A stretch of DNA of 64,000 nt from Desulfosarcina cetonica JCM 12296 (lineage in GTDB: Bacteria; Desulfobacterota; Desulfobacteria; Desulfobacterales; Desulfosarcinaceae), in the NCBI RefSeq assembly GCF_001311845.1, contig NZ_BBCC01000006.1, positions 1 to 64,000 of the forward strand, in the 5' to 3' direction. The notes under the pieces were generated by a model. The model searched no databases, was not told where the DNA came from, and saw nothing but the letters and a program-made list of their open reading frames with translations. The position numbers were made by a program, and so were the translations under genes. This document shows positions 1 to 64,000 of the stretch, piece after piece; position 1 is the stretch's first letter; every line of letters starts with the position of its first letter.

Positions 1-264
1 ATCTCCACGGCCGCCGGCCTGATTGCCTATCTGATCGAACCGAAGGTGGTGGGGTACCTGATCAGCGGCCACCGGTCGGTGGAGGCCGCCCAGGCGGCCG
101 CCCTGGAGAAAATGGGACTCAAACCGGTCATCGACCTGGACCTGCGTTTGGGAGAGGGTACCGGCGCGGCCCTGACCATCGACATGGTCGAGGCCGCCTG
201 CCGGATCATGTGTGAGATGGCGACCTTTGACGAAGCCGGGGTTTCCAGACGCCAGTCCCCTTGA
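1..264 (+). CDS. cobT: CobT, C-terminal end (5' end outside window)
   Basis: Nicotinate-nucleotide:dimethylbenzimidazole phosphoribosyltransferase makes alpha-ribazole phosphate for the lower ligand of cobalamin, in the cytoplasm. The frame is open from base 1 and ends with TGA at 262-264, giving 87 residues. It carries the family's C-terminal signatures GHRSVEAAQAAALEKMG, RLGEGTGAAL and the closing EMATFDEAGVS. The start lies upstream of the window. The next gene converges on it from the other strand with about 14 bases between the stops. Corrinoid synthesis fits an anaerobe that uses corrinoid enzymes. Confidence 0.93.
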   Translation: MSTAAGLIAYLIEPKVVGYLISGHRSVEAAQAAALEKMGLKPVIDLDLRLGEGTGAALTIDMVEAACRIMCEMATFDEAGVSRRQSP

Positions 265-278
265 GAAGCCACCGGCGG

Positions 279-2107
279 TCAGGACGTTGTGTTGGTCTTG
301 CCTTCTGGTTGCATGGGGCCCTTCCCCGAACCGGAAGATGCCGCATCAAAAACCGCCACGCGGTTGCGGCCGCCGTGCTTGGCGTTGTAAAGGGCCTTGT
401 CGGCCTGCTGCATCAAGGTGGCGAGCGTCTCCTCCGAAGCGCGACCCCGATGCTGGTGGTAAACCGCACGGCACCCTGGGACGTCTCAACCGCGGCCGCC
501 ATGATACCGGCCCGCAACCGCTCCGCCGCGGCAACGGCTTTACCAAGATCGGTCTGGGGCATGGCGATGGCAAACTCCTCGCCGCCAAGTCTGCCGAGGA
601 TATCCGTGCCACGCATCACCCCCCGAGCCGTCTCGGCCACCGTTGACAAAACGTTGTCGCCCGTGTCATGGCCATACGTGTCGTTGATCCGCTTGAAGTG
701 GTCAAGGTCGAACATGATAACGCTGAACGGCTGCCGGTAGCGAAGCGCCTGCCGGTGCTGGGCCTCGGCCCGTTCCATGTAATGGCGGCGGTTGAACAAT
801 CCGGTCAGGGAATCCGTGGTGGCGAGGCGCGTGAGTTTCTGCTCGGCCTCCTTGCGGGTGGTGATATCGCGCACGCTGCCGACAGCATACCATCGTCCTT
901 CCAGTTGAAATGGCGCCACGGCACGCTCGACGGGAAAAACCGCTCCTGTTTTGCGGACCGCCACCATTTCCGTAACACTGCTGACCACCGGTCCCATTCC
1001 GGTTTTGGCAAAATGCCGCATGCCGATTCGGGCCTTCCCGGCATCTTCCGGGACCGCCAGCATCTGATGCAGATCCTTCCCCAGGGCTTCGGCCTCCGTA
1101 TATCCGAACATCGCCTCGGCAGCCGGATTCCAAAAGGTGATCCGGCTATTGTCATCGATCATGATCAATGCGTCATGACTGGCCTGGCTCATGCTTTTCA
1201 GCCGTTTTTCGCTTTCGATCAATTTGCGTTTGCCGTGGTAACGGGCGATCGTGGTCAGCAGGGCCAAAACGGCAATGGCCAGGACGGAAAGGTGAATCGT
1301 CCACCGGTAGGGTGTCACCACGATCCAACCGGATGTGGGGATGGCCGCGATCTGCCATGTCCCCATCCCGGAAGCGAGCACGACCATCATGGTCACCGCC
1401 CGGGTCTTTTTCTCAAAAAGCGACTTCCCGCCCCAGAAGATCTCGCCCTTTTCGCCTCTTCCATCCTTGCCGCGAATGGCGACCTGCAAGGTACGGGACG
1501 CCGGTTCAAGGCCGACCGTTCGAAGCAGTCCCTCAAAATCGATCACCGCCGATACCAGGCCCCAGAACGCACCCGTATCGGTCAATATCACCGGGACCCG
1601 GACCACCAAGTCATAGCCCCCCTGAACCAAATTCAAGGGGCCCGCGAGAATCGGATGCCCGGATTCCTTCACCGCCAGGGCCGCCTGCCACTGATCGGGA
1701 ACTGACCGGTAATTCATTCCAAGGACGGACGCGTTGCCTTTCAGTGGGTAGACGTATCGGATAATGAAATCAGGCGCGACGGCGATATGCCGCAAGGAGG
1801 GGCTTTTGCTCTCCAATTCCCGACTCAAGCGATCGAAACGGTTCGCGGAAATATCGGTATCAACGGCGATATGCGCGGCCATGCCAAAGACAAGATACAA
1901 ATCGTTGTTTAATTGTCCCTCGATACGCGCCCGTAAAGCGGCGAGTTCGAGTGTCACCCCATTTTCCTGCTGAGTGCGATGCTTATCGGTGAAAAAGTGC
2001 ATGAGCGCCAAGTCAACCGCGATCCCCAAGGCCGCGATAAGGACAGCGATCCAGCCTGTCTTGCGGGCCAACCGAAGGGCTGCGGCCATGATTTTTGTTG
2101 AAGGCAT
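279..2107 (-). CDS. Membrane diguanylate cyclase, CHASE-PAS-GGDEF (frameshifted near 440)
   Basis: Predicted to make cyclic di-GMP in response to an extracellular signal. In order: an N-terminal membrane segment (about residues 16-37), a CHASE-like periplasmic sensor (about 60-260), a second membrane segment, a PAS domain (about 315-430) and a GGDEF domain. The active-site motif is GGEEF, preceded by the substrate helix FDLDHFKRINDTYGHDTGD. The open frame stops early at 413 after SIGVA. One inserted base near 440 restores the normal GGDEF end (SEETLATLMQQADKALYNAK) and a stop at 279-281, for about 609 residues. I take the break as a sequencing error. No EAL domain is present. ATG at 2107 is the only good start. 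Confidence 0.85.
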
Positions 2108-2496
2108 GGTTTTCCCTTAATTCATTGGGATAATCAAAAGCCATTCGACGCCAGACAATGATCATACGATCGACCGGACACGCACGTCAACGGAGAAGCA
2201 AATACCCAAAGATCGGCATGCGCCATATGCCCGCATAGGTTAACAACCTACAACCCATCAGTCATTTTCTTAATCCATTTTCAGGTCCGATCCGATTGTC
2301 GCCAACCGGCGTTTGAGATAGGGTCGTTCCTGGAAGGAATCAAACAGGTCGTCAGTCGTTGTGCTTCGTTTTTTCGCACCACCCATCTTCAAAAAAATTG
2401 ACCTTGGCGATTTATGCGCTGCCCGTGGCCGGGTAGACAACGATAGCAGACAAATGCTTTTCCCCCTCTAACCCTTTTCTACCAAGGAGTATTGCG
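2108..2496. other. Intergenic region, no gene recognised
   Basis: 389 bases between the divergently transcribed cyclase and permease genes. I see no convincing ORF or structured RNA. It must hold the promoters of both neighbours. The permease has a clear ribosome binding site (aaggag at about 2485-2490). Confidence 0.5.
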
Positions 2497-3096
2497 ATGT
2501 CGAATGAACACACCTTTGTTACTCCCGGACCGGCAGGGCTTGGCGCTTTGGCAGTGGCTTGTTTTGGATTCGGCGCGGTATTCACCGGCAAGGTGTCGCT
2601 TGGCGGTTTCCCGCTTCTGGCCGCCTGGTTGGTTGGCGGCGGCGTGGTGCAATACACCGTTGCCGTCATGGAGCTCAAGGATCACAACATGACCGGCGGC
2701 AATGTCTTCCTTTTCTTTGCCGCGTTCTTCATGTTCGGAGCGGCGCTTTCGGTTCTGTCGAAATACCTCATGCTGTCAGGTGTCGTCGGCAGCGTCAAGC
2801 CGGAATCCATGGTCGAAGGCTTCTGCTGGATGGCCGGCGCCTCCTTTCTGACCGCCGTCACACCGGCCTATCTGAAAAGCCCCCTGCCCCTTTTCGTTCT
2901 GGTGCTCTTGCTCGATGTCGTTTTGTGGTTGATCGTCGGTCTGGACATGGGCATTCTCGAAGCCACCCTGAAACCGCTGGTGGGCTATCTGCTCTATGCT
3001 TCCGGCTGGGTGGGCATCTACCTGGTGGCCGCCATGGTCAATAACCATGTCTTCGGCCGCATGGTGCTGCCGACCTTCGGCTCGATCGTCAAATAA
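2497..3096 (+). CDS. GPR1/FUN34/YaaH-type acetate/succinate permease
   Basis: 199-residue integral membrane protein with about six hydrophobic segments. The N-terminal PGPAGLGALAVACFGFG matches the NPAPLGL-type start of the AceTr (YaaH/SatP) family, whose members move acetate or succinate with protons. The second segment is followed by ELKDHNMTGGN, which corresponds to the family's conserved loop after helix 2. ATG at 2497 follows aaggag by 7 bases. It stands alone between the cyclase and the U32 gene. Acetate handling suits an acetate-producing or acetate-using sulfate reducer. The family call is from motif resemblance; the substrate is inferred. Confidence 0.7.
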   Translation: MSNEHTFVTPGPAGLGALAVACFGFGAVFTGKVSLGGFPLLAAWLVGGGVVQYTVAVMELKDHNMTGGNVFLFFAAFFMFGAALSVLSKYLMLSGVVGSVKPESMVEGFCWMAGASFLTAVTPAYLKSPLPLFVLVLLLDVVLWLIVGLDMGILEATLKPLVGYLLYASGWVGIYLVAAMVNNHVFGRMVLPTFGSIVK

Positions 3097-3120
3097 TCGC
3101 CAATTCAATCGTTTTTTAAA

Positions 3121-3162
3121 CGGGCGCGGCGGACACGCCATCCACGCTGAACGCCGCGCCCG
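3121..3162 (+). terminator. GC-rich hairpin after the permease gene
   Basis: cgggcgcggcg (3121-3131) pairs perfectly with cgccgcgcccg (3152-3162) around a 20-base loop, 25 bases after the permease stop. There is no T tract after it, so a role in termination or mRNA stability is only inferred. Confidence 0.45.
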
Positions 3163-3423
3163 TCGCGCATCACCCCGCAGCCTCCCCGCCCTGAACATCC
3201 TTTCATTTGTCTCCATCCACGTTTTCCGGGATGATATCGCAAGATCGCACCTATCTGCCTGGCTTTTCATGGGGCTTTGCGGTAGAAGTCACCGGTCGGG
3301 CCTTCATGCGGCCTGGCGTGTTGCGTAACCCATACCGTTGTTGGGAGATGGAGAAGTGAAAATCTGTTTTGCCGGATCGATCCCCATCCCGATCCATCAC
3401 CGGCTGCACGAGAAATGGATCCG

Positions 3424-5278
3424 ATGACCACCCCATTGGAATTGCTCGCCCCGGCCAAGACGGCCGCCATCGGCATGGCCGCCATCGACATGGCGCCGAT
3501 GCAGTCTATATCGGCGCCCGATTCAGCGCCCGGGCGGAGGCCGGAAGCCAAGCGGCGGATATCGCCCGGCTGATCCGTCACGCGCATCTTTATTCCGCCA
3601 AGGTCTACGTGGCCCTGAACACGATCCTCACCGATGCCGAAATCCCCCTGGCGCGTGATATCATCCAGGCGGTCTTCGACATGGGCGCGGATGGCCTGAT
3701 CATTCAGGATGTGGGGCTGCTGGAGCTGGACCTGCCGCCCATCCCGCTGATCGCCAGCACTCAGATGCACAACGCCACGGCTGAAAAGGTCCGATTTCTC
3801 GAAGCGGTGGGCTTCAGCCGGGTGATCCTGGCCAGGGAACTCGCCCTAACGGAGATCGGGGAGATCCGCCGGCAAACCAAGGTGGAATTGGAAACTTTTG
3901 TCCATGGCGCCCTGTGCGTGGCCTACAGCGGGCAATGCTACATGAGTCAGGCCGTCACCCAAAGAAGCGGCAACCGTGGGGTCTGCGCCCAGCCCTGCCG
4001 CAGCCGCTACACCCTGACCGACGGTTCCGGCAGAACAGTGGTGGACCGACGGTTTTTGCTTTCGCTCAAGGATCTGAACCTCTCCGGGTGCATTGCCGAT
4101 CTGGTGGCGGCCGGGATCACCTCCTTCAAAATCGAGGGACGGCTGAAGGAGATCGACTACGTGAAGAATGTGGTTGCCGCCTACCGGACGGCCATCGACC
4201 GCTTTATCGCGGCCAACCCGTCGTTCGGCCGGCCCTCTTCCGGTGACGTGACGTACAACTTCACGCCGGATCTGGACCGCACTTTCAACCGCGGTTATAC
4301 GTCTTATTTCATTAACGGACGCGATGAGAAGATCGCCTCCCTGGACACCCAAAAGGCCACCGGACAGCCGGTGGGCACCGTTACCGCCGTGGGCCAGGAT
4401 TTCTTTCGCATGCGCGGCGCGTCCTTGAAAACGGGGACGGGTTGTGCTTCTTCACCCAGGCGAAAACCCTGGTCGGCTTTCGGGTCGAGCGGGTCCTGGA
4501 GCAGCGCATCTACCCCAACGCCATGAAGGGACTCAGGGTCGGCACGCGCCTCTTCCGCAATCACGACCACGCCTTTTCACGGGTCTTGAAGAAGGCTTCG
4601 GCCCAGCGGAAAATTTCCATTACCATCGATTTCAAGCAGGACGCGGACGGGATTTGCCTGACCGTGGTGGATGAAGACGCCCACCGCAGCCAATTCAAGC
4701 AGCACTTGGCCTTCGATCCGGCCAAGCACCCGGATCGCATGGGCGAGCAGATCGTCACCCAACTGTCCCGCACCGGCGATACGCCCTACACGGTCACCCG
4801 GGTGACCGTTGAGCCGGCAGCGCCCGGGTTCATTCCCATCGGCACCTTGAACGCCATGCGGCGCGAGGCCCTTGACCAGCATACCCGGGCCCGGCTGCAG
4901 GCCCTCCCGGTCTGGACCGCCGCCCCAGCGACCAACGCGGTCCCCTATCCGGAAAAGGAATTGACCTTCACGGCCAATATCCTCAACGCGCACGCCCGGG
5001 CGTTCTACCGGCGTCACGGGGTCCGGCGCATGGAACCGGCCTTCGAGACCCTTGCCGATCCTGCCGGAAAAACCGTGATGACCACCCGTTACTGCATCCG
5101 GCACCAATTGGACGCCTGCCTCAAAACATCGGGGAAGGACAACCCCCTGCCGGAGCCGCTGCAAATCGACGACGGCCGCCATCGCTATCGCCTGGAATTC
5201 GACTGCCAGCGCTGCCGCATGCACGTCGTTTTCAATGGACGCGTCCGAAAACCCGGCCGGCGTCACGGCCGCGACTAA
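3424..5278 (+). CDS. U32-family protein (YegQ/RlhA-like), two frameshifts
   Basis: Members of this family are now known largely as RNA hydroxylation or prephenate-dependent tRNA/rRNA modification factors and, in some lineages, collagenase-like proteins. The sequence has the opening PLELLAPAKT, the (G)ADAVYIGARFSARA barrel strand and the signature ETFVHGALCVAYSGQCYMS, followed by NRGVCAQPCR with the family's cysteines. A missing G near 3493 and a missing base near 4425 split it into three frames; joined, it is about 618 residues, normal for long U32 proteins. ATG at 3424 is followed immediately by the conserved N-terminus. The stop overlaps the stop of the convergent regulator by two bases. 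Confidence 0.85.
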
Positions 5279-6822
5279 ACCCGCCCAAAAGGAATACTCA
5301 ATTTTCGCATACGGCTGCGCAGCGTGTTGGGATTGATGTCCAGCAATTCGGCAGCCCCGCCCGGACCGTAGATTTTGCCCTTGGTCATCCGCAGTACCCG
5401 CCGGATATGCTCCGCCATGGCCAAATCCAGAGCCAGTACCGCGGGATCCGGGTCATCCGGCGACGAAAGCGGCGGGGCGGGCTCGAATCCGCTCAGGGAT
5501 TCGATTTCCGACAGCCCATTTGCATCGCGCCCCTGGCTGCGAATGAGGGTTCGCTCCACCAGATTCTCCAGTTCCCTGACGTTGCCCGGCCAGGGATAGG
5601 CCTGAAGCCGCTGGATGGCCGTGGCCGTGACCTGTGGCAGGTGGTGGATGCCCAGTTCCCGGGCTTTTTTCTGCAGAAAATGGTGAAAAAGCGTGGGGAT
5701 GTCCGCCTTGCGGTGCCGCAAGGGCGGAATGGTAATGGGAAAGATGTTCAGCCGGAACCACAAATCCTCGCGAAACTGTCGGGTCTTGATCATCGCTTCG
5801 AGGTTTTGATGGGTGGCCGTGATGATGCGCACATCCACCGGGATGGGGCGTGATCCGCCCACGCGGTTGACCTCCTTGGTTTGCAAAACCCTGAGCAGGC
5901 GCACCTGGGCCTGCAGGGGAAGCTCCCCGATTTCATCCAGGAAAAGGCTGCCCGCATGGGCCCTTTCGAAATAGCCGCGTTTGAGGGCAACGGCACCGGT
6001 AAAGGCGCCCTTTTCATGACCGAACAGCTCGCTGTCAAACAGGGTTTCCGGAATCGCGCCGCAATTCACCTTGATGAAGGGTCCGTTTTGGCGCGGCGAG
6101 GAATAGTGGATTACGTTGGCGATCACCTCCTTGCCCACACCGGTCTCCCCCAGGAGCATGGCCGGGCTGTCCAGCGGCGCCACCTGACGCACCATCTCCA
6201 TCACCCCCTTCAATCCCGTGTCGGCCCCCATGACGTCATCCGTCGAACGATGGAAAAGCGCCCGGTTCAGTTCCCGGTTTTCCGCATCCAGCATGTCCTT
6301 GAGCTTGACCATTTCCATGTAGCGGACCGCATTGGACACGGCGATATCAAAAGGCTTGCGCAGAAGGCCGAGAAGCTCGGCGTGGGACCGGCGATAGCCG
6401 TTTTTCTCCTCGGCAATCACCGTCAGCGCGCCCAGGCGCTTGTCTTCGATGACCAGCCGCATGACCAGAAGGGAGATATTGGCCTTTCCGGTTTGCTGAT
6501 AAACGGTCCGGGAAACCGCATCATGTTCCGGGCTGTCGACGATTTTCACCTCCTGCCACTTGGCGAATTCACCCTCAATCTGGATGATCGCCTCCTTGGG
6601 CAGGGCGATCGGCGGCAGTGGCGGGACGCTTCCCCGGCGGGATACGGTGGCCAGGTTGAACAGCCGGCCGGTCTCTTCCTCGTACAGGTAAAGGGACATC
6701 CAGGACACCGGCATGAAGGCTTCGATAAACCGCAGACAGCGCTGCATGGCTTTTCCGATATCCAGGCTGCTGCACAGGTGAAGCGTGGCCTGACGGAAAA
6801 ATTCGTTTTCATTCACGGACAT
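5275..6822 (-). CDS. Sigma-54-dependent activator, GAF-AAA+-Fis
   Basis: 515-residue enhancer-binding protein. Residues 1-170 look like a GAF sensory domain. The AAA+ domain follows, with Walker A GETGVGKE (about 224), the sigma-54 contact loop GAFTGA, Walker B LFLDEIGELP and the arginine-rich VRELENLVER. The C-terminus is a Fis-type HTH (GPGGAAELLDINPNTLRSRM). It is transcribed away from the aldehyde oxidoreductase operon, and a GG-N10-GC promoter lies between them, so it very likely controls that operon. The N-terminus has no receiver domain, suggesting direct ligand sensing. Confidence 0.93.
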   Translation of the reverse strand: MSVNENEFFRQATLHLCSSLDIGKAMQRCLRFIEAFMPVSWMSLYLYEEETGRLFNLATVSRRGSVPPLPPIALPKEAIIQIEGEFAKWQEVKIVDSPEHDAVSRTVYQQTGKANISLLVMRLVIEDKRLGALTVIAEEKNGYRRSHAELLGLLRKPFDIAVSNAVRYMEMVKLKDMLDAENRELNRALFHRSTDDVMGADTGLKGVMEMVRQVAPLDSPAMLLGETGVGKEVIANVIHYSSPRQNGPFIKVNCGAIPETLFDSELFGHEKGAFTGAVALKRGYFERAHAGSLFLDEIGELPLQAQVRLLRVLQTKEVNRVGGSRPIPVDVRIITATHQNLEAMIKTRQFREDLWFRLNIFPITIPPLRHRKADIPTLFHHFLQKKARELGIHHLPQVTATAIQRLQAYPWPGNVRELENLVERTLIRSQGRDANGLSEIESLSGFEPAPPLSSPDDPDPAVLALDLAMAEHIRRVLRMTKGKIYGPGGAAELLDINPNTLRSRMRKLSIPFGRV

Positions 6823-6868
6823 GCGTGTGTCTCCCGAGCGCCTCGATCGGTTTCAGAGCCCATCCAAC

Positions 6869-6894
6869 ATATCATGATATATGGTGAATTTCAC
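6869..6894. promoter_or_regulatory. Two adjacent palindromes, candidate activator sites
   Basis: atatcatgatat (6869-6880) is a perfect 12-base palindrome and gtgaatttcac (6884-6894) is a perfect 5+1+5 palindrome. They lie about 85-110 bases upstream of the putative sigma-54 promoter, the distance expected for enhancer sites of such activators. Function is inferred. Confidence 0.4.
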
Positions 6895-6977
6895 GATATT
6901 AAACAAACATAGTCGTTATATTTGATGAATGTTCGCATACACATAAATAAATATTTGATTTAACTACACTATCAAAA

Positions 6978-6993
6978 TGGCATGGAAATAGCT
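6978..6993 (+). promoter_or_regulatory. Putative sigma-54 promoter for the oxidoreductase operon
   Basis: tggcatggaaatagct has the invariant GG (6979-6980) and GC (6991-6992) separated by exactly 10 bases, and the TGGCA half is canonical. The -12 half (tagct) deviates from ttgca/t. It lies 92 bases before the oxidoreductase start and next to a divergent sigma-54 activator gene. Confidence 0.6.
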
Positions 6994-7084
6994 ACATCCC
7001 CTGGCAAATGACAGAATAAAGCGCTGATCTTTCCTGTTTTGATTGCATGCCCCTTCGTTCACCAGCAACCATGGAGCCATTGAT

Positions 7085-8969
7085 ATGCCACTGAACCGAA
7101 AAACCGCCTTCATCAATCTGACCACCCATGAAGTCGATATCCAGGACGTCCCCCTGGATCTGAGAAAACATTTTTTCGGCGGCCGGGGGTTGAACATGTA
7201 CTACCTGACCCATCTGGCGCCCCGGGGCATCGATCCCTTCGACGCCGACAGCCCGCTGATCTTCGGCGCCGGCCTGCTGACCGGGGTGCTGGGCGGGCGG
7301 ATGAACGTCTCCGGCAAATCCCCCGAAAGCGGTTATCTCGGCGACTCCAACGTGGGCGGCTATTTCGGCGCGGAACTGGCCGGCACCGGCTTCAGCCATC
7401 TGGTGATCACCGGGAAAAGTCCCACGCCGGTCTATCTGTATATCGAAAACGAGAACATCGCCTTTGTCAACGCCGCCCATTTGTGGGGCAAGCAAACCGG
7501 CGAGACCCAGGCCATGATCCGGGAAGAACTTCGCGACGACCGGGTTCAGACCATGTGCATCGGCCCGGCCGGGGAAAACCGGGTCCGTTTCGCCTGCCTG
7601 ATCACCGGTCCCAAAAACGCCGCCGGCCGAACCGGCCTGGGCGCCCTGATGGGCTCCAAACGGCTCAAGGCGGTCACCGTGCGCGGCAACACGCCCTTTT
7701 CCATCCATGATCCCAGAGGCTATATCGATCTTCTGCGGGAAACCAACACCAAGTCCACCAGCAGCGCCTGGGGCAAGGCCCTGGGCACGTATGGCACGCC
7801 GATCCTCTTTAAAAATGCCAACAGCCGGGGATGGACCAGCTATCGCTACCACCAGAAAACCACCGTGGGCGACCAAGCATGGATCTATATGCCGAAAACT
7901 TCAAAGCCAAGATGGGCAAGGGCTCGAACTCCTGCTTCGGCTGCCCCGTCCATTGCCGCCATCGTTTTGAAATCAAGGAGGGACGGTTCAAGGGCACCAA
8001 GGGGGAAGGCCCCGAATATGCCAGTATTGCATCCATGGGACCGACCCTGGGCAACCTGGATCTATCCTCGGTGGTCTATCTGTCCGAGTTGTGCAACCAG
8101 TATGGTGTCGATACCATCTCCGGCGGCAACTACCTGGGATTCGCCTTCACCTTGTATGAAAAAGGCATCATCACCCAGGACGATGTGGGATATGCCCTCA
8201 CCTGGGGCGACCATAACGCCATCGAACGGCTGCTCACCGACACGGTTTATCGAAACGGTTATGGCGATGTCGTGGCCGAGGGCAGCTTCGCCTTGAACCG
8301 GCTTCCCGCCGAAGCTCGCAAGCACCTGTTGACCATCAAGAACGTCTCCATCGAAATGACCGACGAGCGGGCGGCCAAGCGCTGGCCTTCGGGCTGGCCG
8401 TGGCCACCCGGGGAACCTGCCACATGCGCAGCCGGCCCTCCGCCGATGTGGTCAACTATCCCAGAGACCTGCTCAACAAGTTCTACGGCGGCGATGTGGG
8501 CAAGGACTTCAAGGATTACACCGGCAAGGCCCGCATGGTGTGGTGGCACGAATTGTTCAATGCGGTGACCGACTCGGTGGGCATCTGCCGCCTGGCCGGC
8601 GTTTTCAGCAGCATCAACGCCATCGGCTACGTCGATATCTGCAAGCTGCTGCAAAAGATCCTGGGCTTGGAGATGACCGATCAGGACCTGTACGCACTAG
8701 GGGAGAGGATCTATACCACGGAAAGACTGTTCATCAACCGGGAAGGTATCTCGCGCAAGGATGACTACCTGCCGAATCTGTACTACGACCAACCGATTCC
8801 CGACGGCCCCACCCGGGGAGAGCACATCGACAGGGAAAAATTCGAGACGCTGTTGGATGACTACTACCAGCTCCACGGCTGGGATGAAATCGGCATTCCC
8901 ACCCAGGCGACCCTCGGTCGGTTGAACCTGGATGCATTCGTCTGCGAGGAGGTGTCCCAATGCGCGTAA
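7085..8969 (+). CDS. Tungsten-type aldehyde:ferredoxin oxidoreductase, two frameshifts
   Basis: AOR-family enzymes oxidise aldehydes to acids (or catalyse related low-potential reactions) with a tungstopterin and one 4Fe-4S cluster. Seen here: the N-terminal LNRKTAFINLTTHEV and FFGGRGLN that bind the pterin, the cluster motif CFGCPVHC (about residue 284), and a distant GICRLAG cysteine (about 500). A missing base near 7878 and another near 8385 split it; joined it is about 628 residues, the usual length. ATG at 7085 follows ggag by 9 bases. The stop overlaps the ferredoxin start by 10 bases. The natural substrate cannot be read from sequence; aromatic or fatty aldehydes are possible. Confidence 0.9.
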
Positions 8970-9337
8970 AAATCGACAAAACCAAATGCACGGGCTGCCT
9001 GATCTGTGAAGTCACCTGCTCGTTGGTCCATTCCGGCCAGGTACAGCGGGAGGCGTCGGCCATCCGCGTGAAACTGGGGCATCTGGACTACGAACGCCAT
9101 CAGCCGGTGGTCTGCCGGCAGTGCAAGAAAATGAGCTGCTTGAAATCAGAGGGCATGGAAACGAACGCGGATTTGAGGCAAGCCTTTTTCTGGTCAAACG
9201 CGCATCAACGCCAAGTGGATTGCGCCTTTGGCGCCCTGTTTGCCCACGGCGACCAACTGGTTCACTGCAACCTGTGCGGCGGGGATCCCGAATGCGTCAA
9301 AAGCTGCCCGACCGGCGCCTTGGGCCTGGCCGCCTGA
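8960..9337 (+). CDS. 4Fe-4S ferredoxin partner of the oxidoreductase
   Basis: 125-residue electron-transfer protein with CTGCLICEVTC at the N-terminus, CRQCKKMSC in the middle and CNLCGGDPECVKSCP near the end. Such multi-cluster proteins are encoded next to AOR genes and take their electrons. Relative to the family, the middle is abnormal: the fourth cysteine after CRQCKKMSC and the whole next CxxCxxC group before CAFGALFAHGDQ are missing. Either this copy has lost a cluster or the sequence is damaged here. ATG at 8960 has a strong gaggagg upstream and overlaps the oxidoreductase stop, so the two are co-translated. Confidence 0.8.
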   Translation: MRVKIDKTKCTGCLICEVTCSLVHSGQVQREASAIRVKLGHLDYERHQPVVCRQCKKMSCLKSEGMETNADLRQAFFWSNAHQRQVDCAFGALFAHGDQLVHCNLCGGDPECVKSCPTGALGLAA

Positions 9338-9371
9338 ACGAAAAGCCTCTCTACCACACCGAAGAAGAAAT

Positions 9372-9424
9372 AAAAAAACCTGGGCCGCCGGCGAGGGGTC
9401 TCCGCCACCTGCAGTCGGCCCAGG
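9372..9424 (-). terminator. Rho-independent terminator of the FKBP gene
   Basis: On the minus strand cctgggccg-type arms (9379-9387 and 9416-9424) form a perfect 9-bp stem followed by a run of seven T (9372-9378 read on minus). It lies 37 bases after the FKBP stop. Confidence 0.85.
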
Positions 9425-9460
9425 AAAGGACAATCGAAAGGACGATAATTTACGAATCGA

Positions 9461-10155
9461 TCATTTCTTGATCGACATCAACTCCACCTCAAACACCAAG
9501 GTCGCATTGGGGCCGATGGCATCGCCGGCACCGCGTTCGCCGTAAGCCAGGTCGGCCGGGATAAAGAGCTCCCACTTGGAACCTTCCTTCATCAACTGCA
9601 ACGCCTCGGTCCAGCCGGGAATCACGCCTTTCACCGGAAAGTCGCCGGCTTCCCGCGTTTGTAGGAACTGTCAAACTCCTTGCCATCAATCAGCGTGCCC
9701 CGATAGTTGACCGTCACCGTATCGTCTTTTCCCGGGGAGTTTCCCTTGCCCTTGGTGATAATCTTGTACTGCAAGCCGCTGGGCAGGGTGACGACGCCTT
9801 TTTTCTTGGCATTTGCCGCCAGAAAGGCTTTGCCTTCCTTGGCATTCTTCTCGCCGACGGCCTTCATTTCGGCTTCTCGGGCCGCCATGAGTTCTTTCTG
9901 GAAGTCCATCAAAACGGTGCGGGATTCCTCCTCGGTCAGCAGCATCTTGCCGCCGGCCATGGCATCCTTGAGCCCTGCGGCAACCATTTCCGGCGTGAGA
10001 TCGAGTTTCTGCCGAGACAAATCCTGGGCGATCCGCGCGCCGATGGCATAGCTGACCTTGTCCTTGGTGCTTTTCAGCTCGACCTTGTTTTCCGCCGCCA
10101 TGCCAAGCCCGGCCATCAGAGCGACCGCCAGAACGGCACCGACAAATTGCTTCAT
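9461..10155 (-). CDS. Periplasmic FKBP-type peptidyl-prolyl isomerase (frameshifted near 9640)
   Basis: Mip/FkpA/FklB-type isomerase that speeds proline cis-trans steps in exported proteins. It starts with a signal peptide ([21 protein letters not shown]), then the N-terminal dimerisation helices ([17 protein letters not shown]), then the FKBP domain ([28 protein letters not shown]). The open frame ends after KPATF; one missing C near 9640 restores [19 protein letters not shown] and LAYGERGAG with a stop at 9461, for about 231 residues. The start at 10155 is chosen because the signal peptide begins there; the frame is open further upstream without coding character. Confidence 0.9.
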
Positions 10156-10346
10156 TTCTGTTTCCTTTCTTCGGGTAAATGGGTTGCGTTGCTGTTTAGG
10201 ACTTCGCAACGCATTGGGTATGGTCAACATTGTCAACCCAATGACTGTGCCTGTTGAATGCATAACTGTCAAGGCGATTTAAATTCTTGACAATACCGAC
10301 AAGGGGCTTTTTTCTTCCATGGCTTTCCGGCTGAGGCCGAAAACGC

Positions 10347-11117
10347 CTATTTCTCTCCATTCAATTCGTTAAATAAAGATCTGAACTGTTCGGCCAGCTT
10401 ATGATTGGGCGCATAATTGACCACAGGGATGGCATGTTGGTGGGATTCGCGGATGATCACCGAATGCGACAACCGGGTTTGTAGAATGGGCAATCCTTCT
10501 TCGGCAAGCTCCGCAACCAATGTTCTGGGCAAGTTGGCGCGCTCCTGAAAGTGATTGACGACGATACCCTCGACATCCAGGTTGCGGTTGTGGTCCTGCT
10601 GGACTTCACGAACGCGATTGAGGAGTTGATACAGCGCACGTCGCGAAAAATCGTCACAATCAAAGGGAATCAGACAACGGTCAGCGGCTATGAGCGCCGA
10701 AAGGGTATAGAAATTGAAGGCGGGGGGAGTATCGATATAGACGGCATCATATGCGTCCAATTGATCCAGGACATCTTTCAGTTTTCCGATTTTATATCGC
10801 GATTCCAGGCGCGACATCATCTCGCCGAGCATTTCATGGGCAGGCAAGAGGGACAGCTGGTCTATGGGCGTGGCATGCACGTAGGCGCCGACTTCTTTGG
10901 GGAACCAGGTAAAACTGAGGGTCTCTTGGTAATAATCCGCCAATGTCAGCTCCAGCGCATCCGCTTGATCGCCGAGTAGATATTGCGTGGAGTTCGCCTG
11001 GGGATCCAAATCGACCAAAAGGGTCCTCTGCCCGGCGGCAGCACTAAGCGCCGCCAAATTACAGGCAATGGTCGTCTTACCAACACCGCCTTTCTGGTTG
11101 AAAACTACCCTGCGCAT
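10347..11117 (-). CDS. ParA/Soj-family ATPase, orphan
   Basis: 256-residue deviant Walker-A ATPase of the ParA/MinD superfamily. It has KGGVGKTT right at the N-terminus, the LLVDLDPQANST motif, and YIDTPPAFNFYTLSAL. Such proteins position DNA or protein cargo on the nucleoid. No parB or parS-like site is seen beside it, so it may place a cellular structure such as a chemoreceptor array or act with a distant partner. ATG at 11117. Transcribed alone on the minus strand. Confidence 0.88.
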   Translation of the reverse strand: MRRVVFNQKGGVGKTTIACNLAALSAAAGQRTLLVDLDPQANSTQYLLGDQADALELTLADYYQETLSFTWFPKEVGAYVHATPIDQLSLLPAHEMLGEMMSRLESRYKIGKLKDVLDQLDAYDAVYIDTPPAFNFYTLSALIAADRCLIPFDCDDFSRRALYQLLNRVREVQQDHNRNLDVEGIVVNHFQERANLPRTLVAELAEEGLPILQTRLSHSVIIRESHQHAIPVVNYAPNHKLAEQFRSLFNELNGEK

Positions 11118-11458
11118 AGGCCCTTTCCAACGTGTTTGATGAAATCAGTGTCAGATTATTGGAAGATACGGAATGGTAATATTTCATTATCGCAAAACAG
11201 GCTAAGATACAAGGCGTTTGCAAAACCGTTCGCGATCCATCGGCACGCAGCCGTTGACCATTTTCAACAGCCCCACGGCAACCCTGTTCTGCATCCACAG
11301 ATACGACACTGATGAAAAAGCACCTTGACAATGGTCTGCCGACATTTACCATACGGTATCCAAGCATTTGTTTCTGCTTAAAAATGCACGTTTGATCAAA
11401 ACGGATCGAGAAAAACTGGACTGCCGGCTGGCCGTTCAGTCCGATGAGGAACACTGCC
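11118..11458. other. Intergenic region between parA-like and arsenite pump genes
   Basis: About 340 bases between divergent genes. A minus-strand frame (to about 11460) is open but has no coding character. No arsR-like gene or clear ArsR site is visible. Confidence 0.4.
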
Positions 11459-12570
11459 ATGGCTGATTCACGGACCCGAAATCTCTCCTTCCTTGATCGG
11501 TTCCTGACGCTCTGGATCTTTCTGGCGATGTTTGCCGGTGTTATCGGCGGGTTTCTATTCCCCGGCGTCCGAAAGGTGGTTGACCATTTTCAGGTGGGGA
11601 CCACCAACATCCCCATTGCCATCGGGCTGATCCTGATGATGTACCCACCGCTGGCCAAGGTGAAATACGAACAGCTGCCACGGGTGTTCCGCAACACCAA
11701 GGTGCTGGTCCTTTCCTTGATTCAAAACTGGGTCATCGGACCGATATTGATGTTCCTGTTGGCCATGGCCTTTCTTTCCGGTCACCACGCGTACATGTCC
11801 GGTTTGATTCTAATTGGACTGGCCCGTTGCATCGCCATGGTGATCGTCTGGAACGATTTGGCAGCCGGAGACCGTGAATACTGCGCGGGGCTGGTGGCAT
11901 TCAATTCCATTTTCCAGGTCCTGTTTTTTCGGTCTACGCCTATGTGTTCATCACGGTACTGCCAGGGTGGTTTGGCCTGCAGGGGCTGGTCGTCAATATC
12001 TCCATGGCGCAAATTGCCGAGAGCGTTTTTATCTACCTGGGCATCCCCTTCATCGGTGGCATGGCATCGCGCTTTATCGGTCTGCGGTTTAAAGGCAGGC
12101 AGTGGTACGAAGAGACATTCATCCCCAAAATCAGCCCCATCACATTGATCGCACTGCTGTTCACCATCTTGGTGATGTTCTCCCTCAAAGGCGAACACAT
12201 CGTGCACGTTCCCCTGGACGTATTGCGCATCGCCATTCCCCTTTGCATCTATTTTGTGGTGATGTTTTTCGTTTCCTTTTATCTGTCGATGAACGTCGGG
12301 GCCACCTATGAGCAGTCCGCCACGTTGAGCTTCACTGCCGCCTCCAATAATTTTGAACTCGCCATCGCCGTAGCCGTGGCCGTGTTCGGCATCGACTCCG
12401 GCCAGGCGTTCGCGGCGGTGATCGGTCCGCTGGTCGAGGTGCCGGTGCTGATCAGCCTGGTGAATGCCGCCTTCTGGTTCAAACGAAAGTATTTTCCCCA
12501 TGCCGTCAATACGGTGACCGGTGTCTGCCATGTCCGCCACCGTCCGGAGGGGTTGAACAAGCCCACCTGA
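11459..12570 (+). CDS. ACR3-family arsenite efflux permease (frameshifted near 11928)
   Basis: Exports arsenite across the inner membrane. About ten membrane segments are visible and the family signature [21 protein letters not shown] is intact, including the cysteine needed by ACR3 proteins. A T6 run near 11928 should be T7: adding one T joins [13 protein letters not shown] to [19 protein letters not shown]. The joined protein is about 370 residues, normal for the family. ATG at 11459 follows gagga. The next gene begins 37 bases downstream, so the two are probably cotranscribed. No arsC is nearby. Confidence 0.9.
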
Positions 12571-12607
12571 TGCGGGTTGATGGCGCAACCCAAAGAAACG
12601 GAAAAAA

Positions 12608-13204
12608 ATGGAACCGTATACGATATTCCCCGACAAACCGATTGTGGATAAAGGGGCAATGGCGCGCACCTTCATGGATATGGGCATTGCCGATTTCCAT
12701 CATGCCTGCCGCTACGTACATGAATTGCCCTATGGCTACAACGCCGACCGGGACGAGCCGATGATCCTGTTCAAGGAGAAAAAAGGCAGTTGCACCACCA
12801 AGCATGCAGTCATCGCCACATTGGCGGCCGAGCTGGAGATCGCCATCGACAAGAACATCGGCATTTATGCCATGACGGAGTCGCTGGTCACGGGAGCACA
12901 ACGGATCCTGGACCGGCACCGGCTCCCCTATCTGCCGATGGTCCACTGCTTCCTGGTTTTTGAAGGACACCGGGTGGATCTTTCCCAAGGCAACCCAAAC
13001 GGGAAAAACGGGCCGATTGACGACTTCCTTTACACCGAAAAAGTCATGCCGAACATCTCGGCAAAGGATGAATACCTGCGCTATCGAAAGGCGCTCAACG
13101 CGCACATTCTACCGCGACCGGAATTCCATGACATCCATCTGAAAACCATTCTCAAAGCCCGGGAGGAGGGGCTCTCCCTTCTCAGGGCGAACATTCAGGC
13201 GTAA
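12608..13204 (+). CDS. Transglutaminase-like cysteine-hydrolase fold protein
   Basis: 198-residue soluble protein that I do not recognise by name. The motif KGSCTTKHAVIATLA (Cys62) followed by MVHCFLVFEGHRVDLSQG (His113 and Asp124) reproduces the order and spacing of the Cys-His-Asp triad of transglutaminase-like and papain-fold enzymes. It has no signal peptide, so it acts in the cytoplasm. It lies 37 bases after the arsenite pump on the same strand, which suggests a shared transcript and perhaps a stress or detoxification role; that link is only inference. ATG at 12608 has a modest gaaacgga-type site upstream. Confidence 0.6.
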   Translation: MEPYTIFPDKPIVDKGAMARTFMDMGIADFHHACRYVHELPYGYNADRDEPMILFKEKKGSCTTKHAVIATLAAELEIAIDKNIGIYAMTESLVTGAQRILDRHRLPYLPMVHCFLVFEGHRVDLSQGNPNGKNGPIDDFLYTEKVMPNISAKDEYLRYRKALNAHILPRPEFHDIHLKTILKAREEGLSLLRANIQA

Positions 13205-13225
13205 AGCAAGAAGCTGGGACGGGCG

Positions 13226-14158
13226 TTATGGCTTTATCTCGACAAGTGTCCCGTTGTGCACCAACCGGGAGACCTCCTCGATCTCCTTGTCGGTCATGGC
13301 GATACAGCCGTTGGTCCAGTCGATCTCAGTGTGAACGCCGCCAAGCCAGGAGCAACCGTTCTTCATGCCATGGATCATGATATCGCCGCCTGGAGAAACG
13401 CCCAGTTCCTTGGCCCGCTTGACATCTTTTTCATTTGGGTAGGAAATACGAAGAGAGAGGTGGTAGTCGCTGTGCCGGTTTCTCGACACGATGGTGTAAG
13501 TCCCCTCCGGCGTTTTTTGGTCGCCCTGCCTTTCTTTCGGGCCGACCGGGTTGCCGCCGAGGGAGATCTTGTAGATTTTGATCGCCTCGCCGTTTGAAAT
13601 CAAGGTGAGCCGGCGTTCTTTCTTTTCGATCAGGACCTTGTCCACCGGCTCGGTCCAAAGTTCGAAGACCTTCTGTTCAAGGGTTCCCACCCTTTGCCGC
13701 AACGCGATGATCTCATTTTCCCGAGCATCGATCTGTCGGCGGTAGGCGTCGAGCTGTGTTCGCTGTTCTGCAATCAGGTTATCCTTGGTGATGACATTCT
13801 GGATCTGAAGCATCATCATCTGGCTGTCGCGCCGATATGCGCTTTTCGGATGCTCATCAATTATTTTTCTAAAGTATTCCAGTGCCCGACCATAATCCTT
13901 GCGGTTGTTTTCAGGATAGGTGTAAATTATCCCTATCTCGAAAAGCACCCGGTCCACCGTCTTGGGCGCTTTTGCGAGAAGTTTCTCGTATTGACCGAGT
14001 GCGGCCGCGTAATCTCCCTGGGCGAACAAGGTGTTGGCCTTTTGGTAGACCGATTCGACCGTAGGCTTCAGGCTATCATGGCTACATCCGGAAATAAGAA
14101 AAACGGCCAGCACGGTACTTAGGAAAAACGGGCGCTGAAACCAGAATGTCCCATTCAA
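13226..14158 (-). CDS. Lipoprotein L,D-transpeptidase with TPR-like and coiled-coil N-terminus
   Basis: YkuD-type L,D-transpeptidase. Such enzymes make 3-3 crosslinks in peptidoglycan or join lipoproteins to it. A lipobox (LISGC) is followed by a BamD/TPR-like region (QKANTLFAQGDYAAALGQYEKLL), a coiled coil (QLDAYRRQIDARENEIIALRQRV), then the YkuD domain with MIHGMKNG and the catalytic WTNGCIAMTDKEI (His and Cys present). The frame is open to 14269, but a terminator hairpin lies just upstream at 14272. A TTG at 14158 puts the lipobox Cys at residue 25, so I prefer it; the start is uncertain. It lies in a cell-wall cluster with an Lpp-like gene and a second transpeptidase. Confidence 0.82.
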   Translation of the reverse strand: MNGTFWFQRPFFLSTVLAVFLISGCSHDSLKPTVESVYQKANTLFAQGDYAAALGQYEKLLAKAPKTVDRVLFEIGIIYTYPENNRKDYGRALEYFRKIIDEHPKSAYRRDSQMMMLQIQNVITKDNLIAEQRTQLDAYRRQIDARENEIIALRQRVGTLEQKVFELWTEPVDKVLIEKKERRLTLISNGEAIKIYKISLGGNPVGPKERQGDQKTPEGTYTIVSRNRHSDYHLSLRISYPNEKDVKRAKELGVSPGGDIMIHGMKNGCSWLGGVHTEIDWTNGCIAMTDKEIEEVSRLVHNGTLVEIKP

Positions 14159-14271
14159 CCGCTTGCCGGTACCTGCCAGCGTGTGTGTTGACGATATGGT
14201 CGATGATCGCAAAACCCGTCCTATTCCAAATGTCTTTGTCGTGCGCGCCGTGCAGAGCATGGAGAACAAAG

Positions 14272-14299
14272 AAGCGGCCGGTTATCGGACCGGCCGCTT
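14272..14299 (-). terminator. Terminator after the Lpp-like gene
   Basis: aagcggccggt (14272-14282) and accggccgctt (14289-14299) form a perfect 11-bp stem with a 6-base loop. Read on the minus strand it is followed by a T-rich stretch (ctttgttct) and lies 14 bases after the Lpp-like stop. Confidence 0.75.
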
Positions 14300-14312
14300 C
14301 CCTTCGGTTTAT

Positions 14313-14618
14313 TTACTTCGTCATCGATTTCTGAAAAATCGCATCGGCCTGTCTTATCTTTTCATCGGCGATACGCTCTCTTTCCTGAGCCCTTTGTTCG
14401 GCAGCCTCGGCACGCGCCGTGGCCTCATTGGCTTTCGTCAGGGCCTCGTCAGCCGCCGCCTTGGCGGCCTGGGCATCCTGGGCCGCTTGGTCCGCCTTCA
14501 TGCTGATCGCCATTTCCCGTGCCTGCATGTCCTTGAGATCACTTTTCGTGGCACAGCCCCCCACAGCGAATCCCAGAACAAGCATTACCGAAACCATCCA
14601 TAGACCTTTTCTCATCAT
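14313..14618 (-). CDS. Small Lpp/OprI-like alanine-zipper lipoprotein ending in lysine
   Basis: 101 residues. A lipoprotein signal with lipobox (VGGC) is followed by a short helix and then a long alanine-rich coiled coil (AAQDAQAAKAAADEAL, ATARAEAAEQRAQERER). The last residue is Lys (SMTK). In Escherichia coli the outer-membrane lipoprotein Lpp is also a helical trimer and its C-terminal Lys is joined to peptidoglycan by L,D-transpeptidases. Here two such transpeptidase genes flank this one, which suggests it is their substrate. An aggagg site lies 6 bases before the first of two ATG codons. A hairpin terminator follows the gene. Confidence 0.8.
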   Translation of the reverse strand: MMRKGLWMVSVMLVLGFAVGGCATKSDLKDMQAREMAISMKADQAAQDAQAAKAAADEALTKANEATARAEAAEQRAQERERIADEKIRQADAIFQKSMTK

Positions 14619-14709
14619 CCGTTACCTCCTCTTCTTTCGGGTTTGTCTCACCATAACAGTGACCGTGATATGCCGTATCCCATCGCCAAAATGACGGATT
14701 CATAAAAAG

Positions 14710-14735
14710 CCCCGTCAGTCAGTTACCGGACGGGG
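14710..14735 (-). terminator. Terminator of the transpeptidase-SPOR gene
   Basis: ccccgtc (14710-14716) and gacgggg (14729-14735) pair; read on the minus strand the stem is followed by cttttta. The stop codon of the gene (14719-14721) lies in the loop. Confidence 0.65.
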
Positions 14736-16205
14736 TGCTCCCCTGCGCCACGGGCGCGACCATGACGCCTTCCATCTCCAAATCGATTCGCAGCCGTTTG
14801 ACCGCCTCCGCCGCCTCCCTCGAGTTGCTGAACGGACCGGCGAGAACGCGGTGCCTGCCGCCCGTTGACAGCACCCGTGCCGGAATTTGCGGACCCTGGT
14901 GGTTGAGTATCGCGGCAAGCCTTTTGGCATCGACCGCATCATCAAAATCGGCGGCCAACACATACCATGCATCGGTTCTCCACTCCGGCACCTGGGGTTG
15001 GCCGGACAACGTTGCCGGGTGCCTCAGTCTTACCGGATCCGTTACCGCCGTCTTTCCCCCGCGACCCAGGACGGAGACAACAACGGGAATCCCGCGGGTC
15101 TCGGCCACGACCGTTTTGATTTTATTCCAATCAAGCACATGGCCGGTTTGCTTTTCAATCTTTTTCAATTTCGCATAGGCCTTTTTCAACTCGGCGGTGC
15201 CTGATGATTCGTAAGGGGGATGGCTTCCAGGTAAACCCTTCCGCCATGCCGGCCCACGAGATAGGGTTGGCTCACGATTTCTACCGCTGTTTTCACCGGG
15301 GTGGCGTCAAAAAGCCGATTGATGTTTTCCGGATAAAGCCTGATGCAGCCGTTGGTCGCCCTCAGACCGATACTGGCCGGCTTGTTGGTCCCATGCACCA
15401 GATAGCCTGACTTGCTTAAGTAGAGAGCATATTCGCCCAAGGGGTTCAACGGCCCCGGCGGCACCTGGCTTGGCAGCGGATCGCCCCTTTTACGATGATC
15501 CGCGGCAATCGATGCCGGCACATACCACGTCGGCCGATATTTCTTGCGCGTGATATACATTTGGCCCATGGGGGTGGGCCGCTCTTCCCTGCCGACACCG
15601 ACCGGAAAAGTCGCCACCGCCTGCTGCCCGCCATCCTTTTTAAAGTAGAAAAGCCGCATGGCCGCCAGATTGATCACGATGCCTTCCCTGCGCGTTTCCG
15701 GCAGGATGAAACTCAGCGGCAGGACAATGCGCTCGCCGGCCCTGGGCACCCATACATCCACCCCCGGGTTGGCGGCGCTGAGCGCATTGATCCCCAGGCT
15801 GAAATGGCGGGCGATATCCGGCAGGGTATCCCCCCTTTGGAGCGTGATCGTCGCCAGCCGGCCAACAACGTCATCGCCCTCGTCTACCAAAAAGTAATTT
15901 TCTTCGATACTGTCCAGTCCTTGATCCTGAATCGGCTGACCTTTCCAAAAACTCCGGGTCGCGGCACAGCCATGCAAAAACAAGACGCACGTGGACAACA
16001 GGATAAGATACCGAAGGATTGACCAAGAGGCCCGGCTCGAAAATCGATCCGGTGCCTTGGGCCCCACTTTATCGATTGAGGAAAATGGGCAACCATGTTT
16101 CAAAGTTGGCGAATGATCATTTATTTGCGGCATTTGTACGATTTTTTCCCACGCTTGCATCCGATGAAAAAGCTGCCCCGCAACGAAGCCGGGGGTTGGG
16201 GCCAC
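14719..16205 (-). CDS. L,D-transpeptidase lipoprotein with LysM and C-terminal SPOR domain (frameshifted near 15217)
   Basis: A peptidoglycan-remodelling enzyme. Seen in order: a lipobox (LHGC), a LysM-like domain (LQRGDTLPDIARHFSLGINALSAANP split over about 45 residues), the YkuD domain with YLVHGTNKPASIG and catalytic LRATNGCIRLYPENI, a charged helical linker (ELKKAYAKLKKIEKQTGHVLDW), and a SPOR domain (AWYVLAADFDD, VLSTGGRHRVLAGPFSN) that would bind denuded glycan at division sites. The frame breaks in a run of five C (15215-15219 on plus); a sixth C joins YLEAIP to PYESSGTAELKK, about 495 residues. Otherwise they would be two genes overlapping by TTGA. The start is uncertain: the frame opens well before the signal sequence. 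Confidence 0.8.
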
Positions 16206-16349
16206 GCTTTCTTGTTGATATTTTATACAATATGTGGATCAGTCGGTACGCCTGCAGCCGAGGTCTCAAATCGGGCGGCATTAGACACACAGATAATATG
16301 CAAATATACCGCCAGGATCAACCCTATAAAATAATTGGATCAGACCGCC

Positions 16350-18579
16350 ATGATACCGATCGTCAAACATTTTCGCGATCTGCCGTTGCGGCTGAAGATG
16401 TTTTATGTCTACGCATTAATGGTCTTTGTGGCCGTCATGCTGGTGGGGATCGCCGTCTATTACCAGGTCAGCAAGAGCATCGAGCGCAACATCGACAATG
16501 AGCTGTCCAACGCGACGACGGCCATTCTCGACATGGTCAAGACCACGGCCGAAGCTCCATCAAAAACTACCTGCGCGCCGTGGCGGAGAAAAACCGGGAT
16601 ATCGTCACCGCCCATTACAACGCGGTTCAGGCCGGAGAGATGACCGAGGCCGAGGCCAAGGCAAAGCTCAGGACGATCTTCTTCAGTCAGACCATCGGCA
16701 AAACCGGCTACATTTACTGCTTGGATTCAAGCGGCCTGGCGGTGGAACACCCCAGACCCGCCGTGGTGGGGGTCAACTTTTCGGCGTTCCCATTCATCCA
16801 GGAGCAAATCCGGCGCAAGGAGGGCTACCTGGAGTATGAATGGAAGAATCCGGGAGAGACCACCCCCCGCCCCAAGGCGCTGTACATGACCTTCTTCAAG
16901 CCGTGGGACTGGATCATCTCGGTGTCCACCTACCGCGAGGAGTTCCGCGAGCTGATCGATATATCGGAATTCAAGGACAGCATTCTGTCGCTCAATTTCG
17001 GCAAGACCGGCTACAGCTACGTCATCGACAGCAAGGGGGAGGTGGTGGTGCATCCGGTGCTCTCCGGGAACCTGTGGGATGCCCGGGATGCCGACGGAAT
17101 CTACCTGGTGCGGCATCAGAGCGAAACCAAAACCGGCAAGTTGGTGTACGGCTGGCGCAATCCCGGCGAAGTCCGCTATCGCGAGAAAATCGTGATTTAC
17201 AACTACATTCCGGACTACGACTGGATCGTCGCCTCCACCTGTTACCGGGAAGAGTTTTATGCTCCGCTCAAATCGCTGCGCAACATCGTCTTCACGACGG
17301 TTTTGGTCATCCTGGTGCTGGTTTTGCCGACCACGTTTTCCATCGCCGGCGGCATCACCCGCCCCCTGCGGCAATTGGAAAACCGGCTGGCACGCGCCAC
17401 GCAAGGCGATTTCGCCGCACGCATGGACCTCACCAGCAAGGATGAGATCGGCAACCTGGCCGTCTACTACAACCGTTTCATGGACCGTCTGGAGACCTAC
17501 AGCCGTGAAATCCAGGCGGAAGTGGCCCAACGCCGCCAGACCGCCGAGGCATTGAAAAAAGCGAGGAACTCTTCTCCAAGGCCTTTCATGCCAGTCCCAG
17601 CGGGATCTTCATCGCCGACCGGCAGACCGGCCGGTTGATCGATGCCAACCCGAGCTTCCTGGACCTGATCGCCTGCCCCCCTGCCACGGTCAAGGACGCC
17701 CAGCTTACCGATCTGCCGATCTTCAACACGCCGGCCGACCTCGACCGTCTGACCGGCCTGCTCGACCACGGCGGTCGCGTACGCGACATGGACATCGACT
17801 TTGTCAATGCCCAGGGCGAAATGCGCACCGGTGTAATCAACGCCGAGAGCGTTGACATCTGGGAGCGCCGGTGTGTGCTGTTCGCCGTGGATGACCGCAC
17901 GGAGACCAAACGCCTGGAGCTGGAGGTGATCGATATCAGCGAGCGCGAGCGCCGCCAACTGGGGCAGTACCTGCACGACGATTTGTGCTCGCACCTGTTG
18001 GGGATTGAAGTGATGCAGACCGTCATGCGCAAAAAGCTCGCCAAGCTGGCGGGAGCGGACCTCGCGGCCATTGACAAATCCAGGGATCTTGTTCAGGATG
18101 CGATCCGCAAGACGAACCGTATTTCCCGTGGCTTGTGCCCGATCAATATCGCCGAACAGGGGCTGGAGTTGACCCTTACCGAACTGTGCCGCGATATCGA
18201 GGAGATCTACGGTGTGGGGTGTCGCCTCCGGTACGACGAGGAGATCTTTCTGAAAGATCACCTGATGGCCACCCACATCTACTACATCGCCCGCGAGGCG
18301 GCCTACAACGCCGTCAAGCACGGAAAAGCCCGGAACATTAGCCTCAGTCTCACCCGTACGGGTGACACGGCACAGCTCATCATTCGGGATGACGGCCAGG
18401 GGTTGCCCAAAAGCCTGAAACGCACGGGCATGGGGATCCGCATCATGAACTACCGCGCCCGACGTATCGGCGCCATGCTGGATGCCCGGCGGGACGGCGA
18501 CGCCGGTTGCGTGGTATCGCTGACCTTCACCCCCCATGTTGCCAAAAACGGAGGACCTGCCGATGACGCAATCGTCTGA
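16350..18579 (+). CDS. Membrane sensor histidine kinase, Cache-HAMP-PAS-HisKA_3 (two frameshifts)
   Basis: NarL-type sensor kinase. In order: an N-terminal membrane segment (FYVYALMVFVAVMLVGIAVYY), two Cache-like repeats (GKTGYIYCLDSSGLAVEHP and GKTGYSYVIDSKGEVVVHP), a second membrane segment near residue 315, HAMP, a PAS domain (FHASPSGIFIADRQTG), the dimerisation motif ERRQLGQYLHDDLCSHLLG with the phospho-accepting His, and a HATPase (EAAYNAVKHGK, RDDGQGLP, GMGIRIMNYRA). A missing base near 16552 and a T/A-run error near 17567 (A6 for A7) split it; joined it is about 743 residues. Cache repeats of this kind bind small organic acids. The stop overlaps the response regulator by 17 bases. Confidence 0.9.
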
Positions 18580-19264
18580 CAACGCTGTCGATGCGCCCCG
18601 TCGGATCCTGATCGTCGAGGATCACCCGATCTTCCGGATGGGCCTGGTGGACCTGATCGAGCAGGAGCCGGACCTTTGCGTATGCGGCGCGGTGGAGGAC
18701 GTGGACGAGGCCCGCCAGGCCATCGGAGACCTCGCCCCGGACCTGGTGATCGTGGATCTGTCGCTGAAACAAAGCAACGGCTTCGACCTCGTGCAAACCA
18801 TCAACGCCGAACACACGTCGCTGCCCGTGCTGGTCCTTTCCATGCATGACGAACAAATCCACGCCGAACGCTGTCTGCGGGCCGGTGCCCGCGGCTACAT
18901 CAACAAGAAGGAGACGTCCGAATCGGTCATCACGGCCATCCGCCACATCCTGGCCGGCAATATCTTCCTCAGTGCCAGCATGACCGCGACGATCCTCAAC
19001 AAGTTCCAGAAGAACCCCGCACGCTTGGCCGGCTCGTCACTCAGTGGCCTGACCAGCCGCGAACTGGAAGTCTTCTACATGATCGGGCGCGGCATGACCC
19101 CGGCCCGGATCGCCGATCGGCTCCAGCTGAGCGTCAAGACCATCGGCACGCACAAGGAGCGCATCAAGGAGAAGCTGGGGCTGAAGAACGCCGCCGAGCT
19201 GGTGCGCTACGCGGTGTTGTGGGTCGAAAAGGAGGGCGGGCAAGGGGCAGTGCCCCCCGCATAA
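18563..19264 (+). CDS. NarL/FixJ-family response regulator
   Basis: 233-residue DNA-binding regulator. The receiver domain has ILIVEDHPIFRMGL, the phosphorylated Asp in DLVIVDLSLKQSNG, and the conserved Lys in GYINKKE. The output domain is a LuxR-type HTH (LTSRELEVFYMIGRGMTPARIADRLQ, SVKTIGTHKERIKEKLG). ATG at 18563 follows ggagg by 7 bases and is preferred to 18536. It overlaps the kinase gene, so the pair is one operon and a cognate system. A perfect palindrome lies about 80 bases after its stop, before the acyl-CoA ligase. Confidence 0.93.
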   Translation: MTQSSDNAVDAPRRILIVEDHPIFRMGLVDLIEQEPDLCVCGAVEDVDEARQAIGDLAPDLVIVDLSLKQSNGFDLVQTINAEHTSLPVLVLSMHDEQIHAERCLRAGARGYINKKETSESVITAIRHILAGNIFLSASMTATILNKFQKNPARLAGSSLSGLTSRELEVFYMIGRGMTPARIADRLQLSVKTIGTHKERIKEKLGLKNAAELVRYAVLWVEKEGGQGAVPPA

Positions 19265-19342
19265 GACGGCACTCCCCGCAACCGTCGCCGTATCCGCCGG
19301 CGCGTCCATGGGGCATGGCCATAGGTCGTGCCCATCCAGAGA

Positions 19343-19357
19343 TAGGTAAATTACCTA
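19343..19357. promoter_or_regulatory. Perfect 7+1+7 inverted repeat upstream of acyl-CoA ligase
   Basis: taggtaa-a-ttaccta lies about 200 bases before the ligase start in the 296-base gap after the response regulator gene. Its size and symmetry suit a LuxR/NarL-type dimer. Binding by the adjacent regulator is inference. Confidence 0.5.
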
Positions 19358-19560
19358 CCCTGGAATTCAGCAGTTGTCTTCCTCTTATTTCAACTCTCCC
19401 CCGATTTACGGTGATCCCCACCATTGGTAGTAAAGATTAGCGATCCATCAAGAACCGATCCGCCGGTCGGCAGCCGGCTGAATGTTGATCAAGGCGACGC
19501 CACACCCGACGGACGCCCCCACGGGCGAACACCCAACCATCGGAAGAGAGGAGAACCCCC

Positions 19561-21170
19561 ATGAGCCAGCCCTCCGTCCATTATGAAATGCTGACACCGG
19601 TCAATTTCATCCGGCGCAGCGTCGAGGTCTACCCGAACAAATTGGCCGTCGTGCACGGCGACCAGCGTTTCACCTATGGTCAGCTCTACACGCGCGTCAA
19701 CCGGCTGGCCAGTGCCCTGAAAGCCATCGGCGTCAAACGGGGCGACAAAGTGGCCTTCATCTCGCCCAACATCCCGCCCATGCTCGAGGCCCACTTTGCC
19801 GTTCCGCTGATCGGCGCGGCCCTGGTATCGGTGAACATCCGCCTTTCGGCGCCGGAGGTGGCCTATATCCTCAATCATTCCGACACCAGCGTCTGCTTCG
19901 TGGACAACGAATTCGCCGATCTGGTGAAACCGGTCCTAAGCGAGATCACCGGCGTCAAGACCTATGTCAACATCTGCGATGCCAGCGATGCCCGCCCGCT
20001 GGAAGGGATGGACTACGAAGCCTTTCTGGCCACCGGCAGCCCCGAGGCGGTACCCATGGACATCGCGGACGAGAACGCCGTGGCAACCATCAACTATACC
20101 AGCGGCACCACGGGCAAACCCAAGGGCGTGATGTACCACCACCGCGGCGCCTACCTCAACAGCTGGGCGACTGCATGGAAATGGGGCTGCGCAGCAACTC
20201 GGTATACCTGTGGACCTTGCCCATGTTCCACTGTAATGGCTGGTGTTTTCCCTGGGCGGTCACCGCCGCCGGCGCCACCCATGTCTGCCTGCGCAAGGTC
20301 GATCCCGGGGAGATCCTTGCCCTGCTCGCCAGCGAGAACGTCTCGCACATGTGCGCCGCGCCCATCGTGCTCATCGGCATCGCCAACCATCCGGATTTCA
20401 CGTCGGTCAAGTTGAAGCGGCCCCTGGAAATCGCCGTGGGCGGCGCGCCGCCTTCACCGACCATCATCAGCCAGATGGAGGAGATGGGCGCCCATATCAA
20501 CCATGTCTACGGACTCACCGAAGTCTACGGGCCATATACCATCTGCGCTTGGCAGGAACCCTGGGACGAATTGCCGGCCTCGGAGCGGGCGGCGATCCGT
20601 TCACGCCAGGGCGTGGCCTACACGGTCTGCCAGTTCCTGGATGTGGTGGACATCAGCACCGGTGAGCCGGTCCCGCGCGACGGCAAAACCATCGGCGAGG
20701 TGGTCATGCGCGGCAATGTGGTCATGCTGGGGTACTACAAGGATGAAGAAGCCACGGAAAAAGCCTTCCGGGGCGGCTGGTTTCACTCCGGCGACCTGGC
20801 GGTCATGCACCCGGACAACTATATCCAGATCATGGACCGCCAGAAGGACATCATCATCTCCGGCGGCGAGAACATCTCCACGGTGGAAGTCGAAAACGTC
20901 ATCTACCGCCATCCGGCGGTGATGGAGGTGGCCGTGGTGGCCATGCCGGACGAGAAGTGGGGCGAGTTGCCCAAGGCCTTCATTACACCCAAGCCTGGCT
21001 CGAATCCGACGGCCGAGGAGATCATCGCCTTCTGCAAGGAAAACCTGGCCCGCTTCAAGGCGCCCAAGGCGGTTGAATTCGCCTCGCTGCCCAAGACCTC
21101 CACCGGCAAGATCCAGAAGTTCGTGCTGCGTGAGAAGGAGTGGGGTCAGCGCAAGAAGCGCGTGAATTAG
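19561..21170 (+). CDS. AMP-forming acyl-CoA ligase (frameshifted near 20165)
   Basis: Activates a carboxylic acid to its CoA thioester through an acyl-adenylate. It has the P-loop YTSGTTGKPKGV, the adenylate-binding YGLTEVYGPY, the hinge region GWFHSGDLAVMHPDNYIQIMDR split over two motifs, GGENISTVEVE, and the catalytic Lys near the end in KTSTGKIQKF. A missing base near 20165 joins YLNS to LGDCMEMGL, giving about 536 residues. The closest type is the medium- or branched-chain FadD-like group; the exact acid cannot be read. An ATG at 19561 follows gaggaga. A strong terminator follows. The upstream palindrome and two-component system suggest inducible use of a substrate acid. Confidence 0.9.
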
Positions 21171-21199
21171 CCCCATCGTGCGATAGCGAATTATTTCAT

Positions 21200-21231
21200 G
21201 GCGCCCCGGGCAACAACCGGGGCGCCTTTTT
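21200..21231 (+). terminator. Rho-independent terminator of the acyl-CoA ligase gene
   Basis: ggcgccccgg (21200-21209) and ccggggcgcc (21217-21226) form a perfect 10-bp stem with a 7-base loop, followed by ttttt. It lies 30 bases after the ligase stop. Confidence 0.95.
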
Positions 21232-21585
21232 ATTTCCGCAGCCCATATGTTTGCCCGCTTGTCACCGCCAAGTCGCAAGGGGCGCGTACCCGGCCCAGCG
21301 ATAGCGAAGACGACGTCAGGCTGCCCCGTCAATTCATGCAGCCGTTGAACGCGATATCGTCTACGCGGGTATTTTTTTACTAATACAATTCTAATAAATG
21401 TGGACTATTGATACTAATCGTTTCACGTTTTCTCGGGTTACCGTTGCCCAAGCAGGAAAGCGATTCTTTTCACAGCAGTCCGCGGACCATAACGAAAGCG
21501 TGCCATACCGCCCAAGATTGTAACCAAGCGATTTGAAGAGGATCCGCCGCTCTTAGAACCGAAAGCAGGCTATTTTCAGATTGGA
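21232..21585. other. AT-rich intergenic region before the CsgD-like gene
   Basis: About 350 bases. An AT-rich part (21365-21425) looks like promoter DNA. No structured RNA or other gene is recognised. The frame of the next gene is open back to 21495 without ATG or GTG. Confidence 0.4.
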
Positions 21586-22212
21586 TTGGCGAGCCATAAC
21601 CTATTTCAGAACAAACTGCTTCAGGCCATGTTCGCGTCCGAACTGGGCGGCGCGCATCAGGTTGATATGGTTGCCATTCAGGATAGGGAGGATATCGTCG
21701 AGCGGCCCTCGTGGGACTTGGTTCTATGGGACGGGTATGGCCTGAACCTCGAAGAGATGAACGTCAAACTGCGCTTGGGCGATGCTCCCGATCCCATCGA
21801 GCAGGCCATGGCGCTGTTCAATGTTGATCCCGATGCCAGTGCCGCCTTCGAGCGACAGGTGATCGAGCGGTGCATTCGAGGCATTTTCTACCTCAACGAA
21901 CCGCTGGACCGATTTATAAAAGGGGTAAAGGCGATTTTGCAGGGCGAACTCTGGTTTTCCCGCAAAATAACCTCCAAAATTCTCGTGGACATCCATTATC
22001 GACGCTCCAGCGTTGCGGTGGCCGAAGCCATGCTCACCGCCCGCGAAAAGAAAATATTGATTGCCATCTCCTCCGGTGCCAGCAACAGCGACATCGCCGA
22101 AGAGTGCTTCATCAGCCCCAACACCGTTAAAACCCATCTATACAACATCTACAAGAAGATTGGAGTAAAGAACCGTATGGAAGCCGCCTTGTGGGTGGTC
22201 CGCTACCTGTAA
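21586..22212 (+). CDS. CsgD-like LuxR-family transcription regulator
   Basis: 208 residues from a TTG start. The N-terminal half resembles the atypical receiver of CsgD-type regulators (IGLASHNLFQNKLLQAM, no full Asp pocket). The C-terminal half is a LuxR HTH: LTAREKKILIAISSGASNSDIA then SPNTVKTHLYNIYKKIGVKNR. CsgD proteins control extracellular matrix genes. The start is doubtful: conserved-looking sequence continues in frame upstream (EPKAGYFQIGLAS) to a stop at about 21492, with no ATG or GTG. The real start may be a rare codon or lie beyond another sequence error. It borders the left repeat of the accessory island. Confidence 0.75.
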   Translation: MASHNLFQNKLLQAMFASELGGAHQVDMVAIQDREDIVERPSWDLVLWDGYGLNLEEMNVKLRLGDAPDPIEQAMALFNVDPDASAAFERQVIERCIRGIFYLNEPLDRFIKGVKAILQGELWFSRKITSKILVDIHYRRSSVAVAEAMLTAREKKILIAISSGASNSDIAEECFISPNTVKTHLYNIYKKIGVKNRMEAALWVVRYL

Positions 22213-22291
22213 TCGACAGCCGGTTTCGTTCCCACCAACGCGTCCACAAACATCTCATCCGTCGCACCCCTCATACCGATGCAACAACACT

Positions 22292-22463
22292 GATGAACTC
22301 GTAAAAAGTCGCATTTCCGACGGATTCGTAAAAAGCCCGAGATCAAGGCTTGCGAATCCTGAGAATACCGCTATCGCGGGTGCCGTAGGCAGCGTACTTA
22401 GCGTACTCCGCAGTGACGAAGGATGAAGCGTAACGCCGATATCGGGCTTTTTACGAATCCGTC
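22292..22463 (-). repeat. MITE-like repeat, left copy
   Basis: The core 22319-22463 (145 bases) begins with gacggattcgtaaaaagccc and ends with its exact reverse complement; the terminal repeats match over 22 bases. An extra arm gatgaactcgtaaaaagtcg.. (22292-22318) resembles the terminal repeat and is shared with the copy at 43194-43343, which lies in inverse orientation and lacks about 22 internal bases. It carries no coding frame. Such elements are mobilised by a transposase in trans or act as recombination sites. Confidence 0.88.
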
Positions 22464-23319
22464 AATCAATTGGATGGTAACAAAAAAAGAAAAAGGAGAA
22501 TGGTCAAGGCGGTTAACAATGGTTTTTTCGTTTATCATGCGTCAACGGCTTGGTTTAGCTTGAATTTGAATCGGTTTCCCAGCTATCAGAGCGCCAGTGT
22601 AACCATAACCACAAATGAAAAATCGTGATGGCCCCAATTACAGTCTCGCAAGCAGGACAGAACGTGCGCGAAGGCAGGGCCATGCAGGCTGTACATCCCG
22701 AGCGGGATGGGCAGGGGGCCTAACTGGGTTGGCACATTGTGATCGGATGGCAGATCGTAAACGTGGTGGGGTGGGTGGCTGCGGGACACACTTTCGGCGG
22801 GAATGTGCAAACGGGAAGGCCAGCAATAAATTTGACGGCTCTAAATGGTTTTTGATGGTTCAAATAAAGGTAAAATAAGCTTCGGATCGAACATTGATGT
22901 CCAAAAATCTGGTGGGAAAAGAGCCCCCTATCCACATATTTGGACAGCGCTATCCAGTTTGGCAATCTGGGAGGCGGAGACATAATATGGCGGGGTGGTG
23001 GATACCAGGATGACCACGATGAACCATGATTACCTGCGGGATTTCCTTTTGATTTTAGGCCTTAACATCCGATTCGACGGGAAAGAAGGATTGACACTTG
23101 GGGTTTCCCATAATAAATTTCGTTTTGCACATTCGTTCGTTTTTCCATGTATACAAGGTAATGCACGCAGCTGGTCGGGTGGAAACATTGCTTGGCCTGT
23201 CTGCTCATACCAAATTCGAAAAGCCCTCTTAATTGCAGATTCAAGAAAATCCATGAACGGTAAATATCCTTGTGATTCGCGACTGCTCCGATTTGTATTA
23301 ATCGGTTGAGCATACTACG
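22464..23319. other. Long intergenic stretch, no gene recognised
   Basis: About 850 bases of lower GC between the left repeat and the defence locus. Several short frames are open (for example plus 22995-23309) but none has a recognisable product or a good ribosome binding site. It probably holds the promoter of the defence operon and may contain remnants of older insertions. Confidence 0.4.
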
Positions 23320-26177
23320 GTGAGTAAAATGGCGGGACATCAAATGGCGGTAGCCCCTGGGGCGCGGATCGAGGTTCGTGATGCCGAATGGCTGGTCAAG
23401 CGGGTTGATCGCACATCAACCGGTGGGCAAGCGTTGAGTGTGATTGGCATTTCCGAGCTGGTTCGCGACAAAGATGCGATTTTTCTCACGGAGATTGAAA
23501 ACAAGATCGACATTCTCGATCCACGGGATACCAAGCTGGTCACCGATGATTCCAGTGCCTATCAGGCTTCCTTGCTCTACATGGAGAGCTTGCTTCGGCG
23601 TAAACCACCCACGGATCAAAATCTGTACATCGGGCACAAGGCGGCCATGGATCCAGTGCCGTATCAGCTTGATCCGGCTATTCAGGCGCTTCAGCAGCCC
23701 CGTCAGCGAATTCTGATTGCCGATGCGGTTGGCCTTGGGAAAACACTTGCCGCGGGGATCCTGTTGAGTGAATTGATCCGACGGGGAAAAGGCAAACGGA
23801 TCCTCGTTCTGGCTGTAAAAAGCATGTTGACCCAGTTCCAGAAAGAGATGTGGAGTCGTTTCACCATCCCCCTTGTTCGGCTGGATTCGGTAGGCATTCA
23901 GCGGATTCGTTCAAGGATTCCCACCAACCAGAATCCCTTTTTTTATTATGACCGCTCCATCATTTCCATCGATACGTTAAAGCAGGATACCGAGTACCGG
24001 ACCTATCTGGAGAATGCCTATTGGGACATCATCGTCATCGATGAAGCCCATAATGTGGCCGAACGAGGCAATGCATCGTCGCAGAGAGCCAAGCTTGCCA
24101 ACCTCCTATCGGAACGATCGGACACCCTGATCATGCTGTCGGCAACACCTCACGATGGCAAAGCCCGCAGTTTCGCCAGCCTCATGAACATGCTCGATCC
24201 CACGGCCATTGCCAATCCGGAAAAATATGGTCCAGAGGATATCAAGGGGCTTTATATCCGCCGGTTCAAGAAAGACATTCAACATCAGGTGGAAATGGCA
24301 TTCAAGGAGCGGGAGATCCGGGTGGCCCACTGTGATGCCAGTCCGTTGGAGGAATCCGCATTTGATGGTTTCATCAAAATACAATTTTCCGAGTTGGATC
24401 AAAAGCGTGGCCCTGGCCAGCTGTTCAAGATCACGCTGGAGAAGGCGCTTTTTTCAAGTCCCGCGGCCTGTCTGAAAACCATCGCCAATCGGATCAATCG
24501 TCTGGAGAAAGACGAAACATCACGATTTGCCAAAGACATCCAGACGCTGAGAACCTTCGCGGACGCGATCGCGGCGATCGATAGCGACGATTTTTCGAAA
24601 TACCAGAAGCTGCTGGATGTCATTACGGATCAAAAAAACGGATTTGGTTGGACCCCCAATGACAGTCATGACCGTATCGTCATTTTTACCGAGCGGATCG
24701 AAACGCTCAATTTCCTGAAAAAGAATTTGATCCGAGATCTGAACCTCAAGGAAAAGCAGGTCGCCATTCTCTATGGCGGAATGTCGGACATCGAACAGCA
24801 GCAGGTGGTCGAGGATTTCGGCAAGGATGAATCACCCATCCGTCTGATGGTGGCCTCGGATGTGGCCTCGGAAGGCATCAATCTGCATTACCTGTCCCAC
24901 CGCATGATCCATTTCGATATTCCCTGGTCGCTGATGGTATTTCAGCAGCGCAATGGCCGTATCGACCGATATGGCCAGACCGAAACGCCTCAGATCGTCT
25001 ATCTTGTGACACGCAGCGAGGTCGAACGCATCCGTGGGGATATGCGCATTCTCGAATTGCTGATCCAAAAAGACAACGAAACCGTCAAAAACATCGGCGA
25101 CCCGGCCGAGTTCATGGGCGTTTACGACATCGATGAAGAAGAGAAAAAGACGGCCGATGCCATTGAGCAAGGACTGACCCCTGAGGAATTCCAGGCGTTT
25201 GCCGCAAATCACGAGGAAAGTCCCGAATCGATTCTTTTTGGTGATGATGAACCGCCTACCGGACAAATGACCGAAATCGCCAAGCAAGACATGCCTTCGC
25301 TTTTCAAGGATGATTTTGATTATGTGGCATCTGCCATTGGCTATCTGCGCCATTTCGGCAGGGTCCAGGCCGATCTTTATCCGGATGAAAAACGGATTGA
25401 TATAGCTCCGAACGATGAACTGAAATCCCGATTCCGGTTTCATCCCCGTGAAATCTGGCCGGATGATGGATTCTTTGTTTTGTCCGCGGACAAGTCGACC
25501 ATTCAGGAGGAGATCAAGCGCAGCCGCAAGGATGAGAAAGCCTGGCCGCAAATCCATTATCTCTGGGAACTCAATCCGGTTGTCGACTGGATCAACGATA
25601 AACTGCAAGCGGCTTTCCGCCGTCACGAGGCTCCAGTGCTTGAGATGCCATCTGTATTACAGGATGGTGAAACCATTTTTCTCATGTCCGGTCTGATTCC
25701 CAACCGAAAAAGTCATCCGTTGGTTCACCGCTGGTTCGGCGTTTGTTTCCAGAATGGCCAACCCGCAATGGTAAAGCCCTTTGAGATGATCCTCGATAAA
25801 ACTGGCCTGGGAACGACATCCTTTCCCAATGAGAAACGCGTCATTGACGTTGATCGAATCAAGCCTTGATGCCCGAAGCCATCGACAAGGCCCGGGAATG
25901 GATGCAATTGCGGCGGTTGGAATTTGAAAGCGGTATCCGGGGAAAACTGGATGACCATATGAACGCCCTTGATCGGCTGCGAAAAAAGCAGCACCAGCAA
26001 CTGGAACTGCAATTTGAAGAGAGCCGACAGCATGAAAAGATTATCCTTTCCCAAAAGGCACAGAAAGGTCGCCGGATCGATGGGATCTTTAATGCCTACC
26101 GCCAATGGATCAAGGATACCATGAGCACGGAAGACAATCCGTATATTCAGGTTATTGCCGTTTTCAAGGGGAATTAA
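23320..26177 (+). CDS. SNF2/SF2 helicase, DrmD-like (split near 25866)
   Basis: DNA translocase resembling DrmD of class I DISARM. N-terminal part (PGARIEVRDAEWLVKRV) is followed by helicase motifs: Walker A DAVGLGKTLAAG (about residue 135), DEAH box VIDEAHNV (about 240), SATPHDG, and the C-terminal lobe VASDVASEGINLHYLSH with QQRNGRIDRYGQ. The frame stops at 25869, and a 102-residue helical frame starts at the overlapping TGATG. One missing base at AAGCCTTG would join RIK to ALMPEAIDKAREWM and give about 952 residues, a normal DrmD length; I prefer that. If real, the split is a coupled small gene. Start may be GTG 23320, ATG 23329 or ATG 23344. First gene of the defence operon. Confidence 0.85.
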
Positions 26178-26178
26178 C

Positions 26179-29100
26179 ATGGCCATCGACCTAACCGGCA
26201 TTATCAACGAAAACGAATTTTATACCCACCATTATCTCAGCGCCATCCTCGAAAACGACCTGAAGGAGGTGTTCAGCCAATGGGAAACCCTGAAAAAGGA
26301 TCAGGATATCCGACCGCCCTACGATCAACTCAAATCCCTGTCACGAGACTATTTCCGGCTGCGCGATCAACATGCCAAGACTCGCCAGGTTGAGGAAAAA
26401 CGGCAGGCTGAATTTGCCTTCCTGGGCCGTCTGATGGGCGCGCTGGGGTATCCGGTCAATTTTGATATCCGCCAATTGGAGGAAAACCGGTTGTTGCCCA
26501 TCGCCGGAGAGATAGCCAAAAAAAGCGGCGCCCCGGAGTGTTGGATCATGCATGGGTTCAATCCCAATGGGGATGAACTCGATCCGCTGGAGATCGTGAT
26601 TGCGGATTATCACTATGGGAAGCACGAATTGCCCGAATTTGATTCCGGCGGGAAGGTTCATCCCATCGAGGGTGAGACCTTCGAAGCGATCGTTTCCCGC
26701 CGGGTATTCGGCCTGCCGGAGCCACCGCGCTGGGTGCTGCTGGGCAACCTGGATCAGTTGATGCTTTTGGATCGCGGAAAATGGAACCAGAAACGCTTTT
26801 TGCGTTTTGATCTGAAGGAGATTTTCGGGCGCCGGGAACCATCCACGTTCAAGGCCATGGCGGCGCTCTTGCATCGGGACAATGTCTGCCCCGGAGACGG
26901 CCTGAGCCTTCTGGATAATCTCGATGAAAATTCCCACAAACATGCCTTTTCAGTCTCCGAGGATTTGAAATACGCCCTACGCCAGTCCATCGAACTGTTG
27001 GGCAACGAGGCGGTGGTATATCTCAAGGACGTGCTCAAGGAGAAGATCTACGAGCGTAAACTGGCCGAACAGCTGACCATCGAGTGTCTGCGCTATATGT
27101 ACCGGCTGTTGTTTCTGTTTTATATCGAGGCGCGGCCTGAACTCGGATATGCGCCCATGGACTCGGAGCAGTATCGCAAGGGTTACAGCCTGGAAAGTCT
27201 GCGTGAGCTCGAAATGGTGCCGATCACCACCGAGGAATCGCGCAATGGCACCTATATTCACGAATCAATTCAGTTACTATTTGAAATGATTTACCATGGC
27301 CACCCCCGGAAGCAGAAAGACACACAACTGAAAATAGACGGCAAAACCGATTTCCATATCTTTCGTATCACAGCGTTGAATTCACATTTATTCGATCCTG
27401 AACGCACCGCGCTATTGAATCGGGTCAAATTCCGCAACCATATCCTCCAAGAGGTGATTAGGCTCATGTCCCTGACCCGGCCCGGCGGCAGGCGGGCGCG
27501 GCGGGGGCGGATCTCCTATGCCCAACTGGGCATCAACCAGCTGGGGGCGGTATACGAAGCCCTGCTGTCCTACCGTGGTTTTTTCGCCGAGACCGATCTT
27601 TATGAGGTCAAGAAGGCCGGCGAGAAATTCGATGAGCTGAACATCGGTTATTTCGTCAAGGCCGAGGATCTTGAAAAATACACGGATGAGGAGAAGTTCG
27701 ATGAAACGGGCCATCTGGTGCTGCACCCCAAGGGCAAGTTCATCTATCGGCTGGCAGGCCGCGACCGGGAAAAGTCGGCCTCCTACTATACCCCGGAGGT
27801 GCTGACCCGTTGCCTGGTTAAATACGCCCTCAAGGAACTGCTCAAGGATAAAACCGCCGATGAGATCCTGCGGCTTACCGTTTGCGAGCCGGCCATGGGC
27901 AGTGCCGCCTTTTTGAACGAAGCCGTCAACCAGCTTGCCGAAGCGTATCTGCAGCACAAACAAAAAGAGCTGGATCAGGATATTCCCCATGACGAATACC
28001 TGCAGGAAAAGCAGAAGGTCAAAATGTACATCGCCGACAACAATGTTTTCGGCGTGGACCTGAACCCGGTGGCCGTGGAACTGGCCGAAGTATCCTTGTG
28101 GCTGAATACCATCTATAAAGGCGCTTATGTGCCCTGGTTTGGCCTGCAACTCACCTGTGGGAACTCGCTGATCGGTGCCCGGCGCCAGGTGTTCGACAGC
28201 CAGTTGCTTAAAAGAGAGAATCGCGGCGATCCGCTGTGGCTGGATGAGGTGCCCACACGCATCCCCTTGGGCGAAAAGCGGCCGGCCAAGAGCGTTTACC
28301 ATTTTCTGCTGCCGGACAAGGGCATGGCCAACTACACGGACAAGGTAATCAAATCCCTGGCCGGAGACGAAATCGAGACCATCAACGCCTGGCGCAAGGA
28401 ATTCACCAAATCCTATAAAAAAGCCGATATCGCCCAGCTTGAAAAGCTCTCCGCGGCGGTCGACCGGCTGTGGAACAGCCATGTGAAGGATCTCAGATCC
28501 ATCCGTCAGCGCACCAGCGACCCCTTGCAGGTGTTCGGACAGCCCGCTCCCCAACAAGGCGCAAGCCAGACCCTCACCCATTTCAAGGACCGGGTCTTTT
28601 CCCAGGAACTGCTCTCCCACAATATCCGCAGTTCCAGCGCCTATCGCCGACTTAAGATGGCTATGGATTACTGGTGTGCCCTGTGGTTCTGGCCCATTGA
28701 AAAGGCTGATTTATTACCCACCCGTGAGGAATTTCTGTTCGAGATATCCTTGTTATTGGAGGGCGATATCTATTCGTCGGAGCCGGGCGTGGGCGAACAA
28801 CTTTCCCTTTTTCCGGACACGCGACCCAAGCAGATGTCGCTGGATATGATTGAACGGTTGGGCGTGGTTTGCGTCGATGACCTGAAGGAGAAGTTTGCGC
28901 GATTGCGGGTTGTGGAAACGCTGTCCGAATGGTATCGCTTTCTGCATTGGGAATTGGAGTTTGCAGATTTGTTTGAGGATTTGGGTGGTTTGATTTGATT
29001 CTGGGGAACCCGCCGTGGCTCAAGGTGGAATGGAACGAAGGCGGCATTCTGGGTGACAAGGAGCCGCAGTTTGTATTGCGGAAAATTTCGGCCTCCAACC

Positions 29101-30977
29101 TGGCCAAGCTCCGGGACGAGGCCGTGGAGAAATACAACCTACTGTCGGACTATCTCACCGAGTACGAGGACGCGGACGCTACCCAGGGATTCCTCAACGC
29201 ACTTCAGAATTACCCCATGCTCAAGGGGATCCAGACCAATTTGTATAAATGTTTTCTACCCCAGGCTTGGATGTGGGGTACGGGTGTATCCGCATTTTTG
29301 CATCCCGAGGGGATCTATGACGATCCGAAAGGGGGTGGATTTCGCCAGGAGGCTTATTCAAGGTTAAAATATCATTTTCAAATACAAAACCAGTTGATTC
29401 TGTTTCCGATTGGCCATCGTGAAAGATTTAGCCTGAATATTTACGGAGAAAAAGGTGAACCTGCTTTTACAACCATAGCAAACATTATACACCCCAGAGT
29501 CATTGACGAATCAATGAATCACGATGGAGTAGGTTTAACTCCGGGAATTAAAACCGAAGATGGGAAGTGGAATTTTAAAGGGCATTCAAATCGCGCTATT
29601 AAAGTAACCCATAGAGAATTATCTTTATTTGTAGCACTATATGATCCACCTGATACTCCTGTTGATTCTGCCAGATTACCGTCTTTGCATGCCAGAGAAC
29701 TGATTGCTGTTCTGAGAAAATTTGCAAGTCAACCAAAACGGCTTGGAGATCTTGAAGAGGAATATTTGCCCCTTGAAATGTGGCATGAAACCAATGCGCA
29801 AAAAGACGGCACGATTCAGCGCAATACCCGCTTCCCAGGTAGCACCTCAAACTGGATTCTATCCGGCCCTCATTTTTATGTTGGTACGCCTTTTTACAAA
29901 ACTCCTCGCCAAGTATGCACTGAAAAGGGACATTACGATATACTTGACCTCACTAAACTGCCTGATGACTATCTTCCGCGAACCAACTACATACCAGCTT
30001 GCGAAGTCGAGGAATACTTGAGGCGGACGCCGAAGGTGCCTTGGGAGGATGGAAAAGCTGTTACTGACTCTTATAGATTGGTTTCTCGTTCAATGTTAAG
30101 CCAATCTGGGGAACGGACTTTGATTTCAAGTATTTTTCCTCCTGCAATAGGCCACATCGATCCATGCTTTTCACTAACCTTTGAAAAAGATAAGAACCTC
30201 GTTGCATCTGCATCAGCATTTATTTCATTACCATATGATTTTTATATAAAAACAACAGGAAACCCAAGGTTTAGAAATAATTTGGCCAAGTATCTGCCTC
30301 TTATCGAAGGGTTTTTTAACTCATTGATTTCAAATAGAATGATGATTCTTACTTGTCTTTCGATACATTACTCGGAGTTATGGGAAAAACATTGGAACCA
30401 AGAGTTCACATCCTTTTTTTGGTCCAAATCGGATACCCGTTTGCCGTCTAAATTCTTTTCCCATCTTACACCCCAATGGAACCGCAACTGCGCCCTGCGT
30501 ACCGATTACACCAGAAGGCAAGCCCTTGTGGAAATCGACGTCCTTGTGGCCATGACCTTAGGGCTCACCCTGAAAGAGCTAAAGACCATTTACCGGGTGC
30601 AATTCCCCGTGATGCGTCAATACGAGTCCGACACCTGGTACGACACCAATGGCCGTATTGTCTTCACCAACTCCAAGGGACTTGTCGGTGTGGGGCTACC
30701 CCGCAAGGCCAACCAGCGGGATGCTGCATACGGAATCAACACCCCTGGACGCAGCGAACGTGGAATTCCGCTGGGCTGGGAGGACATCAAGGACGTCTCC
30801 CAAGGCACCGTCACCAAGACCTTCATGGACGACACCCAGCCCGGTGGGCCAAAGGAGCGGACCGTGACTTATTTGGCGCCTTTTGACCGCTGCGACCGGG
30901 AAAAGGATTATGAAACGGCTTGGGCTTTCTTTGAAAAACGGTTTGGGAAGCACGAATCACACGAATTACACGAATAA
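26179..30977 (+). CDS. Eco57I-type N6-adenine DNA methylase, DrmMI-like (frameshifted near 28985)
   Basis: About 1599 residues when joined. The SAM-binding motif CEPAMGSAAFLNEAVNQLA (about residue 570), VFGVDLNPVAVELAEVSLW, and the catalytic NPPW (LILGNPPWLKVEW, about 943) define an adenine-N6 methylase of the Eco57I/PglX/DrmMI group. The last residues of the first frame and the first of the second meet at a missing G near 28985, just before NPPW. I see no clear nuclease motif in the roughly 550-residue N-terminus, which favours a modification subunit over a type IIL enzyme. ATG at 26179 directly follows the helicase stop. The C-terminal KHESHELHE is encoded by an ATTCGTG-type repeat. In DISARM the methylase marks self DNA. 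Confidence 0.87.
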
Positions 30978-31089
30978 TGGATGGGAAAAATTACAAAATA
31001 TTTGGTATATTATGCAGTTTCTAAAAAAGATTAACAATAACGAATAGTTAATTTAAGATGGCTATTCGTGTGATTCGTGTGATTCGTGG
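30951..31089. repeat. ATTCGTG-type repeats in inverse orientation
   Basis: cacgaatcacacgaattac... (30951-30975) and, inverted, attcgtgtgattcgtgtg.. (31064-31089) are built from a 9-base unit attcgtgtn. The first forms the last codons of the methylase gene; the second precedes hicA. A further copy lies at 32684-32709. Confidence 0.8.
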
Positions 31090-31160
31090 TTTTAATATAT
31101 TTTATCCTTGAAACGTGGTTCAAGCGATACTATATGTGATATCAAAATAGAGATAAAAAA

Positions 31161-31448
31161 ATGGGAAAAGCACAAAAGCTTTTTGAACTTTGGGCCGATA
31201 CCATTCCGAAAGAGGCCCGCATCCAGGATGTTAAAACCTTTTTAAACAACTATTTCCCGGATATGTGGGACCAAAAGGGCTCTTCGCATATGGTCGTAAG
31301 GTGTGAAGCCTTAAAAGAATTCCCGGATTATCAGCCATATGGCGAAATATCTGTTCCGGTTAAAGGCGGGCAGAAGGTAAAAGGGTTTTACATTAAGCAA
31401 TTGATAAAAGCTGTCCAATTGCTGCAAGAGTTGGGAGATCCATCATGA
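31161..31448 (+). CDS. HicA-like toxin
   Basis: 95 residues. The core KGSSHMVVRCEALKEFPDY and ISVPVKGGQKVKGFYIKQLIKAV matches the HicA double-stranded-RNA-binding-like fold, with the conserved His that is catalytic in HicA mRNA interferases (here in SSHMVV). The N-terminal 30 residues (KLFELWADTIPKEARIQDVKTFL) replace the usual short HicA start. It overlaps hicB by ATGA, the classic hicAB arrangement with toxin first. The pair sits inside the defence operon between the methylase and fusion helicase genes. Confidence 0.78.
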   Translation: MGKAQKLFELWADTIPKEARIQDVKTFLNNYFPDMWDQKGSSHMVVRCEALKEFPDYQPYGEISVPVKGGQKVKGFYIKQLIKAVQLLQELGDPS

Positions 31449-31849
31449 AAAAAAACCTGAACCATTATCTGGCATTGCCTTATCGGATTGAGATCGTTCA
31501 CATTCCGGAGGATGAAGGCGGTGGATACATGGCCAGGCTGCCGCAGTTCGGCGCCATGGGTATTGTGGGAGATGGCGATACCAAGGAAGAAGCCCTGGCC
31601 GATCTGGAAAACAGCCAACGTGAGCGTTTTCAGTACTATCTCGAAGAAGGGCTTGAAATACCGGAGCCCGAAATTGCGGATGATAATTTCAGTGGGCGTT
31701 TTCTGGTCCGTTTGCCAAAATTCCTGCATCGGGAGTTGGCGCAAGCCGCCCAGCAAAATGGCGTCAGTCTGAACCAATACGTTTGCACGTTATTGGCAAT
31801 GAATTTTCAAACAGACCGGTTGGCGGCAACTGACGGGGATGCAAGATGA
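31445..31849 (+). CDS. HicB-like antitoxin
   Basis: 134 residues. The N-terminal domain YRIEIVHIPEDEGGGYMARLPQFG is the partially degraded RNase H fold of HicB, and the C-terminal SGRFLVRLPKFLHRELAQAAQQNGVSLNQYV is a ribbon-helix-helix DNA-binding domain. It would neutralise HicA and repress the promoter. Start ATG overlaps the hicA stop. Its end overlaps a 42-residue frame that precedes a SecB-like gene. Confidence 0.85.
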   Translation: MKKNLNHYLALPYRIEIVHIPEDEGGGYMARLPQFGAMGIVGDGDTKEEALADLENSQRERFQYYLEEGLEIPEPEIADDNFSGRFLVRLPKFLHRELAQAAQQNGVSLNQYVCTLLAMNFQTDRLAATDGDAR

Positions 31850-31967
31850 AATCCAATCCTTGAATCAATGCATCGGTGCGCTTAAATACCACGTCAAAAA
31901 GACAGAGCAGTCTGGAAATTACGATACCCGAACTCTTTTTGCCGACGAATACCCGAAAGCAGCCTAA
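31839..31967 (+). CDS. Small ORF between hicB and secB-like gene
   Basis: A 42-residue frame from ATG 31839 to TAA 31965-31967, overlapping the hicB stop by 11 bases. It is charged and ends in YDTRTLFADEYPKAA. I do not recognise it. In toxin-antitoxin-chaperone systems the antitoxin carries a chaperone-addiction tail that a SecB-like protein binds; a short separate peptide between hicB and secB is a candidate for this role. It could equally be chance. Confidence 0.4.
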   Translation: MQDEIQSLNQCIGALKYHVKKTEQSGNYDTRTLFADEYPKAA

Positions 31968-31981
31968 GAGGTGATATTTTG

Positions 31982-32410
31982 GTGAAAAAAACGGCAAAAC
32001 AAGCCATGGAACCGGCGGCCTACAGAGAGTTTTTAAATCAGGTCGAATTGGAAGCTATTCTGCTTGACACCTGTACGCTCAAAACAAATCGGGATAAACT
32101 CGGCAGCAACATGAAGCTGGATATCAAGCATGATGCGACATATACCATCGATGAGGATAATGTTGCGTCCATCATTTCCAGCTACGATCTGACAGCCACG
32201 AAAACAACCAAAAGAGATTTCGCATTGAAGGCTGTATGCGCTTATCGGGTGATCCTTTCTTCAGAACGACCTTTAAGCGATGATTTCCTGGAAATTTTCA
32301 TCCGGGTAAACATCCAGATGAATACCTGGCCATATTTTCGCGAGTTTATTCAAAGCATGATCCAACGGGCTGGTTTTCCGCCCCTGACCTTGCCGCTATT
32401 CAAACGGTAG
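31982..32410 (+). CDS. SecB-like chaperone
   Basis: About 142 residues. The C-terminal LSDDFLEIFIRVNIQMNTWPYFREFIQSMIQRAGFPPLTLP (shown in parts: TWPYFREF, RAGFPPLTLP) is the SecB end motif, and the N-terminal beta strands (LDIKHDATYTIDEDNVASI) fit the SecB fold. Solitary SecB-like proteins beside toxin-antitoxin genes are known as the chaperone of TAC modules, including with HicAB. GTG at 31982 (or TTG 31979) follows gagg. It is most likely cotranscribed with hicAB. Confidence 0.75.
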   Translation: MKKTAKQAMEPAAYREFLNQVELEAILLDTCTLKTNRDKLGSNMKLDIKHDATYTIDEDNVASIISSYDLTATKTTKRDFALKAVCAYRVILSSERPLSDDFLEIFIRVNIQMNTWPYFREFIQSMIQRAGFPPLTLPLFKR

Positions 32411-32456
32411 GCGGTGAGACGCCATTCGGCGGCCGAGTCAAAAACGGATTTGTCTT

Positions 32457-32630
32457 GTGAAAACAACTACAAAATTAATTTCAGAATCCGAATACCAGAC
32501 CATCTTAAAACGGATTGATGTGTTGATGGATGCCCAAAAAGGCACACCAGAACTGGAAGAGCTTATCAGATTAACGCGGATTGCCGAGAGGTACGAGGAC
32601 GAACATTACCCAATCGGGGTGCCACCATAG
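32457..32630 (+). CDS. HigA-type antitoxin N-terminal fragment
   Basis: A 57-residue frame from GTG 32457 to TAG 32628-32630: KLISESEYQTILKRIDVLMD, then GTPELEELIRL and YEDEHYPIG. This is the N-terminal domain of the HTH-type antitoxins of the HigA family, which normally continues with PDPIEAI and an HTH. Here it stops, so it is either a standalone small protein or a remnant. It lies 46 bases after the SecB-like gene. Confidence 0.6.
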   Translation: MKTTTKLISESEYQTILKRIDVLMDAQKGTPELEELIRLTRIAERYEDEHYPIGVPP

Positions 32631-32683
32631 GTTCGATTAAAGCCTGTTCCTCACCTATTTCCATCCTCGTTCCATAAATACCT

Positions 32684-32709
32684 ATTCGTGCAATTCGTGT
32701 CATTCGTGG
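32684..32709 (+). repeat. ATTCGTG-type repeat, third copy
   Basis: attcgtgcaattcgtgtc.. then attcgtgg. It is a direct copy of 31064-31089 and both are followed by tt. The two direct copies bracket the hicA-hicB-secB-higA segment. Confidence 0.75.
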
Positions 32710-32732
32710 TTAACTAAAATGGATACCGGCCA

Positions 32733-35700
32733 ATGATACCCTCCGTTCTCGCCGCGCAGCTCAAGACAGGTGTCGAAGATTTCCTGAAAACCACGTTCCC
32801 CGTTTCAACCCCGTTTTTCCACGGCATCATGGACAACCTGCTATCCCAACCGGAAGGGGTCTTCAAAGGCCCCTTTCTTGGTTTGCAGCTTCCTTTTGAG
32901 ACCGGAAGCCAACGGACCGACATTTTCCCTGAGATCACGCTTCCGTTTCCGCCCTACCTGCATCAGGAACACGCATTTGCACGCCTGTCCGGGCCAAAAC
33001 CAAAATCCACCATCGTTGCCACTGGAACCGGTTCAGGCAAGACCGAGTGTTTTTTGTACCCGATCCTGGATCATTGTTACCGCCACCGGGGCGAGCCGGG
33101 CATCAAGGCCATTTTGATCTACCCCATGAACGCCCTGGCCAGCGACCAGGCCACCCGCCTGGCCAGGATGATTTATGGGGATACCAACCTGAAGGGCAAT
33201 GTCACCGCCGGCTTGTTCGTGGGGCAGAGCGAAAAAGACCCACGCATGGGGATGTCCGACGATGCCATCATCAGCCACAAGGACACGCTGCGGCACAGCC
33301 CACCGGACATTCTGCTCACCAATTACAAAATGCTGGACTATCTTCTCATCCGGGCCAAGGACTACCCCTTGTGGCAACACAACCGGCCCGAGACCCTGCG
33401 GTACCTGGTGGTGGATGAACTGCACACCTTTGACGGCGCCCAGGGGACGGACCTGGCCTGCCTGCTGCGCCGGCTGAAGGCCCGGCTGGATACGCCCCAA
33501 GGGGTTCTTTGCTGCGTCGGCACCTCGGCCACCCTGGGAGAAAAAAGCGAAGCCAACCGCCTGGTGGCCTATGCATCCCAGATTTTCGGCGAAACCTTGG
33601 ACGATGAAGGCCTGATTACCGAATACCGGGTATCGGCCGGTGCTTTTCTGGAAAAAAGCCTGATATCCCAGGTGGATATCGTTCCCCTGGCCAAGGCGGA
33701 TCAACTCAACCCCGAACAATACACGGATTTTGCAGACTACATTGCTGCCCAACACGCCCTCTGGTTCAACGAAACCATTCCCAGGGATGAGATTCTCGAC
33801 GGTTCCTGGCGCATCGACCTTTGCGAGCGGCTCAAGGGGCACCTTTTTTTCAGAACCTGCTCAAGGTGCTGGGGGGACGCGTGCGCCGCTGCAGCGACAT
33901 CCTGGTCGACCTTCAGCGCGTGACACCAGAGTTCAGATCCGCACCGGATGCCTACAAACACGACATCCTGGCCAGCCTGGCGGCGCTGGTCTCCTCGGCC
34001 GTGGAAGAGAAAAACGGTATGCGCACGCCTTTTTTGCATGTGCGCTACCATTTATGGTTGCGGGAATTGCGCCGCATGGTCGGGGCCGTGGCCAATCCAC
34101 CGGCACTGCACTTTGCCGACGATCTCAACGACGATCAATTAAAACAGCACCTGCCCCTGATCCACTGCCGGGACTGCGGCAGCATGGGGTGGGCCGGCGT
34201 CAAGCGCCAGCACGACAGTGCGGTGAACACGGATCTGCAGAACGTTTATCTCTGTTTTTTCGCAACGATCCAAAAATCGTGTTTCTCTTTCCGGAAACCG
34301 CCGAACCGCAGGATATCCAGGCCGACGTCCAGTTTTATCTCTTATGCCCGCATTGTATTCATCTGACCACCCAATTGACCGCCGATGACTGCCCCAACTG
34401 CGGACAGGGGGGTATGATTCGGGTGTTTGCCCCCAACAATCGTGTTGCGCGGAGCAACCACCAGATCGGTACACACCACTGCCCGTATTGTGGTGCCCAT
34501 AACGGGTTAACGATATTGGGATCGCGAGCGGCCAGCCTGACCAGTGTACTGATTGCCCAGCTTTATGCATCCACCTTCAATGATGACAAGAAACTGCTGA
34601 CCTTTTCCGATTCCGTGCAGGACGCGGCCCATCGGGCCGGTTTTTTTGCCGGACGAACCTACCGTTTCAATATGCGCAGTGCCCTGCAGCAGTATGTCCA
34701 GGAATTTGGTGATGGTTCCCGGCTGGACACCATCCCCGCCGGTTTCATTCGGCATTGGCTGTCAACAATGGGCGAAGCGGCCTTCATTGCCACATTTATC
34801 GCACCGGACATGGGCTGGTTTGCCGATTACGAGGCACTTAAAAGCACCGGCAGGGTTCCAGCGGATGCCACGCTCCTCGACGATGTGAAGCAGCGGATTG
34901 CCTGGGAGATCTATACCGAATATGGTTTTCGTTGCCGCATCGGTCGGACCCTGGAAAAAACCAGCTCATCCGTGGCGCTGCCGGATGGGGAATTGCTTGA
35001 TCGGGTGGTTGATACGGCCCTGGAAGCGCTGTGCAACGAGATCGGCGGCCTGCGCCAACTGGATGCGCTGACCCTGAAACGGTTTATCCTGGGGTTGATC
35101 GCCCATCTCAGGCATCAGGGGGGCGTGCATCATCCGGTTCTGGATCGGTACATCGATGGGTTGGGCAATACCTTTTTGCTCAGCCAAGTGCCTTGGATGC
35201 CCAATTTCGGTATCAATACACGGGCACCGGCATTTCTATCGACCAAACGCACGCAACGTTTCGATCCGCTGCTGGGTGGTGGGGCACGGCGAACCACCTG
35301 GTACACGGCATGGGCCGATAAATGTCTGGCACCGGTTTACCCGCTGGTAACCGAGCTGGTCCCAACGATTTATGAAATTGTATTAAAGGCCCTGTGTGAT
35401 GGCGGCCTGCTGAGGGAAAAACGGGTCAAGGGTGAGCGGGTGTGGGGGATCGTGCCCGAGGCGCTTTGCATCAGCCGTGACGTGATTCAGTTTCGTTGCC
35501 AAGCCTGTGGTCATGAAACGTCGGCGGCGGTGATCGAGTCGGATGGGTGGACCGATTCGCCATGCCTGCGGTTTCACTGTACGGGCACCTATCAGGCGCT
35601 ACCTCCAAAGACGGATTACTACGCCAAGCTCTATGCCTCGGGCGATGTGGGGCGTATTTTTGCCGAAGAGCATACCGGTCTGTTGGATCGGGACGCCCGG

Positions 35701-38700
35701 GAAGCCCTGGAAACACGTTTTAAAAGCAAAGACCGCGAACCATGGGATCCTAATCTGTTGTCCTGCACACCAACCTTGGAGATGGGTATCGATATCGGTG
35801 ATCTCTCCTCGGTAATTCTGTGCTCCGTGCCGCCCGCCCAGGCAAACTACCTGCAGCGCATCGGCCGAGCCGGCCGGCGGGACGGCAATGCTTTGAATCT
35901 GACGGTCGCCAATGCCAGGCCCCACGATCTTTACTTTTTTTCAGAGCCGGAATCGATGATTGCCGGCCAGCTCGATCCGCCGGGGGTGTTTCTGAATGCG
36001 TCGGCGGTATTGGAACGACAATTCACGGCATTTTGCATGGACCGCTGGGTTGAAATGGGGATTACCGAAGGCGCCATGCCCCCTCAATTACGACAGGTAT
36101 TGGGAAACCTCGATAAACCCGATCCAGGCAAGTTCCCGCATAATTTCCTCGAATTCATCGAGCTTCACCGCACGGATCTGGTTGGTCGGTTCCTGAATAT
36201 TTTCGCGCTGTCACTGACGGATGATTCGATCCATCACATCAAGCAATTTGTCCAAGGCGATCGGGATACGCTGGGCAGCCTGACGTATCGGATCATCGAT
36301 GGGCTTCATTTTCACGCCAAAGAACGCGAATCGATAAAGAAAAAAGTGACGGCCCTAAGTTCGCAGATTCGCAAAAAAAAAGAACACCACGCCAAAGACC
36401 AGCATTTCCAGAAAGAACTCGACGAGCTGGTACGGGAAAAAAGCGCCCTTCAGGCGTTGGTCACCCGGATCAACGATCGCCAGACACTGCAATTCTTCTC
36501 AGATGAAGGCCTGATCCCCAACTACGCGTTCCCCGAAGCCGGCGTGCTGTTACGTTCCATTATCTACCGACGGCGTAAGACAGTGCGCGAAGGGGAAAGC
36601 AACTATGAAACCTTCAGTTTCGACTATGAACGGCCGGCAGTCAGCGCCATCAGCGAACTGGCCCCGGAAAACAGCTTTTACGCGGGTGGCCGTAAGGTAA
36701 AGGTTGATCAGGTAGATCTGACGGTTTCCGAAATCGAGATCTGGCGTTTCTGTACGCAATGCGCCCACCATGCCCTGGTCGGCAAGTCCCCGGAAACCAG
36801 TACGTGCCCTCATTGTGGAAGTGCCATGTGGTCGGATGCCGGGCAAAAACGGCAGATGATCCGCATGCGCCAGGTATTTGCCACGACCTCGGATCGCGAA
36901 AGCCGCATCAGCGATGACAGCGATGATCGGGAACCCTCATTTTGCAACAAGCAGATGATGATCGGTTACCATGAAACCGACATCACCGATGCTTACGTGA
37001 TCGATGGTGACGAACTGCCTTTTGGCCTGGAGTTTCTCAAACGGGTGAACCTGCGGGAGATCAACTTTGGCGAAAAGGACGATGCCGGAGAAAACCTGAC
37101 CATTGCCGGTATTGATTCCCCTCGCAAGGGATTCGTCATCTGCAAGCACTGCGGGAAGGTGCAGGGTCAAAGCGATGAGATTCAGCATGCCTTGTGGTGT
37201 CGTGCAAGAAAAAAAGAGTCGGAGGACAACCTGACCCAATGCGTCTATCTTTATCGTGAATTCTCCTCCGAGGCGATCCAGTTGCTGCTGCCGGTAACCA
37301 CATTTGAAGGCTCCGAAAAGAAACTTCACAGCTTTGTTGCCGCATTGCATCTGGGGCTAAAAAAAGTATTCGGCGGAAACATTGACCATCTGCAGACGGC
37401 CGTGCATGAAGAACCGGTCCCCAATTCGACCTATCGCAAAAAATATCTTGTCCTTTACGATACCGTCCCCGGTGGGACCGGATATATCAAGCAATTGATG
37501 CGGTCGGAAAAGCCGTTGTTCGAGGTTCTTGAGGTTGCATTGGAAACACTGAAAACCTGCCCCTGCAACCGGGACCCGGAAAAGGATGGATGCTATCAAT
37601 GCCTGTATGCCTATCGACGAAGCTACACCATGGCCGGAACGTCAAGAGAGACGGCCAAAGCCATGCTGACCGAAATTCTTCAGCATAAGGATAAGCTGAT
37701 CCGTAGGCAGTCATTGAAAGACGTACAGATCAATTCGCTTTTTGACAGCGAGTTGGAAGCAAAGTTTATCGAGGCACTGCGTCGTGTTCGCGTGGATGAC
37801 ATTCCCGCCAGGCTGACCAAGGCGGTTGTCAATGGAAAGCCAGGTTATTTCTACAAAATCGGGCGCCATACCTACACGATCGAGCCGCAGGTCCAGCTGG
37901 GCGCCGCCGATGGAATCAATGTTCCTTCCAAAGCTGATTTCCTCTTTCGGCCATCACGGATGCAGGACGGGGTCAAGCCGCTGGTGGTGTTTACCGATGG
38001 GTTCTATTACCACAAAACACGGATTGGTCAGGATATGGCACAGCGGTATGCCATTTCAAGATCCGGTAAATTCCATGTCTGGTCACTTTCCTGGAAAGAC
38101 CTGGAGAACCAGTATAAAAGCCAAGGGGCGTTCTTTAACAACTATCTAAGCATCACCGACAACGGGAAAAACGCAAACTATAATCGGCTGATGGCTTCCT
38201 TCAAGATCGAAAAACTGTTGAATCTGAACACGACGGACAGCTTCAACTGGCTGGTCCGTTTCCTATCCGCACCCGATGAGAATCGTTGGCAATACCACGC
38301 GTTTGTTAATGGTTTGTTGCATCTTGATCATAAGCGTTTTGCCAAGGACGAAGAAAGAGTGGCCTGGGTAGAACAGCTACAGGCACGTTTTCCCGAGGAG
38401 ATTGCAGAACAGGCCGGAAGCATAGAACCGCCGTGCTACTATGGTTTGTTTGAAACCAGTGCGGATGAGGATTTTATCAATGCATTTTTTTCGATTGATA
38501 AAAATTCCCTCAACAAAGGGAACCCATCCGGCCTTTATACGGCATGGTGTCTTTCCGATGGACCGACGGAACGTGAGAAAGCCGATTTCGAAGCGGCATG
38601 GAATGGTTTCCTTCGTTGTTATAATCTGTTCCAATTTTTAGGAAATGCGTTTTTCTCAACCACCGAAGGCAAGGTTACGGGACAGGTGTATCGGAAGGCA

Positions 38701-39033
38701 TCCACCGCTCAAGATGCGGTTTCGGAAGCGGCAAAGGAAAACCCGGATGCATGGGAAGAAGTTAAATCGTTGACCGATAATTCCTTGCATGGCCTTGTCG
38801 ATAAAATGGCGGAAAACGGGTGGGCTGTCCCGGAAGTCGGTTTTGAGCTTGAATCCGATACGGGTGAAATTATCGGTGAAGCTGAACTTGCCTGGGCTGA
38901 GCAGAAAGTGGCACTTCTCACTCAAGCGCACCTTCGCTTCAAGGATGCATTTACCTCATTGGGTTGGTGGGCCGTGGAAATTGAATCCGTTCTTGATGAT
39001 CAGGCCGGTTTTCTTGACCGTGCTCTGCGCTAA
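32733..39033 (+). CDS. Giant SF2 helicase-DUF1998-nuclease fusion, DrmA/DrmB-like (two frameshifts)
   Basis: About 2100 residues when joined. N-terminal SF2 lobe: Walker A VATGTGSGKTE (about residue 97), Walker B VVDELHTFDGAQG (about 227), GTSATLG. Between lobes are zinc-ribbon pairs (CPHC/CPNC, CPYC). C-terminal lobe: CTPTLEMGIDIGDLSSVILC (about 1010) and QRIGRAGRRDGNAL. Then more CxxC pairs and the DUF1998 cysteine cluster CPCNRDPEKDGCYQCLYAYR (about 1610). After it, SELEAKF (about 1670), KADFLF and LVVFTDGFYYHK (about 1750) look like a Vsr/DUF559-type PD-(D/E)XK nuclease. Missing bases in T7 (near 33847) and T6 (near 34258) runs split it. In DISARM, DrmA (helicase) and DrmB (DUF1998) are separate; here they seem fused. 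Confidence 0.85.
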
Positions 39034-39082
39034 AAAACCGTTTTCGTATCCCTTCTATCCTCGGCTTACGTAAAGGCAACTG

Positions 39083-41215
39083 ATGAAGAAAAATAAATCG
39101 AAAATCAAAGTGGCCATCGCCTCGGATTTTTTTACCTCATTTTCCAAGGTACCCCGAAAACAGCAGGCCAAAGTCCTCGATTTCATCAACAAGTTCAGGT
39201 CAGATCCCATGCTCCCCGGCATCAACTATGAACGTATCGTCTGTGCCAAGGACCCCAACATGCGCTCCGTGCGCATCGATCAATCCTACCGGGGCATCGT
39301 GTTGAAACCGGAATCGGGAAATGTCTATGTGCTCTTGTGGGTGGACCACCACGATGAAGCGTATCGATGGGCTGAGAACAAAACGTATCAGATTCATCCG
39401 GAAACCGGCAGTCTACAGGTAATTGACGTGGAGGCTGGTGATCCGTCGCAAGTGATCGCTGAATCACAGTCGGATGATGGGGAAAAGGGCCTGTTTGACG
39501 ATGTGCGTGATCGACACCTGCTAAAGCTGGGTGTACCCGAGCAGCAGCTTCAAGTGGTGAGAGGGGTGAGAGATGAATCGGATCTCGACCGATTAGCTGG
39601 CCAAATTCCCCAGGAAGCCTACGAATCCTTGTTTTTCATAGCCAGTGGCTACAGCCTGGAAGACGTCTTCCAGGAAATTGAAGCGTCCGAGGCGAAAAAG
39701 CCTGTTGATACCGAGGATTTTGGGGCGGCACTGGAAAATCCTGATTCAAGACGCCGCTTTTACGTTGTGGAAGATGACCTCGAGCTGGCCGCAATGCTCA
39801 ATGCACCGCTTGAAAAATGGCGTGTTTTTCTGCATCCCTCCCAGCAAAAACTGGTTGAACGGTCCTGGAACGGTCCGGTCCGGGTATTGGGAGGTGCCGG
39901 GACCGGGAAAACCGTGGCCGCCATTCATCGTGCCAAGTGGCTGGCGCAGCACCTTTTCAACGATGAGAACGATCGCATTCTTTTTACCACTTTTACGAGA
40001 AACCTGGCCGCCGATATTCAGGACAACCTCAGTAAAATCTGCTCCAAGGATGTGTTGAGACGAATCGAGGTGGCCAATCTGGACCGATGGGTGGCAACCT
40101 TTTTGCGGCGCAATGGGTACGAATACGAGATCGATTACGGGAATCGCACGGATCAACTATGGAAGCAGGCCGTGGACATGGCACCCGATGGGTTAAATCT
40201 TGAGCCTTCGTTTTATCGGGAAGAGTGGGAACGGGTTGTTCAACCCCAGGCGATTTCATCCGCCAATGAGTACATGCAGGCCAGTCGAATCGGCCGGGGC
40301 ATCCGCTTAAACCGTAAAGCTCGAAAAAGCGTGTGGTCCGTGTTTGAAGAATACTGGGCATTGCTGAATGAAAATGGTTTGAGAGAACCGGCGGATGCCA
40401 TGCAAGACGCCCGCCTGTTGCTGGCCAATAAGAATGAGGATTTGCCTTACCGGGCAATCGTTGTGGATGAAGCCCAGGATATGGGGATTCAGGCCTTCAG
40501 TTTGATCCGGCAGATGGTTCCGGAGGGCAAGAACGATCTTTTCATCGTTGGCGATGCACATCAGCGAATCTATCGGCACAAAGTCGTATTGGGTCAATGT
40601 GGGATAAATATCGTCGGGAGAAGTCGAAAACTGAAAATTAATTACCGGACCACTGACGAAACGCGGGCCTGGGCCATCAGCCTGCTCAAAGGGTTGTCCA
40701 TCGATGATCTTGACGGCGGCACTGACGACCAGAAAGGGTACAAATCGTTGCTGCATGGCGTCTATCCAGAGGTGAAAATCTTCTCCGGTTTTAAGGAAGA
40801 GGTCGATTTTATTGCCGACTATCTGAATACAATAAAAACGGACACGGGTGTATTAAACGGTATTTGCCTGGTCGCCAGAACAAACAACCTGCTCATGCAA
40901 TATCAGAACTCATTAAAGGAAAAAGATATCGACGTGTATATGGTCAAACGCAGCGAAGCCGAGGATCGCCAAGCGCCGGGCGTTCGTCTGGGCACCATGC
41001 ATCGTGTGAAAGGTCTCGAATTCGATCATGTCATCATTGCCGGCGTCAACGATGGAATAATTCCGCTTGAAAGCATTGGGGCGCGATCCTCTGACCCCAC
41101 CGTAAAGGTCGACTCAGAGATCAGTGAGCGAGCATTGTTGTATGTTTCTGCGACACGGGCGAAAAAGGCGGTCGTTGTAACTGCTTTTGGCAAGGCGAGC
41201 CGATTTATCATTTGA
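39083..41215 (+). CDS. SF1 UvrD-like helicase with RelE-like N-terminal domain
   Basis: 710 residues, intact. Residues 1-105 resemble the RelE/ParE toxin fold: PRKQQAKVLDFINKFRSDP, then MRSVRIDQSYRGIVLKP and VYVLLWVDHHDEAYRWAEN. The rest is an SF1A helicase: Walker A GGAGTGKTVAAIHRA (about 270), VVDEAQDMG (about 463), GDAHQRIYRHK, NYRTTDETRAWA, and the C-terminal TMHRVKGLEFDHVII. ATG at 39083 is 49 bases after the fusion helicase stop, on the same strand, as the last gene of the locus. The RelE-like part has lost the clear catalytic set of mRNA interferases as far as I can see and may be a nucleic-acid or ribosome-binding module. Confidence 0.87.
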   Translation: MKKNKSKIKVAIASDFFTSFSKVPRKQQAKVLDFINKFRSDPMLPGINYERIVCAKDPNMRSVRIDQSYRGIVLKPESGNVYVLLWVDHHDEAYRWAENKTYQIHPETGSLQVIDVEAGDPSQVIAESQSDDGEKGLFDDVRDRHLLKLGVPEQQLQVVRGVRDESDLDRLAGQIPQEAYESLFFIASGYSLEDVFQEIEASEAKKPVDTEDFGAALENPDSRRRFYVVEDDLELAAMLNAPLEKWRVFLHPSQQKLVERSWNGPVRVLGGAGTGKTVAAIHRAKWLAQHLFNDENDRILFTTFTRNLAADIQDNLSKICSKDVLRRIEVANLDRWVATFLRRNGYEYEIDYGNRTDQLWKQAVDMAPDGLNLEPSFYREEWERVVQPQAISSANEYMQASRIGRGIRLNRKARKSVWSVFEEYWALLNENGLREPADAMQDARLLLANKNEDLPYRAIVVDEAQDMGIQAFSLIRQMVPEGKNDLFIVGDAHQRIYRHKVVLGQCGINIVGRSRKLKINYRTTDETRAWAISLLKGLSIDDLDGGTDDQKGYKSLLHGVYPEVKIFSGFKEEVDFIADYLNTIKTDTGVLNGICLVARTNNLLMQYQNSLKEKDIDVYMVKRSEAEDRQAPGVRLGTMHRVKGLEFDHVIIAGVNDGIIPLESIGARSSDPTVKVDSEISERALLYVSATRAKKAVVVTAFGKASRFII

Positions 41216-41359
41216 GACTGAATGTTTGCTGCCGCTGGCCGTCAGCGCGGCAAACGCGATCTCTTCCGAATCAAGGATCGTCAAGGTATCCGCCACGTTT
41301 TTTTCAATGCGGCGGCAACGTTGCCTTAATGTAAATTAGATATGCGGCTTCACGGTGTC

Positions 41360-42145
41360 TTATTGTTCCTGATCCGGGAGAGCCTTCAGGGGGATGACAT
41401 GCGGTTTGTCTTGCACGCGTCCGACTTCAACCGCCACGCCATAAACCGACGCGATCGTTTCAGCCGTCAGGGCAATCGCCGGATCGCCAGAGGCGGCAAT
41501 CCGGCCTTGATCCAACACGATGACCGTGTCCGCATAGCGTGCGGCCAAATTGAGGTCATGCATGGAGATGATGGCCGACAAGGCGTTGGTTTTTACCAAA
41601 TGACGTAGCAAGTCCATGACTTCGAGCTGGTGACGAATATCGAGATTACTGGTGGGTTCGTCCAGCAGGAATACCTCGGCCTCCTGGGCAATGGCCCTGG
41701 CAAGGGTCACTCTTTGCTGCTGTCCGCCATTGATCGCTCCGAAGTCCTTCATCGCGAGGTCTTGGACGCCCATCCGCTCGAGGGCCTTGAAGGCCTTCTC
41801 AAGATCCTTCTTGCCGGTATGCCCGTTCCCATGAGGGTACCGGCCCAGAAGGACCATGTCGATGACGTTGAACGGGAAGATCTCGCCGCTGGTTTGCGGC
41901 ACATAGGCCATGCGTTTGGCAATCGCCTTGCGGCCCAGGCCCCGGATCGGCCTGCCGCCCAGTTCGATACTGCCTTTTTGCGGCCGCAGCAGGCCGTCGA
42001 TGCATTTGAGCAACGTGGATTTGCCGGCACCGTTGGGACCCAGCAAGGCCAGAATCTGTCCCGGCAACAGGTCGAAAGTGATGCGATCAAGCACCGGCCG
42101 ATCTTCGTAAAAAAAGACCAAATCGTCGACGTTCAGTATTTCGAT
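41360..42145 (-). CDS. FecE/BtuD-type ABC transporter ATPase, damaged 5' end
   Basis: Powers import of iron-siderophore or corrinoid complexes. Motifs: Walker A LLGPNGAGKSTLLKCI, Q-loop YVPQTSGEIFPF, signature NGGQQQRVTLARAIAQ (variant of LSGGQ), Walker B VFLLDEPTSNLD, and the switch His in ISMHDLNLA. At the 5' end the frame breaks in a T7 run near 42113; before it, IEILNVDDFG can be read to about 42145 in another frame, and no start codon follows. The bases there also encode the start of the divergent truncated gene. No permease or binding protein gene is adjacent, so this copy is probably an orphan left by a rearrangement. Confidence 0.8.
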   Translation of the reverse strand: MEILNVDDLVFFYEDRPVLDRITFDLLPGQILALLGPNGAGKSTLLKCIDGLLRPQKGSIELGGRPIRGLGRKAIAKRMAYVPQTSGEIFPFNVIDMVLLGRYPHGNGHTGKKDLEKAFKALERMGVQDLAMKDFGAINGGQQQRVTLARAIAQEAEVFLLDEPTSNLDIRHQLEVMDLLRHLVKTNALSAIISMHDLNLAARYADTVIVLDQGRIAASGDPAIALTAETIASVYGVAVEVGRVQDKPHVIPLKALPDQEQ

Positions 42146-43195
42146 AAAAATGGAGTGATTTGGCTCAAGGTGGGCGCGGATAAACGACGAGTCAACTCCA
42201 AGGAAGAATTACGAAGACTTTTCCAGGTCTCCGATCAGTTCCATGCGGACGAACTGCCGACCAAAGCAGGGGTGGAGACATTGGACAAGTTGCGGTTTCG
42301 AGATTTTCTGCGCGACATCTACAAACGCAATTTTCCGGAAGACCCGTCGGAATTGTTGCGACTGCTGCAGAACATGAACCTGGCAACCGACGGTGGAATG
42401 CTGAACTTGGCCGGGGTGCTGATGTTCGCCGAACGCCCTGAATGGATTAAACCCCAGTTCGTGGTTAAGGCCATCCGCTACCCGGGCAACGAGATTCACG
42501 TTACCGATTACGTGGATACCGAAGACTTTGCAGGCACCCTTAAAAAGATCTTCGACGATGCCCTTGCGTTTGTAATGCGGAACCTTCACAAGATCCAGGC
42601 CGGACGGGGTGTGAATGCCCCGGGACTACCCGAAATCCCGGAAAGCGTTTTTGAAGAGCTTTTGGTGAACGCCTTGGTACACCGTGATTATCTGGTGAGT
42701 GCGCCGGTTCGTCTGTTTATTTTCGACAACCGCATCGAGATTATCAGTCCCGGGCATTTGCCGAACAATCTGACCGTGGAAAAGATACTGGTCGGCAATT
42801 CGAATATCCGCAATCCGATCCTTGTTTCCTATGTTGCCAAGGGGCTGCTGCCCTATCACGGATTGGGCTCCGGCATCAAACGCGCCTTGGACGCTTGGCC
42901 GCAAATTGATTTCATTGATGACCGTGATGGTTGCCTCTTTATTGTAAAAGTTCACCGGAAATCGGTGGAAAAAACAACACCGGCCTCAATGCCGTCCAAA
43001 ACGTCGGTGAAAACGTCGGTGAAAATCTTGGCGCTTTTAAGCCGCAACAAGCATCTAACCATACCGGAACTGGCTGGGTTAATTGGCGTGACCGAACGTT
43101 CCATCGAAAGAAATATCCGTAAATTGCAGGATCAGGGCCGGCTTCGGCGCATCGGGCCGGCCAAAGGCGGTCATTGGGAAGTAATTCAATCCTGA
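42137..43195 (+). pseudogene. 5'-truncated AlbA_2/ATP-binding (RecG-like C-terminal) regulator gene
   Basis: The readable homology begins at QYFDKNGVIWLKVGADKRRV and runs about 350 residues to TGA at 43193-43195. It contains the GHKL-like ATPase part ESVFEELLVNALVHRDYL, IFDNRIEIISPGHLP and GLGSGIKRAL, and a C-terminal winged helix (LTIPELAGLIGVTERSIERNIRKL) preceded by a TSVKTSVK repeat. Full-length relatives have a further N-terminal AlbA_2/Schlafen-like domain of about 110 residues, which is missing. The frame continues upstream only as antisense of the ABC ATPase gene. The stop overlaps the right-hand repeat. Confidence 0.75.
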
Positions 43196-43343
43196 CGGAT
43201 TCGTAAAAAGCCCAATATCGGCGTTACGCGTATCCTTCGTCATTGCGGAGTACGCTAAGTACGCCTCATTCCTCAGGATTCGCAAGCCTTGATCTTGGGC
43301 TTTTTACGAATCCGTCGGAAATGCGACTTTTTACGAGTTCATC
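43194..43343 (+). repeat. MITE-like repeat, right copy (inverted)
   Basis: The core 43194-43316 (123 bases) has perfect 21-base terminal inverted repeats starting gacggattcgtaaaaagccc. The extra arm (43317-43343) ends in gagttcatc, mirror of the left copy. Internal sequence matches the reverse complement of the left copy, with about 22 bases missing. With the left copy it brackets 21 kb in perfect mirror arrangement. Confidence 0.88.
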
Positions 43344-43382
43344 AATCCTAAACGGGGCGATTGTCGAGAACGGATCAATGAA

Positions 43383-45562
43383 TCAAAAACAAACATCCAG
43401 TGCGGCGCCATACGTCCGATCCGTCGCCGGATAGCCGCTGAGATTTTCATAGTCTTCATCAAGCAGGTTGTTGACATAGACCTTCAGGGTGGCATTTTCC
43501 AAAAAGCCCCATCTTTTAAACAGGGTTTGCTTAACCGCCAGGTCGAACACGTGATAGGCGTCCATGGCGATTTCCGAAAATGCCCATACATCCGGGGCGA
43601 CCTCTTCCGCCTTTTGGATCACCTGGTCGTCCTGGTATTTATAGTCGAGTAGCAAGGTCGTGTTTGGCAGCAATCGATAGCGCAGACCGGCGTTGACCCT
43701 GTTTTGGGCGACATTGTCGATGGCGTCTTCTCCGGCCAGTTCTCCCCCCTTGTTTTCGAATTTCTGATAGGCATACCCGCAATAAAAGAAGAGATCGTCC
43801 ATGAGATGACCGCTGAGCTGTACTTCAATGCCGTGGCGCACGATCTTTTCAAGATTGATAACGTAATCCTTGTATTCCATGCCGGGCGTGACCGAATTCC
43901 CGCCGCCGGGTGTGTACTTAGAGAAGTTGCCGTTCCAGGCAAGATAATCCTTGATTTCATAATAGGCGTAATTGACCTTGAGCTCAATATCGTTGATCAA
44001 CCGCCGGGTAAGCACCAAATCGTAACCCATGCCGTGTTCGGGCTCGGTCCATACCCCCACCGGCCGTCCCGCATAATTGAAATCCGCGAAGTTGACTGGT
44101 GCGCGCCAGATGCGGCTGACGCCGAGCGAAACGGAGGTATCCCGCAGTCCGGCGGCCAAGTCATCCAAGTCATAGGTGAGAAAGGACTTGGGCAGCCAGC
44201 CGTCGAAACTTCTCTCGATCCATCGCGGCTGCCCGCTAATCATCAGCGCACCGGTGCTGGAGGACATGTTGTCCGTCCATGTGTCGGCATGTTCGTACCG
44301 GAGACCGGCGGTCAGGGTCAACCGCGGGATGATCCGCCAGCGGTGCTGAGCAAAACCGGCCCGGGTTTCCACCCGTTTCTGATCATCGAAGGCGGCGGGC
44401 GATCCCTGTTTGGTGTCAAAGCCGTCGAGAAACTGCTGAACCTCGGCGCCGATAACGGTTTCATGGGCATCCGAGAACCGGATCGTATCCTGCAATTTGG
44501 CGCCCCGCGTATACCAGGTGGCCTCCCAGCCGGCATCGTAAACGATTCCCGTGGTGTTTTTGCGCAGGGTCGTCCGTTTCCACGCTTCCTCGTTGTAGTA
44601 GGCATTCAGGTACCAGTCCCCCAGCGGCGAGGGTTGGAGATAATTCAGGCGGAAGGCGTTGGCCGTTCCATCGTATGCGGGCGACTGCCATTCGAAATAG
44701 GAAGATTGGTTTACCGTTGGATAATCGCCGTCATGATCCCCCAAGGCGGCGTCATTGTTCACCGGGATTTCCCGCTCCCCTTGGCTATGGTTGACGGTCA
44801 AGGTGATATAACCGGTTGACGGCAGCAGGTAACCGATCCGCCCAAACGCCGAATCGATATCCGCCTCGGAATGTCTCAGGTAGCCGTCGGTGCTGTATCG
44901 TTGATATCCCGCATCGTAAACCAAATCGCCGATACCGCCGGTTGCGGTGATGCTGTGATTTTGGGTGTTGTAGGATTTATAACTGGTGGCGACATGGACC
45001 CGGGGCTTGATGGTGTCATACCGTTCGGGCCTTCGGGTGACCAAATTGATCACCCCGCCGATGCTCTGCGCCGGATACAATGCCGAATGCGGCCCGGGTA
45101 GAATCTCGACGTTTTCGATTAAATCGGTCGGCAATAACGAATAATCCACCACATGATAGCTCTGGCGTCCGCCGGGTTTGTGAATGTTCGACCCGTCAAC
45201 GGCGGTAACGAAGCGGCTGCTGCCAACCCCCCGCATCCAGAAGGCATCCTCACCGTCCACGATATCGCCGGGAACCAGATCCGAGCCTTTCTGAAATCCA
45301 GAATCGGCTGGTCCTTGAGAATATCCCCGATGTTCTGCACGCTGCCGATCGTCTCGTAGGCCCCCACGTCGATGGTCGTCATTTGTGGTGTTTGGGTGAT
45401 TTCAGGTTCGATGCTTTTCTCGCTGACCACCACATCGTCAAGCTTGTGGACCGACGTTTCTGCGCCAAGCACCTTGCCCGCGAAAATCAACCCGTACAGA
45501 CAAAATCCCAATATCGCTATTCGCATTCCGCTTCGCTTCGTCCAACGCCCGTGCATGTCCAT
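43383..45562 (-). CDS. TonB-dependent outer-membrane receptor (frameshifted near 45290)
   Basis: About 726 residues when joined. A signal peptide (MRIAILGFCLYGLIFAGKVLGA) is followed by the plug domain (VQNIGDILKDQPILDFRKG, DAFWMRGVGSSRFVTAVDG, PGPHSALYPAQSIGGVINLVT in parts) and a 22-strand-type barrel ending in NATLKVYVNNLLDEDYE and a C-terminal Phe (LDVCF). It is FepA/BtuB-like and imports a metal chelate or corrinoid. A missing G near 45290 splits plug from barrel. ATG 45562 is preferred by a ggagacgagg site. The AraC regulator upstream is of the PchR type that senses siderophores, so ferric siderophore is the likely cargo. Confidence 0.9.
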
Positions 45563-45580
45563 ACGCCTCGTCTCCAAATG

Positions 45581-45630
45581 AAAAAAGCCATGACGGCAAT
45601 TCACCTCAATTAGGGAAAAGCCTTCATGGC
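45581..45630 (-). terminator. Terminator-like hairpin in the receptor gene leader
   Basis: On the minus strand gccatga and tcatggc arms (45624-45630 and 45587-45593), with inner ggc/gcc pairs, are followed by six T (45581-45586). It lies only about 20 bases before the receptor start, so it could be the terminator of the AraC gene or an attenuator controlling the receptor. Confidence 0.55.
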
Positions 45631-45796
45631 TCTACTGGACCGTCGCAGTAAATGACTATGGGAAATGGTACCGGATTTTTGCCCGATGGCTTCAGCCATC
45701 TGTTGGTAACGCATCTTTATATAGCGAAACGGACGGCCGGTCTTTTGCGCCATGCACTTTCTTTATTGCGCGACGCACAATGTCGAAACGCGGGAC

Positions 45797-46783
45797 TTAT
45801 CGGCGGAAGGTATTCGGGGGCGTGCCGAAACGCCGACGAAAGGCGGTGGTGAAGTTTGCCTGGCTGTTGTACCCCACGGAAAGCGCGATTTCCGACAGGC
45901 TGAGGTCCGAATTGTCGAGCAGGAAACGGGCCTTGGAAAGCCGCTCCCGCCGCAGGAGGGCAAAGGCGGTGCCGCCGTACAGGGCCTTGAAACCGCGGTT
46001 GAGTTTGTTGCGGTTGAGACCGACGCTGCGGCTCAAATCGACCAGGCTGGGAGGATGATCCAAACGGGTCAACAAGATATGGTACGCCTCTTTGACCCGG
46101 TCGACGTCCCGGCGGTCCAGCTCCGGCGAGACCGGGCAATGCCCGGGGACCCGCTCGGCCATGTTGAGCGCAACCAGTTCGAGGGCCTTGGCCTCGAGAA
46201 AAACGTTGCGAATGTCACCGGTGTAAGGACAGCCCATGATCTGTTCAAGAACATGCAGGGTCTTGGCACTGAAACGGGTTTGCCGGTAAACCGGCTTGTC
46301 TTTCCATGAGCCGTGGGCCGTTGCCGTCAGATGGGCCAGGCACTCGGGCGGCGAGGGGAACAGGTCGCAAAAAGCCGCGACGGAAAAATGCAGGGAAACG
46401 CCGGCAACATGCCGGTCCGGAAAAATGTCGACGGTTCCTTGTGTTTTGGGCAAGTAGGCTATCACACCGTCTCCGGGGACACGTTCGGCCACCGTTGTCG
46501 ACCGGTGCCCCTGGCGCATGGTGCAACGCATGCGCTGGGACAAGGAAAAACAAAAAGAGACCGGCGCCCGGTCGATTTCATATTTCATGCAAATTTGCCG
46601 ATCCAGGGTATGATCGGCCATCACCAACCGGACGCCGGGCCGGATGCGGATACTCTCGCAACGCAGGTACGGATAAAAACCGTGGTCATCGATGCCCACA
46701 TCCTCGCAAGGATCACTGCGCTTGCCGAGTTCCGAAAGCGTCAATCTGTTATCGTTTGGCCGGACATCGATGCGCCGTTTCAT
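45797..46783 (-). CDS. AraC-family regulator, PchR-like
   Basis: 328 residues. The C-terminal double HTH is clear (PPSLVDLSRSVGLNRNKLNRGF and LSLSEIALSVGYNSQANFTTAFRRRFGTPP in parts), with the NRNKLNRGFK feature common in PchR/YbtA siderophore-responsive activators. The N-terminal half is a ligand-binding cupin-like domain. It is encoded just upstream of the TonB receptor on the same strand, so it very likely activates receptor expression when the cognate siderophore is present. ATG at 46783. Confidence 0.9.
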   Translation of the reverse strand: MKRRIDVRPNDNRLTLSELGKRSDPCEDVGIDDHGFYPYLRCESIRIRPGVRLVMADHTLDRQICMKYEIDRAPVSFCFSLSQRMRCTMRQGHRSTTVAERVPGDGVIAYLPKTQGTVDIFPDRHVAGVSLHFSVAAFCDLFPSPPECLAHLTATAHGSWKDKPVYRQTRFSAKTLHVLEQIMGCPYTGDIRNVFLEAKALELVALNMAERVPGHCPVSPELDRRDVDRVKEAYHILLTRLDHPPSLVDLSRSVGLNRNKLNRGFKALYGGTAFALLRRERLSKARFLLDNSDLSLSEIALSVGYNSQANFTTAFRRRFGTPPNTFRR

Positions 46784-46846
46784 TTCGCTGTTCCCATCTA
46801 TCCCGTTACCATCTTTCCAATTGCCGGGCCATAACAGATTGCATTT

Positions 46847-47050
46847 TTACCGTTTCGTTCCTTTCCGGCCTCTTCCACTCAACTCGCATTGGGTGAAATT
46901 CACCTTTTCACCGCATCCGGGACAACGATGTTCTTTGTTGAATTCGTCCGAGAAAATTTCTATTTCTTTGCCGCAATTCGGGCACTGGCAGATAAACGAG
47001 TCCAACTCCCTGAACTGTTCAAAGCCGGGGCAATGTTGTGGTGTCGTCAT
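46847..47050 (-). CDS. Small zinc-ribbon protein (likely separate gene)
   Basis: From ATG 47050, preceded by aggagaaaggagaaagac, 67 residues: CQCPNCGKEIEIFSDEF and HRCPGCGEKVNFTQCE give two CxxC pairs of a zinc ribbon. It is in frame with the methyltransferase upstream in the given sequence. The strong ribosome binding site argues for a separate protein, probably a rubredoxin-like or nucleic-acid-binding domain. Confidence 0.55.
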   Translation of the reverse strand: MTTPQHCPGFEQFRELDSFICQCPNCGKEIEIFSDEFNKEHRCPGCGEKVNFTQCELSGRGRKGTKR

Positions 47051-47680
47051 GTCTTTCTCCTTTCTCCTTTTATTAGTAGAAGCAAACTGGATCATGTAAT
47101 TGTAGCCCAAATCAATGTAGCCGATTTTTTTGAAGCCACAAGAGATCACTACCGCCTCAACCTCATCGGGAGCATTTCTCATGTGCTTGGGCGGGCCGAA
47201 GGACTGCTCCTCTTTTTTGCACTCGACAATAGCCAGACAACCTTCGGGTTTGAGCATTCTGAAAACTTCGGAAAAAATAGATGGCCCCGTTTTTCTTAAA
47301 TTGAAAATATGAAGCACCGTGGCGATAAATACGGCATCCACACTGCTGTCCCGAATCGGCAATGGGGCGCAAATATCAGCTTTTAGAGCCACAATATTGC
47401 TCAGCTCCAGGGATTTTGCGATTTTTGCCAGGCTGTCGATCAGATGTTGCCATTTGTCGAAGGCATACACTTTACCGCCGTGACCGACAATTTTCGCCGC
47501 CTCGACGGTGTAATCGCCGGCACCACAGCCCAAATCGACGAAAACATGTCCAGCTTTTAGCGGCAAGTGCCCCAATACCATTTTGGGCTCGTGCAACCAT
47601 GCGCTACTGGGACCGCGCCCATCGTGCTCTTTTCCACCGTTATACTTATGATGGCAATCGTTTCCATGTTTAGAATTCAT
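46847..47680 (-). CDS. SAM-dependent methyltransferase read through into a zinc-ribbon domain
   Basis: The N-terminal roughly 205 residues are a class I methyltransferase: VFVDLGCGAGDYTVEAAKI (motif I), VYAFDKW, ALKADICAPLPI, VDAVFIATVLH and RMLKPEGCLAIVECKK. A His/Cys-rich start (DCHHKYNGGKEHDGRG) may bind a metal. The frame then runs without a stop into a 67-residue zinc ribbon that has its own ATG and ribosome binding site. Two adjacent TAA codons lie one frame off just before that site, so a missing base near 47075 has probably removed the true stop. ATG 47680 follows ggaaaagagaag. Substrate unknown. Confidence 0.75.
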   Translation of the reverse strand: MNSKHGNDCHHKYNGGKEHDGRGPSSAWLHEPKMVLGHLPLKAGHVFVDLGCGAGDYTVEAAKIVGHGGKVYAFDKWQHLIDSLAKIAKSLELSNIVALKADICAPLPIRDSSVDAVFIATVLHIFNLRKTGPSIFSEVFRMLKPEGCLAIVECKKEEQSFGPPKHMRNAPDEVEAVVISCGFKKIGYIDLGYNYMIQFASTNKRRKEKDMTTPQHCPGFEQFRELDSFICQCPNCGKEIEIFSDEFNKEHRCPGCGEKVNFTQCELSGRGRKGTKR

Positions 47681-47715
47681 TGTCTTCTCTTTTCCGGTTC
47701 TATTCCGTAAAAACA

Positions 47716-48341
47716 TCAAGGGGATGTCAGTTTTCCTTCATTGGCGCCTCCCGTTAAATCCTTGCACATGATATCCATGAGTCGGCCTATCGTTGTTCGG
47801 TTGGTCCGTGCCAGGTCGGTCAGGGGTTGGTTCGGGGATTTAACAACAATGTGGTTCAGGGTAAGCTTGGCAATCGATTTCTCCGGATCCCATCCCATGT
47901 ACCGAGCGATTTGCGACACGGGATACTCAGCGGCGGCCCCATAGGGCGGGGAACCGTATTCTTCAATGGACGACATGCGACAAGCCCTTGCGATACCGAT
48001 TAGCTGGCCCATGGGTGGAATCTCATAATACCCCCCCACACAGACATAAAGGGTCAGGATAAGCGATACGGCCAGGGGAAGGCTTTCATATCCGGACTTT
48101 TTTTTCTTGACGTAGGCCAGCAATAGGGGCCAGTTCAGGTAGCATGCACCACCATAGCAAGACAAAAGAGCATGCCGGAGTTCAAATGAAGGACTCCCCA
48201 GTGATGACGGGAAAGCCCCAGGAATGTCCATGGACAAAAATGACTGACATGGCCGGCGGGTCCCAGATAAAGCACGGTACTGGTGACAAGCATGACCAAT
48301 CCGGAAAAAGCCAGGGTTAGAGACGTACATTTTTTAAGCAT
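47716..48341 (-). CDS. DUF4405-type membrane protein (frameshifted near 48150)
   Basis: About 208 residues when joined. Membrane segments at residues 7-27, 50-72 and about 85-105; HHWGVLHLNSG and VVHATLNWPLL supply histidines like those of small cytochrome-b-type DUF4405 proteins. The soluble C-terminus (ISQIARYMGWDPE-like part, SIAKLTLNHIVVKSPNQPL) has two short helical repeats. A missing base in CTACCTGAAC near 48150 splits it. It starts 9 bases after the dehydratase activase stop with gagggg before the ATG, so they are cotranscribed. Function unknown; membrane electron transfer is possible. Confidence 0.7.
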
Positions 48342-48350
48342 GGTATCCCC

Positions 48351-51300
48351 TCAAAGATAATAGAGAAACGAATCGATCTTTGTGCGGTCATTCTCATTTT
48401 GGTTGCCATCAAACGTCAGATTGAGGACAGGCTTGGAACCGGCGGTTTCAAATTCTTTTCTCACGATATTCAGCGATATTCCCGTATTCTCATAGGCGGA
48501 TGAGAGGGTAACGATTCCATCAATGCGCCGCAGGTCGCCGGTTATTTTCGCCTGCCGATACCTTCCAAAATTGCCGGCATAATAGCCGATGGTCCTGTCC
48601 GCCCGTTCAATGAGGCTTCTGGATCGGGCTCGAAAGGACCTTCCCCGGAAATGCATTCTGACAAGCGGATCATGGCATTTCGCATTTCGCCGATTCGTCC
48701 TTCAAGAAACGGTGTTTTACCGTTCCGGCCGATAAAATCCCGCCACAGCATCCACATATACTCGGCAAGTGGCGCATAGATGACACGATGGCTCTGCTTT
48801 TCCAGGTTACGCAATGCGTAATCATTCAAGAAATCATTGAACACAATCAAGGGCTCTCCGACGACCAGGATCCTTTTGCCGTTCCGGCCGAATCCGGTTT
48901 TTGGGGCAATCGTGCCGGCAACCGTCATGAGTTCCTCTATGTCAAAGCGCCCCTTATCGATTGTGGCGATAATGGTGTTCATAAGCGCACCCCGTTGTTT
49001 AATGGAGGCAAACCGGATGAGATCGCCGGCAAGCAGCCCCAGAAAAACCGGCCAGGCCACTTCGAAACCGCGGCTTGGAACATCCTCCATATACGGGGCT
49101 AAGATGCCGACATGGTTGTATCCCTCCCCATCCAGCTTGGCACGAATGAAGCGATTGGCCTGACCGTCGATTTCCGCCCCCTCATTTTGCGGAATCACAA
49201 AAACTGCCTTGTTGTCGCACATTTTTCCGTCTTCGACCGCACGGAGCACATCACCCAAAAGGGCTGTCAGGGAGTAGTATTCATTGGTCACCGTGTGACG
49301 CCGGCCTAGGTCGATGGACGTCGCATCGGTTTCTGGAAGGACGACGGCGTGGATTCCTCTGGAAATGATAATTCTCGCGAAAATTTCAGAGTACGGATAC
49401 AGGTTCGTCAGGTAGAGTGTGGATGCCGGATCAATCTCGGTCATATCCGTCTTGATGTTCACCGGGTGGCGGACAATACCTTTTGAATAAGTTTGCGGAT
49501 CCAGGCTGTTCACGAAGGCTTCGAGCCGGGTGATGACGCCCACGTCCGAGGCATGCTCGTCCACCTCGATATTCAGGTAGGGTTTGCCTTCCATCAATTC
49601 CGCGAAATAGTGGGTCAGGACCGAATCCGGCCCGCAGCCGTGATGGGTCAGGAGAATGGGGTACAAGTTGGGATGGGCCTTGATGAAATGCGCCGGCTCC
49701 AAAATATGCTGGCCAAAAGGCCAGAACATGTTCGGATGCTCCTTTGAGATGTCTCCCGGGGGCAAGTGATGAAACCCCAGGACCGGATAGCCCATGGCCG
49801 TCAGCCTTTCGGGAATGCCCATGTTAAGGACCGGGTCGGCGATCCCGTAAATTTTCGAAATCAGAACAAACGTCTTTTTCGAGGGATCCATCCGACTTAA
49901 AACCGCTTTACCGTTTTCCTCGATCCGCGCTTCAAATGCGTGAAATGCCGCCATAGCCTGTTGAAGGGCGGGGTGGATTTCAGCATCGCTACGATGAAGC
50001 TGCCGGCCCAGGTCAGAGAACTGCTTCATCATGAACGCCCGGCCCTGGTTGAAGGCGATGGTCGGCGAGAGAAGTTCGATCCCCTTGGCATCCAGGTCCA
50101 TGGCCCGGCGGATCACCTTGAATGCCAACTGCATGAAGGCGCATCCATAATTTTGCCGCGTATGGGACCCGGGATGGTCCACGGTGTAAAGGTCCGGGAA
50201 GAAAATGTAGTCCACTTTCTTTCGAACCAACTCCGCCATGTGACCGTTGATCAGTTTGACCGGGTAGCAGGCCTCGTCCAGGGAATATTCCTGCCCCAGC
50301 CGGACGGTTTCGTCACTGGTGGTATCCGAAAGCAGTACATTGAAGCCCAATGCCTTGAAAAATGCATGGAACATGGGGAACATGCCGTAAGTAAAGAGTG
50401 CCCGGGGGATGCCGACAGTCTTTTTGTTCTCTTCAAGGGCCTCGTTATACCCTTGGAAAAAGATATTTGCCATTTGAACGTCGAAGCGTTGGGCCTTTTT
50501 TCCCGTCACGCTTTCAGACGGCTTCCGGATTTCGGTCGGTGCCACGGGATCGATATCGAATCCCCTGAATACTGTTTTTCCGCTTTCGTTTCCCTCCCGC
50601 GCCAGGATAGACACGCCATATGCACCGGTGACACTGAAGAACGGCGGCACATGGATTTCCCTGCCGGTCAGTGCCCTGAAGGCATTGACGACCCCTTGAT
50701 TATAGGCCACGGCGCCCTGGAAAAAGATTGTATCCCCAATGGGTTTGTGTCCCACGACCCGGTTAAGATAATTTTTCGTGATGGCGTAGCACAGCCCGGC
50801 GGCAATATCCTCGCGTTTTGCTCCCCCGGATAGATTCGCGGCAACGCTGCTCTCCATGAACACCGTGCAGCGTTCTCCCAGGTGGGTGGGCGCTTCGCCG
50901 GCGAGGGCCATATCGCCGAAATCCTCGATGGGAATATCAAATTTATTGGTCTGCTCATCAAGGAACGAACCGGTTCCCGCAGCACAGATCTTGTTCATCT
51001 GAAAATCCGTCACCTTGCCGTTTTGCAAACGAATATACTTTGAATCCTGCCCGCCGATTTCGAAAATCGTATCCACATCCGCATCCAGGGCGGCGGCAGC
51101 TCTAGCCTGGCTGGTGATTTCGTCCTTGACCACGTCGGCACCCACCAACCGGCCGATCAGATGCCGGCCAGAACCGGTGACACCGACGCCCTGGACCGCG
51201 ATTGTCTCCCCGAATCCGAACTTCAGTTCGCCAAGCCCCCTACAGACACTCTCGATGGGCTTGCCGGCAGTTCTCAGGTATTTCAAGGCGATCAGACAGC

Positions 51301-52342
51301 CATCGGCATCCGACAGGACCAGGTTGGTGCTCGTCGATCCCACATCAATGCCGAGCCAGCATTTTAAACGTCCTGCCGTGCTTTCTAAGGGAATGGATAC
51401 ACAATTGTGTTTGTTTTCCCCATCATGGGAACCGAATGTGGCCAGGGGTGGAAGGTCATGCCGGACGTTTTCGTCGGAAAATGAAAGCGTGGTCTTATCC
51501 AGTTCATTAAGCAGCCGTTTCAAATCAAGTGCGGATTTTTGCCGGCTTGCCATGATCGCCGCGCCCAGAGCGCCCGCAACCGGAGAAAGTTCTGAAACAA
51601 TCAAGGTGCCTGCGTCAAGTTTCAGCTCCTTTTCAAGGGCCCGAACAATGGCCGGATTTTTGGCCACACCGCCCGCAAACAAAATTGGTTTGCGCCGGGG
51701 CAGGCTGCCCATGACCGCGGCGCGATAATTTCTCACCATGGCATGGGCAAGCCCCAGTACGATATCGGCCAGCGGAACCCCTTCCTGCAGGTGATGGGTG
51801 ACATCGGTTTTGGCAAACACGCTGCACCGGCCGGCGATGCGCGGGATGGAATTGCCTTGGGCCGCATAAAGGCCGAACTCGTCCAACGCAAGGTCCAGCC
51901 GGGACGCTTGTTCTTCCAAAAAAGCACCGGTTCCGGCGGCACAACTGCTGTTCATGGAAATTTGTGTGCCGGATGGGGCCTGCCTGCTGGAATCGGTGAT
52001 GTATTTCGCGCTTTGCCCGCCGATCTCGATAATCGAGGCCACATCCGCGTCAATGGACAGACCGCCCTGAACGATGGCGGCAACTTCATTGACGCAATCG
52101 ATGCCGCCGCCACGGGAAAAACGTTTGCTACCGCTGCCTGTCACCGCGCCAAATATGAGTTCTTCCGGGCCGAGTATGGTCAGGATATCCGCCATGATTT
52201 TTCTTAAAACCATGGCAACATTGCCTTTATGCAGGCGATAGGCATGATGCATCACCGCGCCATGCCTATCGATTACGGCAGCTTTCACCGCTGCGTAGCC
52301 GATGTCGAGTCCCAGACAATATGCGGCTATCTTCGCTTCCAT
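48351..52342 (-). CDS. Giant 2-hydroxyacyl-CoA dehydratase activase/dehydratase fusion (frameshifted near 48620)
   Basis: About 1330 residues. Two ASKHA ATPase activase domains in tandem (YCLGLDIGYAAVKAAVI and CWLGIDVGSTSTNLVL), each with the 4Fe-4S cysteine motif CAAGTGAFLEEQ or CAAGTGSFLDEQ, then a DUF2229 domain starting VGIPRALFTYGMFPMF, then a dehydratase-like C-terminal part. The open frame ends at 48542; one missing base near 48620 restores YYAGNFGRYRQAKI and ends in NENDRTKIDSFLYYL at 48351. Such activases use ATP to send an electron into radical dehydratases or benzoyl-CoA-type reductases. ATG 52342 follows aggaggtagtg. The substrate is not known. Confidence 0.87.
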
Positions 52343-52540
52343 CCACACTACCTCCTTATGTGTTTGTACCCCGTGGCCCCTGCATTCGGTATCCTTGCTT
52401 TTCTTCAAATCGATTTGGTTTGAATGGCATCGATAATGTGTGACGGTTATGGAAAAGAGGGTTTTTATTTTTACGGCAGTATAATTTTAGTAAACATCGA
52501 TATAGGCATTGTAGACCCTTCAACCCATACGTGTTTGGCA

Positions 52541-52933
52541 CTATCTAAGCAGCGCTTTTCTTTCCGCTATCTCCTGGTCGAGATCCCAAACCTTGACATA
52601 CTTGTCATTGCGATAGACCTCCAAACATTCGGCGCAAAGCGTTCCGTCTTCATCCAGCTTGCCTGAAACGCGCACCAGCTCGTTGACGCAACTGACTTTT
52701 TTCAAACGTGGCAGGTTGGCGACAAAATAATCTTTGCCGCTCTCATCGCAAAGCACAAAATCAGGTTCGAGGGCGATCTGTGCCTTGGTCAGCATGGCCG
52801 GATGCTTCTTTCCAAGGTAGGAGTATAGAGCCCCTTTGAAAGTTCCATTAACGGTTATTACATTTTCTGCCAAAGCAGTCGCCGCAGCCAGTATGATTGT
52901 CGCGGTTACCATCAATGTAATCGTTTTTCTCAT
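52541..52933 (-). CDS. Secreted protein of unknown function
   Basis: 130 residues with a clear signal peptide (MRKTITLMVTATIILAAATALA). The mature part is rich in beta strands (NVITVNGTFKGALYSYLG, KVSCVNELVRVSGKLDEDG) and has four cysteines, two close together (TLCAEC). It looks like a small OB-type periplasmic protein. ATG 52933 follows ggaggggg. It lies between the TrmO-FmdE gene and the activase on the same strand. Confidence 0.75.
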   Translation of the reverse strand: MRKTITLMVTATIILAAATALAENVITVNGTFKGALYSYLGKKHPAMLTKAQIALEPDFVLCDESGKDYFVANLPRLKKVSCVNELVRVSGKLDEDGTLCAECLEVYRNDKYVKVWDLDQEIAERKALLR

Positions 52934-53061
52934 TTTTCCCCCTCCTTTTTCGACTTAAGGTTTCAACGTTGCCTTTAAAACCCTCTTTCCAATACATTAA
53001 TGAGATTCGATATGATTTCTTACGGGTTGTGTTCAGTACGGCCAGGCATCCATTGCTCCAA

Positions 53062-54366
53062 TCATGCCTGCCGTCTTGTATTGGAAACAATCCCCCTGCC
53101 TTCGACCTGAAAGTATGGCTTTTCCGCGCAGGTCAGACAGATCCCGTTCAGTGCGGCTTTTGTCGCCATGAGCTGTTCGCCGCAGTTTTGACAGATAATG
53201 CTGTCAACAATCGGCGCGTATCCGGGCAAATCAACGCGAACCCGCTCGGCTGAAAAAACATTCTCGAAATCCTGTTTGATGAGGGCAAAGGCGGCTTCCC
53301 GGGCGGTATCCTTGAATCGCTTTTCATCTTCTTTGGTATGAACCCTATTCTTGATCACCTTCTCCATGAGCGGATAGAACGCCGGGACCAGGCGCCCGAT
53401 GGTTTCACGAAAATCGGGGCGGGCACAAACACGCACGCCCATATCGTTTCCTCTGATAGCCAATGTCACGGCATGCTTTCCCAGGTCGCGATAGATCAAT
53501 GCATTGTTGCCCAGGGTGCACCCCGATACCGCCTGCACACCATCGGCAAAACAGGCATTTATTTCAACGATGGCCATGAGGTTTTCCAGACCATCGGAAC
53601 TTGTCACGGCAGCGTCGAATCGGTTGAGCCCATATAGCAGACTGAGCCCGTGCATGGACGCCATGACGCCAAGCGCACTGCCCGGGCAATAATGACCGTG
53701 GATCTCCGCCGTTTTTATTAGGCAGCGTGCCAAATCGCGCCTCTCGATGGCTTCGATGAAATCCGCCCTGGGATTTTGTTTCAGACGGTCATACTGGTCG
53801 ACTTCTTCCATGAGTCGCCGCATCCATTCGGGCATCGACACCGCTTCCCGGGGATACCAACTGTTTACATAGGGCTTGATATCGACCACCGGGCTTCCGT
53901 CGATTGCGTCGAGACCGGAAACCTTGAGGATATTGCCCTTTCTTTCATGCAGCCGAACGACGCAGGCAAGCACCGGATTGGGCCGGGCCGGGCTGCAAGT
54001 GCAAAAAAGACCGACCTCGGGGATTTCTTTTCTGCCCATGGGGTGCACCCGTTTCAGGGCGCGTCCTTGCTCGTTCACTTTATGCGCCCAGTACAAGACG
54101 AGAAGATGGGAGTACGCTTCGATGCCCTTGAGTGCATCGCCCCAGTCTGCATCGACAATAATGGTTGAAATACGTTGGTCCAATTCGCGTACTTCTTCGC
54201 GTACCTTCTCCATACTTTTCTGCATGTCGAGGCCTTCGTTACCGGCGACCAGAAACGGCTCTTCGATTTCGTTTTTGATGACTCCTATGGGGCGAATCCT
54301 CGGAGAAAAAATAGTTTCGTCCCGGGAGCCGATGTTTTTACCAGCGGTTTCTTTATTTTTTTCCAT
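53062..54366 (-). CDS. TrmO-like tRNA methyltransferase fused to an FmdE-like domain
   Basis: About 434 residues. Residues 20-175 match TrmO/TsaA, the SAM-dependent enzyme that methylates threonylcarbamoyl-adenosine at tRNA position 37 (IGVIKNEIEEPF, YSHLLVLYWAHKV, SPARPNPVLACVVRL, LDAIDGSPVVDIKPYV). The rest is FmdE-like (HGHYCPGSALGVMASM, NACFADGVQAVSGCTLGNNA, GNDMGVRVC) with a C-terminal zinc ribbon (CQNCGEQLM, CLTCAEKPYF). FmdE proteins are found with molybdenum or tungsten enzymes. ATG 54366 is preferred since gagagg lies 9 bases before it. Fusion is in frame with no sign of damage. Confidence 0.85.
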   Translation of the reverse strand: MEKNKETAGKNIGSRDETIFSPRIRPIGVIKNEIEEPFLVAGNEGLDMQKSMEKVREEVRELDQRISTIIVDADWGDALKGIEAYSHLLVLYWAHKVNEQGRALKRVHPMGRKEIPEVGLFCTCSPARPNPVLACVVRLHERKGNILKVSGLDAIDGSPVVDIKPYVNSWYPREAVSMPEWMRRLMEEVDQYDRLKQNPRADFIEAIERRDLARCLIKTAEIHGHYCPGSALGVMASMHGLSLLYGLNRFDAAVTSSDGLENLMAIVEINACFADGVQAVSGCTLGNNALIYRDLGKHAVTLAIRGNDMGVRVCARPDFRETIGRLVPAFYPLMEKVIKNRVHTKEDEKRFKDTAREAAFALIKQDFENVFSAERVRVDLPGYAPIVDSIICQNCGEQLMATKAALNGICLTCAEKPYFQVEGRGIVSNTRRQA

Positions 54367-54415
54367 TTTACAATTCCTCTCCGCCATTCCTTAGGCGGGC
54401 TTTTCAAACAGGCTC

Positions 54416-55699
54416 TTACAAACTATAGCGAACGGCCGCATAGACATTCGTGTTGTTTTCGAACTGGCCAAAAAAGGTATGGTCCACTTCTCCCATGAAA
54501 ATGTTGGCGCCGGTTTCCAGAATAATACTGTCGGTGAAATCGTAGCTGATTTTGGGACGCAGATAAGTGTCTTTATCACTGGGGGAGTAGTAGCCGGACA
54601 GCGACAGCGCAAGGGTCTGGTTCATCAGCAATTGAGTGATTTGCAGAGTAATGACATGCCTGAACGCGTCCCGGGCCGGGATACCGGACAGGCTCTCCTC
54701 ATAGGCTCCGTAATCCAGCAGTTGTTCCACGTAATATTGAAGGCTGGCGTTCAGATCCATCGCCAGGTCACGCGTATAGCCCACCACATAGCGAATTTCC
54801 GAGTTATCGATCAGCGGATCACCCCCGCCGGAATCCTCGGCCGAATCGTAATAGGCCAGTTCCAGGTTGCCGATCCCTCCGGCCACCTGTCCCCGGATAC
54901 TGGCACCATAAACATTCAGTTCGGGGAAGATGGCTGTTCCGGATACGGTTTGGCCTCCGGGTCGTTTCCAGAAGCCCCAATACCCATATACCGCCAGTTC
55001 GTAATTGCTGATATTGCGGTAGAGACGCACGGCCAGTTCGTCATCCTCGAACCAGCGATCGGGCCGGTCGGCATGGATGATGTCGTTCCGCCCGGCATGG
55101 CCGGCCGCGGCTACATCCCAATAGGAGATATACTCACCGGTGATATAGCGGTCGGGATCGAACCGCGGGGTGTACACCAGGTCGAGGTTGGCCAGCTCTG
55201 TGAAAAGGCTGATCTTCGCGGCATCCGAGGGCGCCTTCAGGTACTCGCTGTCTCGCCCGATGAAATAGGACTGCCAATCCTTGGGAAAGAGGTCATTGAG
55301 AAAAACCAGATCCCCCGTGCCCCAGGTCAGGACCTGACGGCCGATCTTGAGATCCAAGAAACCGGACGGGCGCGAGAAAACCCAGGCCTCGCGGACATCT
55401 CCCTCTCCTTTCTCGGTAACGCCGTCGGCCCACACATCTCCCTTGAATTTGAACTCCGCCCAATCCGTGTAAGTAAACAGATCCGCCTGCAGCCTAACCT
55501 CCATCACCGAAATGTCCCTGGCCTCGGGATCGTCTCTTGTCCGGGTTCCGCCGCGCATCTCTAAAAATCCATGCACGTCCACCGGTCCGAGAAAATTCGG
55601 CCAGGCCTTCTCCTTCCCCTCGGCCCCATGGGTGGGAGCAACGGTCTGCATCAGGGAAAAAAGCAGTATCAGACAGCCTGTCTTGAAGATTCGTATCAT
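54416..55699 (-). CDS. Outer-membrane beta-barrel protein (DUF1302-like)
   Basis: 427 residues with a signal peptide (MIRIFKTGCLILLFSLMQT...) and alternating strands typical of a barrel: VHGFLEMRGGTRTRDD, LKIGRQVLTWGTGDLVFLND, and the end NTNVYAAVRYSL with an aromatic/hydrophobic C-terminal signal. The GRQVLTWG motif is common in DUF1302-type porins linked to RND exporters and LolA-like proteins. Its ATG overlaps the LolA-like stop by four bases (ATGA). It probably forms the outer-membrane part of that transport system. Confidence 0.78.
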   Translation of the reverse strand: MIRIFKTGCLILLFSLMQTVAPTHGAEGKEKAWPNFLGPVDVHGFLEMRGGTRTRDDPEARDISVMEVRLQADLFTYTDWAEFKFKGDVWADGVTEKGEGDVREAWVFSRPSGFLDLKIGRQVLTWGTGDLVFLNDLFPKDWQSYFIGRDSEYLKAPSDAAKISLFTELANLDLVYTPRFDPDRYITGEYISYWDVAAAGHAGRNDIIHADRPDRWFEDDELAVRLYRNISNYELAVYGYWGFWKRPGGQTVSGTAIFPELNVYGASIRGQVAGGIGNLELAYYDSAEDSGGGDPLIDNSEIRYVVGYTRDLAMDLNASLQYYVEQLLDYGAYEESLSGIPARDAFRHVITLQITQLLMNQTLALSLSGYYSPSDKDTYLRPKISYDFTDSIILETGANIFMGEVDHTFFGQFENNTNVYAAVRYSL

Positions 55700-56522
55700 C
55701 GCATAACATCCCTTGGCGGCCTTCTCAGGTAACGTTCGGAAAAAATATCGTCGCGGATGCCGACATTGTAGCGAACATCGGAAACGGTCATTTTCGTCGT
55801 ACTGCCACTTTCCAGGTTTTTGGCCATGGAAACGGTGACCGTCGGATAGATGACCGGCCGGCCGTTTTGCTTGGCTTTAATGGCATCCACCTGCAATGAT
55901 TCAATCACCCGGTAAGCCCGGCCGTCATTCTTAAAGAATTCGATTTTCATCGGCAAAAAACTCTTTTTGTCGATATGGGCGATGTAGTGGGCAAACTCCA
56001 CAGTATCGGGTTTTTTCGGCGTATTTTTAATCACATAATATTCCTCGGTGGTATCTACCAGTTCATGGAAATCGTCTTTTGGGCTGCGACCGGAAATATC
56101 CTCATATAGAAAGTCCGATCCCACAAAACTCGTCCGTTTATCGCTTGCGGCAATCCGCTTGACCAGATCCAGGCTCGGCATATAGAGCCACCGATCGTCG
56201 TCCTCTTCGAGATCGGCATGCTTATGCACCATGAACGTCATTTTGCGTACGTCGGCAGGTGCCTGAAAAAACGTGTAGTACTTCTGATTCCGATCCAGGT
56301 TGTCATCGTTTTTACGCAGACTGCTAAATGCTCTTTTGCGCATTCGCCCCTGTTTGTCCGTGATCGTCAAAGACACCTTCGATTGGGTGTCCACACCCTG
56401 GTAAAGGGCCATGTGGTTGGCTTTATGGATGATTTCATCGGCTGTCGGCGTTGCCGTTTGCGCCATGGCCGAACCGGTAGCAACAACAGCCCTGCCAGTG
56501 GAATTAAAAAGCGTCGTTTCAT
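55696..56522 (-). CDS. LolA-like outer-membrane lipoprotein-sorting protein (frameshifted near 56480)
   Basis: About 275 residues. The mature part (ADEIIHKANHMALYQGVDTQSKVSLTI, YTFFQAPADVRKMTFMV, DDRWLYMPSLDLVKRI in parts) matches the LolA-fold family that accompanies RND/MMPL exporters. The signal peptide MKRRFLIPLAGLLLLP lies in another frame from ATG 56522 (ggagacc before it); one missing base near 56480 joins it to GSAMAQTATPTADEI. It starts 24 bases after the RND gene and overlaps the barrel gene, so the three form one operon. Confidence 0.82.
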
Positions 56523-56546
56523 GAAAGGTCTCCCTTTTTCTATTAT

Positions 56547-59230
56547 TTATGAGAAGTATTGATAGCGGCAGTACTGGCCGTTTCCGATGCCTGTGTGGTT
56601 GCTCTCGTTTTCGGTTTTTAAAAACCAATCTTCAAAGGCCGTCAGCATTGAAGGGAGAACCAGCAGGGTAACGATCCCGGAAAGGGTCATAATGGCGAAC
56701 AGCATGATACCCATGGTTTTATAAGGGACAATCGGCCCGATCAAAAGCGGCAGAAAACCAATGGCGATGACCAGCACGTTACGGCTGATCGCCCGAGCCG
56801 GTTCGCCGAACAGGTGGCCATTGGTTTGTTCCCACGACCCGGTGGTGTTGTAGTAAACGCGCCCACGCTGCAAGAAATGGATGGCAAAATCCACCGCCAT
56901 ACCCAGTGCCAGGACCCCTAAAACGGCAACCGGCAAATCGTAATCCTTGCCGGAGATGCCGATCATACCGTAAATCGTCAAGATCGTGATGGTCAGCGGC
57001 ACCATGCAAAGCAGGCCCCAGCGCAAGGAGCGGAACAAAAACGCCATCATGACGAAAACCACGGCAAAACTTCCGATGAACGAACGCAGCATGGCAGGAG
57101 TCAGCTTTTCCTGCAGCACCAGGTTGATATAATGCAGGCCGGCCCAACGTTGGGTTATGCTAAACGGCGCGGGATTCTCTTTCATATAGGCATCGACGGC
57201 CTCTACAGCGGATTTCATGGCACTGCTGTCCCCGCTTTTCAATTGCATCCATAGATTGGCCTGCATGAAGTCCGGCGTAACCATGTGCCACAGGTCACCA
57301 GGCCGATGCCCCTGCTGGAATTGCAAGTAACATTCGGCGATGCCCTGCAGCGTATCCGGGATACGGTAGTTTTCCGTCTTGCCGTCAATCATCTCTTGAT
57401 TGATTTTGCGCACCACATCCACCACGGAAGTAGTTTTCCCCACCAGCCCGGTTGCCTCCATATGTTTTTGCAGTCCGGCCATGTAGGCCAGCATCTCCGG
57501 ACGCTTGAAGATCTTCAATTTTTCTTTTTCCACGCCGATGGTTGTGTGAAGCGCGTCGTAGGCATAAAAATCCTCATCGGAAGCCGTTTGAGCGCGTCGG
57601 TCCACCTCCTTTATCATGGCGTCCAGGAAATCCTTTCTGGATTGGATGTGACCGGCCTGTTCCGATGCATGCCGAACGAGCCTCTGGCCAAGGCGGGTGC
57701 ATTGTTGAATTCCGTTTGAATGCTTTCGGCATATTTCATCAGGCCCGAGGAGAATCTTTCGATCATGTCGGGAGTAAAACTGTCCGCCTTGGGTGCCTGC
57801 AATATCAGATAGGCCGTATATGTGCCTTCCAAATGACGGTTCAGGGCAATATCGGCCTTGCGAATGGGATGGGTGTCGACGAACCGCTTGGCATAGTTGT
57901 CATTGACATGGATTTGCGTGGTTCCCCAAATGGCCACGCCCAGCAGGATGACAAACACACCCAACAGTCCTTTGGGATGATTAAACGTCAGCCGGCCGGT
58001 GGCCCGCAGTACTTTGGTCAGCAGGCCTTCCTTTTCTTTTTGCATGGCGGACATACCGAAATTGATCAATTTGTCTTTGGGAATCATCATGATATAGGCC
58101 GGTACGAAAATAACCGTATACAGCCAGGCGATCATAACCCCGGTGCTGAGAAAGGCACCGAAGATTTGGGCTGGTGGAATGGGCGCAAAAACCAGGGAAG
58201 CAAAGCCGGCCGCAGTGGTCAACGAGGTATAGAGAATCGGGACGTACAGTTCGTCCATCACGGCACGGATCGTCTCTTTACGCCCCTTTTCATCGGTGTA
58301 GACATCGAAAAATTCCGACAGGATATGAATGGCGCTGACCGTGCCGATACACATTAAGAAAATCGGAATCATCGAGCTTAAGATGTGAACCTGAAATCCG
58401 AGGGCGATCATCAGCCCCATGGTGGACAGGACCGAAAACATAGCGATGATCATGGGGAGGATGACCAACCGCCATTTCCGGAAAAACAGTACCAACAAGG
58501 CGAAAATAACCGCCATGGCCATCGGCGTGCCAATGCCCATCTGGGAAAACATCTCCACGCCGATGGCGACTTCCGCCACCGGCACCCCGGCGATATGATA
58601 GGTTTCCTTCCCGCCCAACGAATCGATCTTCTTCTTCAGTTCTTCATTGATGCGGTAGCTCAAGTGCTTGTCGGTCAGGGGCAGGTAAATACAGATCACC
58701 TTGCCGTCTTCGGAAAACATCCGCCCTTTAAGCATGGGATTGGAATAGGCCTTGTCCCGAATGGCCCGGGCGGCTTCCCTGGTTTCCGGTGGCCTGGACA
58801 TGAGCCATTCGAACTTGATTTCTCCGGGTCCGCCCTGATGCATGTGGTCAACCAATGACGGTCCGACCATATCCACCTCGATAACACCGGAGACGTTGCC
58901 GGGCTTGCTTTCATCCGGCCAGCGAAGGGTTTTGGCAAATTGGGTTAATTCGTAGACATGCCGCAAAGTTTCCGGGTTGAAAACTCCGTCGGGGTCGTGC
59001 TCGTTGACAACACCGACCACAACGGTTTCACTGAGCGTAAATTCTTTTTTGGACAAATTGTGAAAAACACGCTGCGGATCATTTTTGGGAATCATGTTTT
59101 CGGGATCCGTGTCCACCTGAATCCATGGGAAAAAAAGACTCATCGAAACGGTAAACAAAACCATGATCAGCGTTGCCAGTCGATAATGATTGATTGAGAA
59201 ATCAATTAATGTGGTTTTTAGCGTTTTCAT
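56547..59230 (-). CDS. RND/MMPL-family exporter (frameshifted near 57690)
   Basis: About 894 residues. Two halves, each with one plus five membrane segments: first half LATLIMVLFTVSMSLFFPW, a periplasmic domain, then PMAMAVIFALLVLFFRKWRL and GTVSAIHILSEFFDV; second half GVFVILLGVAIWGTTQIHV, then VFVMMAFLFRSLRWGLLC and GMAVDFAIHFLQRGR. Such SSD-type exporters move lipids or hydrophobic compounds. A missing base near 57690 splits it. ATG 59230 follows gaggagtggag. A MarR gene on the same strand lies upstream and a perfect palindrome covers 59249-59271, so expression is likely repressed by MarR. Confidence 0.88.
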
Positions 59231-59248
59231 CTCCACTCCTCGCGACAC

Positions 59249-59271
59249 TATAGTTAAGCAGCTTAACTATA
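59249..59271. promoter_or_regulatory. Perfect MarR-type operator palindrome
   Basis: tatagttaag-cag-cttaactata is a perfect 10+3+10 inverted repeat, 19 bases before the exporter start and 13 after the MarR stop. A weaker relative (ttagtaaagcttcttaa, about 59767-59783) lies just upstream of the marR start, fitting autoregulation. Confidence 0.75.
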
Positions 59272-59283
59272 AGGCAAAAAAAA

Positions 59284-59761
59284 TTAGCTTTTGGAATGCC
59301 GGGAAAGACGTTTTTCCATTACCCCACCCAGGGTTTCCATCAAAACCGACAATGTCGCGATCTGGGAAATGGGGAATGTGCTCAAGCTATTTACCAATTC
59401 GGTAAAATCCTTACCGTGGAAATGCTCGTGGGCACGAAAAGCGCACCACCCCAGTTCGGTCAAAAAAAAGTTCAAATTCCTTGTTGCTGTGGGCGGCGGG
59501 ACGTTTGTGCAGAAAACCCCTTTTTTCAAGCTTTGCAACCAGTTGAGAGGCCGCGCTTTTGGTGATGCCGAAATGGTGGGCCACCTGGGTGACGCTATTG
59601 CCCACCTCCTCGCCGATGGCTTGGAGGGTATGGGCTTCCCGGGTTGACACCGAGGTTTGATCATTTACGGGAATCGGCATGGCTTCGATACGCGCATATA
59701 AGTGCGCGATCCGCAAGAGTCCGTAAATGGCGTGCCGGATCAAGTCTTCTTTGGTATCCAT
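59284..59761 (-). CDS. MarR-family regulator (frameshifted near 59465)
   Basis: About 158 residues. The winged helix reads VTQVAHHFGITKSAASQLVAKLEKRGFLHKRP, with the wing in the following residues. A T8 run (59462-59469 on plus) puts the frame out; T7 gives KEFELFLTELGWCAFRAHEHFHGKDF and the normal C-terminal dimer helix ending at 59284. This is the only break in the window that needs a base removed. Encoded upstream of the exporter operon with palindromes at both promoters, so it probably represses the operon and itself until a hydrophobic ligand binds. Confidence 0.82.
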
Positions 59762-60182
59762 GAAAACTTAGTAAAGCTTCTTAACCAATCAGTCAAGCAT
59801 AAAATAAGGCCGGCTCGGAAAAATCTAATGTGGCAGGAAATCCGATGGGAGTTCGATGGAAATTCGGAATCAGATCCGTCAAAGGGCGGCGGCAGGTCAA
59901 GGCTCTTGCCTTGATTAACCCCAGGTCGAATCGGTTTGCACGCCGTTTTGCATTTATTTCTCTTTTGGGCATGTTTTCCGAGCGTTCCGCTCCGCCCTCA
60001 TTTCGCTCATCGCTTTGTCTCGGCAACATTCACATCGGGTACCGTCTTCTATCACCCCTCCATGATTGTCGATGCTGACCGGAAAAACGGGCGTGGTGGA
60101 TATCGATGCGGAAGTAAAACGGCGGGATTCGGTGGCGGCTGGACCTATTTGGGGGGCCTTGTCATCCAAGATCTTTTTTGAG
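59762..60182. other. Intergenic region, no gene recognised
   Basis: About 420 bases between the marR start and the GAF fragment. It holds the marR promoter with a palindrome close to the start. I see no convincing gene or RNA in the rest. Confidence 0.4.
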
Positions 60183-60386
60183 TTAAAGTTCGTCCCAATT
60201 GAACGGCAGGTGGGGATTTGAAGTAACGTTGAACGCCTCGCCCTGGCTGGGAGCGGAATAAATCCCCAGCCAGTCGATGGGAAAGAGTTTTGCGATCGTG
60301 GTCTGGAAGACTTGCCACAGCTCTTTATAGTCGCTGATATCCGTTAGCGTATGGCTCAGTTCGGCGGCTACGTTTTTCTTTTTCAA
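60183..60386 (-). pseudogene. Fragment of a GAF-domain/LuxR-type regulator
   Basis: 67 residues from a TTG overlapping the esterase stop to TAA at 60183. AELSHTLTDISDYKELWQVF and FPIDWLGIYSAPSQGEAFNV, then NPHLPFNWDEL, resemble the N-terminus of GAF-containing LuxR regulators, which then continue for over 200 residues. The rest is absent, so this is a remnant or a small stand-alone protein. Confidence 0.45.
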
Positions 60387-61710
60387 GGTCGCAATCCGTG
60401 CTTCCGCACAAACGCCCCGATCTTTTCTATCGCCGCCGTGGCCTCCGGCAGAAAGGGTGCGAAACCCTGGAACACGTGCGGCATCCCCTCCCATATGTCA
60501 AGGGTCACGTCGCACCCCTGCGCGGTGGCATGCTCGGCCAGACGCGTTGAATCATCCAACAAAACTTCCCAATCCCCGACCTGCAACAAGAGCGGCGGCA
60601 ATCCGGTATAATTACCGAACAGCGGCGATGCATACGGATGGGTCGGTTCAATCTGCCTGCCAGGTAGATGGGAATCAGGGCAGGCAGGATGTCCGGGTGA
60701 ATGATGGGGTCTACAGACGCCCGGCTAGCCAGCGAAGGACTTTTTCCGGTAAAATCGGTTGCCGGGGAAATGGCCACAACGGCCGTCGGCAGCGGCAAGG
60801 AATCATCGTTGATCTTCAGCAGGCTGGCCAAGGCCAGATTGCCGCCGGCGGAGTCACCCATCAAAAAAGTGGCTGACGCCGGCCATGGGTTGTGCGGCCC
60901 GTTTTCACGCATCCACTGATAGGCCTGTACGCAATCATCCAAACCGGCTGGAAAGGGGTGCTCCGGCGCCAGGCGATAATCCACGGCAAGGACCACGGCC
61001 CCGGTGGCTTGGGATATGCGGGATAAAAAGGCGCGATAACCGGCGAGCGATCCCGAGATCCATGAACCGCCGTGAATATAGAGAATCCGCCGATGGGCAT
61101 CGGCGCCGCTGGCCATCACCCATTCCATGGGAATATGATCGGTTTTCACCGGATGCCACTGCCCATGCACGTGCGATGTTGACGGGTGCACACAAAAATA
61201 ACGATCGATCAACTTGCGCCTGGCATCAAGGTCATGAATCAGTTTGAAGGCTTGCGCGGAGATGGCCCGCAGATGATCGATCACTTTTTCTGCGGGCGGA
61301 TGCCCATCATCGCCCGAGGATTCGCTGGGCCGCAGGCGGTGGGCATCGATCAACTCCCGGATACGAACCAACTCGTCATGGATTTCGGCAAGGTCCGGCG
61401 GCTTGGCAGCCGCCGGCATGGGGTCCGGACGCTCAGCGGATTTCATTCTCAGATCCTGCCGGGCCCCTTGGATGGTGAACTTCTTATCGTACAAGAGGTG
61501 TTTGATTCTCAAAATGAGAAGGACATCCTGACGACGATAGAGCCGCTGACCGGATTCGGTGCGTTTGGGTCTGATCTGCCGGAATTCCGTCTCCCAAAAG
61601 CGCAGGACATACGGCAGAACACCGGCGATCTGGGCCACTTCGCCAATTTTGAAGTAGAACTTGTCCGGAATGCTTACCGCGTCGCTGGATGCTTCAGTCA
61701 TTGCCATCAT
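60383..61710 (-). CDS. MerR-type regulator fused to an HSL-family esterase (frameshifted near 60655)
   Basis: About 442 residues when joined. Residues 15-125 are a MerR regulator (FYFKIGEVAQIAGVLPYVLRFWE, SGQRLYRRQDVLLILRIKHLL in parts) like the one usually found after pheT/ihfA. From about 180 on it is a family IV (hormone-sensitive lipase type) esterase with the oxyanion motif YIHGGSW, nucleophile GDSAGGN, Asp in VGDWEVLLDDS and His in MPHVFQGFAPF. There is no stop or ribosome binding site between the two in the given sequence. Either a real fusion or two genes joined by a sequence error in the linker (about 60-90 residues, SESSGDDGHPPAEK). The C-terminal frame break near 60655 is one missing base. 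Confidence 0.7.
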
Positions 61711-61974
61711 CCATTTCGGTGGGTTCGCTGCCGGTGGCCATGGACAGCGGGTTAACCCGCATCCCTATCGCGCACATCCGAGGGAACGCTAACATCCCCG
61801 CCGCCGTACACGTTCACAGGGTTGAAATAACCAATGTTTTGTAACTTCTGGATCAGTAAGCGTTTACAGGGTGCCACAGATGTGCGGCGCCGGCACGCAG
61901 ACGTATTGGTCATACGTCAAGTGTCCGGCAACAAAGCAGATGTGGTGCCCTGTGAAGGCTTACCCGCCGCCCGG

Positions 61975-64000
61975 TCAGGTCGGCAGCGACGCACCAAACT
62001 CGCTGATCAATCGCTCGGTCAAATGACGATGAAGATCATTGATGGCGTCATCTTCCAGGGTCCGTTCGGCGGATCGGTAGACGACACGGAAAGAGACGCT
62101 CTTTTTCCCGGCCGGGATGGGATCGCCGGCAAAAACGTCGAAGAGGTAAAGGTCTTCGACGAGTTCTTCCTTGAACCGGGCAACCTTTTCCAGCAGGCGA
62201 TCGGCTTCGACATCCTGATCGACAATCACGGTAATATCCCGAGAGGTCGCCGGGAATCGGGGAATCGGTCGCATTTGCTTGTCGCCGGGCATCCGCTCGA
62301 TCAGCTTTTCAAGGTCGAGTTCAAAAATGAATGCCGGTTGTTTGAGGCTGTAGTTAGCGGTCACGTCGGCATCCACCTCGCCGACGATGCCGAGCATCTC
62401 ACCCTCGGCCAGGATTTTCGCCGTATGGCCCGCCCGCGTGTAGCGGCAATCCGCGTCCGAAAGCGCGGTAAACACCAGTCCATCGATCCCCAGGGCCAGA
62501 ACCAACCCCTCCACGGCGCCCTTGATATCAAAAAAGTCGCAAGCCCGTTCCCGGGTATGCCAGGACGTCTTGGCCGCCGAACCGGTCCAGAGGCCGACCA
62601 GCATCTCCTTTTCCAGGGGCAAGAGTTCATCGGGCCGGGGAAGGAACACTTTTCCGATCTCGAACAGCCGCAGATGATTTTGCTGCCGAGAAATGTTGCG
62701 CTGGGCCGTCTCCAGCATTCCCGGCACGAGGCTCGTGCGCATTACCGCCTGATCCTCGGATATGGGGTTGAGCAGGGCAACGTGCCGGCGAAGGGGATCA
62801 TCGGCATCCAGCTGGATGTGATCACAGGACGCGGCGCTGATAAAACTGTAATTGACGGCCTCTGAAAATCCGAAACCGCAGAGAATTCCCCGCACCTGGT
62901 TGCGGACGACCATCATGGGGGACGGCAGCGTTCCCTGGGCCGGCAGTTGGGGAAAGGTTGTCGGGATCTGGTTGTAACCGGAAAGCCGGGCAACTTCTTC
63001 CATCAAATCCTGGGGACGGGAAACATCCACCCGGAAGGAAGGAACCTCGACCCGAAGCAGATCTTCGCCCTCCGCTTGAGCTTTGAAACCGACGCCTTCC
63101 AGCAGACGATGCATTTGCGGCCGGTCCAGCGCCGTGCCAAGCAGCCCATTCGTAGCCTGGACACCCAACGGAATCACGGGTGGCTGTTGGGTACGGAAAT
63201 CCGCATCAATGATCCCCCCACCAGTTGGCCCCTTCCCAAAAGGGCCATCAACTGGGCCGCCCGGTTGAGGGCGAACAGGGTCCCATCGGGATCCACGCCG
63301 CGTTCGAAACGATGGGACGCATCGGTGCTGAGGCCCAGGGCCTTGGACGTTCTACGGATGCTGATCGGGTCGAAGCAGGCGCTCTCGATCAACACCCGCG
63401 TCGTGCCATCCTCGATCTCCGAATTGAGGCCGCCCATCACGCCGCCCACGGCAACCGGTTTTTCACCGTCGCAAATCATCAACATCTGGTCGGAGAGCCG
63501 CCGCTCTTTTTGATCCAAGGTGGTGAACGCCTCTCCCTCTGCCGCGGTCCGCACGACGATGCGGTGGTCGGCCAGGTGGTCGAAATCGAAGGCGTGCAGC
63601 GGTTGGCCCGTTTCCAGCATCACGAAGTTGGTCAAGTCAACCAGGTTGTTGATCGGTCGCACACCGACCGAACGCAACCGGTTCTGAAGCCAGAAGGGCG
63701 ACGGTGCCACGGTGACCCCTTCGATCAGCCGAGCCGCGTAACGGGGACAGTGGTCCGGCGCGTCGATCGTCACCGACGTGAGGGCGTTGATATCGCCCGC
63801 CGTCTCGGGCAGGTCGAAAACCGGCGGCTTCATCTCGACGCCCTGGATGGCGGCGACTTCCCGCGCCACGCCGATCATGCTGAGGCAATCGGGCCGGTTG
63901 GGCGTCAGGCCGATCTCAAACACGGTGTCGTCGAGATCAAGCGCCTGTTTGAGCGCAAGGCCCGGCGCAAGGTCGGCATCCAGCGCCATCAGGCCGGACC
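61975..64000 (-). CDS. pheT: Phenylalanyl-tRNA synthetase beta subunit (5' end outside window, frameshifted near 63178)
   Basis: Charges tRNA-Phe as an alpha2-beta2 enzyme. The window holds about 675 of its roughly 800 residues: the B3/B4 domains (GLTPNRPDCLSMIGVAREV, GVRPINNLVDLTNFVMLETG in parts), the DASHRFERGVDP region, B5 (VSRPQDLMEEVARLSGYNQIP), the synthetase-like core (FGFSEAVNYSFIS, LLNPISEDQAVMRTSLVPGML in parts) and the C-terminal anticodon-binding domain (SRDITVIVDQDVEAD, FRVVYRSAERTLEDDAINDLH in parts). A missing C near 63178 breaks the frame. Since the gene is essential, this supports sequencing error across the window. Confidence 0.95.

Follow-up and report, generated by a model that had tools for sequence, protein, structure and literature searches.

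An armC-type gene of Desulfosarcina cetonica with a predicted Vsr-like nuclease domain and a C-terminal tail found in several other defence proteins

The window, that is the whole 64,000-nucleotide stretch of Desulfosarcina cetonica DNA analysed here, carries the gene order armA-armB-armC-armD (Table 1). This order matches the homologous loci (numbered with L below), and the loci found by similarity are mostly of the same layout; it also matches the published order of ARMADA Type II, namely a BrxHII/RapA-like helicase, a PglX-like methyltransferase, a YprA helicase and a GajB-like helicase, as given in the available text of PMC12458937 (Bell et al. 2025 preprint). One locus, L015, has a different order with armC-armD ahead of armA-armB. 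The feature under study can be taken with high confidence as the armC gene of such an operon, which consists of a YprA/DruE-type superfamily 2 helicase, an MZB canopy and a C-terminal predicted Vsr-like endonuclease, followed by a middle region and by a tail with a degenerate Vsr-like fold; the relatives found are 29-61% identical over the best segment. In the armD-like product about 250 residues precede the UvrD core, where the first 200 aa have no Pfam match at E<=1 and a RelE-like part was not detected; the published Type II ArmD is described with a RelE-like domain at its N-terminus (PMC12458937, available text).

Table 1. Positions of the features in the window, with strand and evidence
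Feature	Position	Strand	Evidence
armA-like BrxHII/RapA-type SNF2 helicase	23320..25869	+	Pfam SNF2-rel_dom/Helicase_C; PADLOC DrmD 1.5e-99; precedes armB in homologous loci
armB-like methyltransferase, upstream piece	26155..28998	+	PADLOC IIG REase-MTase 2.7e-142, DrmMI 2.6e-49
armB-like methyltransferase, downstream piece, begins at NPPW	28995..30977	+	PADLOC IIG REase-MTase 8.4e-131; profile positions continue the upstream piece
Inverted repeat copy	30948-30976		
30-nt direct repeat, left copy	31062..31091	+	90% identical to 32682-32711
95-aa ORF, possible toxin partner	31161..31448	+	overlaps HicB gene by 4 nt
HicB-family antitoxin-like protein	31445..31849	+	Pfam HicB 1.6e-12
SecB-like chaperone	31979..32410	+	Pfam SecB 2.2e-5, 24.8 of 26 bits, below cut-off; resembles L064 ORF, 3.7e-5
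57-aa ORF in cassette region	32457-32630		
30-nt direct repeat, right copy	32682..32711	+	90% identical to 31062-31091
armC first frame piece, N-terminus and RecA1 (DEAD)	32733..33923	+	Pfam DEAD 1.5e-23; L022 residues 1-375
armC second frame piece	33845..34291	+	L022 residues 372-520, another frame
armC third frame piece: RecA2, MZB, nuclease, tail	34255..39033	+	L022 residues 509-2100
MZB/DUF1998 zinc module	37339..37605	+	Pfam MZB 1.3e-13, residues 1204-1292 of the 1767-aa ORF
Vsr-like nuclease domain (predicted)	37729..38133	+	E1343 (37756), D1403 (37936), D1423 (37996), H1428 (38011); 1767-aa ORF numbering
Middle alpha/beta region, nuclease to tail	38155..38691	+	predicted structure
C-terminal tail domain, degenerate Vsr-like fold	38722..39030	+	common to ZorE, GmrSD-type and NERD-UvrD proteins; profiles and predicted structure
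armD-like UvrD/GajB-type helicase, extra N-terminal region	39083..41215	+	Pfam UvrD 7e-24; PADLOC GajB among best

The initial annotation had compared this locus with a DISARM system lacking DrmC, a comparison which gives way to ARMADA Type II on the gene families, their order and the DruE-type helicase. The armA and armB products do match the DISARM profiles DrmD and DrmMI in PADLOC, as a DISARM variant with a fusion of DrmA, DrmB and a nuclease would have it. Such a variant is nevertheless highly improbable in view of the two helicase pieces, which score 1.8e-56 and 3.2e-57 with DruE as against 3.1e-9 and 1.5e-12 with DrmA in PADLOC, and of the fused helicase and DUF1998 module followed by a GajB-type helicase, as in ARMADA Type II.

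As assembled, armC is not a single reading frame. The ORF listing of the window gives two ORFs in different frames, 32733-33923 (396 aa) and 33730-39033 (1767 aa), and the intact homologue L022 aligns to armC in three successive frames, with the frame changes near 33845-33857 and 34255-34291; the listed second ORF starts at 33730 and its first 175 codons or so have no alignment to homologues. The claim of one polypeptide of about 2100 residues hence stands for the family, of which L022 and L076 have single frames of 2103 aa and 2128 aa, but not for the window sequence, which is frame-broken. In armB a further frame change lies near 28983-29010, where a homologue aligns across both pieces. The draft assembly has 558 contigs, 7.09 Mb and a completeness of 86.78%. 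In this genome rpoB is spread over three matches, of which the middle one lies in a different frame and one contains a stop, rpoC is found as two matches in different frames, and in the window itself an AMP-binding enzyme is split into 19561-20415 and 20175-21170, covering Pfam profile positions 2-218 and 202-384. Since rpoB and rpoC are also broken in the same genome, the frame breaks in armC and armB are most likely sequence errors of the draft assembly. That both genes are truly decayed pseudogenes and the system is dead in this genome would also account for the frame changes, two of them in armC and a third in armB, but we hold it to be improbable, as the indispensable rpoB and rpoC and the AMP-binding gene are broken likewise, and the nuclease residues and the MZB module are intact. 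Programmed ribosomal frameshifting as the link between the armC pieces is hardly credible, even with one of the breaks at a run of seven T (33844-33850): there are two breaks rather than one, some 2,100 codons run in a single frame in the homologues L022 and L076, and the assembly has further broken genes. Elsewhere in the window, the U32 peptidase and DUF3656 ORFs (3369-4526 and 4442-5278) may be another split gene; these two are usually joined in one protein.

As seen from Pfam, from profiles and from the homologues, the armC product consists of a YprA-type DEAD helicase followed by the DUF1998/MZB zinc module and then by the Vsr-like nuclease domain, where Pfam finds DEAD on the first ORF and both Helicase_C and MZB/DUF1998 on the second. 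This is the very order that the initial annotation had proposed, and its motifs SELEAKF, KADFLF and LVVFTDGFYYHK are located after the DUF1998 module as claimed. Moreover, the acidic residues E1343, D1403 and D1423, together with G1424, H1428 and D1435, do not vary in any of the 94 covering rows among the 96 aligned ArmC sequences, which puts the motif far beyond chance; the other two rows miss the nuclease domain (L079 at a contig edge, and L087 where the frame stops early), and a few of the 96 are probably duplicate records, for example L013 and L023. The Q of the IEPQ motif is conserved in 91 rows. At the (D/E) place before D1423 we find F in 72 rows, Y in 17 and E in 5, and the xK lysine of (D/E)xK is absent from the 94 rows. 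With F or Y at this place and no such lysine, the putative active site (E, D, D, H, D) therefore resembles that of Vsr more than the textbook PD-(D/E)XK. Such sites are named EDxHD, and Vsr itself has much the same set of residues. By profile comparison with hhalign, the nuclease domain reaches 93% with MTES_1575 and 73% with Vsr; five other ArmC regions compared with the nuclease as controls gave 0.1-1.1%, and all six other comparisons stayed at or below 2.0%, including the nuclease domain with DUF559 (2%). The proposed Vsr/DUF559-like core is accordingly retained for its Vsr side, with the profiles, the predicted fold and the invariant residues in favour, and not for DUF559 or for a (D/E)xK lysine.

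The AlphaFold2 model of window positions 37606-39030 (pLDDT 89, pTM 0.75) points in the same direction. In its nuclease part an alpha-beta-beta-beta-alpha-beta core with the conserved Asp and a downstream His is predicted, a PD-(D/E)XK-like core as expected at the outset, which ranks in VIA-align with NGO0050 on top (Z 6.9, rmsd 2.8, 94/94 residues, 24% identity), BsoBI (Z 6.5, 127 residues, rmsd 3.5) and Vsr (Z 6.2, 109/134 residues, rmsd 4.1), and further with Bax1 (Z 5.5) and TnsA (Z 5.2); all Z values of the fold rankings in this work are below 8, where by the warning of the tool a match may reflect a mere common arrangement. Entries of the rankings that have nothing to do with nucleases (Der GTPases, G-protein complexes, Mediator, mitoribosome proteins) were set aside, and when solved structures were searched by sequence with the nuclease, the tail or the whole 477-aa C-terminal region, the only matches, namely designed armadillo repeats, YibA, a designed NTF2 fold and YfiT, were judged spurious. 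At E<=0.001 Foldseek found nothing in the PDB for the model of the C-terminal region, Pfam assigns no family to the nuclease domain of the window itself, and among ten homologous nuclease domains one (L092) matches PF18741 at 0.0087, below the cut-off, the others matching no nuclease family of Pfam. Altogether the profiles, the predicted fold and the invariant residues support a fused architecture of helicase, zinc module and nuclease of the PD-(D/E)XK superfamily, for which cleavage is predicted. Neither of the two refuting results named in the initial annotation, a fold lacking that core or homologues without the acidic residues, was obtained.

It could also be that this domain lacks catalytic activity and does no more than hold or sense DNA, the cut being made by another protein. 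We consider this unlikely, though it would agree with the missing lysine and the F or Y in 89 of the 94 rows, with the description of the related C-terminal Vsr domains of Druantia I/II as inactivated (PMC12458937, available text), and with the best PADLOC model of ArmB, a type IIG restriction-methylation enzyme, which leaves room for a second nuclease. Speaking for activity instead are the E, D, D, H and further D invariant in 94 of 94 rows, the other operon genes, in which Pfam names no nuclease domain, and the published prediction: in the accessible part of PMC12458937 the C-terminal Vsr domain of ArmC is predicted to be active, and inactivated EEP and Vsr domains often come after it. According to the same part, the four genes and the helicase motifs are all required for defence in the E. 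coli system, which is direct and without abortive death, and the published ArmC mutants sit in helicase motifs, none of them in the nuclease; in our alignment K110 and D234 of the E. coli plasmid ArmC (L005) fall at the published Walker mutant positions. The fused Vsr nuclease of ArmC is hence already on record there, and the window adds one more armC. The invariant residues named here could serve to test the nuclease step of ARMADA; the Asp of KADFLF and the His of FYYHK correspond to D1748 and H1773 in the E. coli ArmC (L005).

Downstream of the nuclease, the middle region matches none of the Vsr, DUF559 and MTES_1575 profiles and its family was not found, while the tail leads to other defence proteins. 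In fact the last 87 residues or so of the armC product are matched by the ZorE profiles of PADLOC (6.3e-13) and NCBIfam (1.3e-8), the latter of which also matches ArmC-sized frames in 3 of 10 other genomes. In the reverse search, a profile of 87 ArmC tails against the 11,266 ORFs of the loci finds three ZorE proteins (1.4e-13, 3.3e-17 and 2.6e-20), so that the homology between the ArmC tail and the ZorE C-terminus, over about 85 residues, is reciprocal in both profile directions. The same profile finds two GmrSD-type proteins, in L064 with two tail copies (1.6e-19) and in L036 (3.9e-5), the next match being at 0.016, and Pfam identifies GmrSD_N in each of the two. The tail is also present in a NERD-UvrD helicase of L151 (6.2e-15), whose NERD and UvrD parts are recognised by Pfam. 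No Pfam family matches more than one of 31 tail members (best E 0.0024).

Modelled alone, the tail (pLDDT 93.7, pTM 0.83) is predicted to form two helices, three strands, a helix, a strand and helices. A Toxoplasma mitoribosome protein (9g6k_L9, Z 6.5), discounted as unrelated to nucleases, stands on top in VIA, and NGO0050 (6.2), AbaSI (6.1), PvuRts1I (6.0), I-Bth0305I (5.2) and Vsr (4.8) are also found. Among the best ten BFVD matches, with probability up to 1.00 and E no better than 4.4e-3, there are three DUF559 proteins, one endonuclease, one very-short-patch-repair endonuclease and five uncharacterised or unnamed proteins; the tail model likewise had no Foldseek match in the PDB at E<=0.001, and hhalign reached 53.5% with Vsr over 23 columns only, 5.9% with MTES_1575 and 1.1% with DUF559. 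Two acidic positions are kept, with E in 64/87 and 76/88 rows, and no His is conserved, because of which the tail reads as a degenerate Vsr-like module, probably DNA-binding. The nuclease, the middle region and the tail have no profile match to one another, and therefore profile comparison lends no support to an internal triplication.

For ZorE, the available text of PMC13192584, a 2026 preprint, reports that 53 of 59 Druantia-associated leaves have at their C-terminus a nuclease-like region, to which no nuclease family could be assigned, and associates this extension with the synergy of Druantia and Zorya. The tail domain common to ArmC and ZorE is very probably this region, as far as that text describes it, and the link thus supplies a family, a fold and a profile for it. 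The name ZorE is absent from PMC12458937 by word search of its available text, and a link of the ArmC, ZorE and GmrSD tails was not found in the titles and abstract starts of the open literature on these systems, with subscription papers mostly outside this search.

The spread of the tail among genomes was followed in three samples. Within 395 genomes of the phylum of the window it occurs in 10, at one place each, nine being ArmC (several as partial frames) and one GmrSD-type. Forty genomes picked for holding ArmC have 47 tail places, 42 in ArmC-sized frames and 5 in others; all of these five are on the ArmC contig within 33 kb, and 36 of the 40 genomes are without a second type of tail carrier. 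In 390 genomes of another order, sharing the genome G302 with the previous sample, there are 23 tail places in 15 genomes: 6 ArmC, 9 ZorE, 2 NERD-UvrD, 1 GmrSD and 5 unassigned. For the six of these with an ArmC tail, five of the seven other tails lie within 33 kb of it, two in G302, two in G762, where ArmC, ZorE and GmrSD tails fall within 10.5 kb, and one in G783 (ZorE, 6.4 kb away); the remaining two are on the same contig at distances above 1.5 Mb, a NERD-UvrD protein in G783 and an unassigned frame in G817. Five genomes have ZorE tails without an ArmC tail, and therefore the module is not dependent on ARMADA. In G468 the two ZorE copies (L229, L236) score identically, and they may represent a single gene that was assembled twice.

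Besides the tail, the junction between armB and armC deserves attention. Gaps of at least 350 bp, a threshold which allows for ArmA homologues longer than the query (median offset 293), occur in 0 of 37 armA-armB, 24 of 55 armB-armC and 1 of 83 armC-armD junctions, counted in loci with both ends present and with L015 set aside for its gene order. The armB-armC junction is an accessory slot. At least one ORF was scanned with Pfam in 20 of the 24 slot loci (L030, L039, L047 and L057 being outside the scan and several loci partly scanned), and in 17 of these 20 a gene belongs to a family of defence proteins, toxin-antitoxin systems, helicases or peptidases: Gabija GajAB with Schlafen-AlbA_2 in L076, AlbA_2 in L022 and L086, SIR2 in L068, GmrSD in L072 and L084, DUF6088/AbiEii in L098, AbiEii in L081, Phd-ParE in L052, LeoAB dynamins in L092, YhcG in L058, M78 peptidases in L077 (just below the cut-off) and L085, a ResIII helicase in L029, DUF2357/PDDEXK_7 in L063 and AAA_11 helicases in L090 and L096. 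Among the scanned ORFs, the slots of L033 and L065 show no such family and that of L080 only DUF2357, just below the cut-off. In four of the 24 loci (L030, L039, L047, L052) the inserts are less certain because the largest ORF of the gap is on the other strand. In the Marinobacter loci L064 and L216, armA and armB are followed downstream by a slot of some 9.5 kb that contains a GmrSD-tail protein, an MqsA-type antitoxin (Pfam 6.5e-20) and, directly before armC, a SecB-like gene, which has no Pfam match of its own and rests on its similarity to the SecB-like ORF of the window (3.7e-5). No mention of accessory genes at this junction was found in the available text of PMC12458937.

In the window the slot is occupied by a HicB and SecB-like cassette between direct repeats. 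The exact 16-nt core of the repeat has only two copies in the 7.09-Mb assembly, both bracketing the cassette; in the 24 other slots no exact flanking repeat exceeds 12 nt except in L065 and L039, where the match is trivial as the edge windows overlapped. The 95-aa ORF had been taken by eye for HicA, which was dropped as it has no Pfam family at E<=1; both this ORF and the 57-aa ORF are left unassigned.

Putting these observations together, we may sketch how the system could work. Methylation by ArmB would mark self DNA, and ArmC would load on single-stranded regions of unmodified phage DNA, move 3' to 5' and nick or cut with its E-D-D-H site, while ArmA and ArmD may remodel the DNA; the ArmC tail might dock the enzyme on a DNA intermediate also used by other enzymes of the island. 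More generally, and as a tentative proposal with somewhat less than even chances, the tail may be a mobile module, derived from Vsr, that has spread through four or more DNA-processing defence enzymes with no other relationship (ArmC, ZorE, GmrSD-type and NERD-UvrD). It would bring these enzymes to a common DNA intermediate or partner, and neighbouring systems would then work on one substrate; nested defence cassettes would also be hosted by ARMADA operons in the dedicated armB-armC slot, some with the same module, maybe as a back-up when phage proteins block ARMADA. Neither the shared tail domain nor the slot was found in the papers searched; the homology of the one and the position of the other are shown, and it is their function that we infer. 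If the proposal is true, systems of the Druantia-Zorya kind may cooperate through a shared DNA-recognition module, and a tail common to unrelated anti-phage enzymes may help to explain their joint action. Meanwhile the slot is a simple place to seek further nested defence genes.

As for the known systems, the window is like ARMADA Type II in its operon order, in the YprA helicase with MZB and in the predicted active Vsr nuclease, and differs from the published form in that its copy is frame-broken as assembled and has the repeat-bracketed HicB/SecB-like cassette between armB and armC. DISARM, with separate drmA, drmB and the PLD nuclease drmC, is not matched, as helicase and MZB are fused in the ArmC homologues, and no PLD family is found among the operon genes of the window with Pfam, PADLOC and NCBIfam profiles. 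Vsr and REase_MTES_1575 endonucleases have in common with the ArmC nuclease the predicted fold and the conserved Asp and His, whereas the latter is fused to a helicase and has Asp in place of the first His of the Vsr motif F-x-HG-x(3)-H. ZorE is homologous in its C-terminal part, but that of Zorya II has DUF8245 and HNH domains and no helicase, unlike ArmC (PMC13192584, available text). Finally, DruE of Druantia is the closest PADLOC profile of the armC helicase; the Type III DruE ends in PLD domains, as far as the sources describe it, while ArmC ends in the Vsr-like nuclease and tail, and in the E. coli island a frame of DruE size, with DEAD, Helicase_C and MZB, is without the ArmC tail.

At the junction between armB and armC of the window's anti-phage operon lies a HicB/SecB-like cassette (Table), and the exact core of its direct repeats has only two occurrences in a search of the whole assembly. 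In Marinobacter the same junction (L064 with L216) is occupied by about 9.5 kb, in which a GmrSD-type protein with two copies of the Vsr-like tail domain that ends ArmC is found together with an MqsA-type antitoxin and a SecB-like gene.

Table. Coordinates of the features discussed
Feature	Location	Context
HicB/SecB-like cassette	window 31062-32711	armB-armC junction; flanked by 30-nt direct repeats
RecG-C-terminal-like (HATPase_c_4) + HTH protein	window 42128-43192	a short way 3' of armD
AMP-binding gene	window 19561-21170	
U32 peptidase	window 3369-5278	
Marinobacter slot	L064:4504-8273 with L216	armB-armC junction
Oceanospirillales island	L151:3682-6189 and L150/L217	
Helicase-related + DUF1998 genes, with the two-gene armC	L017:1-3704 and 11268-17527	Tsukamurella; immediately upstream of ARMADA-like operon

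In a single Oceanospirillales island (L150, L151 and L217), ArmC, ZorE and a NERD-UvrD helicase all terminate in the tail domain; the armB-armC junction there holds a second YprA-like helicase. Five further copies stand in short or unassigned frames of 55-245 aa (L222, L225, L226, L231 and L232), that of L232 giving no match in a Pfam scan, and these are possibly solo versions or fragments. The annotation of the Tsukamurella operon divides armC between two genes.

The AMP-binding gene of the window is split and, outside the window, rpoB and rpoC of the same genome are broken, a pattern suggesting that indels are a common error in the assembly (C167); the U32 peptidase is perhaps a second split gene. 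The RecG-C-terminal-like gene, which is adjoined by an ABC-transporter gene, looks truncated, and its protein is without the AlbA_2 domain, whereas similar proteins in the slots of L022, L076 and L086 have it.
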